A stretch of 64,000 nucleotides of DNA, from assembly GCA_963281255.1 (NCBI GenBank), contig OY725491.1:1922001-1986000 (forward strand), written 5' to 3'. This document shows positions 1 to 64,000 of this stretch, piece by piece (position 1 is the first letter of the stretch; each line of letters begins with the position of its first letter). The position numbers were made by a program, and so were the translations under genes. Source of the DNA: Aphrocallistes beatrix. Taxonomy: Eukaryota; Porifera; Hexactinellida; Sceptrulophora; Aphrocallistidae. The notes below the pieces were generated by a model. The model was not told the DNA's origin, searched no databases, and was given only the letters and a program-made list of their open reading frames with translations.

Positions 1-1939
1 CTATTTGGTTAGAAAAATAGAAATAACGTTGCACTATCAAAAAAGAAGTAATATTCATGAATTTCCATCGAAAAACAATGAAATTAGTTGAAATATTTAG
101 AAAATAAAGCAGATCGGCTAACCGATCCAAAATTTTCTTAACCGTTAACGGTGATTGACTGCAGTTAGCCGGTTAACCGGTTAACCAAAATCCAGCCTTG
201 TGTATATATTGTGAGCAAAACTAAACAAATAATTTATCTCATTTTTGGAATTTTTTATTTATGTATTTATTGTAAACAGAAGTAAACAAATAATTTATCA
301 TATAGATTAGAAAATACGATAATCAAAATCTACGCCCCTAAAAACCCTATGTCAACTGTTAGAAGTTATTAATTTATTTTCCAAAATTCGCCAAAAGCCG
401 TGAAAATATATTTATAAAGGTGTGAAAATATATGCATAACCTTTTTATTGCTATATATGTTATTGGTTTGAAATATTAATAACAATGACAACATGTGTAG
501 CCTGCTCAAGGAACGCAAATAACTCTTTTTGAATCCTGATGATGAATACAGCTTTTGTAATGTGCTGGAGTGTGGAAGAGATAAATAAGTATACTCAAAA
601 GATACTGGTATGGTATGATGCGGTGAATTAAATGTGTTTAATAAAATAAACATGTTTTACTTCACCTTATTTCTTTGAACAAGCTATTTAGAAGCTAACA
701 TATTAGAATCTATAAAACTGGAGTATATAATTCGATTCAAAAGTTGTGTGTATATGGAATGGATATTTGAAATATAATTTAGAATTGATTCATTAATTAA
801 AGTTTTATGAGAAAATAGAATATTTTTATTCGATTATTCTCGCTAAAGTTGATTGCTTTTAGCCCACATCGTAATGTATCGCTAACACCATAGAATAATA
901 GTGATGGTGGGTGTGATAGCGTATGTTGGGAAATTTCAATCTTATGGATGGCTAATCGAGTTGAGAATGATAGAGATGAGTAATTTTTATATGGAGGTAG
1001 ATTTACTGATTAAATGCTAGTTGTTTCCTAATTTGTCTCATTTATCATTATTTATATGGAACAATAGGGGTAACGAATACATTGGTAGTGTATCTTAATT
1101 TAATTTCCAAAAGAATTATATTCAGCATAAACTACATTACAGCAAACTACATATCATATTTCCTTACCTTTTAAAACTCCTGTGAACTTAATTCTTATTA
1201 ATAGAAGTAACAATCTACTAACAGATCTGGCCATTGTACATAATTTCTATGAGTCATATTTCACTAGATTTTATGAGATAAATCAATGTACTCACGCGGT
1301 CACGCTCTATGCCTACAGATTATCTACTTACGTACGCTGTAATGATCACAGCGTAAGTTGATAACTATGAATTCAACTGTGTAGCTATAATTAATCTATA
1401 TGATGCAAATACAGTGTGGAGATTATGTCATTCTGGTATTAGCTTGGAGATTAAATAATCTCCCCGAATTGATAATGTTTATTTTGTTCATTTATTTTAG
1501 AGATTATATCATCTCCAATGAATAGTTATGATAGGCCGAATGGGTCAAATGATTTCATATATTACTTGTATATCATTAACATGGATTAGATCGATTTCAG
1601 CTTAACTATAAGTAATACATTTTCCAAACTAAAGAAAGTTACTAATATATCGATATATCTTGATTTGTGTGAGATATTCACCAAATTGGTCTGTAAGCTA
1701 ATATTTTTGGTGCAATTTTGTTTCATATTAATTACCCTATAATTTTCTATTTAATTACCTAGAAGTAGATAACTTATACTACGTATTTCATTTCATCATA
1801 TTTTACTTTCAAACTGACAAAAACAAGTTTCAAACTGGCAAACACTCCCAGACAGGTGAAATCGTTTTTTACACCAGGTTTACTTGTACTTTTGTTTCAT
1901 TCTTGCTAATTTATCCAGAACTGTGTATAAAAATGTATA
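1..1939. other. AT-rich intergenic DNA, no gene seen
   Basis: No convincing coding sequence is visible on either strand. Bases 220-480 contain degraded pieces of the repeat family seen better at 8750-9300 (runs like 'aacaaataatttatc' and 'ggtgtgaaaatat'). An imperfect inverted pair lies near 1300-1360 ('acttacgtacgctg' and 'cagcgtaagttga'). The rest shows no motif I recognise. Short open frames here have no family resemblance. Confidence 0.6.
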
Positions 1940-2120
1940 CAAGCGCGCACATCGCTTGCTTGCGCAGCGCGGATGGCGGACACTTTGTGTCTGCCAGATG
2001 GGTCTTTTGGGATCTAGTCTCACATTGATTAATTATAAGGTAGGCAACAACTCTAAAAACGTCTGTCTTACTGTTATAATCGATATCACTTGAATATCAC
2101 AAAATATTATAATGTTATTT
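1940..2120 (-). repeat. HINE-like repeat, hairpin-end fragment
   Basis: A truncated copy of the commonest repeat in the window. It begins with CAAGCGCG, then a GC-rich hairpin segment and the 'ggcggacactttgtgtc' inverted repeat, followed by 'attgattaattataag'. Only the hairpin end (3' end in the Helitron-like orientation) remains. Divergence from other copies is considerable. Confidence 0.75.
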
Positions 2121-2387
2121 ATCGATTTAGGCGTATGAAAATTGAAATTTTATATTAGGTGTGTATCTCTGGAAGGCTGTATAATACCCTGCATGCCACA
2201 TACCTTCAAATGTTCAGGCCAAGTTCATGCCAAACAGCATTAAATGTTCATGCAAAATTCTTGCCAAAACTCAAATGTTCATGTCGTTCATGTGTTAAAT
2301 CAAAGAAGTATTTTGTACCTGACCCACAACCAGTCTAACATTCAAGTCAACGGGGCAGCTATAGCATTGTATTGATCCTATATTATA

Positions 2388-2574
2388 CAGCCAACTCCGC
2401 TTAATAAGACCACATCGGTCAGATGACATTTTGTCCCGATTAAACAGAGAACCCTATTAACCGAAAATGTTTTGTATAAGCTTCTATGTGTGAGAGCTAT
2501 TCCGCTCCTGCAATAAGTGGGCTGATTAAGTAGTTGACCCAATTAACCAGCGACTTTATTAAGGGGAGTCGACT
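2388..2574. mobile_element. Short pogo-like MITE (CAGTCGACTCCGCTTAAT family)
   Basis: About 187 bp bounded by inverted ends 'cagccaactccgcttaata' and 'ttaaggggagtcgact'. The same element is better preserved at 35230-35415 and occurs again at 51418-51563. CAG...CTG ends next to TA dinucleotides suggest the pogo/Tigger part of the Tc1/mariner superfamily. It has no coding capacity. Confidence 0.7.
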
Positions 2575-2639
2575 TCTTTCCTTGCTCTAGTAACTATATA
2601 TTTCACTAAATTAATTAACCGATAAAATTACGACACAAG

Positions 2640-4130
2640 GATCAAATTGGCTGTCAAGCTGGTTCTGTCACGAAAAAATTGGTCCGGGGGACCAATTTTG
2701 GCAGGCCAAACTGGTCCTGGTTAAATTTTGTGTCATTTAAATACGTACACGAAAGTAGTCCTCCCGTCATAGCATGTGATGACATTACAATCACTCTAGG
2801 GGGTCTCTATTAATAGGGAGTCTATTCAATACATGCCAACTGCCAGTTTTTGACGGGACGTCCCGATTTTTGCATTATTTGTTGAGCTAATTTTCATGAA
2901 TGTCCGCTTTTATATGAAGTTTTATTCTATCCACTTTTTTGATTCTACAAGTAGGTATGTAGAAGTTTTACTATTGCGTCACGCCATGTCCCGCAAACTT
3001 CAACGCTGCGCCCCGCTTTTATCATGGCTCAAGTTGGCATTATTCATGTAAAAAAATGTCTGTCGGTAGACTGATAGTGCAGGTGACTTGGCACGTGGGA
3101 TATAAATATTGTAATGCATCGGGACTGTCACTGGAAAATTGGTCCGCGAAAATTTTGGTCCAGGGGACCAATTTTTCATGGAATTTTGGTCCGGGGGGCC
3201 AATTTTTTCATGGAAAATTGGTCCTCCCCTGAAAATTTTGGTCCTACTATGGACCAATTTTCCATGGAATTTTGGTCCGAGGGGACCATTTTTTTCAGGG
3301 AATATTTGCCCGGGGACCATTTCTTTCAGAAAAAATTGTCTGGGAGACTAATTCTTTCATGGAAAATTAGATTATATCAATCATTTGACATTCTCGATTT
3401 TTTGATACTTTTCAATTGTCGAAACAACTAAGTTGTTTGACCCCCTGACTGACAATCCATATTTTAGTATTCAGTACATTAGATGGACAATACTCAGGCG
3501 TTCAAAATTCCTGAATATACTTATCCCCAATTACATACTAATACTGTATTGTTATGGATTTGTTATATCACAGTATGATACTAAGAAGTAACTCATTCTA
3601 CAGTCATACCAACAATTAAACAATGATTGTTACTAATATCCGAGATAGGACGGGACAGCTGCAGGATATCCCCTGTTTTAACTAAAATACTGGACATCTC
3701 CCAATAGACCAGGGTTGCCGTGGGGCTGGGAATCCCCATATACATGTGATGGAAATGGGAATAGAAATTCATTCCTACGGCAACCCTGATACATATTTAG
3801 CTACTCTCTAATCTAAGAAGTGTATTTCATTTTCATTGAAATATTGGTTAGGGCGGACCAAAACTCCTTATGGAAAACTGGTCCGGGAGGGACCAAATTT
3901 AGTCAGGGGGACCCATTTTGGCTGCCAAAACTGGTCCCATGGACCAGTTTGGTGATCAAATCTGGTCTCTCGGATCAATTTTAGCGACCAAAACTGGTCC
4001 CCCGGACCAAGTTGGCCCGGACCAATTTTGGCCTGACAGTTTCCGCATCAAATTTGGCAACTTAAACTGGTACTCAGGTTAAATTTAGCAGCCAAAACAT
4101 CCCTCGAACCAATTTATATAGATATTTATA
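2640..4130. repeat. GGTCC/GGACC minisatellite locus 1
   Basis: Repeated units of roughly 30 bp built on 'aattttggtcc' and 'ggaccaatttt' occur at 2640-2740, 3120-3350 and 3850-4100. Many are self-complementary around a C/G-rich centre (GGTCC...GGACC). Flanking unique-looking stretches (2755-3110 and 3360-3800) recur at 57590-57960 and 56570-57000, so this is a copy of a larger repeated element. The open frames over these units, rich in FSG and WSG repeats, are by-products of the repeat. Confidence 0.85.
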
Positions 4131-4432
4131 CATCTAAAATTACCATACAAATGCTGGTCTGACCTGCATTTTCAGTCCAAACGAGATTACGCGTATATTT
4201 TTCCCATTATTTACTTTCATTAAGTGATTAATACACATTAATCGACGATTTCTGTGTTTTTGAGCATCAATTAAAATTTTGTAAATATTTACAAATCACC
4301 TTTTGTAGGGGCTTCTGTTGTGGGATGCAATGCAGGTTTTGCACACAATATGTGGAGCCCATGACTTATCTTGATTTCCAAATTTCATGCAAAAATAGGC
4401 TCAATAGGCTCAATAGGCTCTTTAATAAAACA

Positions 4433-4720
4433 ACCGCGCTTCGCTTGCTTGCGCTGCGCTGGCGGATACTTTGTTCCGCCGGATGTCCGTAAGCGCGCTA
4501 CTGCGAAATCTAACAGTTTTTACCAAATTTTGCTATAGGATCTCTTTATGGTGTAGATGTGCACCGTCAAATTTTTTTCGCAAAATCTCATCACTTCGGG
4601 TTTTTATAAGTACAAGCACGCTTCGCTTGCTTGTGCTGCGCGGCTTGCGGACACTGTGTGTCCGCAGAGTCGCCCTGCGGGCGCCTGGAGTCACTCAATC
4701 TAACATATTTTGGATTTTTT
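4433..4720 (-). repeat. Two hairpin-end HINE-like fragments
   Basis: Two short copies of the GC-rich hairpin end, at about 4433-4490 and 4613-4710, are separated by roughly 120 bp. Both read 'cgcttcgcttgcttg' followed by a 'gcggacac' or 'gcggatac' block. The second keeps the 'gccctgcgggcgcctgg' palindrome. Neither has the body of the element. Confidence 0.7.
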
Positions 4721-4789
4721 TCTTTATATAAATATTGTAAAAAAAGGTCGACGAATAATTTCTCATATGGATCCGAAAATATAATATTC

Positions 4790-5202
4790 AAAATCTACAA
4801 CACTAAAACCCCGTGTCAACTGTTGAAAGCTAGACTCTAACATAATTTGTTTACTTTATGTATATATTGTAAACAAAAGTAAACAAATTGATCATCAAAT
4901 TTACTCGAAAATATGATATTCAAAATCTTCATCCCTGAAAAGTCACCCGTTGGAAGCTAGTCTCTAGCATTATTTTCAAAATTTATCAAATGGTGTGAAA
5001 ATATTTATACGTATAAAGGTGTGAAAATATGCAGATAATCTTTTTTATAGCCATGCACTATAATACATTTAAGATATCAAACATAAGTTGTGGCTTTGAA
5101 GTATTAATTAATAACAATGACGATCTATTTATTGTAGTGTCGTACTTGTACAATGATTTCTATTGTGATAGTATAGTCATTCATTTTGTATAGAAAAGGG
5201 GC

Positions 5203-5239
<37 letters not shown>

Positions 5240-5240
5240 T
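4790..5240. repeat. Family-B repeat copy (TAAACAAA / GGTGTGAAAATAT) plus (TA)n
   Basis: Contains the 'actttatgtatatattgtaaacaaaagtaaac' type of unit, the 'gtgtgaaaatat' block and the 'aagatatcaaacataag' block. All recur at 360-480, 8750-9300, 32490-32680, 55577-56125, 59940-60130 and 62210-62540. A perfect (TA)n run occupies about 5205-5236. It is probably another non-autonomous element. At 6488 and 55577 the family is bordered by 'cttatatattaaaatgctag', a Helitron-like start, but this is inference. Confidence 0.6.
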
Positions 5241-5612
5241 CGAGTTTTAGTAGGAAGGATGTTTTAAATAGTATACTAGTACCTTACAACATGTTTTGAT
5301 AATTAATTAAGAACTAATACATGAGCTGCCTTAAATCATTAACAAAGCACAATAGAGCTTAGGAATGTATTACTAGCATAGATAAATAATGGTGCTAAAG
5401 TACCAATATATGTTGTTAAAATTTAGATTAGTTACCAGATGGTTGCGCAATAGATTATATTTGTGATTTCCAGAGGTCGTTTAAGGGCACTTCCACGGAC
5501 TTCTAAAATACACTGACTTTCAACTTCGTTCTACGGTCAAATTAGCGTAGGCTGAAAATTAATATCGATGAGCTACGTTTGGTACATTTGGCATCATATT
5601 TTTGGTGATATA

Positions 5613-6114
5613 CAAGCGCGCTTCGCTTGCTTGCGCTGCGCGGCTGGCGGACACAAAGTGTCCGCCGGAGCCGCCCTTTGGACGCCTGGGGTCACATTGA
5701 TTAATTATAAGGGAAATAACATCTCTAAATATATTTGTCTTACTGTCATAATCGGCATCGCACGAAAAATCACCAAATTTATCAATTTCGAAAATTTTAA
5801 TGAGAAATGATGACGTCACAACAAAGTGATGAGTCATTTTTTGATGATAGTTGCAACATATGTGAGGTATGTTAGTATATAGATTTTTTTAAAATTTCAG
5901 TCTTCTATCTCCTATAATGGCTGAGTGATGCTCGAATAGCTGTATTGCTTAACTTTAAAAAATGTGACAATGACGTCATAATTCCATGATGAGTCGACAT
6001 TTTGCTCTGAGCTCAGAACTTAGTGGAGCCATAGCCAAAAGACTCCCACATGCCAAAAATCAGCTTTCTGCGCCTGGCAGTTTCTTCAATCAATTCGTTA
6101 GATATAAATATATA
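5613..6114 (-). repeat. HINE-like repeat, nearly full copy
   Basis: Runs from CAAGCGCGC and the hairpin block through 'ataacatctctaaatat', 'gatgacgtcacaacaaagtg', 'ttcagtcttctatctcctataatggctgag', 'gagctcagaacttagtgg' and 'cagtttcttcaatcaattcgtta' to a TA-rich microsatellite. That microsatellite was later split by the MITE at 6115-6440. The order is the same in all full copies in the window. Confidence 0.85.
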
Positions 6115-6440
6115 CAGTACACCCTCGCTAATCCGAACAGATCTGTTCCAATGTTCGAAAAAATCGTTCGGATTAGTGAATTTGTTCCGATTAGTGAAAT
6201 AACACTAATTCAATAGGGCATTAATTATTATAAATTTGTATTGTTAGAATATTAAGGATATTATTTCGTTATGAATGTTTATTTAACGCAGTATCTTAGT
6301 GATAAATTTTAGTTTATAAACGTTTATTCAAATCATAGAAGCAAATAAAATTATATTTTGGGTGTTCGGATTTTAAGAATGAAGTGTTCGGATTAGCGAG
6401 GGTTTGGATTGGCGAGGTTCGGACTAGCGAGGGTGTACTG
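6115..6440. mobile_element. pogo-like MITE inside a HINE microsatellite
   Basis: Inverted ends 'cagtacaccctcgctaatcc' and its complement, ending 'gagggtgtactg', are flanked on both sides by TA. Length is 326 bp and there is no transposase. A relative sits at 54261-54533. The (TA)n tract of the preceding HINE copy continues directly after it at 6441, so this MITE inserted after the HINE did. Confidence 0.85.
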
Positions 6441-8416
6441 TATATATATATATATATATATATATATCCCATATATGGTAATCCTGTTAATCTTATATAT
6501 TAAAATGCTAGGATCTTTTTTTGTGTGTGTCTGTGTGTTTGTCCGAACTGATTGAAGAATTGGGAAGTCGTAGAGATGTGAAAATTGGCATGTAGGTGTC
6601 AAATGATATGACTACGATTATGTTTATAATTTTCAAATCCAAACGTCTAAAAAGGGTCGATTATTTATCAATTTTCCAGTGACAAGTCAGATGTTCATAA
6701 CGGCGGGTTCGGGTTTTCAGACGGACTAGCACTACAGCCGGTTTAGAAATAACCGAGGGCAGTGGTTGAAATTTGTTTAGTAAAATCATTCTAAAATGTT
6801 AAAAAAGTTTGAGTTTAAATGCTGCAATTTATCAGGGGGAACAGAAAAGCATTCGAGATAAAGAATGTTCAAGATAACCGACTTAATGAAATAGTAAAAC
6901 GAGGGGAAATTAAAATTTGTTCGAGTTTACAGTCATTCGAGATAGCAGATGCTGATTGTATGTTCAGAGGTCAGATTAATTCCAAAAATATTAACCGAAC
7001 TCCAAGCTGGGCGGATCTATGAAGGGTGTTGGGTTGAGGTTTGTCCCTCCCCTCCCAACCAAAAGGCAAATTCTGCAGAAGTGTGCGCCTACTGCACTAC
7101 AAATCACATAACATGGCACCAGAGCAGCACTGCCTAATAGTATATGCTTTTAAGCATTGTGCAAGTGTTATGTTTTGCTTGTTATCAACCACTTAGTATT
7201 TCAATACTGTTTGAAGGGTCAAATATCTGGGAGATCAAAGAAACAAATAAGGACACATACACCCCCTGTGCCCATAGATCACAAGGGTTGTCAGTCTCCC
7301 ACTAGAACCACACCCTTCAATTAGTGTTTGTCATCCCCTAGGTTAGTTTTGGTGCACACGTTTGCAGAATGCTTTGGGGGTTGCAACCCCGTACAACTTC
7401 CCTGGATCCGCCACCGTGTTCAGTCTTATGATTTTCTCGAGCTATTGAAGACCAGTGTAGGATTTATAACAACTGTTATTACATGATAACTAATCTATCA
7501 GAGTCATTTTTGAGTCGTTTCACAATGGTATCTTTACGTATACGTATAGAGGAAGCACGCTTGATACACTGAAGATAATTGAAGATTGAAGATCAACCAA
7601 TGTGCCTCCTGCTTTGTGACTAAAGGATAACTTTTTTAACAATCATCATCGTCACAAACACAGGGCCAGCATTCGAGCGCTCCATTAGTTGGGATATATG
7701 CCATTAGAGTGACTCTTGTTCTATTCTAAGTTATCAAAATACACAAATCAAGGCTCTATATAATCATTTACCATAATTCCTTGTGAAAGGGACATTTGTC
7801 CGACTTCAGCTAGTCATGAAATTCCAGGCGACCCAGTGCTTTTTCTCCCAGGTTTCCAGATGTTTACCCTAGTGTTACTTCATGGCCATATACCCAATAA
7901 CCCAAATCAAAAGTCAAAACTACTTCTTCCTTCAATGTTAAGGGGACTCTAGCTAGGTACAGGACTATAGGTATTTTTTAAATATACTCATATACACAAT
8001 ATTCCTTCTAGTCACACTTTACTGTATAAAGAATCACTTTTTTGTGTTCAATTATGGTTAGCCACATCCACGTTAAGGATAATAATACCGTCTAGTCTAA
8101 GATCCGACGTCAGTGATCAAGAGACAATACCCATCAGACTCCAGTGTCCGTTTCTCTGCTCTCTTCAGCATAGTGCTAGTGTTGTTGAATTTGAGTTGGC
8201 ATTTCTTATGATACTGTAGTATTGTACATTGTGCACAACCAGGGGCGCCGAACTTTTTGAAATCTCAGGGGAATTTCAGGGTTCAAGGGGGGGCTCAGTC
8301 CGTGCACAACCATGGCTAAATTGACCAAATAGATTCTAAATCACTAAATTTGACCACTCGAGGTGGCTAAGTTTTGCTTAGAATTAGATTTCGTTAGAAC
8401 TCTGGTTAAGGAAATG
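6441..8416. other. Intergenic DNA with repeat scraps, no gene recognised
   Basis: 6488-6620 matches the family-B border ('cttatatattaaaatgctagga...') seen at 55577-55700. 6640-7140 has two overlapping short open frames with no recognisable domain. 7140-8416 has no open frame of note and no motif I can name. Near 7380-7420 and 8240-8310, CCCC/GGGG-rich phrases such as 'aggggcgccgaac' resemble ends of hAT-like elements but lack a matching partner. Confidence 0.5.
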
Positions 8417-8750
8417 CATAGCCTACTGTATATAAGCCTCACAGTAACGTGACTAGGGATGCGTTTGAAGATGGTTGAACTAATACATAAGCTGCCTTAA
8501 ATCATTAACAAAGCATAATAGTGCTTAGGAATGTATTACCAGCATATATAAATATGGTATCAAAGTACCCATATCCGTTGTGAAAATTTAGATTAGTCAC
8601 CTTATGGTTGCACAATAGAGTATATTTGTGACAAATTTGGTGATTTTCAGGTCGTTTAAGGGCACTTCTAACTGTTTTTAATGCTGCTATGGAAACGTGC
8701 TTTGGTCAGTCGAGGTTATACCTTGAAAACCGCGATAGTTAGACATTCAA
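8417..8750. repeat. Remnant of the P-like CATAGCC element
   Basis: Starts with 'catagcctactgtatataag' followed by 'cctcacagta', like the terminus of the P-like elements at 40124 and 44483. It then continues with 'catta...aaatcattaacaaagca' internal sequence shared with 5280-5480 and 40190-40330. No matching right end or duplication is visible, so this is a decayed fragment. Confidence 0.6.
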
Positions 8751-9300
8751 ACGTAATTCATCCGAAAATATTATATTCGAAATCTACAGCACTAAAGAAC
8801 CCATGTCAACCATTGGAAGCTAGTCTTTAGCCCATTTTTGTAATTTGTTAACTTTATGTATCTAATGTAAACAAAAGTAAACAAATAATTTATGAAATCG
8901 ATCTGAAAAAATGATATTTGAAATCTACACCCCTCAAACCCCCATGTCAACTATTGAAAGCAAGTTTCTAACATATTTTTGAGATTTGTTTACTTTATGT
9001 ATCTATTGTAAGCAAAAGTGAACAAATTAATTATCAAATTTACTCGAAAATATGATATTCGAAATCTATACCCCTAAAAACCCCATGTTGCCCGTTGGAA
9101 GCTAGTCTCTAGCACATTTTTCAAAATTCGCCAAATGGTGCGAAAATATGCACATAATCATTTTTATTGCCATGCACTATAATATATTTAAGATATCAAA
9201 CATAAGATGTGGATTTGAAGTATTGATAACAATGACGATATATTGTAGTGTCATACAATAGTTTCTATTGTAATAGTGTAGTTATTTATTTTGCAGAGGT
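8750..9300. repeat. Tandem family-B units
   Basis: Three consecutive imperfect units of about 120-180 bp carry 'gatattcgaaatctacacccct', 'ccatgtcaac' and 'ttgtttactttatgtatc'. They are followed by the 'ggtgcgaaaatatgcacataatc' and 'aagatatcaaacataag' blocks. Similar unit pairs occur at 220-370, 4790-5000 and 62380-62530. Confidence 0.65.
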
Positions 9301-9354
9301 GTGAACATTTCGCTTAGATCTTAGAACTTAAAACCATTATTCCATCTAATATAC

Positions 9355-9475
9355 TCCCCGGACCAATATTCCCTGAGAAAATTGGTCCCCCAGACCAATA
9401 TCCCATGGAAAAATGGTCCATTGCAGGACCAAAATTTTCAGGGAAGACCAATTTTTCGCGGACCAAAATTTTCGT
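9355..9475. repeat. Small GGTCC/GGACC minisatellite
   Basis: Four or five copies of the 'ggaccaatattccctgag' type of unit, in the same orientation as the block at 57190-57480. It is a third, short locus of this minisatellite family. Confidence 0.7.
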
Positions 9476-10743
9476 GACACCTATCATTATGGTTTATACG
9501 AGTAGTTACATCATTTTCAGCCCACAGCATCACATCATTTATTCAATTCTCTGTCAGTAATACTCGTATATGGGTCATTCCATGTGAAATCGACCAATTC
9601 GACCAACTGTTCCATGTCGAGCATCTCAGAAATTCTTGAAATTTTGCCTGTAAGTTTTGCATACTAGTGCATGATCATTTGTACAATATCAGCTTTCAAT
9701 ATCTTTTGGTTTTATAATTATAACCATTTCAAAATTTGACGATTTTCATAGTTCGGACACTCTTGTTTTAGAGGCCCCTTAATCAAATTTGACATATATC
9801 TTTCAATTCTTAACTTAGATGTCCAGTTTTTTTACTAATTGTTAATCATATAGTTACCTAATATCCTTAGCTAAATTGGGGATTTTTATCGCCTAGTTTA
9901 GATTTAATTATTATCTAAACATATATTTTCATCAATTTATCAAAAAAATTTCAAAATAATAATTCTTCATGTCTCCAATGGTTTAGAATTTGTCCATTTA
10001 ATTTTTAATTTTGCTCTATATATGTACAATCTTCCTGCTAAATTTCATGGCTTACATCAGTTCTTTACTGTTAAATTCCAACCTATTTTAAATCATTCCA
10101 AATTTTAATTGTTATCAAATTTTTCAATTTTCCTGATGCCTACGAATGAAGAACTCTGAAATAATTGATATTTGTTTCTATTTCTTAGTCCTACAATTAT
10201 ATAGATATACTTTCTCCAGTTGTGCGAATTGTAGTTGAAATTTGTGTGTGTTTTTATCACTTGTACTATATATTAGAAGTATTTGTACAAGTACCAATAA
10301 TCTTCTTTTTTCCAAATATTGTAAAACGATTATCTTCTTAATTTCTTTAGTTATCAATATGCCTAGCTTTCTATTGACAAAATAATGGATATATTGTTCT
10401 GTTTATACACATAGCATGGCAAGTTTATGTTGTTATCTAAAACATGCCAAATACGGTTTCTATTTCGGGATCGAATTCCAGCTGCACTACTTTGCAGATA
10501 ATGAATTAATTTTTATAGCAATCCAATTAATTTCATTGCTAAGTGAAATTTTTTAAATTCGCAAAGAAAATTTATCGAAGCATTGATAGCACAACTTTTG
10601 ACCTGGCTTTGTAGTAAACTCATTTGTTGTTGGGATGATTTTGTTTAGAGCGTCTGCTAATGAAGTATTCAGAGTTTTAAGGTATTTGTACTATTTTTTG
10701 TTGTGCAACTGCCATGGATCACAGCAACTAACTGCCAACTGGA

Positions 10744-11120
10744 CTACTTTGAAGTATAAACTTGTTCATGAAGACAGATCGCATCGATTTCTAGTGTAAA
10801 GATGTGACCAGCTCTGATCTCCAAAAGATGTATTGCATCATTATCGAGATCAGATATTTTCTTAAGGCCTTGTTTTCTAACATATTTCGTTTTGTGGCAA
10901 TTTACGCATAAAATTATACCAACAGAACACCCTGGAATATCCATATTGCTTTAGACAAGAACAAATTATATAAATCTGAATTATCAGTAATTACAGTTTT
11001 CGCATAATCATACGACGACACCAAAGTATTTATGTTATTACAATACATATGACAATCCTTCATTATGTACAAAGTAGTGCAGCTGGAACTTGATCCCGAA
11101 ATAGAAACCGTATTTGGCAA
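10744..11120 (-). CDS. Two short overlapping open frames in the spacer of the long-inverted-repeat element, unknown
   Basis: Two minus-strand frames, 66 and 68 codons long, lie mostly in the unique spacer of the inverted-repeat element; their 5' part runs about 50 bp into the right arm. The downstream one has a CVNCHK motif, which could be half of a zinc site, followed by a Leu/Ile/Asp-rich stretch. They are in different frames and neither resembles a family I know. They may be remnants of an element-encoded protein, or chance. Low confidence. Confidence 0.2.
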
Positions 11121-11904
11121 GTTTTACATAACAACATAAACTCGCCATGCTATGCGAAATAAACTGAACCTTTAGATGGATTACTATTACAATACATAAT
11201 TATATGCAAAGCTGTGGAGGTGAAATTTGATCCCGAATTAGAAGCCACATTTGACAAGTTTTGGATGGTAACGAAACGTTGCCATGCTATGTGTATAAAC
11301 AGAACAATATATCCATTATTTTGTCAATAGAAAGCTAGGCATATTGATAACTAAAGAAATTAAGAAGATAATCGTTTTACAATATTTGGAAAAAAGAAAA
11401 TTATTGGTACTTGTACAAATACTTCTAATATATAGTACAAGTGATAAAAACACACACAAATTGCAACTACAATTCGCACAACTGGAGAAAGTATATCTAT
11501 ATAATTGTAGGACTAAGAAATAGAAACAAATATCAATTATTTCAGAGTTCTTCATTCGTAGGCATCAGGAAAATTGAAAAATTTGATAACAATTAAAATT
11601 TGGAATGATTTAAAATAGGTTGGAATTTAACAGTAAAGAACTGATGTAAGCCATGAAATTTAGCAGGAAGATTGTACATATATAGAGCAAAATTAAAAAG
11701 TAAATGGACAAATTCTAAACCATTGGAGACATGAAGAATTATTATTTTGAAATTTTTTTGATAAATTGATGAAAATATATGTTTAGATAATAATTAAAAC
11801 TAAACTAGGCGATAAAAATCCCCAATTTAGCTAAGGATATTAGGTAACTATATGATTAACAATTAGTAAAAAAACTGGACATCTAAGTTAAGAATTGAAA
11901 GATA

Positions 11905-12441
11905 CAAGCGCGCTTCGCTTGCTTGCGCTGCGCGGCTGGCGGACACTTCGTGTCCGCCGGAGGCTCCCTTCGGTCGCCTGAGTTAACACTGATTAATTAT
12001 AAGGGAGATAACATCTCTAAATACGTCTGTCCCACTGATCTAATCAATATGGCACGAAAAATCACCAAAAATATCAATTTTAAAATTTTTGATGAGTAAT
12101 GATGACGTTATAACAAAGTGATGAGTCATCATTTTTTGATGATAGTTGCACTATATGTGAGGCATGTTAGTATACAGATTCTATTAAAATTTCAGCCCTC
12201 TATCTCCTATAATGGCTGAGTTATGCCCGAATAACTGTGTTGCTTAACTTTTAAAAATGTGACAATGACGTCATAATTCCATGATGAGTCGACATTTTCG
12301 TCTGAGCTCAGAACTTACTGAAGCCATAGCCAAAAGACTCCCACATGCAAAAAATCAGCCTTCTACGCCTGGCAGTTTCTTCAATCAATTCGTTACAGAG
12401 ATATATATATATATACAATAATCGAGTTTTAATAGTAAGGA
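11905..12441 (-). repeat. HINE-like repeat, full copy 1 of a tandem pair
   Basis: Starts CAAGCGCGC directly after 'ttgaaagata' and ends '...cgagttttaatagtaagga'. Read on the minus strand it has a TC start (TCCTTACTATTAAAACTCG), a (TA)n tract, a conserved body and a GC-rich hairpin end (…GCGCGCTTG). That is the architecture of Helentron-associated (HINE/DINE-like) non-autonomous elements. It is inserted in the right arm of the long-inverted-repeat element; the left arm shows the uninterrupted site. Confidence 0.85.
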
Positions 12442-13029
12442 CAAGCGCGCTTCGCTTGCTTGCGCTGCGCGGCTGGCGGACACTTTGTGTCCGCCGGAGG
12501 CGCCCTTTGGGCGCCTGAGGTCTCATTGGTTAATTATTTGAGAGATTCGCTTTTTTGCGCTCCGCGCGCGGCGAACATTTCGTGTCCGCATGAGGCGCCC
12601 TTTGGGCGCCTGTGGTCACCATTGATTAATCATAAGGGAGATAACATCTCTAAATACGTCTGTCTATTATAATCGATATCGCACGAAAAATCACCAAATT
12701 TGTCAATTTTTATAATTTTGACGCGTAATGATGACGTCATAACAAAGTGATGAGTCATCATTTTTTGATGAAAGTCGCATCATATGTGAGGTATGTTAGT
12801 ATACTGATTCTATTAAAATTTCAGCCTTCTATCTCCTATAATGGCTGAGTTATGCTCGAATAACTGTATTGCTTAACTTTTTAAAATGTGACAATGACGT
12901 CATAATTCCATGATGAGTCGACATTTTCGTCTGAGCTCAGAACTTACTGGAGCCATAGCCAAAAGACTCCCACATGCCAAAAATCAGCCTTCTGCGCCCG
13001 GCAGTTTCTTCAATCAATTCGTTACAGAT

Positions 13030-13068
<39 letters not shown>

Positions 13069-13090
13069 CATCGAGTTTTAATAGTAAGGA
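12442..13090 (-). repeat. HINE-like repeat, full copy 2, head-to-tail with copy 1
   Basis: Begins CAAGCGCGC on the base after copy 1 ends, with no spacer. Near its hairpin end it carries an extra partial duplication (about 12540-12620) of the 'gcgaacatttcgtgtccgc' and 'ggcgccctttgggcgcc' palindromes. It ends 'aatagtaagga' and the host arm resumes with 'tatgtcaaatttg'. Confidence 0.85.
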
Positions 13091-13527
13091 TATGTCAAAT
13101 TTGATTAAGGGGCCTCTAAAACAAGAGTGTCCGAACTATGAAAATCGTCAAATTTTGAAATGGTTATAATTATAAAACCAAAAGGTATTGAAAGCTGATA
13201 TTGTACAAATGATCATGCACTAGTATGCAAAACTTACAGGCAAAATTTCAAGAATTTCTGAGATTCTCGACATGGAACAGTTGGTCGAATTGGAATGGAA
13301 TGACCCATATATTTTTTACTCACTGTTGCTAATATTATATGTTTTTGCACACCAAACAAACAAGATGTCCTGGACAACCCCCCATAAGAAATATCCTAAA
13401 TCCGCCCCCTGGAATATACGTAGGTCTGAGGATAACGAGAATGGAGTCGGACGTTCTGGCTGGGCATTCCCGATTTCCAAAGTAGTATCCCACCACGTGC
13501 ACAACTAAGTTCTCAATAATATCAAAT

Positions 13528-13893
13528 AAATTTCGACTCATCATTGAATTATGACGTTATTGTAACATTTTTATAATTAGAAACTTCAGTTTTTCGACTC
13601 AGTCATTTTAGGTAATGGAAGGCAGAAATTTTAATCCGCTTTGTATATTAATATTCTTTATATATAATACAACTATCATTAAAAATGATGAATGTCATCA
13701 CTGCGCATCAAAAAGTGAAAAGATGGCAAATTTTGTTATTTTTCGAGTGATATCGATTATAACAGTAAGTCAGAAGTATTAATAGATTTTAGTATCTACC
13801 AATTAATCAATGTGAGCCTAGGTGCCCAAAGGACTTCTCTGGCAGACACAATGTGTCCACCAGCCGCAATCGCAAACAAGCGAAACGTGCTTG
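13528..13893 (+). repeat. HINE-like repeat, partial inverted copy
   Basis: Body plus hairpin end in the orientation opposite to the pair at 11905-13090, ending 'gccgcaatcgcaaacaagcg'. It lacks the TC terminus and is more diverged than neighbouring copies. Confidence 0.7.
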
Positions 13894-14093
13894 CATATAT
13901 TAAAGACTACTGTTACATTATAATATTTTGGTTTACATTTTCAACGAAAAAGTAGAATCATTTGTTTTGTATTCATTATATAATTCCTGGGGATCTAAAT
14001 TTTGGAATCGAGTATTTCCTGTGCATTTGAGAACCAATTTCCTTCCTAATGTATAACATCGAATAGAAGAAAACTTTTAACGATTAAGTGTTC

Positions 14094-14749
14094 ATCATAT
14101 CCTTACTATTAAAACTCGATTAATGTATATTTATTTATTTATATATATATATACAGGGTGGGCCATAAGTTCTGTCACAAGCTTCATTTGGTATAAAATT
14201 TTTTATACTCAAACAGTCTTAGTTATTATGGTCTTTAGAGATTGTAATTCGAATACTTTCAACGATTTAAAAAGATTTTTCGAGTCTGAGACCTAAAACT
14301 GTGTTTTGTATGGTGAGTTTGGTGAATAAAAAATGTGTCCTGGTTCGCAGCGAAAATCGCGAATCAGAGGCCACTGCTTTTCGAATTATCTTTCTAGAGT
14401 CTTCAAATTCTCGGAAAAAATAGCTCTCACATTTTCCTCGAACACTCTAAATTTGTAGAAATATACGATGTGAAGATCAGTGGATTTTGGGGACAAATTG
14501 GATCAGATTTTTTTGTGATGTGAAAAAAAGTGCCATTTTAGGGAATTTTGCAAAATATACCTAATTTGAACTGCGAATGAATAACTTTTTCTTATGTCTG
14601 AAAATGAATTTAGTGGATTCGTGAAATATTTCTGAATGAATGGCGAATGAAAGGTATCTGGTGTTAAATCGTCATGGAACATCGATTATGTAGACAATTT
14701 ATACAGAAGCAGCGGGACCTGATTTGCGATTTTCGCTGCGAACCATCTG
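14094..14749. repeat. HINE start remnant plus Tc1-like fragment
   Basis: 14098-14126 is the TCCTTACTATTAAAACTCG terminus of the HINE family alone. At 14154 a different element begins, 'cagggtgggccataagttct', whose following about 150 bp match 50144-50330 ('tggtctttagagattgtaattcg'). Both copies later contain 'tcgcagcgaaaatcg'. No transposase is seen and the right terminus is unclear. Confidence 0.55.
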
Positions 14750-15140
14750 CTTGGGTGGTGCAGTGGTTAGGGCGTTTGAATACCAAGACTTAGGTCGCGG
14801 GTTCTAACTTCACTCTAGTCATTTGCATTTACTCTCAATTACATTGCTTCGGTAATGTAATCTGAGCCTACACTCTTGCAGAACCTTAGTGAGCTGAAAG
14901 CACTAAGGATGTCATCTCGATTAAAAGTAAAGTTAGGTCAGGTGCTATCTTCCTTGCCTACTGTTAGCCGAGTTTTTCTCTGTAACACGCTATCATATGC
15001 ACACAGACATGTCATCATATGCATACACACACGCCGCATGCACACATTCAGCAACTATCAGTAGGTTTAGCACCTCACCAAGATTGTAAACCCCCTGAGA
15101 ACATATTAGTATGGATTCGGGGGGTATATAAATCTATAAA
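14750..15140 (+). repeat. tRNA-derived SINE
   Basis: The 5' part resembles a tRNA: an A-box-like 'ggtggtgcagtggttag' and, about 30 bp on, a B-box-like 'cgggttctaacttc'. An unrelated body follows, ending in 'gggggtatataaatctataa', a typical simple tail. This is the layout of a Pol III SINE, not a functional tRNA, because no cloverleaf with acceptor stem can be drawn. Only one copy was noticed here. Confidence 0.7.
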
Positions 15141-15144
15141 CTTT

Positions 15145-15620
15145 TTACCCTGACAAAAGTATTCGACCACCACAGAAACCGCCATACAAATAGTATTAAA
15201 GTAGGTCTATTCATAAAGGGATATGTTCTCAAACTGTAAGGAATACTCTATTTTTTATTTCAAATTCGAAAACTATACATTCTAATTACTCATAATTGAT
15301 AGCATCAGCTTAATTACTATCTCCCAAGTTAATAAATATCAACATTTGAAACTTGATGCTATTTGTCCCAAGTCACAGCCATTATATATGATGGCGTTTA
15401 GTGACACAAAGTGGCATAGGTTGATAATTTTCAACATAAGAATATGTAATTGAGTTGAAACTCTCAATTATGAGTAATTAGAATGTGTAGATTATGAATT
15501 TGAACTAAAAAATAGAGTATTTTCTACTGTTTACGGACATGTTCCTTTTTTAAAAGATCTAATTCAATACTATTTGTATGGAAGTTTTCGTGGTGGTTGA
15601 ATACTTTTGTCCGGGTAGTG
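15145..15620. mobile_element. Tc1-like MITE with long inverted ends
   Basis: The left end 'accctgacaaaagtattcg' and the right end 'aatacttttgtccgggtag' are inverted copies, with similarity continuing well inward. The internal palindromic block around 15230-15530 pairs with itself. A second copy lies at 53826-54581. No open frame is present. Confidence 0.75.
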
Positions 15621-15630
15621 TATATATTTA

Positions 15631-16128
15631 TCTGTAACGAATTGATTGAAGAAACTGCCAGTCACAGAAAGCTAATTTTTTATTTGGCATGTGGGAGTTT
15701 TTTGGCTATGGCTCCAGTAAGTTCTGAGCTCAGACGAAAATGTCGACTCATCATGGAATTATGACGTCATTGTCACATTTTAAAAAGTTAAGCAACAGAG
15801 TTATTCGAGCATAACTCAGCCATTATAGGAGATAGAAGGTTGAAATTTTAATAGAATCTGTATAATAACATATCTCACATATAATGCAACTATCATCAGA
15901 AAATAATGACTCATCACTTTGTTATGACGTCATCATTACGCATCAAAATTTTAAAATTTGACAAATTTGGCGATTTTTCGTGGAATATCGATTATAACTG
16001 TATGACAGACCTATTTCGAGATGTCATCTCCCTTTTAATTAATCAATGTGACCCCAGGCACCCGCAGGACGCCTCCGGCGGACACTTTGTGTCCGCCAGC
16101 CGCGCAAGCAAGCAAGCGAAGCGCGATT
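15631..16128 (+). repeat. HINE-like repeat, near-full inverted copy
   Basis: Starts 'ctgtaacgaattgattgaag' after a short TA-rich stretch and ends with '...agcaagcaagcgaagcgcg'. It is the reverse orientation of the 5613 and 11905 copies. It ends 233 bp before the RNF213-like start codon, so it is the nearest upstream repeat to that gene. Confidence 0.8.
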
Positions 16129-16360
16129 GTATCGGCTATACGGCCTCCCACTTTGTAGATTTCAAATTTAAAGTTGGAAAGCTCTAAAATGAGTTTTTCG
16201 ATGTAATACGATATTCATATTTCACGTTACTTTGAGTACCTTACTGGAGCTGTACTATTAGCCTATCGATTGACATTTCTATTATTATTTCACTAACAAG
16301 TATATTGTACTTTTTAGCTTATCTTGATTTAATGTACATGCATGTGAATTGAATTTAATA
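16129..16360 (+). promoter_or_regulatory. Presumed 5' flank/UTR of the RNF213-like gene
   Basis: 232 bp between the last upstream repeat and the start codon. It is AT-rich, with no obvious TATA box, CpG cluster or recognisable regulatory motif. It is listed only because the promoter or a 5' UTR exon border must lie here or further upstream. The transcription start cannot be read from the sequence. Confidence 0.25.
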
Positions 16361-16787
16361 ATGCCCAAATATTGTCCAGATCCTAACTGTGAATTTCACG
16401 ATCAATACAGAAGGGGCATTAAGGATGCAAATTATTGTGAAAAATGTGGCAATAAATTGGTACCAGAGAAACCGGATAAACCTATCCAGACTAATGCTAA
16501 TACTGAAGATCATATATCTGAGGAAGTTATTCAAGTAATTAACCCTAAAGAAACTAGATATTTTAATATCCATTTTAATAGTCTTCTATATAGTGAACAC
16601 TGCGATCAGATCGACAAAGTTTGTCTCCGAATCGGCCATATTTATTTCAGGAATTTTGAAGTATGCATTGTTCTATTCAATGAAGTTAGAAAAGTTACCA
16701 TACAAGCTAAAGATTATATACATATTCAGGGTACCTTAAATTTTCCCGCAACCCATATAGATGGAAATAGGATATACTTCCCTTATA
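16361..16787 (+). CDS. RNF213: RNF213-like exon 1, part a: N-terminal zinc motif and CBM20-like domain
   Basis: The start codon at 16361 is the first ATG in frame and puts the first cysteine five residues in, as in vertebrate RNF213. The zinc motif has a first Cys pair (YCPDPNC) and a second pair (YCEKCGNKL) about 25 residues later. A short polar linker follows, much shorter than the several-hundred-residue disordered region of the human protein. Then comes a beta-rich segment (about residues 63-142, from ETRYFNIHF to RIYFPY) matching the CBM20-like carbohydrate-binding domain. The reading frame runs straight into the mariner element at 16788 and soon stops there. Confidence 0.88.
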
Positions 16788-19700
16788 CTACGGGCGTTCA
16801 ATAAGTTCTGATCAGTACACTGTAAAACATTTAAAATACACAATAAACAAGTTGTTAATGTTTTATTTTTTCAAAATACTCCCTACGATTATTGATACAG
16901 CGTTGTAAACGTTCTAACCATTGTACAAATACTTTTTTATAGTCCTCTGGAGGTACAAGGTTTAGATACTGGAAAATCGCCGAACCCAGTGCTGCATTTG
17001 TGTCGAAATTACGACCAGAAAGGTACTATTTTAGCTTCGGGAATAAATAAAAGTCACAAGGAGCTAGGTCTGGACTGTAGGGTGGATGCTCAAGCTCAAC
17101 CATCCCCATCCTTGCAATTTTGGCTTTGACCTGCTTGGTTTTGTGAGGGCGGGCATTATCGTGCAATAATTTCAACCCCTTTGCTCCAGTACTAGGTCTT
17201 CGTTTAAAAAGTATTTGTTCAACTTCACGAAGACACTGGTTAGTATAGAAATTCCCTGTAATGGTTTATCCTTTTGGAACTATTATCTGAGCAACTGGGC
17301 CATATCCATCAAATAATATACAGTACATCACCTTGGATGACCTGAAATCGGGCTTAGCGATCATTGGTGGATCAGAGTGACTCTCCTTCCACACCTTGTT
17401 CGCTTCTTTAGATAGAGGTGTGCTATACTGTACCCACGTTTCATCACCAGTCACTACTTCAAATAAACGGCGAGGGTCAGCTCCTTTATACAATTTTAAG
17501 AGGTTTCGGCAACATCTAACCCTGGTTGCCATTGGGCCTTTGTTAAGCAATGAGGGACCCATCGGGCACAAACCTTTGATAGATTGAGTTTTGACTTTAG
17601 AATGTGATCAACACTTCCCGTTGAGATCCCAATAATATGAGTTAACTCTTTAGCAGTGATATGAGGATCTGAATCAACGAGTTCCTTAATAGCACTGGAA
17701 TACTTGGGGACAACCGCCGTAACAGGTGCTCCAGCCCGAGGGTCATCTTCCACAGACTCTCTACCTACCCTAAAGCGCTGGGTCCATCGTCTGACTCCAG
17801 GATAAGATAGAGCATCTTCCATACCGTAGACTTGCACCAAGTCAACATGTATATCGTGCGCAGATTTCCCGAGCAGAGTACGAATCTTAACGTATCATCT
17901 CTGCTCAATATAAGAATTCTTCTTTGATGACGCCATAATTGATTAGTATGCAAAATCGGTTTTACAAAATAATGTGTAAATCAATAAGTATATGGAATAT
18001 CAAGATGAAATAAAAACTGGCTTTTATGTAATTGATAAAATAAACATATTATATGAGCGAATTATGGTACTTGTACAATATAGTCATGTTATCTCTTAAT
18101 GATCAGAACTTATTGAACGCCCGTAGTAGATATTATTTGTTTATGAAAGATGGTAGTAAATGTTATGAAAATATGAGACATCCAGAAGGTATTGAATACA
18201 ATCGCTTATTTGATATCCGCATTGAAGAACAAATAAATGTATTGTATGTTGGACAAGATTACCATCATTATGATATTATGATCCTACCAGAAAGATGTAA
18301 CTGTGAGCTATTTATAAGCATTTCATTTCGACGATATTTGAGTCTACTAACATTATTACCATGCTATTTCAATATGAAAAAAATGGATTCAAAGATGTTG
18401 ATTGAAGACTTCATATCAAAATTTAAAAAAATAGTCAAAATGTTAAATGAGTTTGGAATACAAGACCTTCGTAACATTTCTAACAGAGATAGGATATGGT
18501 CTAGTTCGCAAGTTATCGTAAAAGATGAAATCAAACTAATTGAGACATGGTTATTACATAGTGAGATACTAGGATTACATGTTCACACACAAAATATAGA
18601 ATATATACTCTATCAGATCTATTTGGCTTGCTATTTAATCAACATCTATATTATTAGAAATGACCGAATAATTGAAAAATTGGTGTTATATATGGAGAAA
18701 TTCATTAATTATATTTTACAAATTCCAAAAAATATTTTAGAGGCTATGATCATTACTGAAAGTAAGAATTTCAAAGTGCATATTGAGGATTCACTTGAGC
18801 AATTTATTTTTGATTTGGTAATGCTTAATACGAAATATCAAGAAAAAGCGTTATTTCTTCTCCCATTTTTTCATAAAATTAGACCTACTCTTACTCAATC
18901 ACAGGAAAATTATCCTGAATTCACAAATAGTGAATATTGGGGGTTTCCCGAAAACTGTTCAAAATTTTGGCAAGATGGGATCGAATTGTCTATAATTGAA
19001 AATGCTATGACTAGAGCACAACATGATGAGATTCTTCCTTATAGCATTTTGCTATACACTCTTAATGAAAGAAATGTCCAAGATTTATATTTGATATTAA
19101 CTACAAATCTCCTTCATGGTCGTTTATCATTATTTATAAAACTTCTCATCTTTCGTCTACATATAGCTAAGAAAAATGATATTTGCGTAAGGCAAGACAA
19201 TAAACTCAGATATAATGTCATCACTTTTCTTGATGCTACTCTCTCTGAAGAAGCTGATTCCCTAGATTCTCAGGATATCGACTCTTTAAACAAGCTAACT
19301 GTGCAATTAATAACAGAAGAATTACCTTTACAGTTCATTGATCGTGATTTATTCATATCAGTATTAAAGCTATTATCCCACGGACTTGCAATAATTTCCT
19401 CACGTTCTACAAAAGATCTTCAAGTTCCATTAATTGATCCAACTTCTTTGTTTGAAATCTTTTTTAGACCTTGGTACTTCGCCCATATTGTAAGCGTTCT
19501 AGTTGATAATGTTCTTGTCCAGAAAGACTTAGAAAATGAGATAAAATTCATCGATGATGTATTCCTCTGTATTACATTTCTACCTATATTCCAGTGGGAT
19601 CATATGATGAACTACTTTTTAGAAAACCGATTCGAGAAGAAGAAAGTAGAGCATCAAAACATAGTTGATTTATTCTTATTTTTACATGATGGTAAAAGAC

Positions 19701-22700
19701 ATTCAGAAAAGTTACAGAACCTCATTTATAAAATACTGATTGAGAGAATTCAAGCAGCAAGCTCACTGGAACGACAACTAATGTTAGAAAATTTTTCAGA
19801 TTTAACGGAAGTATCAAGCTTTGAAAAAGTTAGAGAAATTTTGAGCAAAATTCTGCTAGTTGAGAACGAAGTGTTCTTAAATAATCCTATCCCTATAGAA
19901 CATTTCATTAGTTGGACCAGTTGGATTACTTACTTCCAAATTCTGAATTCTAACGACTTTGGCTTTTTTTTATCTGAAAATGCACAGAGTACTCTCGTTT
20001 CTGCTTCCGAAAGATTTGTAATTTTAATAAATTCCTTGAAAGAATTTCAGTTTTCAATATCAGAAATTCAAAAGATTTGTAAAAATGAAGATCAATTCCT
20101 CAAATTAGCTAAACTTATCACGATAAAACTACCGCCTAATGGCATTAGTAGTATCAGAGCAAGTCTACTGAAGAGTAAAAATGCTTTAGAATGTGTAATT
20201 TACCAAACAACAGAGCTAAAGGATTTAAGTCAGCTGCTTAACAAATGTCAAAGTGTTGATAATAGGCTTATTGATGATTTTTTATCTCAAAACATAAAGG
20301 AAACACCAATTATAGACCTATGTGATTATGATGGTGATATATTCACATTAAAACAATGCTTTGATATTAGTAAAATATTCAATTTTTCTCATTTTTCTCA
20401 GATGATGAGATTAATTCATCTCCTGAAGAACTCAGATATTTTTGTCCACATATTAGAAAAGCAATTAAAGATGATACCCCAACTAATAATTAAATTTGAC
20501 ATCGAATTACTATACAATGAAGCATGGCTCCCTGCTCTTAATGTTGGTGCTCAACTGATTGACAAATTTGATCTGCAAACTATACTTATCTCTGAGGTTT
20601 ATGAACTTATCACTGATCTGAGTGATCAAAATAAAATAATGAGCGAATTAAAAATATTAAATTCGGGATGTAGTATAGTAAAAACCAGATTTCAAACAAG
20701 AGAGCTACAATTCAAAAAATGTGCTCACGCTATCTTTAGACTTCATCAGTTTGAGAAATGGGACTGTGTACAAGCTGCTGAAATTATACTTGAGTTTAGA
20801 GATACTTTCTTAATCAAAAGTGATTTCTCTTTAATTGAAGCATTGACAGAGAATACAAAGGATTTTTTCATAACTAAAAGTCTTATTGAAATAACAGAGC
20901 ATATCGTTAAAACTGTTGAGTCCCTGGAATATCTGAAAGATAACGGGTTGGACATAATTGAAGAATTTTTAAAGTATAAAAAATTTATCCAATGGATCAA
21001 GGAAAAAATGAAGAATCTAAACGAAATTAGGACTTTTGTGGATATTTCACTTTCAGCACATGGAAATGATTCTATCGATTACGATAAGATTACTTCTTTC
21101 TCTTCTGTTTGCAATAATTTTGCACCTCTCATATTTGAAATCAGTGCAGAGACTAGCTGCGACATGCTTGTTGCAAATTGTAAAATGGTTGTTGAGAATG
21201 TAAAGATAAACAAGAATCTAATACTCATGGAACGACTGAAAGTAGTAGGAGAAGATATAGAGTATTGGGAAGACATGATACAGTGCCAAAGTTCAGTAGA
21301 AGAAAGTACAATAATGCAACTCAACTTCATAATGAAATCTGGAGTGTTTTCACTCTCTTTAAATAATTCACTTGAACTTAGTGATGTCTTAACTCTAACA
21401 GCTGAGAAAAGGAAAAATGAGAAAAGATTTTATAACCTAAATCAGCTAAGGGAACTACGTAGCAAGTTGACGCTAGTTGTTAGTAAAGTTGAAGACAAGG
21501 AGATCGATTGTCATGAAAAATCTCAGAGTTTTATTCTATTACTGGACATCCTAACTGAAATGGCTTCAATTTTAATCGAATTGGTGCAGAGGGGTGAACA
21601 AACTTCTCTTAAATATGAATTTACCTGCCGCTGTGGTGGAGAGCGTGATCAACTAGACATTAAGTGTTCAGAGTTATATGAACTATCAGAAAGTTGGAAA
21701 CAAAAAATAGAAAATGCTCGAAAAGATCATTATTTCTTGAATTATTTCACAATATCTCAAATAGTACTTCTTCAAAAAGGAATCAGTTCGTTCCTTAACA
21801 ATGAAGAGTGCAATAATTCAGAACAGCTCTATCATCTACTTCGCCTACTTAACTCTGATATTTCAAAGGAACTCATTAATGAGGCTCTGATCAAATCAAA
21901 AATCAGCAAACAAAACTTCCACGATTTTTTGAAATTAGGAATTTTGCTTGAAAATATTAAACAATCAAGCAAGTCCAAGATATCAAGAGAATTTCCCAAT
22001 AATTTTGTCATTGGTAAACCTAATCTTGTTACCGTACCCTCTGCTAGAGTATTTGAATATATATTATCTCTGTACAAGGACAAAGATGGAAATATGCCAC
22101 TTCCTAGATACCATGAAGTTCTGCTTTGTTCATCACAGACAAGTCTGGAAGAAATAAATATATTTTGGTTGAGGGCTCTTAAGACCTCGAAATTTCCTTG
22201 CGATTCACATTTGTACTGTTTAATGAATATTGAGAAGCTACAATACGATGTAGCAATGCAAGCTGTGTCGAAATTTTGGATTTATCAACAAGAAAGTGAA
22301 ATAAATAATGTTTGTTATAAACTTGTCCTCGTATGCACGGAAGAAGAGGAAGAATTATCTTACATGGCTACTGCATTTGATGACTTCAAACAAATTATTT
22401 TATCTGAGTTTGATGTAGAAGACATTAAACTATATCTAAATCAGAAATTTACTCGCAAGCATACATATAATGTTCAATTACATTTCCCAGCTTGGATGGC
22501 AGATAAAGATAGATCAAAAGTAAGGATGGTAGTGTCTGAGAGTGTTGGAGCTGGGAAGTCGCTCTACATCGCGAATTTACAGTCAGACCCCAGTAGTAAG
22601 GCTTCCAAGCGGGTAGTTATTCATGGAAAACGTGCACAGGAAGGAAAACTGACCACCGATCTCTTGTCAAAAAGTTTGAAATTTAAACAAGGATACTTAT

Positions 22701-25700
22701 TCCATGTGGACATCGCATCAACAGTTCATTTAGAATTAGAACCTTTACTCTTTAAGTTGCTCATTTTAGATGCAATTTGTAGCAGCAATGGTGACCTATG
22801 GCACTGCCGAGCGGAGGATTATTACGTTATCGAAATTACTCTAAATTCCAAATTTATGAGTTTAGTGAAATTCGTCCACCTTTATCCTATGATTGAGTGT
22901 ATTCAGCCTTTTGAATCATTAAAAATAACAACTAAGAGTAAAGGTATTAATACTTGGAATATTAAAGAGATGAAAAGGGATGAGTTTCTCAGAGTTTATG
23001 GTTATTTAAATAAATTAATGATAGGAGACAACCTCGACAGATTCATATTTCTTCCAAAAAACTATAATTATGTCTCACATACTGATATTTTAATTGCTAT
23101 CTTCAGATACTGTGGTATTTCGGAGCCATCATGGAGAGAAGTGCGTAATTTTGTTTTCTTTCTTAATAAGCAATTGCTGGATTGCGATGAGTCATATTAC
23201 TGTGACTTAGAATCAACGGAAAGGGGGTGGAAGGGTTTCAAGTCCTTTGTTGTCAAGTTCATGATTCACATGTCTAAGGATTTTGCAACACCTTCTCTTG
23301 ATACAAATCCTGGAACAGATACTGATTATCTTACAACCTTTCAAATCTTGGAGAGGTGCAGATGGGAGAAAAATCCTCATCCTTATATATTTTTCAATCA
23401 AGACAGGCATACAATGACATTTCTTGGATTTCACATAACAAAAGATGGTCATTTAACAGATTCTGAAGATTGTAATACCATACTTGAGAAAGACATAATG
23501 ATACCTCAACTTTTTGAAATCTTAACCCTAAACAGGGTAGATCTTCAAGAGAATTATGAGAACTTAAGTAAGAATGAAAAGATCATGAAAATTGCTAGTG
23601 TTGTAGGGATAAATACATCATTAGATATAGATCCAGATCCTGGATACGTTTTAACTTTAGACAATGTAAAGAAAATTATTGGTATTTTGATGCGCTTTAG
23701 ATGCAATATTCCAGTGGTGATTATGGGTGAAACAGGTTGTGGTAAGACTAGATTGGTTCAGTTCATGTGCGATCTACAAGCACATCATACTGGAGCTAAG
23801 AACATGGTAATTCTGAAGGTACACGGAGCTACGACAGAGCAGGATGTAATAAATAAAGTTAAAGAAGCTGAGAAATTGGCTGAGGAAAACTGGCATAAAT
23901 TGAAATTGGATACTGTTCTATTCTTTGATGAAGCTAACACAAGTTCGGCCATAAGTTTAATCAAGGAGATCATGTGTGACAGAAGGATGTATGGAGAAGA
24001 GATCCGTTCTGATATTGGATTGCAATTTGTCGCAGCATGTAATCCTTACAGAAAACATTCGAAAGAGATGCTCAATAAATTGAATTCTGCTGGGCTTGGA
24101 TTTTTCACTAAGAATGATAAGATTACCGACAGACTAGGAGATATTCCCCTCCGTGAACTTGTGTATAGAGTGATGGAGCTTCCAGCCAGCATGCGGCCTC
24201 TTGTTTGGGACTTTGGCCAGTTGAGCAGTGGCATTGAAAAAATGTACATATGCGAAATTGTATCCAAACAACTAAAAGATTCTAACTGTCATATCCATTC
24301 AAGTCAAGATGTGGTTGATGCATTGACTGAAGTTATGATGTGTGCCCAGGACTATATGAGGAATAAAAAGGATGAATGTAGTTTTGTCAGCTTGAGGGAT
24401 GTAGAGAGAGCGATGAGAGTTTTGGTATGGTTTTACACTAAACTTGATTTATTCCAAGCTAGTAAAGATGTTTTTAAAAGAAAAAGTCATCTTGAACCCC
24501 AGTTATCATACAATATTGGCTTAAAACCCCCTCGGACCAGAATCTCAGGGTACTATGATAGTGAAGAAAATGACTTAATTCATTTACCTGAAACCATTCA
24601 CCGTTATGATTCAGGATTAGAAATGACAAGGAGTGAATCTATAGAAGAGAGTTGTCCCAATGAAAATCCCTGGAGCTTGACTGATGTACCTGTAGCAAGA
24701 AAAACAATAAATCATATTGATTATATTACCTATAGTTTAATTTTGTCATTAGCAGTATGTTACAGAGCTCGACTGCAAGAAAGAGACACATTTGATCTAC
24801 AAATTGCTGCTAAATTAAAAGCTCCATTAACTCAGTTAAGGGACTATGGGGTTATTTCAAGAGAAATTGATCGATGTCAAAATTTGATCCTAGATGAGAT
24901 GAGTATTGATAAAAGTATTGTGAAGAATGGAGCACTTAAAGAGAATGTTTTCATGATGCTTGTGTGTATTCAGTTAAAAATTCCACTTTTCGTTGTAGGA
25001 AAGCCTGGAAGCTCTAAATCTTTAGCGAAGTCCATTATTTCAAACACATTGATGGGAGGAAATTGTCCTAAGAGTAGCATATTGCATAATTTCAAGGAGA
25101 TTCAGTTAATTTCATATCAATGCAACCAGTTGTCAACTGCTGAAGGAATTATTAGTGTATTTCAAAGCTGTAGAAATATACAGCGTAAAACAGGAAGTAA
25201 AAAATTCATAGCATGTGTTGTTCTAGATGAAGTAGGCTTGGCAGAGGATTCCCCTTTACTACCTCTAAAGGTATTACATCCATTACTCGAGGGTTCTAGC
25301 TTTTGTGCAGAACATGATGATATTCCATTAAAATCAGATGATGTGGAAGATCAAGTGGCTTTTATTGGCATTTCTAATTGGTCACTTGATCCAGCAAAAA
25401 TGAACAGAGGAATAATGGTTATGAGGGCAGACCCTGATATTGATGAGTTAGAATATAGTGCTATAGAAATATGCAGGTCTAAAAGCAGTGGAAATTCAGA
25501 GATCAAAAGTATTGAAAACAACATCAGAAAGCTTGCTAAAGCTTATCAGTATCTCACTAAACAAGAAATTTTAAATGTAGATGATAATATTCGAGAATAT
25601 TATGGGCTTCGAGATTTTTATGGCCTCATTAAGATGCTTGTGTTTCTTTGTGAAAAGAGAAATTCTGAATTAAACTCTGAAATATTAAAGCACGCCGTTC

Positions 25701-28700
25701 GTAGAAATTTTGGAGGAATTTCCAACGTCGATCCTGCAACAATATTTTTGGAAAGTGTCCATTTTGAAAACGAAGATCAAGATCCTTCTTTATTAGAACT
25801 AATCAAGGCTAACTTAGCTAGTATGTCATTTTCCTTTTATGGACAAACACGTTATCTTCTACTGATAACCGAGAACTTTTCAGCATTGAACATCATATTG
25901 CAATCACCAGATATGTGCCCAAAAGATCAGGAAAAAAATATGCACGTTATTTTTGGTTCTAGTTTCCCTAATGATAAAGATTATTCAGCCGTATGTAGCA
26001 GTATAAATGATATTAAATCTAGTATGGAGACAGGAAAAACAATTATTTTATTAAATCTTGAAAGTTTATATGAAGGATTATATGACGCCCTTAACCAATC
26101 AGACTCAATCTTTAATAAACAAAGGTATGTAGATCTTGGGTTGGGAACTCACAGAATGAAATGTCGTGTTCATGATACGTTCAAACTAATCGTAATTGCT
26201 GATAGAGAAACGGTACGAAATAAATTCCCAACACCGCTCATCAATCGTTTAGAGAAGCATTATATCACCATATCCAAAATACTCCCTGAGAAAGCTGTTA
26301 AAATATCAGTTCAGTTATCTGAATGGGCAAAAAACTTCTCATCATTGGATAAAAACATCCCAAACGGGTCTCAAAAGAACTATCTCTTCAATGAAAGAGA
26401 CTGCTTTATTGGCTTTAATGACGAAACAACTTCTTCGATTGTTTTGATGTAATTAAAAGTCAATATCCAGAATGGACAGCTCAGTGCAGCATCGAAATCA
26501 ATACAGAGGAAGTGCTAGAAGAGAGTAAGCTTATGCTGCTGAAAATAACTTCTATAGATGCAATTTTTCGTCTGAAAAACAGCTTTCTTTCCAAGGTTTC
26601 AGATACTATTGTTAGTCGATACTTTGGATTACACTTGGATAGTCTCGAAGCATACTTGAGATACTCTTTACTAAATATTGGTGACAAAAAACGGAAACAT
26701 CTAACGCTAGCTACAACACATTCAAGACTATTAATTGACTCAGATATAAATCAACTAAAAGAAAACCTAAAAGATAAGGTAAATGATATTCAATGTTTCT
26801 CTCTACATCAATTTCAAACCGAACAGCAATTTTGTAGAGAACTTTTAAGGTTTTTGGAAGGAAAGGTTGAGAGAGATTTGCAAACCAATAAGAAAATACT
26901 TCTAATTCAATGTGTCAAAGGAGTGGGAAATGCTTACTTGATTGCATGTGCTCGTCACAAATGTTTCGAAAAGTTGAATGATTGGATTCAAACAAATACT
27001 AAATCAAAAATGTGCATAAGCTTAGTATTCCTAATAAAAGTAAGTAGAGGATCACAGAAAAGTCAATTTGTTAGTTTTTGTGGGGGACATTGGGACACTA
27101 TTCACATTGATGATATTTGCAGTTTCTACAGAGAAGAATTACCTTCTATATCTGAGATGAAAAATCAAAATTTATATGAAATATTTTCGATACGACATAG
27201 CAGGCCAGAGGTGAGTAAATTTTATCTAAGGCTACTTAAAACACTTCTTAAATTGCAGTTTGTAGGTTTAAGATATATTTATTTATAGAATTTGGGAAGT
27301 GCAAATGGTTTTCAATTGAGTAAACTTAAACACTGTCTACAGTCAGCTGGTTCGAGATTAGATGACTCGAAAGGAAGTGAAAAGAGAACTCTAACTCGGA
27401 TTCATGACCTAAGTGACCTGATGGAAGATATGACATTTCTTGGTAAAGATAATTTATACGTTTTTCCGTTTGAATAAGGACAATAGATAATCCGTGAAAG
27501 TACTATACCTAATTTAGGTGATATTATTTAAAATTGGTCTGAATATTTAACTGTTTCAGATTTGAAAGAAAAATCCTAACTGATTTTTAACATACCGTAT
27601 TTCCCCGAATAAGCACTGGGGCTCGATTAAGCGTCGGACGCTGGGGATTTTGGTTCTCTGAACATCATATCAAACTAGTATTCTCAGTAGTGGCATAGAT
27701 GCTTTTTGAAACATTACATTATCCTTTTTTAATAGAACTAACATTCTCACTTGTGCCAAAAATAAAAGTGCCAGTCAATGTAGTAAACAAAAAACAGCGC
27801 CGGATCGAAATAGCGAATGAAAAAAATAAGCGCCGGGTCTAAAGGGTGCACGAAATAAATAAGTCTAAACTTTAAATCCGGCTACATACTTATGCATTCC
27901 AGAGTAATAGCATATTTTATCATAAACAATTGTCGCTATACCTTTTCAATAGTATATTATTGCAATTCTTGTGGAAAATATCAAATTTGTAGTTTACAAT
28001 GCAGTACTTACAAGTAAAAATAATAAATTACTTTGATAACCAATTCTAAATTATTTCCACATATCAAATTGATTCCGTGCATAAAGGTAAGATATAACAA
28101 TAATAAAATTGGGCTTACTCCGGTATACTTAAATAACTCTCTATTCATAGTACGTATATCCAGCACATTATTACGAGATTCTTTTCTTTTCCAAATTCGC
28201 TTTTAGTGTCCTTTCTATAGTACTTGTATTAATATATATATAAGAAAATCATAGAGACAAGCGCCAAGAGCTATTTCATAATCAATCGATTTTAGCTCTA
28301 AATCTAGTATTATCAAGGTATAGGAAACTCTGTTCCTGCAGTTTTTAATCGCTAAAGCTAAGCTCTAACACTTATTGTTTTGGAGTTTTGGTATTTAAAC
28401 CGACCGTTAAATAACTACTTGGAACCTGGTAAAGTGTTCGAGCAATCGAATTTCAGATAATAGAAGTTCCACTATCAATCTGTCGAGTGACCTTTTTAAG
28501 GCAGAGATATTTTTATATAATGCGTGTATTTTTTGATCAACATTATAAAATATACTGTTTTAATCTTATTTAGAAAAGCTATGCAATAGATTGAAGACAT
28601 TACTAAGAGAACAATATGAAAATTCATCTGATAGAGATTGTGGTTGGCTTCAAAAGATAGCTAACTGTCAAGATGTTATAAAATCTTCCGGAACATTCAG

Positions 28701-31700
28701 GAAAGCTGTCAATCTGAGCATTAGTAAGATCATAACGCCACTCTTTTCAGAGTTGATTGCATTACTTGATAGAGATGGGAATCTGATGCTAGGTATCCGT
28801 ACCAAGGATATACCGAATTGCATTACTAATCTATGGCATGCAATTTTTAATGATGAAAGTCTGTTGGTACTGAATTACAAAGATATTGTTTCTTTAGAAA
28901 CAATGTTGCCTCATACAAGAGTTGCAGTGTTAAATAATGGAGTCTGTGGAAATTTTTTTCAAGCAAGTTTTCCTTTCTCATGGATTATAAATCAAATGAC
29001 GTCTGATCTATTTAAAGAAACTACTCAAATGAATGGTTAGTTACCGATATACGTGGGTGTATTTGAGCCATCGAGGCTTGAGCTTATAACCTATCACAAG
29101 TACAGTGTGTTAAGAAATAGATTTCCTCTCAAACATCTGAAAATTTAGAAGCAAAAAATATGACAAAAATTTTATTAACTTTGGATATACGTATATGACT
29201 ATTAGCACTTAGTTTAAAACATTTTTTTAATTCAATTCAGCATTCTTACTATGACTTTTTCTAAAATTTAAAAATTGTCCTTTTCAAAGCTTGATTCAAT
29301 TGGTAAAAGCATGCTAGTTTTGTTCGTCGTTCAAAATAGAATTTGGCCTTTTCTTTATATTACTAGTATATCAGGGATTTTTAAAGGGTCTTAAATCAAG
29401 CGAATGAACAGGCCATGTAGTGGTGATCAATGCTTTTCGATCTAGTATGGGTTGATTTTTGATTTTACTAAAATCACCTACTAACTGGGAGCTCATTTGA
29501 CATCAATGCAACCTATTTTTGTATAATTCGCGAATGGATAAGTTAAACACAACAAAATTCAGTCATACTTTAGTATTTGAATATTCTCATACAAATATTT
29601 AAGATACTAGGAATTGTAAACAAATATAATCACATAAAGAATTAGTTTCAATCGTATGTTTAGAATAAAGGAAAACAATTTCTTAGCACACTGTATATTC
29701 TTACAATATGTTGGAAGCACACTCCCGCTTCCTCTGTGATGGGTTACAGTTTGGCGACTATACTATGTATGTATAGTGGCCATTTTCTGAAATGAGTACA
29801 AATTCCTTTTTAGATTTTTCTCCATAAAGCGGGTTTTTGAGAATATTTTGAGGGTGTAATTTAGATGAAAATTTAAATAAGATGTAGAATTTTATGGTTG
29901 AATTCAAGTTTAAGTTATACACAATTTTGATCCGACACCAAGTAAATAAATTCCTAAAAAAACATTGAGTAACTCCAGCGCCCGCAGGGCGACTCTGCGG
30001 ATACGGAGTGTCCGCAAGTCGAGCAGTGCAAGTAAGCGAGCGCCCTTGTAAATCATAATAGCTAGTTCTCTGAAAAGAGCTTTCAATGAATAAAAAAATA
30101 GTAGAAGTGAATAAGTTACCTTTTTTCTAACGAGTAAAACAAATTTAGCACCCTCTCTAGGGTGATTATTCGAGAGCCAGCTACTTTCCAAATATATGCG
30201 ATATGGTATATTAAATAGTCGAATTATGTGCGACATTCTAAGTAATGCTATCTCTATTTCCAAATTCTGATGCGAGTTTTCTGGAACAGCAATGTGGAGT
30301 AAGTTGAGGTGCTTTTGCAATAACAATAAAAACAAATCAAAAAGTGGAGAAAAACTAGGGTATCTCTATGATAATTTCTATTATTATTCAAAACTATATA
30401 CTTTATAGCGTATTCCATGACATTCTTTTGTAGAAAATCACGAGCTTTATCTAGTAACTACAGTAGAGAGCAGTAAACGAAGTCAATATCTTCGAGATTC
30501 ATCACAAAGTTACTTTTGGATGCAATTCGAAGAAATTTTCAATGAAACTTACATGGGGAAGCACATCAACAATACAATAATGGGAAATACCGAAGAACAG
30601 AATAACTTGCATTGTTATTTAAATGATTTTATTTGCATGAATATGGATGCTAGAAACCAATTTGAATTTAAGGTTAGTTTGCATAGTGCGAATGTTCTGC
30701 GTCAAGTGTGAATTGACACAACAAAGAATAATTTCGATGTTTTAAATGTTCACTTATTGCTGTGCAAAGTAGGAATTACTCATTGGTTAGTAGTAGTTAT
30801 AATTGCAATGTAGTCTACTAGGGATATGGGATTGCTTATGTATATAGAGTATGGAAATTGTTGTGCTTGTCAACTATGGATATTCAATATAACATGCGCG
30901 CTTCGCTTGCTTGCGCTCCGCGGCTGGTGGACAATTTGTATCCGCCTGAAGCGCCCTTTGGGTGCTTGTGGTTATATTGATCAACTATAAGGGAGATAAC
31001 ATCACTAAATGCGTTTGTTTTACTGTTATAATCGATATCGCACGAAAAATCACCTAATTTGTCAATATTTTAAATTTTGATGCGTAATGATGACGTTATA
31101 ACAGAGTGATGAGTCATAATTTTTGGATGATTGTTGTATCATATGTAAGATAAATAAATATACACATTATATTAAAATTTCAGCCTTCTAAAATAGCTGA
31201 ATTATGATTGAAAAACTGAAATTTCTAATTCTAAAAAGTTGACAATGACGTCATAATTTCATGTCGAGTCAACATTTTCGTCTGAGCTCAGAACTTAGTG
31301 GATCCATAGCCAAAAGACTCTCAAATGCCAAAATAAGCTTTCTGTGCTTTGCAGTTTCTTCAATAAATTCGTTATATATATATATAGGTATTTTAATATC
31401 TTAGATTTGCATATTTATATGGATTTCAATGGGAAAGTATCAATGAAGTACAGCAAAGTTCAAAATTTAGAGTGGGACAAAAGATTCATTTAACGTAGAA
31501 TTTTATATAGAATATTATCAAATTTGAACTTGGTTCATTTTGTAAAACTGGTTGTCAACAAGAGTTTTTAAAATTGTATTTTCATTCTTAATAGGTTTTT
31601 GAATATATATTACTGAAGTACATTGATGACTTACCCAAAAGTGCTGAAATTACAAATATTTCACCAAATGTTCTAACGATACCGAAGATCCAAGTCGTTT

Positions 31701-34700
31701 TTGAGTACTCAAAGGATTTAACTAGATTGATGCAGCAAGCTTTTAATTTAAGAAAAGAATTAGGAAAAAACATATGGAATACAATTTTAAAATTGAAAAA
31801 AACTAAAAATAAAGACCTGAACCATTTGGAATTTGTTTTAGTTGAAGAGATTTGTTCCATATGTTCGCACAAGAATGAACTAATAAAGAAGGAAGAGCTT
31901 TCTGAGAAATATGTGAGTCAGATTGGGCAATTTAACATTCTTGTAGAGAAGGCACTCTCCTTAAACCTTGATGGACAAGATTATATGAAAGATCAACAAC
32001 TAAGATTAACGTATGTTTATTTTAGATCATTTTTACAAATAATCTTCATTACAATTATATTCATGTGTATTTATCCATTTACGATGCGAAGTCTTTAGAT
32101 AGTACTCACGATTTAGAATAGATCATTTTGGACTGAATTTATGAAAACGATTGATGGAACAAATAAAGCTTTGAAATTGTTAATACGGCTATGGTTAAAT
32201 ACTCAGCCCTTATATATTGATTCAATTTTTAAGGTGAAATAAAGTGAAAGTCTCTAATGAGTGATTATTTGAACTTAATTTATCTTTTATTTGGAGGTAT
32301 ATATACATCGCGATTATGACGCAGTCATTCATAACGTTCTAGCTCTAGATCCAAACTTTTTAGTGCAGCTCCTAGCATAAGAGATTCCTTATGTCATGAT
32401 CGGCTTGCGACGTCCGTTTGCTCGCTCTTGGAAATTCTAATATACCAATTGCATCAAATTTGGACTATATATTTCTTACATGGTAGAATTCGTCAAAAGG
32501 TGTGTAAATATGTATACGTATAAAGGTGTGAAAATATAGGCATGACCCTTTCCAATGTTATACACTAGTAACATTAGTTATACGATGATTTCTATTGTGA
32601 GAGTGAAGTCATATATATTGTATAGAAAAGGTGTAAAATTTGTTTCCATTTTTGCAGAGGTGTGAAAATTTCGCTTAGATCTTCGAGTTTAATCGCATAT
32701 TCATCATTTAGCACCTACGTGCCAATTTTAATATTGCTATGACTTGTCATTTCTTTAATCAATTCAGACCAACAAAAAGAAATCCTAGCGTTTTAATATA
32801 TAAGATTCGATAACCATCATTATCACTAAACAATTGACATCTGCATCGAAAGTCAATAATTTCCTTCTTTGTACGGCTTTTCTTAGATTACATGTAGTAT
32901 ATAGTATATAACCAGTGGTGTTTTGGGGGGGGGGGCGCGGGGGGGCGCTGCCCCCCACTTTTTTACATTGTATCATTATCACTATGTTGACTAAAAACCT
33001 AAATATACTCGCAAACGCTTGTGATGAATTGGCGCGAAGCACAAAGTGGTAATCAGGTTACAGGAAGGAAATTCAAATCCCGTATGAGATTTGATAAGAA
33101 TTGATGTACAATGATATTTGACCACCTTAAGTTTAAAAAATTTTCTGGGGGGTTACCCCCCAGACCCCCCATTACCTGCGCTCGCTCCGCTCGCTTTTGG
33201 CCCCCCCTGAGTCTAAACCCTGTATCCGCCCCTGCCATCAGGGGATTAAAGTTTCACGAAAAAACATATAACTTTTTTACGGGAAGGAATCGCCCCCCAC
33301 TTCTATTTTTGGCAAAACACCGCTGTATATAACCCAAGCAAAAACAAACACCCACATGGTTGATATCTTTACTCTAACTAGGCGAATTTATCCCCTTATT
33401 TGGCATATTTATTTCTTTTTTTTCATAATGACGTAATTCTATACGATTTTAATGAATTGAATTCGAAATAATTTTCTAACATCCTGTATATTATCTATCA
33501 TTTATCATGTATATAATATAATATAATATAATATAATATAATATAATATAATATAATATAATATAATATAATATAATATAATATCATATAATATAATATC
33601 ATATCATATCAATAATATCACGTCATATCTATTTTTTAGAGAAACTATTTTGTAAATACTTATTACCTAATGGATTTTATCTAATCCTTTTTATAGAAAT
33701 AAATGGAATCGTATTAAAGTGATCCAGTTGTTTATTTCCTCCTGTATTCTTGGTTTTGAACTGAAAATGAAAGAAAAAACCGTTCATAAGATGATACAGG
33801 TAAGATAAAAAGTCTTGGCATGTACTTTTACATAGAAAGATTTCCCAGCTGTACTTATTTTATCATCGTGAAATTCTAAGAAGTAAGCTTGCCTCCGAAT
33901 ATTTAAAGTGTTAATTAAAATCCGCTATGCGATTTGGATAGGAATATTTTTCTAAGGGAGAATTTGAGCAGGGCGAGTTTCAAAGGGGAACAGAAAAATT
34001 TTTGATCGGTGATACGATACTGCTTGAGGTCATCCCACTTTTACAATCGTTCGACTCAATTATTAAGAACGCTGAATCCTAGATATTTTCATGTCGACTC
34101 AAATGTTGGAAGATAGCTTTGCTTGCAACATTGTTGAAAGGTGTATATTAGAATGTCTGATGCATTTTGGTTGAACGCAACTGATTTTGAATTGTGTATA
34201 TTGAATGTTTGCATGGAACATGTTTCCCAAAAATATAACAGTGTTCTATTTTCGTTCAACTTTTCTTAGTACTTAAGTAGAACATGATTTTCATTTTGAT
34301 GTATTAAATATGTAGTGCATCAGACCTCCTTTTTTTAAATTTGGATTAATTTCTATAATAAAATATCAGCTTTCTGTCACAAAATTTTGAATTTTTGCTG
34401 TTTGATCAAGGAATGGTAAAATCATAATCCCATATTAAACTCGAATAACTAAAACTTTCCATAAATTGCTATACTTATGTTTTTACCTATTATTTGTGAA
34501 AACTGGAACTGAAACCAACTCTGGAAGCAAACCAGAACTGTGATGTAACAAAAATGTATATTTTAGAAACTGATTTATATTTTGGTATTTTACTGTTTAT
34601 TCGCTTGCTTCCGCTGCGCGGCTGGCGGACACTTCGTGTCCGCGGGAGGCTCCCTTCGGTCGCCTGGAGGTGACATTGGTTAATTATAAGGGAGATATCA

Positions 34701-37700
34701 TCTCTAAATATGCCCATCTTAGTTTTAAAATCGATTTCACTCGAAAAGTCACCAAATTTGTCAATTTTCAAAATTTTGATGAGTAATGATGACGTCATAA
34801 CAAAGTGATGAGTGATCATTTTTTGATGATAGTTGCATCATATGTGAGGTATGTTAGTATACATATTCTATTAAAATTTCAGCCTTCTATCTCCTATAAT
34901 GGCTGAGTTATGCCCGAATAACTGTGTTGCTTAACTTTTAAAAATGTGACAATGACGTCATAATTCCATGATGAGCCGACATTTTGCTCTGAGCTCAGAA
35001 CTTACTGGAGCCATAGCCAAAAGACCCCCACATGCCAAAAATCAGCTTTCTGCGCCTTGCAGTTTCTTCAATCAATTCGTTACAGAGATATATATATATA
35101 TATATATATAAACAATAATCGAGTTTTAATAGTAAGGATAATCATAATTCGTTGTATAAAAAAATCATTTGGTTTCCATATGTTCTCTTTGAGTTATTAC
35201 CTTTTTTGTACCTGTAAACGCTTTATATGCAGTCGACTCCGCTTAATAGGGCCACATCGGTCCGAGGACATTTTGCCCCGATTAAGCGGAGGACCCTATT
35301 AACCGAAAATATTTGGTATTAGCTTCTATGTGTGAGAGATTCGGGTCCTGCCAAAAGTGACCCGATTAAGCGGCTGACCCAATTAAACAGTGGACCTATT
35401 AAGCGGAGTCGACTGTATATCTCAAAATGTTATCCCCTTTGTAAAATATAAAATTGACCTGACAACTCTCAATTTCTACCATTTTGAAAATGCTTTTGTC
35501 TTCTTCTATAATATCACTCATTCTTACAAAATTTTGCAATTGATATGTGGATTAGAAATTTTAAGTCTTTGTATATTTGACTGCAGATAGACTAAACATA
35601 AACAGTGCAATACTGTTGTTGCTATGTAATAGGAATGCAATAAATGTTACTAATGAGTTGAAAAGTTAATTTACGAGGACTAATATTTGCTGAACGATTT
35701 TCTGAGTAGTTTTATTATAGTTTTTTCGTATAGAACTGAGCTGTGAATGAATGGGTTGATGCGAAAGTTTGATTTTCATGGAATATTGCTACATTCCAGA
35801 GTTGCTATAGAAACGCACTTTGATTGGTTGAAGTGACACAGCCTACGTAACTATAGCCTTTTCACGGTATTTAACCATGGATTACTTTAAGTCTTAAGTG
35901 CAAATACAAACTGTATAGCATATCTTTTCTTTTTTGAAATTTAATGGAGTGTAATGAATATTCATACAAAAAAGTTGGAAAATTGTGATAGTTCTCTCTT
36001 ACTACTAACTAAAATGTATACAAATAGTACTTCATACTAATCATGACCCAATATCCCGGGGTTATATTGGATGTTTTCTTGCCATTATCGTACTTCTTCC
36101 TAGTTCCCGGTTGAGTGCACTCCTGGTTTTCTAGAGCAATTTCACTCAATTCTTGCCTCTCCTTTACTATTGTTTCGAGATACGGACTTTTGTTGGAGTA
36201 TTATCAGTGCTAATGAGCATATCGATTGGTGATCTCGCTGACAGCCAAACGCAAACATGTGTGGAGATATTTTACTCGACGCGTTGTCCAGATTTTTTCA
36301 AAAGAAAGCAATCTCTTGCAACAACGACGGTCAGGAACCCTTTTCTAGGTGGCGTTCGAGCATTGTATTACTTGTTTGACGAAGTCGATATGTCTTTCGG
36401 TCATCCCATTAGACTGGTGTTACGATGTGGTGTGACGTTTAGTAATCCCTAAGTCGTGGCACAGTTCGTGCACTGCTAACTTATCAACATTCTTCCTCTG
36501 ATCTGTGAGCATAATATTTGGTACGCCATGTCCACGATAGACTCATCCTTCCATGCAGTGGCGTAGCTAGCATTACGCACAGTACGCACTTGCGTACTAA
36601 AATTACGAAGCTAGGGGCGCAGAATATGAATCATGGCAACAAAACTCTATTTTTTGAACTTGTCTTTTTCAGTAGAACAAGCGCGCTTCGCGCTTGCTTG
36701 CGCTGCGCGGCTGGCGGACACTTTGTGTCCGCCGGAGGCTCCCTTCGGTCGCCTGGAGTCACATTGGTTAATTATAAGGGAGATAACATCTCTAAATATG
36801 TCTGTTCTACTGTGCTAATCGATATCACTCGAAAAATCACCAAATTTGTGAATTTAAATTTTTTTGATGCGTGATGATGACGTCATAACAAAGTGATGAG
36901 TCATCATTTTTTGATGATAGTCGCATCATATGTGAGACATGTTAGTATACAGATTCTATTAAAATTTCAGCCTTCTATCTCCTATAATGGCTGAGTTATG
37001 CCCGAATAACTGTGTTACTTAACTTTTAAAAATGTGACAATGACGTCATAATTCCATGATGAGTCGACATTTTGCTCTGAACTCAGAACTTACTGGAGCC
37101 ATAGCCAAAAGACCCACATGCCAAAAATCAGCTTTCTATGACCGGCAGTTTCTTCAATCAATTCGTTACAGATATATATATATATTATACACATACACAA
37201 TAATCGAGTTTTAATAGTAAGGATTAATGAATTCTCCTCGCATTTGATTAATCCTTACTATTAAAACTCGATTAATGTGTATCCATAGCATTCTAATACA
37301 CTAAGGCAATGGCGCAGACCTTTTTTTCTGGACCATGGATTGGTTAAACGAGCTAAGTGAATTTATCACTAATTATCAATTTAACATTTATTCGCTTTTA
37401 ATTTGTCCACCACACTTACTAAAGTCATATCATTGAACCCAAAAGGTTAAGTACTTAATAAATGAGGGTTTTTAATCATAATATTAATTGAAAACAAACA
37501 AATACATTCGAAATGGATTCATAGCATAGCACGGCAAGACTAACAATTATACACTAAGTAGGAGTAATCATTATTGAAATGGTGAATTACTAAGTACATG
37601 AATTAAAATTAGTAAACTGAAGGATGTTATGAAGAGAAGATAATATTCTAAGATGAAGGAAGATCAAAACGTTGTTATTCCGTTAGACATCACTTCTCTT

Positions 37701-40700
37701 TTTTCATCCTTTATCCGTCTTGTCACACCATTCCTAAGAAAGAGAATAATTATTATACTTCACAACAACACAATTCTCTCACACATATCAATCTATTTGT
37801 CATCAACTATGAATTAAAATTAATACTAGTAATTTAGTATGAGTTGAACCGGGATAAAACAGTTTTCGAAGAACTTGAGAGTTAGCAATTTGATGAAAGT
37901 TTTATGGATAATGCAAGTAGTAACGCAGTCGATAACAGCAATATATGGATACATACGTGGCCCCTGGTCTAATAAATCTATGATATTTTATTGAGATCCC
38001 TTATCAGTTGTTAAATAGGTTAGATTTTTTGTATAAGAGAAAACTGCACACCCAGCCACGTTATTTAGGTACTCAATTTGTGAATTATTAAATACATTTC
38101 ATTAAAATCCCTGCAAACTATTCAAATATTCTTTAAGAGCTAAGACTACTGTTAATAGTAAAGTTGTTTCAGCTCTAAAAAGACCTTCAGTGGGGATGCG
38201 GGCAGGCGTTCTATCATGACCATTATCTCATTATTTTATAATATAATCAAGGCTGATAATTCGATATATAATTGGCTACAAACATTTAATTCACGCATTG
38301 AAGTATCAATAACATCAATATATTTTGAAATGCTGGTATATCGACTGTATAACTTGTATTGATGCGGGTGAAGAGATGAAACACGGTCCTAATTAAAAGT
38401 CCTATACTAGGATTATTGGATTGTTGTTTAATCGAAAAAAATGTGAGATGATTGGATAATTGAAGTCGACGTTCACTATCCAAAATTTCACAATAAGAAA
38501 TATTATACAGTCAGGGTCGCTTATTGTGAACCACCAGGGGACCAATCTGTTCATAATAGAGATACTTCATATTAAGCGAACTTGATTCAATACAAATCCT
38601 ATCTAAAAAATGAAATTGGGACCAGGAGGTTAGTTCATAATAAACGAATGTTCATATTAAGCGGGTTCATAATAAACGACCCTGACTGTAGTTTGAACTA
38701 GATATCTGACAATATAAGCTGAAATGATGTTTTATTCAGTTTTAATGGATCATTTTGTATCCGAGCCTGTTAGTAAATATAAGTTTCTGAAATAATTACC
38801 TTAAAAAAAATAAAAAAATGTTATTGGACACATGAGCTATCCAGGAGTTTCGTAGGTCGAGCTTCGAGGTCGCGAAGCTAAGAAAGAATATCTGAAAATG
38901 AACTAAGAACTTCCTTTTCTTCGTTGTCAGTTATGCTCTTAGTAGAAAGAGTAGGCAGATATCATCAGCAATCGTTCAGTGTGGTCCAAAGATAGTCTCT
39001 TAGGCTTGGAATTCCCATTCAGAAAGATAGGAAGGGTAGTCGGGGAATATACTGGGTACTGAAGTTTTCTTTAGAGCTATTCTATCCTGGAAACTGTTAC
39101 AGTACGAAGCCCGTCATTGTAGGTAATGGTTCTCTCGATGTCATCTGGTTTGAAATAATGTACACATACCTAAACGGTGAGTAGAAGTGTAAATGTGGCA
39201 ATCAGTTAATACGTATAACACATAAATTATAGAAACTTACTCACATTAGCGTGTTTGCTTCCTAGTCTTTCCGTGGGCGTGGAATTACCCTCAACGATTC
39301 TTGGGGAAATGAAAAGCAGAGGGATATTCTGCTCCACGTTTATAGTTGGACTTGCAGCCTGGAACAACACAGGACATGTCGTTCCGGAAGAGTAAAAAAG
39401 ATTCAGATCAACTTTGAGTGGTGTATAGGGAAAGACAGTGATTTGTAAAACTTCACAACAAGGTAGCAAATAAATATATAATTCATGCGGTTGATTTTAA
39501 AACAAAACAAGTAAGTAGTATGTCAATATATAAGTAATATGGTTGCTTAAAATTAGTTTAACCACAAATCCTCAACAGTGCCATCCTCGAACCATTTTGA
39601 AGAAAATCGATGTAGAAATAATGAAAAGGATCATTATATAATATATGAAGTTATATACCACCATAATCTAACCATTTTAGAAAAATTCATTTAGCTCGTT
39701 TAACCAATCCATGGTCCAGAAAAAAGGTCTGCGCCATTGCCTTAGTGTATTAGAATGCTATGGTGTATCCTTACTATTAAAACTCGATTAATGTTTGTGA
39801 TCCCAGGCGACCGAAGGGAGCCTCCGACGGACACAAAGTGTCCGCCAGCCGCGCAGCGCAAGCAAGCGAAGCGCGCATGCATATATCTATCTATATATAT
39901 CTGTAACGAATTGATTGAAGAAACTGCCGGTCATAGAAAGCTAATTTTTGGCATGTGGGAGTGGCTATGGCTCCAGTAAGTTCTGAGTTCAGAGCAAAAT
40001 GTCGACTCATCATGGAATTATGACGTCATTGTCACGTTTTTAAAAGTTAAGCAACACAGTTATTCGAGCATAACTCAGCCATTATAGGAGATAGGAGGCT
40101 GAAATTTTAATAGAATGTGTATACATAGCCTACTCTAATAATGCTTCACAGTAAAATAACCAAGGATGCGGTAATAGCCGAATGGATTAATACACGATTA
40201 GCCTAAAATCGTTAACCATGCAGAATTAGCATTAAGAATGTATTACCAGCGTATATAAACATGGTATCAAAGTATATATATCCGTTGTCAAAATTTCGAT
40301 TAGTCATCATATCATTGCGCAACAGGTCATTTAAAGCACGATTTTGGCAATTTTCCAAGCTGTTTTGAGCCTACTTCTAAAAGTTATTAAGGTAGAATTT
40401 TTGTGTAGAACTAAGATTAGTACGAGTTGATTTGAAAAATTTTGAATTTTTTGATGGAATGTTGTTACATTCCTACGTTGCTACGGTAAAGTATTTTGAT
40501 CAGTTTGAGCGATATCCTGCAAACTGTAAGAGCTAGGTCTTCAAATCTGATCGTATTTGGTTGGCAATTGGCTACTTCCTATTAGGTAATAATACAATTT
40601 AAACTTCTAAATTCACAGACTATAGAGTTATGCGACAATTTAGTGTTTTGGTTACATTCTTAAAATCAACCCATAACTCAAAACTCGTTGAATTTAGAAG

Positions 40701-43700
40701 TTCAAGTTGTATTATCACCTAATAGGAAATAGTCCATTGCCTATCAAACACAATCAAATTTGAAGACCTAGTTACTACAGTTTGCACGAAATGGCCCAAA
40801 CTGACCAAAATGCTTTACCATAGCAACGCGGGAATGTAACAACATTCCGTTGAAAAATTCTAAATTTTTCAAATCAACTCGTACTAATCTTGATTCAACA
40901 CAAAAATCACACCTTAATACCATTTAGAAATAGGGTTAAAACTGCTTAGAAAATCGCTAAAATTGTCCTTAGAATGACCTGTTCCGCAATGATATGATGA
41001 CTAATCGAAATTTTTCCAACGGATATATGTACTTTGATACCATGTTTATATATGCTGGTAATACATTCTTAATGCTAATTCTGCATGGTTAATGATTTTA
41101 GGCTAATCGTGTATTAATCCATTCGGCTATTACTTCATCCCTAGTCCATGATTTTCAGTCTACTGTGAGGCATTATTAGAGTAGGCTATGGTGTATATTA
41201 ATATACTCACATATGATACAACTATCTTCAAAAAATGATGACTCATCACTTTGTTATGACGTCATCATTACGCATCAAAAATTTTAAAATTGATAAATTT
41301 GGTAATTTTTCGTGCGATATAGATTATAACAGTAGGACAGACGTATTTGGAGATGTTATCTCCCTTATAATTAACCAATGTGACCCCAGGCGACCGAAGA
41401 GAGCCTCCTGGCGGACACAAAGTGTCCGCCAGCCGCGCAGCGCAAGCAAGCGAAGCGCGCGTGTCAATTATAATTGAACAATTGATTAGTACATTCAGAA
41501 AAAATAGCTATCAAAATTTTATTTTCAGGTGGAAGTGGGGCGCCAATTTCGAGGAGTGCTTAATAATTTAAAATATCTAGCTACGCTCCTGCTTCCATGA
41601 ATGCGTTAACGATGGAAGTGGCGATCTGTTCTTTCAACGGGAATACTTCGAAGTAATGTGAAAAGAGTTCAACTATGAGTAAGAAGTACTTGTAGCCACC
41701 ATTGCGCAGTGTCGTATTCAGCAGGTTAATAGTAAATTCACCTCCGTTATCCGTCTGGAAGATGTGAGGTGCTCGCATACCTTCAGCAGACTTCTTTTAA
41801 GCGCTCTCACCACAATAAACTTGCTAAAGCATCTGCAGTTCAGTTCAGGTCCATCTAACCCATCTTCTCTAAACTCCTCCATATCACCAGTTACATGCTT
41901 CCCCATAGCCTATCTTCTTCGCCGACTTGGTCGGCTGCTTCTTCAGGATGTATGACAATTGGGAGTCCCAATTCACACTCAAATATGACAATTAAGAAGA
42001 TTGATGGGCTTGGCATTTTCCGAAGATCAGAGGTTTACTGCAAACTTTCTCCGCTGTGCCGTCACCCGGGGAATATCGAAGTGAAGTGGTATATTCTTAC
42101 ATAGAAATGTCTCGCACAGATGAAGTTATAGTTAGGTTATAGTTACGTAGGCTGTGTTGAATTCATGTCTTGAAAACTGCAATAACTATGCATTCAAATT
42201 TGATCTTATTTGATAGCCAATAGACTACTTCCTATAAAGTCAAAACATAATCTCCACGTCTAGATTTAATGGTTAACAAGTTATTAGACAAATTACCAAA
42301 CGTTACCAAAGTGATAAATTGTCTAATAACTCGTAAACCATTGGATCTAGATGTGGAGATTATGTTATGGCTTTACAGGAGGTAGTCTATTAGCTATCAA
42401 ATAAGATCATATCTAAATGCATAGTTTTCAAGATATGATCTCAAAATGCGTTTCCATAACAAGGATGGAATGTAGCAAAATTTCATGAAAAAAACATTGT
42501 GAAAATCCTTGGTCAAACAGCAATAATTCAAAATTTAAAACATTTTTGGCATGTGGGAGTCTTTTGGCTATGCTCCACTAAGTTCTGACCTCAGACAAAA
42601 CTCTCGACTTATCATGGAATTACTATTACGTTATTATGACCTTTTTTTATAATTAGAAATTTCATTTTTTCGACCATAACTCCATTTTACGTTATAGAAG
42701 GCTGAAATTTTAATACAATGTGTATATTAATATACTTCACATATGATACAACTATAATAAAAAATGATGACTCATCGCTTTGTTATGACGTCATCATTAC
42801 GCATCAAAAAAATTAAAAAATTGGCAAATTTTGGTGATTTTTTCGTGCAACATCGATTATAACAGCAGGATGGACGTATTTAGAGATGTTATCTATCTTA
42901 GAAATAAATCAATGTGACATCAGGTGCCTGCAGGGCGCCTCCGGTGGACACAGTGTCCGCCAGCCGCGCAGCCAGGTTGTATATATGTTACAGTCAATGT
43001 GTGTAATCAGTTATTTCACGAAATGCCTAGTAATTTCGTGAGATCACTAGTTTCATGATATGACTCTAACATATACTTAAACACGAACAGTAATCGAGTT
43101 TTAATAGTAAAGAGTTTCAGAATCATCAATTTGTTAAAATATAAAATATTTATGAAATGAATAATCAAATATTGGACAAAAGGTTTATTGAAAGTTTGCG
43201 TAGCTTATGCTTCCTTGCAAAATTCATACTACATAATTGTTGTTTACTGATCATTCCAATCCATACTTAATCCCTAGTCCAAAAATTTGATGTCAGGTTT
43301 TATATTGAGTAGGCTATGATATCATGTAGCACTTATTGTATTCATTGTATAACCTATCAAATATTTCGCAAGAATAATTCGTATAAATGTAAAGGTCACT
43401 ATAAACTTTAGGTGTGAGAAAACAACATTAATAACCTCTACATGCGAATACAATTGTGAGGGAAAATACTCAATACCATATATCTATTGCTATTTGTAAT
43501 ATTATTTCAAAGCTCTGTTGTGCTGTAATTGAGAGCTTGAACTTTAGTAAATACAGATTTTTAAGCTTAAATATTTGAGTAACCATTTGATTTTGAATTG
43601 AAAAACTCAGAAAGTAGAAGTTTAGAACAAAAACCTAAAAAGTCGTAGATATTTTTCATCATTTTATTTTCAAATGTTTGAGCCACACTAGCTAGAAATC

Positions 43701-46700
43701 CAGCACCAGACGTCAATCACATTTAACAAAATGAAATGCTTATCTTTTTAGAATATTGAAGAATGTGCAGATTTCTCTTCGGTTCAAGTTATTTGTGTAC
43801 TTGAAGTTTTGACAAAGAATCTCAAGAGCATTGAAAGAGGGTAAGAAGATAGTTTGGAAATTCATCTTAATCTCCATAACTGGCATTGTTAAAGATAATG
43901 TTTTTTTTCTTAGGACAATCAGAGAGAAGTATAAGATACAAGCAACAAGATTCTTTATAAATATTTTGGTTGATGTTACTTTTAAATCACCTGCAAATCT
44001 AAAGTTGAATTCTGATCTCGTTGTCCAGTTGTTGAGTTATGTGAAATTTGATAAAAAGCGAACTAATCTAATGATTGAACAAGGAAATATTAACCTTTTT
44101 CAGAAAGATGGACTAGATCCGTCTCCTGCTTTTGGAGTTTTCTTATTGCAGTTATTGATTAGACACAGGTATTAAGAATAAATTACATTGGCATATTAAT
44201 TAACACTATACAAGCGCGCTTCGCTTGCTTGCGCTGCGCGGCTGGCGAACACTTTGTGTCCGCCGGAGGCGCCCTTTGGGCTCCTGTGGTCATCATTGAT
44301 TAATTATATAGGACATCTCCAAATACGTTTGTCCTAATGTCATAATCGATATCGCACGAAAAATCACCAAATTTGTCAATTTTTAAAATTTTGATGCGTA
44401 ATGATGACGCCATAACAAAGTGATGAGTCAAAATTTTTTGATGATAGTTATATCCTATGTGAGCTATATTAATATACTCATTCATGGCCTACTTAACTCA
44501 GGCCTCACAGTAGAATGTGAAATTTGGACCAGGGATGCGATCGAAGCCGAACAATGAAATACCAACTTTTCAATATTTCGTTCTAATTTTAGTACATAAT
44601 GATTTGAGTGATAGCCTTGAGCGTTCACATTTGATCTAACCCTCATTAATTTCTATTTTAAATGTCTCCATCATACTATACTATATTGAGTATTGAAGTG
44701 ATAATATCATATATTTCATTTAAATAATTGAAATAAACAAGACAATACTATTACAATCACAATTAATAATGTATTAAAACAGTTTTACAATACATAAACT
44801 TTATTTCGATCATTTTAGCGCTGTTGTTGTCTCCGATTAACAAATTGAGGGTTGAGTTACTGGCATGTGAGAAAGGTTGGCTGCGCTTACAGCTGAACTA
44901 AATAAAGAAAAAAGTTAAACACATACTATATTAAAATATAAGGATATTAAGAGTTAAATTTTTCCAATTTACGTTTTTCAATTCCTCTACATACTACCAT
45001 GGAGTTATAATTTTTACTTTATTACTAAGTAGCTATCATACTTGTACAATTTCCTGAAACAAATAATAACCTACGTAGAATCGAAAAACGAGGAATATTG
45101 CAGGAAGGACATGTATTTTCCCAGACATCACAATCATTGCTATCTACTATTGAGTTTAAAGCAAGCTCGACTAGAATTTTCCTCGCTGGTCCTTCATGGT
45201 AACAGACGAACAATGCAGGACCATTTTTTCTGAAGGCTAGAGACCATGATAACAATTACAGTTTTCGTAGGATTATCTGGACATATATTGGATCCTATAA
45301 TTTTGCTTCCCTTGTATGATATACAGTAGAACTCGGTTAGTACGTACCCCTCCAGGAAGCGGAAAAAAAACACGTGCTATCCGTAAGTACGTACTAACCG
45401 AGTTGATATTACATAGGAATCTATTTAATAAATGTGGTTCAGAGAAATAAGTATGTACTAAACCGAAGTACGTTGTATCCCGAGTACGTACTAACTGAGT
45501 TCTACTGTACCGGGTTTTACGTGAAATTCATCCATTTGAAGGATGACATGTTTTTGTTAATTCGAAAAAGAACACGTTGCTTGCCTCAGGAATGGAAAGA
45601 ATTCATTTTCTAGCCCAAATGAATAGTACAATTTTTACAAAGTATTGAAGTGAGGAAGTGATAGGCAAGGCATGTGCTGGAGATACTTAGTATAACAAGC
45701 TGGATGTGTTATAAGAGATAATACTTGTTTATGCTGTATCTACGTCTATTTTGGGAACAAGACTGTTTTCTAATTGGCATTGAATGAATTGGAGTCGACA
45801 AATTTCTGGATGCTCAGATGTTTCCACATCCGAACTGGTATGCATAATATCAATGGCTTGTTGGATAATGAACATTCGCTGATGATATTTGGGAAGCAGT
45901 AGATTCAGAATTCTTAGATGGCTCACATCGATAAGGCGCACTAGAAATTTCATTCACAAGTGATTCAAGCTGTCGAATATGATATCACTTAGGCAACTGA
46001 GTAAATGTTGAAAACACATTTTTACAAAAGGCATTGATAGAAGATCGAACGTTACTAGTACCAAATAAACAACTAGTAAACTATAATTCTCTAAACTAGG
46101 ACGCATAAAAATCAAGCTATGTTCATCTGGGTACCATAATGACCAGGTTTTAGGTAAAGAAATAAGTGATAACTCACCTTGCATTTCCTGGAAGCAGCTA
46201 ACCTTGAATCCCTCTTTTTCTTCTGCATCAGATCTCAGGCTAAGTGTCAATGCTTGATTGAGGAACTCGTCATCTTTTGAGTCGAGAGACCGACGACTTC
46301 GCTTAGCTGCAGATTGGGAGTAGTGTGAGGGACATCTTGGTAGAAAGACTGGTACAGCATCATCCTTCAGCTTTGGGTTCACTCTAGGGATTTCGCGAAA
46401 AGTATTTTCTCCGTTGGGAACCTTGTGCGAGTACTCGATATCTTCAGTCCTAAAGTGCTTCACGCAGACGTAAACAGCCTTTAACTCGTCTATATCATCT
46501 CTACGGAGTGCCAGAACCAAAGCGTGTTTAAGTTGATCTGGTTTCTGCGGCATCTTGAAAAGAGTCACGCGATCTTCAGACTTGTAGTTACTCTTGCAAC
46601 CAGGTGCCGAGCAACTGGTCGACATTTCAAATGTAAGTACGTAGCTAGTGCAAAAAAGAAATGTATGTAAATATTTATTATTATGAATAAATTATATATG

Positions 46701-49700
46701 ACTGCTATTTTTACAAATTAAAGTATATACGAACATGATTGTATGAAAATGTTATGGGTAATTGTGAATAGATAAACATTAATAAAATATTGTGGTTAAT
46801 TAACAATTACCGGCTTCGACTGTATCCCTGGTACAATATTTCCATTCTACTGTGAGGCCTGAGTTAAGTAGGCCATGACTCATTCTTTTGAAATTTCAGC
46901 CTTCTATCACTTAAAATGGTTGAGTTATGGTCGAAAAACTGAAACTTCTAATTATAAAAGGTGACAATGACGTTATAATTCCATGATGAATTGACATTTT
47001 CTCAGAACTTAGTGGACCCATAGCCAAAGGACACTAACATGCCAAAAATCAGTTCTCTGTGACTGGTAAATCAATTCGTAGCGAACGTCCACCTGAAGCG
47101 TCCCGCTGACGCTCGGTGAAATTAAAGTGATTCAGCGGTTATTACTTGGCTTTTCGTAAGGTTTCAGTCTGATCTTTACGCAAGTTGTTGTCATAAATAT
47201 TTGCGATTAGATCTTCAAACTAATCATAAACTTATCATTTGACACCTACATGCCACTTTTTACAAATGTATAGTATGAGAGCATCAATCAGCACGCAGCC
47301 CAAGAAATCGATCCGACAAAACCTGTCCCAGAACGATCAATGTGAGTCATTCTGGGACAGACCCACTTAAAATTTGTAAATTTATTTATGATAAATATCC
47401 ATTTATGTAGTTTATCTTGTTTATATTTCACTTAGAAAAGAAGTAATCGGGAAACCTATCAACAAACTTTTGAAAGAAATTCAAATTTTTCCTGATCCAA
47501 ACGTAATGAAGAATATACTTTCAATAATTGTCTCATCAATCGAGGTAAGTTATTAACAATTATCAGCACCGTAGTGGCGACAAACATATTCATAGCTGGA
47601 TAATTATAAACGCTACCTTACCTTACTATCGTAGACAAACATACATGTAAGTATATATAATGAATTCAAAATTGGATTTATGAAAATATCAATATTTATC
47701 ACCCATAGGTGCTTCTGAATTTGATTATATTCCTTGGTGTACACAGAGTGACTGTGAACACGAAGTGTTCTCTACGCTAGAGCGCGTTGTACGGAAAACA
47801 TTTGAACAATTGTTTTCCATTTTTGTGCAAAAGTGTGAAAATTTCATTTAGATCTTATAATTTTATCCTAGTCTCATCATTTAACAATTACATACCAAAT
47901 TTCATACATATACGACCTTCCAATTCTTCAATCAATTTAGACAGGCAAAAAATTCTAGCGTTTTAATATATACAAGCGCGCTTCGCTTGCTTGCGCTGCG
48001 CGGCTGGCGGACACTTCGTGCCCGCCGGAGGCTCCCTTCGATCGCCTGGAGGTGACATTGGTTAATTATAAGGGAGATATCATCTCTAAATATGTCCATC
48101 TTAGTTTAAAAATTTTAATTTTTCCTTATTGGTGCATGGATAAGTGGTCTTCAAACTTTTTCTAGCATACCCCCAACAGTTTAACTCACGCTATTCCTAT
48201 GTGTCGAGAAATATAATTTTTGAGAGCCGGCTTTTCACTCCCGTGAAAAGCCTAGCGTATCCCAGTTTAGTATACGTACTGGCATGGATGATGTGCTTTA
48301 AAACTTTAAATTGTTTTTTCTTTAGGATTCACTTCATCGTCAGTTTATTGAGCTAGATTCTTTTAATGATAAAATCAAATTTGTTCAAAAATACTTGAAA
48401 GAGGTACCTTCTCAACCTCCTAGAAAACCTAAAATTTCTTATGAATTGCTAGAGTGTATTGGTACCCTGAGATTTTTGTCTTTGTGTATATCTCCTTGGA
48501 TAATACAGTATTATGAACTACGAACACAGAATCAAAAAGATCTAGACCAAACTTTTAGACAAGAGATACATGCATTAATTAATGAATTCAAAGACATCTG
48601 TTTGAAGCAAGGTTTTGACGAACTCCACACATTCTTATTAAAGACATTATATAATGAATTGAGAGAAGATCTGAAGTATGACATTTTGAATAAAACACAC
48701 GAGTGCTTCTGGATTTTTGAATCAATGACCAATATAAATGAGGTTGGTATTTTAGTTCTTTTTTTCTCTAATTAAGCATGTATTTATAATCTTGAGAATG
48801 TGTGAATTTAGTGTATATTACATTTGGTAAAAGAGAGTATAGAGTTCTATATCTGTTTAGCACCGGAACATTATTTTTCGTAGATAAGGACTTAAAATAA
48901 ATTTTTCATTCCACCGATCCCATTTTTTATCTACCGTCTAGGAAATTTATACATCTATATTAGACTTCTACGTAGACTTCTAGTAAGGATTGTAGGTGTT
49001 CAATCTCGAGTCCTGGAAGTTGGATTTATCGTGTTTAATTGATATCTCGTAATCCGCTCTAGTAAGACATGGGAAACGTATTATTGTTAAATAGAAAGTT
49101 TCATTATGAAGTCCATTGATCTTGATGTTTCATTACTTCAACTACGTGTGGAATGTAAGTTATGTGGTTTTCGCACCTGTTTTTCACAAATTTAAGATAA
49201 ACTATGGCGATATTCTGTTATTACATTCCATCGTTGCTATGGAAACATTTTTGTACAATTTGAGCCTATCTATTTGTTTCATGTACGTAAAATTTTAAAA
49301 GAATTCCACTACGCACTATGGTTTAATTATCAATTAGGAAATACTAGGATGATTGAGAACTAAGAAACTATTCTACCCTACAATACTTCACAGGCGAAAG
49401 CATACACCATTTGGGTTAATACACTAATAATTGCACTGTCTACTCATTGATATATCTCTAATAATTACTCCTCATTGATAGTTACCGATACAAAATCATT
49501 TTTATTATTATGTTTTTATCCCATTATTCTATACTTTAGATACTTGTTATTCCTGACTACTTTCTTATATATGGGGAAGCTTACATTCAGATGCAAAGTA
49601 TACTTAAAAGTGTTTGTTCAACGCAAAAGAAGGACACAGCACTACAGTACTTCCAAAATAAAAATGTAAGATTGATTTATTGAATTAATCAACCGCCGTT

Positions 49701-52700
49701 TTCCCTACCGCCCACTCAAGCCTTTTAAATTTTATACGCACCTACTTTTGATAATGGAAATTAAAATTCACAAATTAATCAGTAGGGAATTAATTTTTTT
49801 ACTACCCTTCCACTTTTCCTCTTTTTCGGGATCGCGTAAATAAATTAATTGTAAATAAACAAAATATAATTAGCAAAATATACAATTATATCAATACAAA
49901 AGCTGTACTATCAGTTAATATATACGCAAAATTTCATCCACAAACAGGTATCCTTACAATTAAAACTCGGAAGCGTAAAAAATACGTATTATCCGTAAGT
50001 ACGAATTCTACTAAAGCAGGGGTGCTCAACTTTTAAATCTACGGGCCACTTTAAAAATTAGGCTCCGCTTTACGGGCCACAAATCGTAGATCGCCTCTGG
50101 CTTTAGTTTAATCAATTTTCAAGCTATACTATTTGACCTCATACAGGATGGCTCATAAGTTCTGTGACATACTTCATTAGGTATAAATTTCTTGCACTCA
50201 AACAATCTTAGCTATTATGGTCTTTAGAGATTGTAATTCGGATATTCTCAATGATTTTAAAAGATTTTTCCAGTCAAAGACCTGGAACTATGTTTTGTAT
50301 GGCGATTTTTATGGGGAAAAGTTGTGTCCTAGCACGCAGCGAAAATCGAGAACTGCTTCTGTAAAAAATACTTGTACGTATCTTCATAATCGATGTTCTA
50401 TGACGATTTAGCACCAGCTACCTTTTATTCACCATGGAAATATTTCATAAATCCATTGAATTCATTTTCAGAAACGAGAGAAAGTTATTACTTGTATTTC
50501 ACAAGATCAAATTAGGTACATTTTGCAAAATCACCCAAAATTTTTTTTCACATCACCAAAAAATCTGATCCAAATGGTTCTCAATATCTACTGACATAAA
50601 CATCTTACACTTCTACAAATTTACAGTGTTCGAGGCAAATATGAGGGCCAATTTTTCCTAGAATTTGAAGACTCTGGAAAGTTGCTTTTCACTAACTTAT
50701 TCTAGGCACATACGTAGATACTACCTAAATTTAGATACTACCTAAATTTCCCTAGGGGGTAAACAACCTAATTTTGTCCTCGCTCATCATCGCCCCTACA
50801 TCACATAACGATGTTGCTACGCCATTGAGAGTGATGATGTAATAATTGATAGAATTCGTAAATACAAACTATAGTTACCAAATACTGTATCCATACTAGG
50901 AACATTGATGCATTTGTAGAGTATCTCTAATTATTTCTATATAGTGTTTAGAAAAAAACAATTATTATCTGACAATTGAAGCACGTCAATCTACTGTATA
51001 TACATGTAGATGAATAATGAAAACAGGCGAATTATCGGCGGGCCACAGCGAATGGTCTCGCGGGCCACCGTTTGAGGACCCTTGTACTAAAGTATATTAG
51101 TGCCATTCCGCCATTTCGAGTAGGTAAATGCAAAGAGGCGAAATTGCAACAATTGGCTTTGCTCATCTCTTCATTAATTATAGCTCAATTGATGCACATT
51201 TCTTATTAATTTTTTATTCTTACCAATAATATTTTTACAGGAACTATCAAAACAAGAGATGGAATGCCTTCTTTATTCGTTTTTTCAAATAGCGATAGAG
51301 ACATTTACTGCACCGGAACAAGGGAAAACATTGGAAGAGGTTGGAAAAATAATGTTACAGTAAAACTTTGGATAAGACATAGGCGTTAGGAATTTCAACA
51401 ATTGTAAAATATTAATACGGTCGACTCCGCTTATTAAGGTCACATTTGTCAGATGACATTTTGCCCCGATCAAGCATAGAACCCTATTAACCAAAATACT
51501 TTGTATTAACTTCTATGTGTGAGAGCTATCCATTAAACAGTGACCTTATAAGCTAGTCGACTGTATTTGAAATTCTTTAAAAATATTATCTTTAGAAATT
51601 TGATCCATTGAGAGATTTCCTCACGGATATACATAATACTGATACAGACCTACTTGAACTCGCAGTACAGATTTCTTCAAACAATCTTGGCAAAGGGATT
51701 CTCACCTCTTTAGTTCTATCAACAACATCGAATCGTAGTAATATTTTGTTAGTCAGACTTATCTACCATGTAGCAATCATGTTATTAAGCAGGAACTATA
51801 GTAAATTATTTTCACCCATTGCAATGATATATCAAGATCCACTTAGTTTGAAAGACAAATTGTTTCCTACGATGATGGTTATTGAGATTCTGGAGATACA
51901 TGGAACAGGGAATTGGTATAAATGTCCAAATGGACATCCATATTTCATTGGAGAAGTAAGTTTAAATTATTTTTTCAAAACTTGATTTGTAGTATCATAC
52001 AATTGAAAATCGATTTAAAATGTGATGGTTTGTTCATATCGATGTACATTGCCTGGTCAAAAGTATTTGACACTTCAAGTTTTACATCATAATAGTACTA
52101 AAATGGAACTATCTTTGGAGGACAATTCATTTAAACTATCACAATTACTGAAATCTGTGATTAAATTCGATACAAGTATCTACGCTCGGTAATAATTCAG
52201 GTTAACCTTTTATAGATCAATTCTTCCAAATGCAATTCATATATCGCTTGTACACACCCTAATTCACTTGCTATCATCATGTATAATGGTTATAACTGGC
52301 AAAGCCATCCGTATTTCCTTTCTTTGTGATATTCTCGACCAGATGTGTTTAAATGAACTATTAGTGAATCATCATTAAATTATTTATAAAATTTGACTCC
52401 AAAATTAAAGCCATATTTTTTGTCCCATATATTGTCGTAATTCCGAAGATCTACTCTATTCATAGTTTACTTTTTAGTGTGGTCGTCCTTATGCAACATC
52501 AAAGTGTTTAGATTGTGGAAAGACTATTGGGGGCTTATATCATCTTCTTGAAGCTGATAATACCCAACTCGATAGAAGCAAATATAAACTAGTAAAACCG
52601 GGCTATATATTGGGAATGCCCAAAGATTCCTACCTAACTGGCGAAAGGTAATTCTATTATCAACTTAAAAATACAATTTATCTTTTGGTATGAATTTCTA

Positions 52701-55700
52701 TATTTTAGATCTCTTTCTCCTGCTGCTCTAAAAGTATTACGAGCTCTAATTCACTCCACCTTCATCTGGTTAACTTGTTCCAAGCAGTGTACTAGGGAGA
52801 ATATGTCCTATCTGGTTAATTCAGAACTATGTACTTCTACTGATTTCCCCAGATTTTTTTATCAACATCTTGACAATGACATCAGAGATCTAGCCAAACT
52901 GACAGGGAAAGGTTTTGAAGAAGCAATATTTATGGTTCATTTAATTATCAAATCTATCATGCAAGATGTAGGGATGCCATGTGAGTAGTTTTTAGTACAT
53001 ATTTAGTAAATCTCGGAAATATATATGTGATACCAAGTGTAAAGGTTGATGATTAATCAAATTCAAAAATTGATTTTTAGTTTTCAGATTATACAACGTA
53101 TATTAAACAACTTATAAAATACCTGGTAAATTTTTTACTGCAACTTATAGTATAGAACCTGCCATATTGGAATAGACAGTGCACGACGTCCAAACGTCTA
53201 TTCAAGAGCTCTTGAAAAATCTACTGGTCCGATTTTTACCAGAGAATCTTTTCTCATCTCTTTTCAATTCTTCCACGACTGAAATTTTGACAACTATAGA
53301 TTTAATAGCGAAATCTTGATCGATTCAGAACAAAGTTGTTGTAGTTTTTCTTATATTGGTTTATTTGTGCTCTGCGGCTGACAAAAATTATCCACATTAA
53401 TAATCCTCCGGTTGATTTAGGTTCAACTTCAGTTCAACTCACAAACGATACTTCAAGAGATAAATGGGAAAAGGAATTTGATAGGAAATGTATCCAACCT
53501 ACTCTCAACCCTATAAACACCGAAGTACAGATTCAGATGAAGCAAGTGTTAAATAAGAAGATAGGGACAAACAATCCTTTGATGAGGTGAGGGAAATCTA
53601 AAATTATGCAATATTGCATATTCAGCTTTCTATCACCTAAAATGACTGAGTTAAAGTCGAAAAAAATTCTAATTATAAAAATGGTGACAATGACGTCATT
53701 ATTCCATGATCGACATTTTCGTCTGAGCTCAGAACTTAGTAGAACCATTGCCAAAAACTCCCACATCCTAAAAATCAGCTTTATGTGTGCTTGGAAGTTT
53801 CAGCAATTAATTCGTTATATATATGCAGTTACCAGACAAAAGTATTCGATTATCACATAAACCTCCAAACAGATAGTATTAAAGTGGATCTGTTAATAAA
53901 GGAATACGTGCTTAAACTGTTAGAAATACTCTATTTTTGATTTCTAAAACCTAATCTACACATTATAATTACTCATAATTGAGATTCTCAACTCAATTAC
54001 TAACTCCTAAGGTTATAAATATCTATCTACCTTTGATACTTGATGCTACTTGTCCCGAGTCATTATATATGGTAGCGATTAGTGACACAAAGTGGCATAG
54101 GTTGATGATTTTCTACATGAGAATTAGTATTTGTATTGAAAGTTAAAAAAATTAGTAATTCGGATGTTCAGTTTACGAATCTGAAATCAAAAATAGAATA
54201 CCTCTTCTGTTTGAGTACATATTCCACTGTGAATATATATATTTTACTTGTATTGGGCTACAGTACACCCTCGATAGTCCGAATACCCAAAATATAATGA
54301 TTCGCCTCTATGCTTTAAATAAACGTTTATAAACTTAAATCAATAAGATTGAGAAACCACGATAAATAAGGAATCATAGCGAGATAATATCCTTAATATT
54401 TTAACAATACAAATTTATTATAATTAATGCCCTATTAAATTAGTGTTATTTTACTAATCGAAACAAATTCACTAATCCGACCGATTTTTTCGATCATTTG
54501 AACAGAGCTGTTCGGATTAGCGAAGGTGTACTGTATTTGTATGGAGGTTTTCGTGGTGGTCGAATACTTTTGTACTGATAGTATATATGCAAACGTGTTT
54601 CGCTTTGATTAATGTATATATATATATATAAGCGAGCTTCACTTGCTAGCGCTGCGCGGCTGGCGGACACTTTGCGTCCGCCGGAGGCGCCCTTTGGAAG
54701 CCTGTGGTCACCATTGATTAATTATATGGAAGATAACATCTCTAAATACGTCTGCCCTACTGTTATAATCGATATCGCACGAAAAATCCTCAAAATTATC
54801 AATTTTTAAAATTTAGATGAGTAATGATGACGTCATAACAAAATGATAAGTCATCATTTTTTGATGATAGTTGTATCATATGTGGTATGTTAGTATACAT
54901 ATTATTTTAAAATTTCAGCCTTCTATCTCCTATAATGGCTGAGTTATGCTCGAATAACTGTATTGCTTAACTTTTAAAAATGTGGCAATGACGTCATAAT
55001 TCCATGATGAGTCGACATTTTGCTCTGAGCTCAGAACTTACTGGAGCCATAGCCAAAAGACTCCCACATGCCAAAAATCATTTTCTATTAATGGGAGGGA
55101 AGCGATAGATGCATTGAGGGCATCACAGAATTGGTTTGGGTGGTCTGGGTGATGTTTTCTCAGATTTTTTGCAGTTTTGATGGAAGAAACTTCCACACCT
55201 GCCAAAGCAGGTCAGAGCAACTTCTGAGGTGTTACCAGATGCGATGGTAGGATCTCGGTTGACGTAGAACACGCTTAGTGGCGCCCGTTTGTCCGATATA
55301 GACCGTTTTTCCGACATATGGGTGGTGGAGTACGTAAACCATACGAAGGTGGGCACATGGTTCAAAGGGAAAAGGAGTGAGGGTAGCGAAACGCTGATCA
55401 TATGCGATGCACACTCTGCAGCGTGCTTTGCAGGTTGTGACTCTATGATTGAGGAATCTTTGTGGGAAGAAGAACTGTTGAATAGTGATGAGGGTGGGAT
55501 AGGGAGTATGGGCACAAGATGAAAATCATCCTGTTTAGCGATAGGGGCTAGTTGCTTTTTAGTAGGTGTGTTCTGCGAGTAATCTTATATATTAAAATGC
55601 TAGGATTTTATTTCTTTTAATGTGTTTGTCCGAATTGATTGAAGAATTGGGAAGTCATAGAGGTGTGAAAATTGGCATGTAGGTGTCAAATGATATGACT

Positions 55701-58700
55701 ACGATGAATTTCTAAGATCTAAGCGAAATTTTCACACCTCTGCAAAAAAAAGGAAAACCATTTTTCACACCTTTTCTATTCAAAATAAATGACTACACTT
55801 TCACAATAGAAATCATTGTACAATTATTACACTACAATCATTGTTATTAATAATTCAAAACCACAGCTTATGTTTGATATCTTAAATGTACTATAATGCA
55901 TGGCAATAAAAAGGATTATGTGCATATTTTCACACCTTTATATACATATTTTCACACCATTTGATTAATTTTGAAAATAATGTTAGAGACTAGCTTCCAA
56001 CGAGTGACATGGGGTTTTTAGGGAAGTAGATTTCGAATATCATATTTTCAGATCTATATGATAAATTATTTGTTTACATTTGTTTACATAGATACATAAA
56101 GTAAACAAATCTCAAAAATATGCTAGAGGGGAGCGTGATAATTGAGCAATAGATATACAGTAGTCATCCTGGCTAATTCCGGTCCCAGAGGTAGGCCTGT
56201 CACGAAAATTTTGGTCCGGGGGGACCAAAATTTTCATGGAAAATTGGTCCTCCCCTGAAAATTTTGGTCCTGCTTTGGACCAATTTTCCATGGAATTTTG
56301 GTCCGGGGGGACCATTTTTTTCAGGGAAAATTGGTCCGGGGGACCATTTTTTTCAGGGAAAATTGGTCCGGGGGGGACCATTTTTTTCATGGAAAATTGG
56401 TCCGGGGGGGACCATTTTTTTCAAGGAAAATTGGTCCGGGGGGACCATTTTTTTCAAGGAAAATTGGTCCGGAGGGACCATTTTTTTCAGGGAATATTGG
56501 TCCGAGGGGACCATTTTATTCAGGGAATATTGGTCCGGGGACCATTTCTTTCAGAAAAAATTGTCTGGGAGACTAATTCATTCGTGGAAAATTAGATTCT
56601 ATCAATCATTTGACATCCTCGATTTTTATACTTTTAATTGTCGAAGTTGTTTGACCCCGGACTGACAATTCATATTTAGTATTCAATACATTAGATGGAC
56701 AATACTCAGGCGTTCAAGATTCCTGAATATACTTATCCTCAATTGCATACTAATACTGTATTGTTATGGATTTGTTATATCACAGTATGATACTAAGAAG
56801 TAACTAATTCTAGTCATACCAACACTTAAACAATGGTTGTTACTAATATCCGGGACAGGACGGGACAGCTGCAGGATACCCCCCGTTTTAACTAAAATAC
56901 TGGACATGTCCCAATAGACCAGGGTTGCTGTCCCCACAGGAATTTTATGGGAATGGGATGGGAATGTGAATTGAAATTTCATTCCCACGGAAACCCTGAT
57001 ACTTATTTAGCTAATCTCAAATCTAAGAAGTGTATTTTATTTCTTCTGTTCTCTAAAATCTGAACTCTCATTCTATTGAGTGCCTATCTATTCCAACTAT
57101 AATAACTAGACCTAATAACAGCTACCGCTGCGCCACTGGGGCTTGACATCCTTTCCAAATGGTGATGCATTTTTCATTTAAATATTGGTTATGGCGGACC
57201 AAAATTCTTTATGGAAAATTGGTCCCCGGACCAAAATTCCCTGAAAAAAATGGTCCCCCCCCGGACCAGTTTTCCCTGAAAAAATTGGTCCCCCCCGGAC
57301 CAATTTTCCCTGAAAAAAATGGTCCCCCCGGACCAAAATTCCATGGAAAATTGGTCCATTGTAGGACCAAAATTTTCAGGGGAGGACCAATTTTCCCTGA
57401 AAATTTTGGTCCGGGAGACCAAAATTCCATGGCATTTTGGTCCCCCGGACCAAAATTTTCGCGGACCAATTTTCCAGTGACCCAGTGGCCCATGGGGATT
57501 TCAGTCTTGCCTAATGTGTAAATTTGGTCCGTGATAAAATTGAGAGGTAGTGCCACGAAAAAATGGTCAGGGTTAAATTTTGTATCATTTAATTACGTAC
57601 ACTAAAGTAGTCCTCTCCTCATAGGATGTGATGACATTACAATCACTCTAGGAGGTCTCTATTAATAGGGAGTCTATTCAATACTTACCAACTGCCCGTT
57701 TTTGATGAGACATCCCAATTTTTGCATTCTTCTGTTGAGCTAATTTTCATGAATGTCCCGCTTTTATTCTTTCCACTTTTTTGATTCTACAAGTATGTAG
57801 AAGTTCTACTATTGCGTCCCGCCATTTCCTGCAAACTTCAACGCTGCGCCACGCTTTTATCATGATTCAAGTTGTCATTATTCATGTTAAAAAATGTCTG
57901 TAGACCGATAGCAGCTGGCATGTGTAATACATCGGGAATACTAAATTTGTGTAATACATCGGGACTACTAAAAAAAACGTATAGAGATACATACATACAT
58001 ATGGACTGATGTAGTACACCGTCCTTGCCATAGGGACATCTCTCTGCAGAAACTGCACTAAAAATGGTCCTCCGGACCAGATTTAGCAGCTAAAACTGGT
58101 CCCCCTGACTAAGTTTGGCAGCCAAAACTGGTCCAAGTGACCAAATTTAGCTAGGGGGACCAGTTTTGGCCAGTTTTGCCTGACAGTAGCAATGCTGCTA
58201 AAATGGGTGTATAGAGGTTTGCTGGGTTATAGTGATCAAACGCTTCGAGAATAAGCTGATGGGGAACAGAGGTATAGAATTCTTGGATATCATATGTGTA
58301 AATTTTGGTCAAGTTGATGGACGATGAGACAGTTGCGTACATCATCACATCAGTGAGTTGCGTATAATGGGTATAATGATGGGTCGTAAGTGATTAGATA
58401 CACATTAATCGAGTTTTAATAGTAAGGATATATATATATATATACAAGCGCGCTTCGCTTGCTTGTGCTGCGCGGCTGGCGGATACTATGTCCGCCGGAT
58501 CCGCCCTTTGGGTGCCTGTGGTCACCACTGATTAATTATATGGGAGATAACATCTCTAAATACGTCTGTCCTACTGTTATTATCGATATCGCACAAAAAT
58601 CACCGAATTAGTCAATTTTTAAAATTCTGATGCGTAATGATGACGTCATAACGGAGTGATGAGTCATCATTTTTATATGATAGTTGCATCATATGTGAGG

Positions 58701-61700
58701 TATGTTAATATACACATTCTATTAAAATTTCAGCCTTCATTGCCCTAAAAATGGCTGAGTTATGGTCGAAAAACTGAAATTTCTAATTATAAAAAATGTG
58801 ACAATGACGTCATAATTCCATGATGAGCCGACATATTTTTTTTAAGATCAGTCGATACGCTCTAATGACACCTTATGTGTGACTTCCTATCCAACAATAG
58901 TACATTTGACATGTCTAACTCTAACCAATCTCGAATTATTAACGGGATTACCATATATGGGAAGGTGTTGAAACCGCAGAAACTCAAAAACCACAAATAT
59001 TTCAAGTATTCCAATATGACCAATGAAATCAGCATATGCTACTTCCTAATCAACAATAATACATATATCACCAAAAATGTGATGCCAAATGTACCAAACG
59101 TAACTCATCGATATTAATTTTCAGCCTACGCTAATTTTACCGTAAAATGAAGTTGAAAGTCCGTGTATTTAAGAAGTCCGTGCCTTTTTAGAATCAGAAA
59201 TACAGTGAAACCTCCATAATCCAACATTCAATGGGAGACGAAAAAAATGTCGGATTATCGAATAACCTCCATAATCCGACATTTGTGGAAAATCAGCAAA
59301 ATGTCGGATTATAGAGGTAAAAACCTCCACAATCCGACAATATTTGACAGACGAATAATTTGTCGGATTATGGAGGTAAAATAACCTCCATAATCCGACA
59401 TCATTTGATAGACGAAAAAATTGTCGGATTATACAGGTCGAATTTGCATGACTGGAAAATCATTAAATTGTCGGATTCCCGAATAGCGAGGTGTCGGATT
59501 ATAGAGGTTGTTTTCTATAGTAAAACGATCCATGAACAGAAATAATGTTGGTTTAGAGAAATGTCGGATTACAGAGGTGTCGGATTACGGAGGTTCCACT
59601 GTATCAGTATTTCGACTATAACCAGCCATTTTAAGTGATAGAAGGGTGAAATTTTAATAGAATGTGCATAATTACATACCTCATATACGATATAACTATT
59701 GTCAAAAAGTGATGATTCATCACTCTGTTATGACGTCATCATTACGCATCAAAATTTTAAAAATTGGCAATTAGGTTATTTTTTGTGCGATGTCGATTAT
59801 AGTAACAGTAGGACAGATGTATTTAGAGATGTTATTTGCCTTATAGTTGGTTGATCAATGTGACCTCAGGTGCCCAAAGGGCCCCTCCGGTGGACACAAA
59901 GTGTTCTCCAGCCGCGCAGCGCAAGCGATTGTAAACTCTAAATCTGCACCCCAGAAAACGCCATGCCAAACGTTGGAAGCTCGTCTCGAGCATATTTTTC
60001 AAAATTCGTAAAAAGGTGTGAAAATATGTATATAAAGGTGTAAAAATATGCACATAATCTTTTTTTATTGCTATACACTATTATATATTTAAGATAACAA
60101 GCATAAATTGTGGCTTTGAAGTATTAATAACAATGGTAATCGATTGTGTCGGTAATCCGTGACTTTTTTGGACGTTTGTTCGACCTCGCGCCGATGTGGT
60201 CTTTCAAATCCCTAAAAACAGTAGTAGGCGAAAAAATGTAGCCTTTTCTTCCCAGTTTCTTCGCGATTTTCCTCGTTGACTTGAGTCGTTTGTCCTGAGA
60301 TTTAGCAATAACAATTTTGCTCACACGGTCTAAAACCCGCGGACTTCCAGACCGCCCCTTGGTTTCCAGTGAAACTCCCGAATTATTGAATTGTGATAAT
60401 ATTCGAACTGAACGATATCCAACGTTTAGCCTCTTGGTTACCTCTTTTTTAGGTACTCCTCATTCTATCATCCCGATTGCCTTAGAACGCATGGCTAACC
60501 CATAGTCAGACAAATTCATTTCAAAAAATGTAACAAAAAGAGAAAATATTTTTAAAAAGTAACAGGAAGTAATATCAACGAAATAATGGTTGAAAAGAGA
60601 GAGATTGCAATACAGCAATAAAGCAGCAAAATGAGAAATAGTGATGCTCATGGTCAATTAGAAACACAACTATTGATGTTTAAAAATTAGACCCACGAAT
60701 TATGAAACATCCAGTACATGGGTCCAAAAATAGGGCAGAAATATGCTTTCAACTGTTTTCATGGGGTTTTTATGGGTATAGATTTCAAATTTCTTTTATC
60801 AAATACCTAATTTACCTTCAGCAGGTCTGAATTAATTATTCACTTTGGGTATTGAGCGACATTTTTTTTTTGTTAGTGAATTATATAGGTATCAACAGTT
60901 TTTTTGATATCCCCAGGCGTCCGCAGGGCTTCTCTGCGGACATGCAGTATCCGCCAGCTGCAAAGCGCAAGCAAGTGAAATGCGTTTGTGTATTTTATTA
61001 CATTTCTGAGAACTTTCATCTAGGAGGGGCAGCGCAAATAAATTAAGAGGGATTTACATTTTACTTCTATACTTCATGAAATGGAATTAAACCAGAAGCC
61101 AATCATTGATTCTATCCGAAAAGCACTACTAATCTTTTCTTCGACTTTATTCTCCTAGAGGGTATTACCTCATTTTGCTTACAGCTTGCAAATACTTTGT
61201 GTCCATTTAAGCTTCCCTTTGGACACCTTTTTAAATCACATTATTTGCGGATTCTCTAAAAATAGATTTACATGAATATTTGACTTCCTGAAATATGAAA
61301 TTCAAATTTAATTAGAAAATAGCATATGAGAATAATCTACCAATTAGTAACTACATGTAGTATAATGTATGTCTCATTTTGTATTTAGGTTAGTTTATGA
61401 AAACGATGAAAACAGACTAGACACCAAGTTGCCGAACTTTTGGTGCTGCAGAAATTTGATAAGTCTGGAGCACTTCTCTCAGAACTTTAATACAGCTGAC
61501 TTAACAAGAAAAGGGGGTTTCCCGCTGATCAACAAACTTCTTAGAGAGGGATCAAGTTTGTTTGCCACTCGATACCTGCCAGATATTGTTAAACTACAGC
61601 TGCGATTGGGAAACAGATTTGGTCAATGCCTCGATCGAAGTAAAATAACCAATATGCGAATCGAAGAATTTGAGCAGCAAATAAATGGAGGTAGTAAACA

Positions 61701-62864
61701 TAGTTATTTTAATGAATTGATTCATATAATACTAGTGCAGTTTCTTAAAAATGCCCCACTGCCATCGATGAGATACGCCCGGCCGTATGTATGCATATGT
61801 ATGTACGGCGCGCTACTGCGATATCTAACAGTCCGATCTTTACTACTAAATTTCGCATATAGAATTTCTTTATGGTATAGTGTGCACTGTCAATATTTTT
61901 CGTGAGATTCCATCACTTCTGGTTTGTATAAGTGTATATTCATATTTCAAAAACTCCACTACAAAGCTTTGTACAAAAATATAAATAAGATCTCAATGAC
62001 TATAGTAAGATAAATCATTATATAGAGTTCGATTTTCGCACTTTGAAAGTAATAATGTGAATATACGTATATATTAGTTATTAATGTATACAAGCCCGCT
62101 TCACTTACTTGCACTGCTGGCGAACACTTTGTGTCCGCCAGAGGACACAAAGTTTTCGCCAGTCGCGCAGTGCAAGCAAGTGAAGCACAATTATGACGCT
62201 ACATAGATATTCATTGTTATTAATACTTCAAAGCCACAACTTATATTTGATATCTTAACTGTGTAATAGTATATGGCAATAAAAAAGATTATGTTCATAT
62301 TTTCACACCTTTATATACATATTTTCGCACCATTTGATGAATTTTGAAAATATTGCTAGAGACTAGCTTCCAACAGGTGACATGGGGTTTTAGGGGTGTA
62401 AATTTCGAATATCATATTTTCGAGTAAATTTTATAATTTGTTTAGTTTTGTTTGCATTAGATACATTAAGTAAACAAATCTCAAAAATATGCTAGAAACT
62501 TGCTTTCAACGGTTGACATGGGGTTTTATACCTGCCTATACAATACGGATATTTATTTTTATTTGTCCCTATTTTTGTGTGAAAAATTTATATATGACAT
62601 ATTAGAAACCCCTGATGAAGCAAAATAATATAAGAAACTTATTGGAAGTGTTAAAAAGGCATGGTCAAGAATTGGACAAGAAGTGATCCTCAAAGGGCGT
62701 TTGGATATGAAGCAGCATGTAGTATATGATATAACAGACGCTACACCTCTGGCATATCTGATTCCTTCTACAAGAGAAGAGGGGTTATTAATCACAGCGC
62801 TTACTGACTATTTGGTAAGAGTTCACAATTCTTTTGTTGAAGAATATAAAAGCATTATGAATGG
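16361..62864 (+). CDS. RNF213: RNF213-like (mysterin) giant AAA ATPase / ubiquitin ligase gene, 19 exons seen, 3' end outside window
   Basis: RNF213 is a cytosolic giant with an N-terminal arm, a dynein-like ring of six AAA modules and a C-terminal ubiquitin-transfer region. In vertebrates it acts in antimicrobial ubiquitylation and lipid-droplet biology. Here 19 exons align in order with that architecture from the N-terminal CxxC zinc motif to the region about 200 residues before the C-terminus. Together they total about 4,540 codons, against 5,207 in the human protein. Borders are GT-AG and phases match at all but one junction (exon 6/7). The exons are 16361-27210 (split by mariner), 27289-27442, 28574-29035, 30434-30672, 31595-32010, 32122-32233, 33697-33799, 43752-43840, 43914-44168, 47436-47544, 48326-48742, 49540-49665, 51241-51339, 51596-51955, 52478-52647, 52709-52980, 53421-53586, 61389-61690 and 62606-62864. 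The RING finger is absent and the RZ finger is present. This copy has a mariner insertion, a frameshift and a nonsense codon, so it may not make a full protein. Confidence 0.93.
16788..18126 (-). mobile_element. mariner transposon inserted in coding exon 1
   Basis: 1,339 bp with inverted ends 'ctacgggcgttcaataagtt' and the exact complement at the right, flanked by a TA duplication (16786-16787 and 18127-18128). Size, TA target and encoded protein are all typical of mariner (DD34D). If the element and one TA are removed, the two sides of the host exon join in one frame, and the join falls inside a conserved stretch of RNF213. So this is an insertion into coding sequence and not an intron. The transposase inside is broken. 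Confidence 0.95.
17030..17953 (-). pseudogene. Broken mariner transposase
   Basis: Read leftwards: an HTH region at about 17500-17950 spread over two frames, then TGDETW (first catalytic Asp, about 17450), LLHDNARPHKT (second Asp, about 17150) and YSPDLAPCD (third Asp, about 17080), as expected for DD34D mariners. At least two frameshifts separate the N-terminal pieces (near 17780 and 17550). An in-frame stop follows VPKG near 17266, so no active enzyme can be made. It belongs to the mariner family generally; I did not assign a subfamily. Confidence 0.9.
18129..26449 (+). CDS. RNF213: RNF213-like exon 1, part b: stalk and AAA core
   Basis: About 2,770 uninterrupted codons. After the mariner the frame resumes with RYYLFMKDG, the end of the CBM20-like domain. 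A long helical stalk region follows. AAA2 has a Walker-A-like motif ESVGAGKS at about 22540-22565. AAA3 has Walker A GETGCGKT (about 23727-23750) and Walker B LFFDEAN (about 23917-23937). AAA4 has Walker A GKPGSSKS (about 24999-25022) and Walker B VVLDEVG (about 25217-25237). FRCNIPVVIMG, FVSLRDVERAM and CRVHDTFKLIVI are closely shared with vertebrate RNF213. An ATG at 18053, inside the mariner end, could start an N-truncated protein in this frame. The frame ends at TAA 26450-26452 because of a frameshift. Confidence 0.95.
26446..27210 (+). CDS. RNF213: RNF213-like exon 1, part c: after the frameshift
   Basis: In the next frame the protein continues without a gap (from FDVIKSQYPEW onwards, then LEESKLMLLKITSIDAI). 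It includes the conserved LIQCVKGVGNAYLIA region and FCGGHWDTIHIDDI, matching the region after AAA4 in RNF213. The shift falls at a run of four T (26442-26445), where one more T would restore the frame. No intron fits: the nearest GT to AG pair is about 22 bp. The exon ends at 27210 with donor GTGAGT after RPE, in phase 0. Confidence 0.9.
27289..27442 (+). CDS. RNF213: RNF213-like exon 2
   Basis: Follows a 78-bp intron (GTGAGT...TTTATAG) whose own reading frame ends in a TAG at the acceptor. It encodes a short helical piece including LSKLKHCLQSAGSRLDD, matching the human segment around a Leu-rich helix with CVQSAVG. It ends ...MTFLG|GTAAAG in phase 1, which fits the next exon. Confidence 0.85.
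28574..29035 (+). CDS. RNF213: RNF213-like exon 3
   Basis: Acceptor CTTATTTAG at 28573; the split codon with exon 2 gives Glu. It contains SGTFRKAVN and LIALLDRDGNLML, the latter nearly identical to the vertebrate SFIDRDGNLELL motif, and ends near SFPFSWIINQM (NVPFSWKIKDY in human). Donor GTTAGT at 29036, phase 1. The 1.1-kb upstream intron 27443-28573 holds no recognised repeat or gene. Confidence 0.9.
30434..30672 (+). CDS. RNF213: RNF213-like exon 4
   Basis: Acceptor CTTTTGTAG. Encodes FEEIFNETYMGKHINN and NLHCYLNDFICMNM, matching the human FVDIFQQTPLG...LLQCYLKDFILLTM segment of the helical region upstream of the E3 module. Starts in phase 1 and ends in phase 0 with donor GTTAGT. The intron before it contains a HINE hairpin scrap (29977-30049). 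Confidence 0.85.
31595..32010 (+). CDS. RNF213: RNF213-like exon 5
   Basis: Acceptor TTAATAG at 31594, phase 0. About 138 codons, helical, with a CSICSHKNE motif that superficially looks like half of a RING but lacks further ligands. Its place in the order corresponds to the human segment after the CTRKLKAA region. Conservation is weaker than in neighbouring exons. Donor GTATGT at 32011, phase 2. Confidence 0.75.
32122..32233 (+). CDS. RNF213: RNF213-like exon 6 (less certain borders)
   Basis: Only one frame is open from the acceptor GAATAG (32116-32121) to the donor GTGAAA at 32234. It encodes SFWTEFMKTIDGTNKALK and then LLIRLWLNTQPLYIDSIFK. The phase matches exon 5 exactly. It ends in phase 0, but the next recognisable exon needs phase 2. 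So a tiny exon, a different border or an indel is missing between them. Confidence 0.6.
32490..32810. repeat. Family-B repeat in intron 6
   Basis: Contains 'ggtgtgaaaatatgtatacg', 'ttgtatagaaaaggtg', 'gcagaggtgtgaaaatttcgc' and the border phrase 'atcctagcgttttaatatataag'. It is the same family as 55577-56125, in the opposite order. Confidence 0.6.
32913..33325. mobile_element. hAT-type MITE with 8-bp duplication
   Basis: 413 bp with inverted ends 'cagtggtgttttgg' and 'ggcaaaacaccgctg', flanked by the identical 8-bp sequence tatataac (32905-32912 and 33326-33333). CAG...CTG ends and an 8-bp duplication are the hAT signature. Very G/C-homopolymeric internally (a run of about 13 G at 32924). 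No transposase. Confidence 0.88.
33511..33605. repeat. (ATATA)n pentanucleotide microsatellite
   Basis: About 19 tandem 5-bp units, decaying into ATATC variants to about 33620. It lies in the intron just upstream of exon 7. Confidence 0.95.
33697..33799 (+). CDS. RNF213: RNF213-like exon 7
   Basis: Good acceptor CCTTTTTATAG and donor CAG|GTAAGA. The one open frame encodes NKWNRIKVIQLFISSCI and then LGFELKMKEKTVHKMIQ, matching the human QWSRIFSTALFVEHVLL segment that precedes the RING. It needs one base to complete a codon from the previous exon, which does not fit exon 6 as drawn. It ends in phase 0, fitting exon 8. Confidence 0.75.
34601..35138 (-). repeat. HINE-like repeat, full copy in intron 7
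   Basis: Same order of blocks as 11905-12441, from the hairpin block (slightly truncated at its edge) to (TA)n and 'cgagttttaatagtaagga'. It is one of the best-preserved copies. Confidence 0.85.
35230..35415. mobile_element. pogo-like MITE (CAGTCGACTCCGCTTAAT family), best copy
   Basis: 186 bp, inverted ends 'cagtcgactccgcttaatag' and 'attaagcggagtcgactg'. The interior contains further inverted repeats of the 'gattaagcgg' phrase. It is a sister of 2388-2574 and 51418-51563. Confidence 0.85.
36153..36547 (-). pseudogene. Ty3/gypsy-type integrase core, C-terminal part, broken
   Basis: Minus-strand translation shows HGVPNIMLTDQ (second catalytic Asp), then LCHDLGITKRHTT and NGMTERH (catalytic Glu), the order of a retrotransposon integrase core. 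Stops interrupt it. The N-terminal part of the same core lies 5 kb away at 41600-41780, because a hAT element with nested cargo separates them. Confidence 0.8.
36678..37223 (-). repeat. HINE-like repeat, full copy inside the hAT MITE
   Basis: Starts CAAGCGCGC and ends 'aatagtaagga'. A facing TCCTTACTATTAAAACTCG terminus of another copy follows at 37252, so two HINE starts face each other across about 28 bp. Confidence 0.85.
37284..39762. mobile_element. P-like element, 2.48 kb, no THAP frame seen
   Basis: Inverted ends begin 'catagcattctaatacacta' and stay similar for roughly 80 bp through 'ggcaatggcgcagacc'. They are flanked by the 7-bp duplication gtgtatc (37277-37283 and 39763-39769). It contains a pogo-like MITE at 38508-38688 and a short minus-strand frame at 39227-39469 of unknown identity. 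It is grouped with the THAP-coding element at 44483 by CATAGC/CATGGC ends and duplication length; internal homology is not evident. Confidence 0.75.
38508..38688. mobile_element. pogo-like MITE (CAGTCAGGGTCG family)
   Basis: 181 bp with ends 'cagtcagggtcgcttattg' and 'ataaacgaccctgactg', flanked by TA on both sides. It contains repeats of 'gttcataataa'. It lies inside the P-like element. Confidence 0.85.
39890..41461 (+). repeat. HINE-like repeat, near-full copy split by a foldback P-like element
   Basis: Body from 'ctgtaacgaattgattgaag' to 40123, then resuming at 41198 to the hairpin end '...gcaagcgaagcgcgcg'. The interruption is the 1,067-bp element at 40124-41190. Confidence 0.82.
40124..41190. 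mobile_element. P-like foldback element, ~0.5-kb arms
   Basis: Ends 'catagcctactctaataatg' and its complement; the arms pair almost throughout (40124-40620 with 40680-41190). Flanked by the 7-bp duplication gtgtata (40117-40123 and 41191-41197). No coding. It shares internal sequence with 5280-5480 and 8417-8700. Confidence 0.88.
41600..41906 (-). pseudogene. Ty3/gypsy-type integrase, N-terminal part of core, broken
   Basis: Minus-strand frame with GGYKYFLLIVELFSHYFEVF and FPLKEQIATSIVNAFME, matching the start of an integrase core (usually VDxFSRY; here the Asp position reads Glu). Just upstream in the same frame is FQTDNGGEF, a second-Asp motif that normally comes after this segment. So two integrase pieces appear fused out of order, or two copies overlap. 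Confidence 0.7.
42545..42975 (+). repeat. HINE-like repeat, partial copy
   Basis: Body from 'ggcatgtgggagtctttt' to a hairpin end cut short at 'cagccgcgcagcc'. More diverged than most copies (for example 'attactattacgttattatg'). Confidence 0.75.
43752..43840 (+). CDS. RNF213: RNF213-like exon 8 (just before the missing RING)
   Basis: Acceptor TCTTTTTAG at 43751, phase 0. Encodes NIEECADFSSVQVICVLEV and then LTKNLKSIERG, matching the human helix FEAVMRTLCECKETASK that directly precedes the RING finger. Donor GTAAGA at 43841, phase 2. The two Cys are too far apart and unpaired to be RING ligands. Confidence 0.82.
43914..44168 (+). CDS. RNF213: RNF213-like exon 9 (just after the missing RING)
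   Basis: Acceptor TTTTTTTTCTTAG at 43913; the single first base completes the codon left by exon 8. Encodes TIREKYKIQATRFFINILV and DVTFKSP..., matching the human REAIEKHARFRQMCNSFFVDL segment that directly follows the RING. It continues through LVVQLLSYVKF to FGVFLLQLLIRH. Donor GTATTA, phase 2. The 73-bp intron between exons 8 and 9 cannot hold a RING. Confidence 0.88.
45324..45507. mobile_element. pogo-like MITE (CAGTAGAACTCGGTTAGTAC family)
   Basis: 184 bp, ends 'cagtagaactcggttagtac' and 'gtactaactgagttctactg', TA on both sides. The same phrase is echoed at 49980-50000 ('tatccgtaagtacg') as a remnant. Confidence 0.88.
45729..46625 (-). CDS. THAP-domain transposase-like protein (P-like element), broken by one stop
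   Basis: Starts at ATG 46623-46625. N-terminal C2CH THAP zinc finger: SCSAPGC, a later CVKHF pair about 45 residues on, and an AVPVFLP motif like the AVPTIF box closing THAP domains. A basic patch (AAKRSRRS) follows. The first frame is 223 codons to TGA at 45954-45956. The same frame reopens at once with ATG for another 74 codons. The bulk of a P transposase (RNase H-like core) is not evident, so the protein is degenerate or its exons are spliced. It belongs to the mobile element and not to the host gene. Confidence 0.78.
47436..47544 (+). CDS. RNF213: RNF213-like exon 10
   Basis: Acceptor TTTCACTTAG at 47435; one base completes an Arg codon with exon 9. Encodes KEVIGKPINKLLKEIQIF and then PDPNVMKNILSIIVSSIE, matching the human DYIQEYLTLLKKKAF...LEDSILE helix. 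Donor GAG|GTAAGT, phase 0. Confidence 0.85.
47973..48110 (-). repeat. HINE-like repeat, truncated hairpin end
   Basis: CAAGCGCGC hairpin block and 'gagatatcatctctaaatatg', then broken off. It is inserted next to a family-B border ('aattctagcgttttaatata'), in intron 10. Confidence 0.75.
48326..48742 (+). CDS. RNF213: RNF213-like exon 11
   Basis: Acceptor TTTTTTCTTTAG at 48325, phase 0. 139 codons: DSLHRQFIELDSFNDKIK, then LLECIGTLRFLSLCISPWI and helices to NKTHECFWIFESMTNINE, matching the human segment from EYLQEVARIRLCLDRAADFL through QWVFPKDVV. Donor is the weak GTTGGT at 48743, chosen because phase 0 is needed by exon 12. Confidence 0.87.
49540..49665 (+). CDS. RNF213: RNF213-like exon 12
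   Basis: 42 codons in a frame other than the longest open one here: ILVIPDYFLIYGEAYIQMQ, then KKDTALQYFQNKN. It matches the human RYLVYGDEYKALRDAVAKAV segment. Acceptor ATACTTTAG, donor AAT|GTAAGA, phase 0 at both ends, fitting exons 11 and 13. Confidence 0.87.
49666..51240. other. Intron 12 with a hAT element
   Basis: Besides the hAT element at 50017-51084, 49666-50008 and 51085-51240 are AT-rich spacer with the acceptor tract of exon 13 at the end. No other gene is seen. Confidence 0.7.
50017..51084. mobile_element. hAT-type non-autonomous element, 8-bp duplication
   Basis: Ends 'caggggtgctcaac' and 'gtttgaggacccttg' with 'gggccac' subterminal repeats on both sides, flanked by tactaaag (50009-50016 and 51085-51092). 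1,068 bp. The interior includes a Tc1-like fragment from 50144 ('caggatggctcataagttct') related to 14154. No hAT transposase. Confidence 0.87.
51241..51339 (+). CDS. RNF213: RNF213-like exon 13
   Basis: Acceptor ATTTTTACAG. 33 codons: ELSKQEMECLLYSFFQIAI and ETFTAPEQGKTLEE, matching human QQSAYFLLTLFREVAILYR...PTPEQ. Weak donor GTTGGA at 51340; phase 0 on both sides. Confidence 0.86.
51418..51563. mobile_element. pogo-like MITE (CAGTCGACTCCGCTTAAT family), short copy
   Basis: Inverted ends 'cggtcgactccgcttatta' and 'agctagtcgactg', internally deleted relative to 35230-35415. Lies in intron 13 just before the acceptor of exon 14. Confidence 0.8.
51596..51955 (+). CDS. RNF213: RNF213-like exon 14, with first half of the RZ finger
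   Basis: Acceptor TATCTTTAG, phase 0. 120 codons ending in GNWYKCPNGHPYFIGE. CPNGHP carries the first Cys (51923-51925) and the His (51935-51937) of the RZ zinc finger, the unit shown in vertebrate RNF213 to be needed for RING-independent ubiquitin transfer. Donor GTAAGT at 51956, phase 0. Upstream helices match the human ISRFATSLVDNSVPLL to ALAQARRWKGL region. Confidence 0.93.
52478..52647 (+). CDS. RNF213: RNF213-like exon 15, second half of the RZ finger
   Basis: Acceptor TACTTTTTAG, phase 0. Begins CGRPYATSKCLDCGKTIGG, supplying the remaining ligands (Cys codons at 52478, 52505 and 52514), so the RZ finger is complete. Then LYHLLEADNTQLDRSKY to GYILGMPKDSYLTGER, matching the human GGIDHKPRDGFHLV...GHVLGNP segment. 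Donor GTAATT, phase 2. Confidence 0.93.
52709..52980 (+). CDS. RNF213: RNF213-like exon 16
   Basis: After a 61-bp intron. SLSPAALKVLRALIHSTF ... FYQHLDNDIRDLAKLTGKG and EEAIFMVHLIIKSIMQ, very close to human PPVVFLLIRLLTHLALLL...HILKDLEQLAKMLG...VVHLVLRRLL. Donor CAT|GTGAGT, phase 1. Confidence 0.92.
53421..53586 (+). CDS. RNF213: RNF213-like exon 17
   Basis: Acceptor GTTGATTTAG. DTSRDKWEKEFDRKCIQPTL matches human LSTKEMRNNWEKEIAAVISPEL. It ends at NNPLM plus a split Arg codon. Donor ATGAG|GTGAGG, phase 2, which fits exon 18 across a 7.8-kb intron. Confidence 0.9.
53826..54581. mobile_element. Tc1-like MITE with a pogo-like MITE inside
   Basis: Ends 'cagttaccagacaaaagtat' and 'atacttttgtactgatag'; sister of 15145-15620. 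At 54261-54533 it is split by a TA-flanked element with ends 'cagtacaccctcgatagtcc' and 'gcgaaggtgtactg', a relative of 6115-6440. Confidence 0.8.
54630..55083 (-). repeat. HINE-like repeat, most of body
   Basis: From the hairpin block through to 'ccacatgccaaaaatca', where it stops without the TC end. The flanking sequence beyond 55090 is Penelope-like. Confidence 0.8.
55098..55525 (-). pseudogene. Penelope-like element fragment, GIY-YIG-type endonuclease
   Basis: Minus-strand frames give VYVLHHPYVGKTVYIGQTGA followed by an Arg-rich segment, the pattern of a GIY-YIG nuclease core. It is preceded by a CKACCRVCIAYD-like Cys-rich stretch. Further CGSFFHQNCKK-type sequence appears in another frame, so at least one frameshift is present. 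GIY-YIG nucleases at the C-terminus are typical of Penelope-like retroelements. Confidence 0.6.
55577..56125. repeat. Family-B repeat, longest copy
   Basis: Starts 'cttatatattaaaatgctag' and contains 'gtccgaattgattgaagaat', 'gaaattttcacacctctgc', 'atgtttgatatcttaaatg' and 'acatttgtttacatagatac'. It ends next to the GGTCC minisatellite. The TATTAAAA-type start recalls Helitron 5' ends, as in the HINE family, but a hairpin end is not evident. Confidence 0.65.
56195..58190. repeat. GGTCC/GGACC minisatellite locus 2, with inverted blocks
   Basis: 56205-56560 holds about ten units of roughly 31 bp of the 'ggaccatttttttcaggg' type. 57190-57480 holds about nine units in the opposite orientation. 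58050-58180 has a few more. The 630-bp spacer matches 3360-3800 of locus 1, and 57590-57960 matches 2755-3110, so the two loci share the same modules in a different order. Confidence 0.87.
58190..58345 (-). pseudogene. Penelope-like reverse transcriptase fragment
   Basis: Minus-strand frame with LTKIYTYDIQEFYTSVPHQ and LILEAF, matching the conserved RT block with the 'D.. .LYT.IPH' signature of Penelope-like elements. It is only about 45 codons long. It is separated from the endonuclease fragment at 55098 by other repeats, and it need not come from the same copy. Confidence 0.6.
58404..58842 (-). repeat. HINE terminus followed by another HINE copy
   Basis: 58404-58430 is the 'cgagttttaatagtaaggat' end of one copy. 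After a TA run, a new copy starts at 58445 (CAAGCGCGC) and runs to 'gatgagccgac' at 58842. The sequence then switches to a repeat shared with 63877-64000. Confidence 0.8.
58849..59140. repeat. Repeat shared with the right edge of the window
   Basis: 'aagatcagtcgatacgctc' through 'accatatatgggaaggtgtt' (58849-58970) recurs at 63877-64000. Its distal part ('tgtgatgccaaatgtacc', 'cagcctacgctaatttta') recurs inverted at 5500-5612. Both direct copies abut a HINE break point. Identity unknown. Confidence 0.65.
59203..59601. mobile_element. pogo/Tigger-like MITE with internal repeats
   Basis: Ends 'cagtgaaacctccataatcc' and 'ggattacggaggttccactg', flanked by TA. About six internal copies of the 'tgtcggattat' phrase alternate in orientation. 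It sits inside the partial HINE copy that resumes at 59605. Confidence 0.88.
59605..59934 (+). repeat. HINE-like repeat, partial inverted copy
   Basis: Body from 'cgactataaccagccatttt' to the hairpin end '...cgcgcagcgcaagcg'. Next to it (59940-60130) is a family-B copy with 'gtgtgaaaatatgtatat' and 'gtggctttgaagtattaat'. Confidence 0.75.
60130..60520 (-). pseudogene. Tc1/mariner-type transposase, N-terminal HTH region only
   Basis: Minus-strand translation from ATG at about 60519: MNLSDYGLAMRSKAIGMIE, a TGA stop, then in the same frame an HTH-like stretch (KKEVTKRLNVGYRSVRIL), GRSGSPRVL, and RKIAKKLGRKGYIFSPTTV with FRDL. This is the paired HTH with a GRPR-like linker seen in Tc1-type transposases. 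No catalytic DDE part follows. Confidence 0.65.
60912..60990 (+). repeat. HINE hairpin-end scrap
   Basis: 'ccaggcgtccgcagggcttc' and '...gcaagcaagtgaaatgcg': the two hairpins of the family end only. Confidence 0.65.
61389..61690 (+). CDS. RNF213: RNF213-like exon 18
   Basis: Acceptor TTTGTATTTAG; one base completes an Arg codon with exon 17. LVYENDENRLDTKLPNFW, then LISLEHFSQNF, INKLLREGSSLFATRYLPD and IVKLQLRLGNRFGQ, matching human FLPHLPRKSVVHCSKIW...FLPEILALQRDLVKQF. Exon ends at 61690 (donor GTAGTA), phase 1. Confidence 0.9.
62090..62190. repeat. Back-to-back HINE hairpin ends
   Basis: A 100-bp near-palindrome made of two hairpin ends facing each other ('caagcccgcttcacttactt' and 'agtgcaagcaagtgaagc'). 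It has no element body. It lies in intron 18 next to family-B units (62210-62540). Confidence 0.75.
62606..62864 (+). CDS. RNF213: RNF213-like exon 19, with in-frame stop
   Basis: Acceptor ACATATTAG at 62605; two bases complete a Glu codon with exon 18. Frame: TPDEAK, TAA (62626-62628), YKKLIGSVKKAWSRIG, then DATPLAYLIPSTREEG and LLITALTDYLVRVHNSFVEEY, matching human GLCATALVSYLIRLHNEIVYAVEK. The stop falls inside the aligned segment. The alternative acceptor after it (62634) breaks the phase. Donor GTATGT at 62865, phase 2; the next exon is outside the window. Confidence 0.82.
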
Positions 62865-62924
62865 GTATGTTTTAAAACTTATTATCTATCTTATACCTGT
62901 TAAACTTCAATGTGTTTTATTCAT

Positions 62925-63151
62925 AGCATTCTAATACACTAAATATTAGACTGCATGTACCATGGATGGGTTAATGCCGTTCATGTAGATCTTGAAAGAT
63001 TGTGTTTAGCCAATTATATATGATATCATTCTAATATGCAACAATAGTAGGATCGGAATATGTTATTGACTATGTTAACCCAGTACATGGACTTCTAAAC
63101 TACCTGGACAGTCCACTCTATTTTGACTCTATACCAAGTTAGGCCAGTTTG
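62925..63151. other. Intron sequence with a CATAGC-type end
   Basis: 'catagcattctaatacacta' at about 62925 matches the first 20 bp of the P-like element at 37284, but no second end or duplication is visible before the HINE copies. No exon is recognised here. Confidence 0.5.
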
Positions 63152-63830
63152 TATCCTTACTATTAAAACTCGATTAATCTCTCTCTCTCTCTATATATAT
63201 ATATAAAGCTGATTTTTTGCATGTCGGAGTCTTTTGGCTATGGCTCCACTAGGTTCTGAGCTCAGAGCAAAATGTCGACTCATCATGGAATTATGACGTC
63301 ATTGTCACATTTTTAAAGTTAGGCAACACAGTTGTTCGAGCATAACTCATCNNNNNNNNNNNNNNNNNNNNNNNNNNNNNNNNNNNNNNNNNNNNNNNNN
63401 NNNNNNNNNNNNNNNNNNNNNNNNNNNNNNNNNNNNNNNNNNNNNNNNNNNNNNNNNNNNNNNNNNNNNNNNNNNNNNNNNNNNNNNNNNNNNNNNNNNN
63501 NNNNNNNNNNNNNNNNNNNNNNNNNNNNNNNNNNNNNNNNNNNNNNNNNNNTTATGCCCTAAAATGGCTGAGTTATGGTCGAAAAACTGAAATTTCTAAT
63601 TATAAAAAATGTGACAATGACGTCATAATTCCATGATGAGCCGACATTTTCGTCTGAGCTCAGAATTTACTGGAGCCATAGCCAAAAGACTTCCACATAC
63701 CAAAAATCAGCCTTCTGGGCTTGACAGTTTCTTCAATCAATTCGTTACAGATATATATATACTATATATACTATATATACGTATGTTATATATATTATAT
63801 AGATTAATCGAGTTTTAATAGTAAAGATAT
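63152..63830. repeat. Two inverted HINE copies with an assembly gap between
   Basis: 63156-63351 is a plus-oriented copy start (TCCTTACTATTAAAACTCG, a CT/TA microsatellite, body). 63552-63830 is the opposite orientation, ending 'cgagttttaatagtaaagat'. The two would fold on each other. Confidence 0.85.
63352..63551. other. Assembly gap, 200 N
   Basis: Exactly 200 undetermined bases, a conventional placeholder length, so the true size is unknown. It falls at the centre of an inverted repeat. Any open frame across it is meaningless. Confidence 0.99.
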
Positions 63831-64000
63831 ATGGAGGTGTGAAAACCTCGGAATCAAAAAGGTCAGACATAACTAAGATCAGTCGATACGCTCAAATGAC
63901 ACCTTTTGTATGACTTCCTATCCAACAATAGTACATTTGACATGTCTAACTCTAACCAATTACGAATTATGAACAGGATTACCATATATGGGAAGGTGTT
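63831..64000. repeat. Family-B phrase and the 58849 repeat
   Basis: 'ggaggtgtgaaaacctcgg' is followed from 63877 by a near copy of 58849-58970. No exon of the RNF213-like gene is seen before the window ends. Confidence 0.6.

What the first reader, a model, noticed from the sequence alone, without database searches (positions are those of the whole stretch)
43752..44168. RNF213 homologue without a RING finger but with an intact RZ finger
Exon 8 matches the helix directly before the RING, and exon 9 matches the segment directly after it. They join in phase across a 73-bp intron that cannot hold the roughly 45-residue RING. The RZ finger (CPNGHP at 51923 and CGRP...CLDC at 52478) is complete. 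In vertebrates ubiquitin transfer by RNF213 has been reported not to need the RING. This gene would be a natural RING-less version, supporting the idea that RZ is the ancestral catalytic unit.
Basis: partly seen in the sequence, partly recalled or inferred. Interest (0 to 1): 0.72.

Follow-up and report, generated by a model that had tools for sequence, protein, structure and literature searches.

The report
RING-less RNF213 gene in expanded family
This animal gene is a relative of the giant immune ubiquitin ligase RNF213 that has lost the RING finger the protein is named after but kept the RZ finger that does the chemistry in mammals, and other RNF213-like genes in the same genome lost it too, though this copy may itself be damaged.

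Summary
The gene is an RNF213 homologue. Exon 8 (43752-43840) and exon 9 (43914-44168) join in phase across a 73-bp intron, no RING was found in the window, and the RZ finger is complete, including its Cys/His dyad by spacing. The host genome (unnamed, 100.5 Mb) holds at least 25 RNF213-type AAA cores. Two (contig C16) carry an RNF213-type C3HC4 RING exactly at the exon 8/9 junction; in the copy read in full it is a 192-bp phase 2-2 exon, so its loss keeps the frame. The window's clade lacks it at 5 of 5 loci where both flanking exons were found. A third clade (15 loci) shows neither RING nor RZ. Cautions on this copy: a reading-frame break near 26,440; an in-frame stop at the start of the last exon found, unless a nearby acceptor is used; and no CTD exon (the E2 dock of mouse RNF213) found on its contig, although a 200-N gap at 63352-63551 may hide it. 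The clade is a natural RING-less RNF213 lineage; whether this copy works is open.

The parts
18044..26452 (+). long open frame: N-arm and first part of the AAA core; Walker A GETGCGKT at 23726 and GKPGSSKS at 24998
   Evidence: 2802-aa ORF; 1087 bits to solved RNF213 chains; AAA_5 E 7e-7; motifs
26437..27210 (+). continuation of the AAA part in another frame; the frame break lies at about 26,440
   Evidence: two sister genes read through in one frame
27289..27442 (+). exon of the post-core region
   Evidence: AG/GT; aligned to RNF213
28574..29035 (+). exon of the post-core region
   Evidence: AG/GT; aligned to RNF213
30434..30672 (+). exon of the post-core region
   Evidence: AG/GT; aligned to RNF213
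31595..32010 (+). E3-module exon 5 (ends in phase 2)
   Evidence: 41% identity to sister gene C6a
33697..33799 (+). exon 7; joins exon 5 directly in phase 2
   Evidence: E 5e-8 to sister gene
43752..43840 (+). exon 8, helix directly before the RING position (ends in phase 2)
43841..43913 (+). 73-bp intron at the place where the C16 paralogues carry the RING exon
43914..44168 (+). exon 9, segment directly after the RING position
   Evidence: aligned with paralogues and human RNF213 post-RING
47436..47544 (+). exon 9b
   Evidence: counterparts in paralogues
48326..48742 (+). exon 10, E3 module
   Evidence: counterparts in L042 and C6a
51596..51955 (+). exon with first half of the RZ finger, CPNGHP at 51923
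   Evidence: PF20173 33.2 bits
52478..52647 (+). exon with second half of the RZ finger: nucleophile Cys (CGRP), Cys ligands (CLDC), base His
   Evidence: PF20173 37.3 bits
52709..52980 (+). post-RZ exon
   Evidence: aligned to RNF213
53421..53586 (+). E3-module exon
   Evidence: aligned to RNF213
61393..61692 (+). pre-CTD exon (ends approximate)
   Evidence: E 3e-14 to the C16 gene
62629..62864 (+). last exon found; alignment to the sister gene starts further upstream and crosses an in-frame TAA just before 62629
   Evidence: E 5e-23 to sister gene C6_3183k
63352..63551 (.). 200-N assembly gap after the last exon found; the CTD may be hidden here

Best explanation
The gene belongs to a clade of RNF213 paralogues that lost the RING, most simply by clean loss of one symmetric (phase 2-2) exon between exons 8 and 9, leaving the AAA core, the E3 shell and the RZ finger. 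Shown by sequence: the junction, its phase, RING-bearing paralogues with the RING as a removable exon, and an RZ finger with zinc ligands, nucleophile Cys and base His at the mammalian spacing. Inferred: by analogy with mouse and human RNF213 it would take ubiquitin from a Cys-reactive E2 onto the RZ cysteine and pass it to substrate without a RING, under control of the AAA core. For this copy that also needs an unbroken frame and a CTD; neither could be shown.
For: RING absent in the window. C16 paralogues hold a C3HC4 RING at this junction (2 of 2), in the copy read in full a 192-bp phase 2-2 exon; HMMER aligns RING plus post-RING segment to human RNF213 (E 2.9e-8 for the whole 411-aa query). 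Phase-2 exon 8/9 joins without a RING at 5 of 5 loci of the window's clade where both exons were found: window, C6:3215k, C4:1467k, C6:1520k, C6:2954k. The clade has support 95/95. RZ complete. In mouse RNF213 the RING is dispensable for auto- and LPS ubiquitination and Cys4462/His4483 of RZ are the catalytic dyad (passages of PMC7311170; PMC12075652).
Against: Frame break near 26,440 that two sister genes lack. In-frame TAA at the start of the last exon found, unless a nearby downstream acceptor is used. No CTD exon on contig C4 among 72 matches genome-wide; W5097A, E5108R or loss of the CTD abolishes activity in mouse (PMC12075652). The four other loci of the clade keep the RZ Cys but not the base His at +9 (Y, Y, G, R). 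RING loss is not wholly neutral in vertebrates: without a working RING, ubiquitylation of the Toxoplasma vacuole was partially impaired, and other papers report RING activity in vitro (PMC11549300). No transcripts or activity data.
Confidence: 0.75

Rival explanations
1. The window copy is a decaying pseudogene of a RING-less clade; it no longer makes a working ligase.
For: Frame break near 26,440; in-frame TAA at the start of the last exon found; no CTD exon found on C4.
Against: A 2802-codon frame is open; ten successive E3-module exons have AG/GT borders and read 785 codons without a stop; it alone of five clade loci keeps the base His at +9. The frame break sits in a T run, the TAA may lie in an intron, and the CTD could lie in the 200-N gap.
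Confidence: 0.4
2. The RING was absent in the family ancestor and was gained separately in vertebrates and on C16.
For: Of the own genes whose junction was examined only the two C16 genes show a RING.
Against: The C16 RING lies at the same place and aligns with human RNF213 through RING and post-RING segment; on the tree C16 groups with another RING-less clade (99/98), so a position-matched gain inside the radiation plus one in vertebrates would be needed (the program warns of long branches at that join).
Confidence: 0.05
3. A RING exon exists but is unrecognised: far away, split, or missing from the assembly.
For: Profile searches were insensitive: PF13923 listed neither C16 RING, PF13920 one of two. 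Introns of 10 kb (window) and 4.4 kb (C6:2954k) lie near.
Against: At the junction itself the introns are 73, 101, 87, about 350 and about 4,400 bp; regex found both C16 RINGs and none in these.
Confidence: 0.07

Closest known systems
RNF213 (mysterin), mouse and human
   Same: AAA core with two Walker A motifs, order of E3-module segments, RZ finger with zinc ligands, nucleophile Cys and base His
   Different: no RING between the pre- and post-RING segments; a frame break; CTD not found; one of at least 25 RNF213-type cores in its genome
RNF213 delta-RING mutants made in the laboratory (PMC7311170, PMC11549300, PMC12440826; passages)
   Same: RING removed, RZ kept
   Different: here it is natural, shared by a clade, and clean at an exon border
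ZNFX1, the other RZ-finger protein (named in PMC12075652, passages)
   Same: RZ finger with Cys/His dyad; this genome has a further RZ at C7:4962256 in a 2031-aa frame, taken to be ZNFX1 by inference only
   Different: the window gene has the RNF213 AAA core and E3 module

Membership tests
RNF213 family (AAA-E3) | RNF213-type AAA core with Walker A motifs | tested here: met
   530 bits to solved RNF213 over the 680-aa core; GETGCGKT and GKPGSSKS; that these are AAA3 and AAA4 is inferred
RNF213 family (AAA-E3) | RZ finger with C, H, C, C zinc ligands plus catalytic Cys and His | tested here: met
   PF20173 79.7 bits; spacing as human C4505/H4509/C4516/C4525/C4528/H4537
RNF213 family (AAA-E3) | C3HC4 RING inside the E3 module | tested here: not met
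RNF213 family (AAA-E3) | C-terminal domain that docks the E2 | tested here: inconclusive
   no CTD exon on contig C4 (0 of 72 matches); 200-N gap at 63352-63551
RNF213 family (AAA-E3) | uninterrupted reading frame | tested here: not met
   frame break near 26,440, absent from two sister genes; assembly fault not excluded
RING-type E3 ligases | RING finger | tested here: not met
RZ-type transthiolating E3 | RZ-dependent ubiquitin transfer | not testable with these tools
   needs biochemistry

The most novel reading that the evidence does not exclude
In this animal RNF213 has radiated into at least 25 genes in which the two ligase fingers are modular and were shed stepwise: RING plus RZ (2 genes), RZ without RING (the window's clade), and neither (15 loci that keep the AAA core, the exons flanking RZ and a CTD). 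If so, the RING is naturally dispensable, and the AAA scaffold has a selected function that needs neither known ligase finger. (Raised from 0.55 to 0.6 after RZ absence was read directly at 15 of 15 loci; stops in some of these genes speak against.)
Probability: 0.6. Interest if true: 0.78.

Novelty: new variant of a known kind. Interest (0 to 1): 0.6.

Why it matters
What the RING of RNF213 is for is an open question: it is dispensable for transfer in vitro and on bacteria, yet disease mutations fall in it, a bacterial effector binds it, and the authors of that work argue from its persistence that it has some important function (PMC7311170, PMC11549300, PMC12440826; passages). A genome holding RING-bearing, RING-less and finger-less paralogues side by side is a natural experiment on what the RING, and even the RZ, adds. 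The seven searches run in the held library (listings only, four of them capped at 15 or 20 rows of 45 to 613 papers) listed no paper on natural RING-less RNF213.

Tried and rejected
Exon '6' (32122-32233) was first modelled and dropped: it breaks the phase, and sister gene C6a joins exon 5 to exon 7 directly. A RING-like tblastn hit in intron 7 (34152-34223) was rejected (stops, wrong side of exon 8, 10 of 200 shuffles as high). A 12-aa RZ-like match in L044 and L081 (E about 0.2) was judged chance. A tiny intron at the frame break was considered by eye only; none of normal size that restored the frame was seen. Pfam RING searches of the own genome list no RING in C4:1922001-1986000, but they are weak negatives: PF13923 (150 of 153 candidates scored) listed neither C16 RING and PF13920 (150 of 186 scored) one of two. 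NCBIfam gave nothing of use. No structure was predicted: spliced proteins are not contiguous translations of the DNA. The organism was not identified.

Full report
What it is. The window lies in an unnamed 100.5-Mb genome (G000:C4:1922001-1986000). The ORF at 18044-26452 matches solved human and mouse RNF213 with 1087 bits, the core segment 23711-25750 with 530 bits; the exons after it (E 3e-31) and the RZ-to-pre-CTD exons (E 9e-40) follow the RNF213 order. It is an RNF213 homologue.

The observation. Exon 8 is 43752-43840 and exon 9 is 43914-44168; the 73-bp intron cannot hold a RING, and the join is in phase 2. Both vanished when paralogues were used: a spurious exon 6 was dropped (exon 5 joins exon 7, as in C6a) and exon 9b (47436-47544) was added. 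The ten exons from 31595 to 53586 then have AG/GT at every border and read 785 codons without a stop. No RING-like pattern was found on either strand of the window; the shorter core motif is absent from the + frames of 26001-52000. The same patterns find both C16 RINGs. Exon 8 resembles pre-RING exons, not RING or RING-tail sequence.

RZ. CPNGHP at 51923, CGRP at 52478. Zinc ligands, nucleophile Cys and base His stand at the spacing given for human RNF213 (C4505, H4509, C4516, C4525, C4528, H4537; passages of PMC11549300) and mouse (C4451, H4455, C4462, C4471, C4474, H4483; passages of PMC12075652). Of the five loci of this clade only the window gene has His at +9 from the last ligand; the others have Tyr, Tyr, Gly and Arg. 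The C16 gene read, two of three C19 copies and the further RZ on C7 have His there; the third C19 copy has it one place later. In mouse, His4483Ala lowers activity.

The family. A search with the core finds 25 RNF213-type cores, a lower bound: C4 1, C6 9, C16 2, C19 3, C1 10; three weaker hits on C15 (32-34% identity) were left out of this count. The two C16 genes have a RING, CIKCKRHPADVIALACLHYRCRNC...CPDC, between the counterparts of exons 8 and 9. In the copy read in full the RING exon is 192 bp and symmetric, phase 2-2. phmmer aligns this RING with its post-RING segment to human RNF213. PF13920 matches this RING exon at E 2e-5 but 24.7 bits, below its cut-off of 27, and the other copy at 28.7 bits.

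RING loss in the window's clade. At all 5 loci where both flanking exons were found, exon 8 joins exon 9 in phase 2 and no RING was found between: window (73 bp), C6:3215k (101 bp), C4:1467k (87 bp), C6:1520k (about 350 bp), C6:2954k (about 4.4 kb). C6_3106k has a core but no exon-9 match. C4:1467k has an E3 part but no core match nearby.

A third clade. Fifteen loci (10 on C1, 5 on C6) have an exon-9 counterpart; no RING pattern lies in the 1.5 kb upstream in 15 of 15. An exon-8-like exon was located in 10 of 15 at E below 0.001; all 10 C1 loci, and none of the 5 on C6 by this search, show a short exon at the RING place that lacks the RING ligand set (phase 2-2 read in L025). Whether it is a decayed RING is not known. 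RZ is gone too. A genome search at E up to 10 gave 20 matches, none in these loci. The DNA between the exons flanking RZ was then read at 15 of 15 loci: pre- and post-RZ exons were found at each, the best match to any RZ half had E 0.015, and isolated motif hits occurred but no locus showed both halves. In the same call three positive controls gave E 7e-11 or better for an RZ half; two of them had their own sequence among the queries. One search found 25 CTD-exon matches: C16 2, C1 10, C6 9, C19 4. Against a selected function: some of these genes carry in-frame stops (two TAA in the C6:602k core, one in C1:8274k; one in the pre-RZ exon of L083) and some core frames are short, so part of the clade may be pseudogenes.

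C19. Three genes carry RZ. In one (C19_2364k) a weak exon-9 counterpart (E 0.033) was found and no RING in 7.8 kb upstream, but exon 8 was not located. RING status of C19 is open.

Tree. A maximum-likelihood tree of 19 cores (window, 17 of the 24 other own cores with 7 of the finger-less clade left out, and human) gives the window's clade 95/95, C16 100/100, C19 100/100, the finger-less clade 100/100, and C16 with the finger-less clade 99/98. The program warns that long branches meet at that last join, and the order among the main groups is unresolved. With RING in human and C16, the simplest reading is loss in the window's clade and again in the finger-less clade. This speaks against RZ alone being ancestral.

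Cautions on this copy. The reading frame changes near 26,440 inside a T run; two sister genes read through in one frame. The alignment of the last exon found with sister C6_3183k crosses an in-frame TAA; a splice acceptor just downstream of it would avoid it (sequence). CTD exons were not found on C4: 0 of 72 matches. The last exon found ends at a good donor and a 200-N gap follows at 63352-63551, so the CTD may be hidden there; it may also be lost. In mouse, CTD loss or W5097A abolishes activity (PMC12075652). C6_1581k is the better exemplar: RING absent, RZ ligands and Cys present, CTD matches present, though its base His is not at +9.

Mechanism. From mouse and human work: RZ Cys accepts ubiquitin from the E2, His acts as base, the CTD docks the E2, the AAA core gates activity by ATP, and the RING is dispensable for auto- and LPS ubiquitination (passages of PMC7311170; PMC12075652), with partial impairment on the Toxoplasma vacuole (PMC11549300). 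That the RING-less clade works the same way is inference. One reason a lineage might shed the RING is that it can be a handle for antagonists: Shigella IpaH1.4 binds the RNF213 RING and RNF213 without it escapes degradation (passages of PMC12440826). For this animal that is speculation.

Literature. RNF213 is reported expanded in symbiotic bivalves (passages of PMC9993606). The seven searches that ran (listings seen, four of them capped) showed no report of natural RING loss. The library lacks preprints and most subscription papers.

Noticed in passing
window 17026-17980 (-): mariner-type transposase fragments (family recalled from the letters, no profile run) just upstream of the 18044 ORF.
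   Followed up: no
window 45954-46691 (-): ORF of 245 aa that looks like a THAP-domain protein (recalled, not tested), inside the intron between exons 9 and 9b.
   Followed up: no
window 16361-16801 (+): ORF starting MPKYCPDPNCEFH...CEKCG, a possible N-terminal zinc ribbon of the same protein; only sub-threshold Pfam matches (E 0.13).
   Followed up: partly
L011 (C4:1465730-1468990), L007, and C6:3106265: C4:1.467 Mb holds an E3-module part (exons 7-9, RZ) with no core or CTD match on its contig nearby, while C6:3106k has a core and C6:3148k a CTD but no exon-9 match between: a split gene, translocation or assembly misjoin.
   Followed up: partly
C1 8.08-8.47 Mb and five loci on C6: array of 10 RNF213-like genes on C1 plus five relatives on C6 without detectable RING or RZ but with AAA core and CTD matches; some carry in-frame stops.
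   Followed up: partly
L071 (C6:3222601-3226600): one in-frame TAG in the first CTD exon of sister gene C6_3183k, absent from the copies at C6:3148k and C6:2942k.
   Followed up: partly
window 3000-3431, 9318-9560, 56112-57592: repeats encoding PGPIFPEKNGPPDQFS-like units on both strands, seemingly a dispersed repeat family.
   Followed up: no
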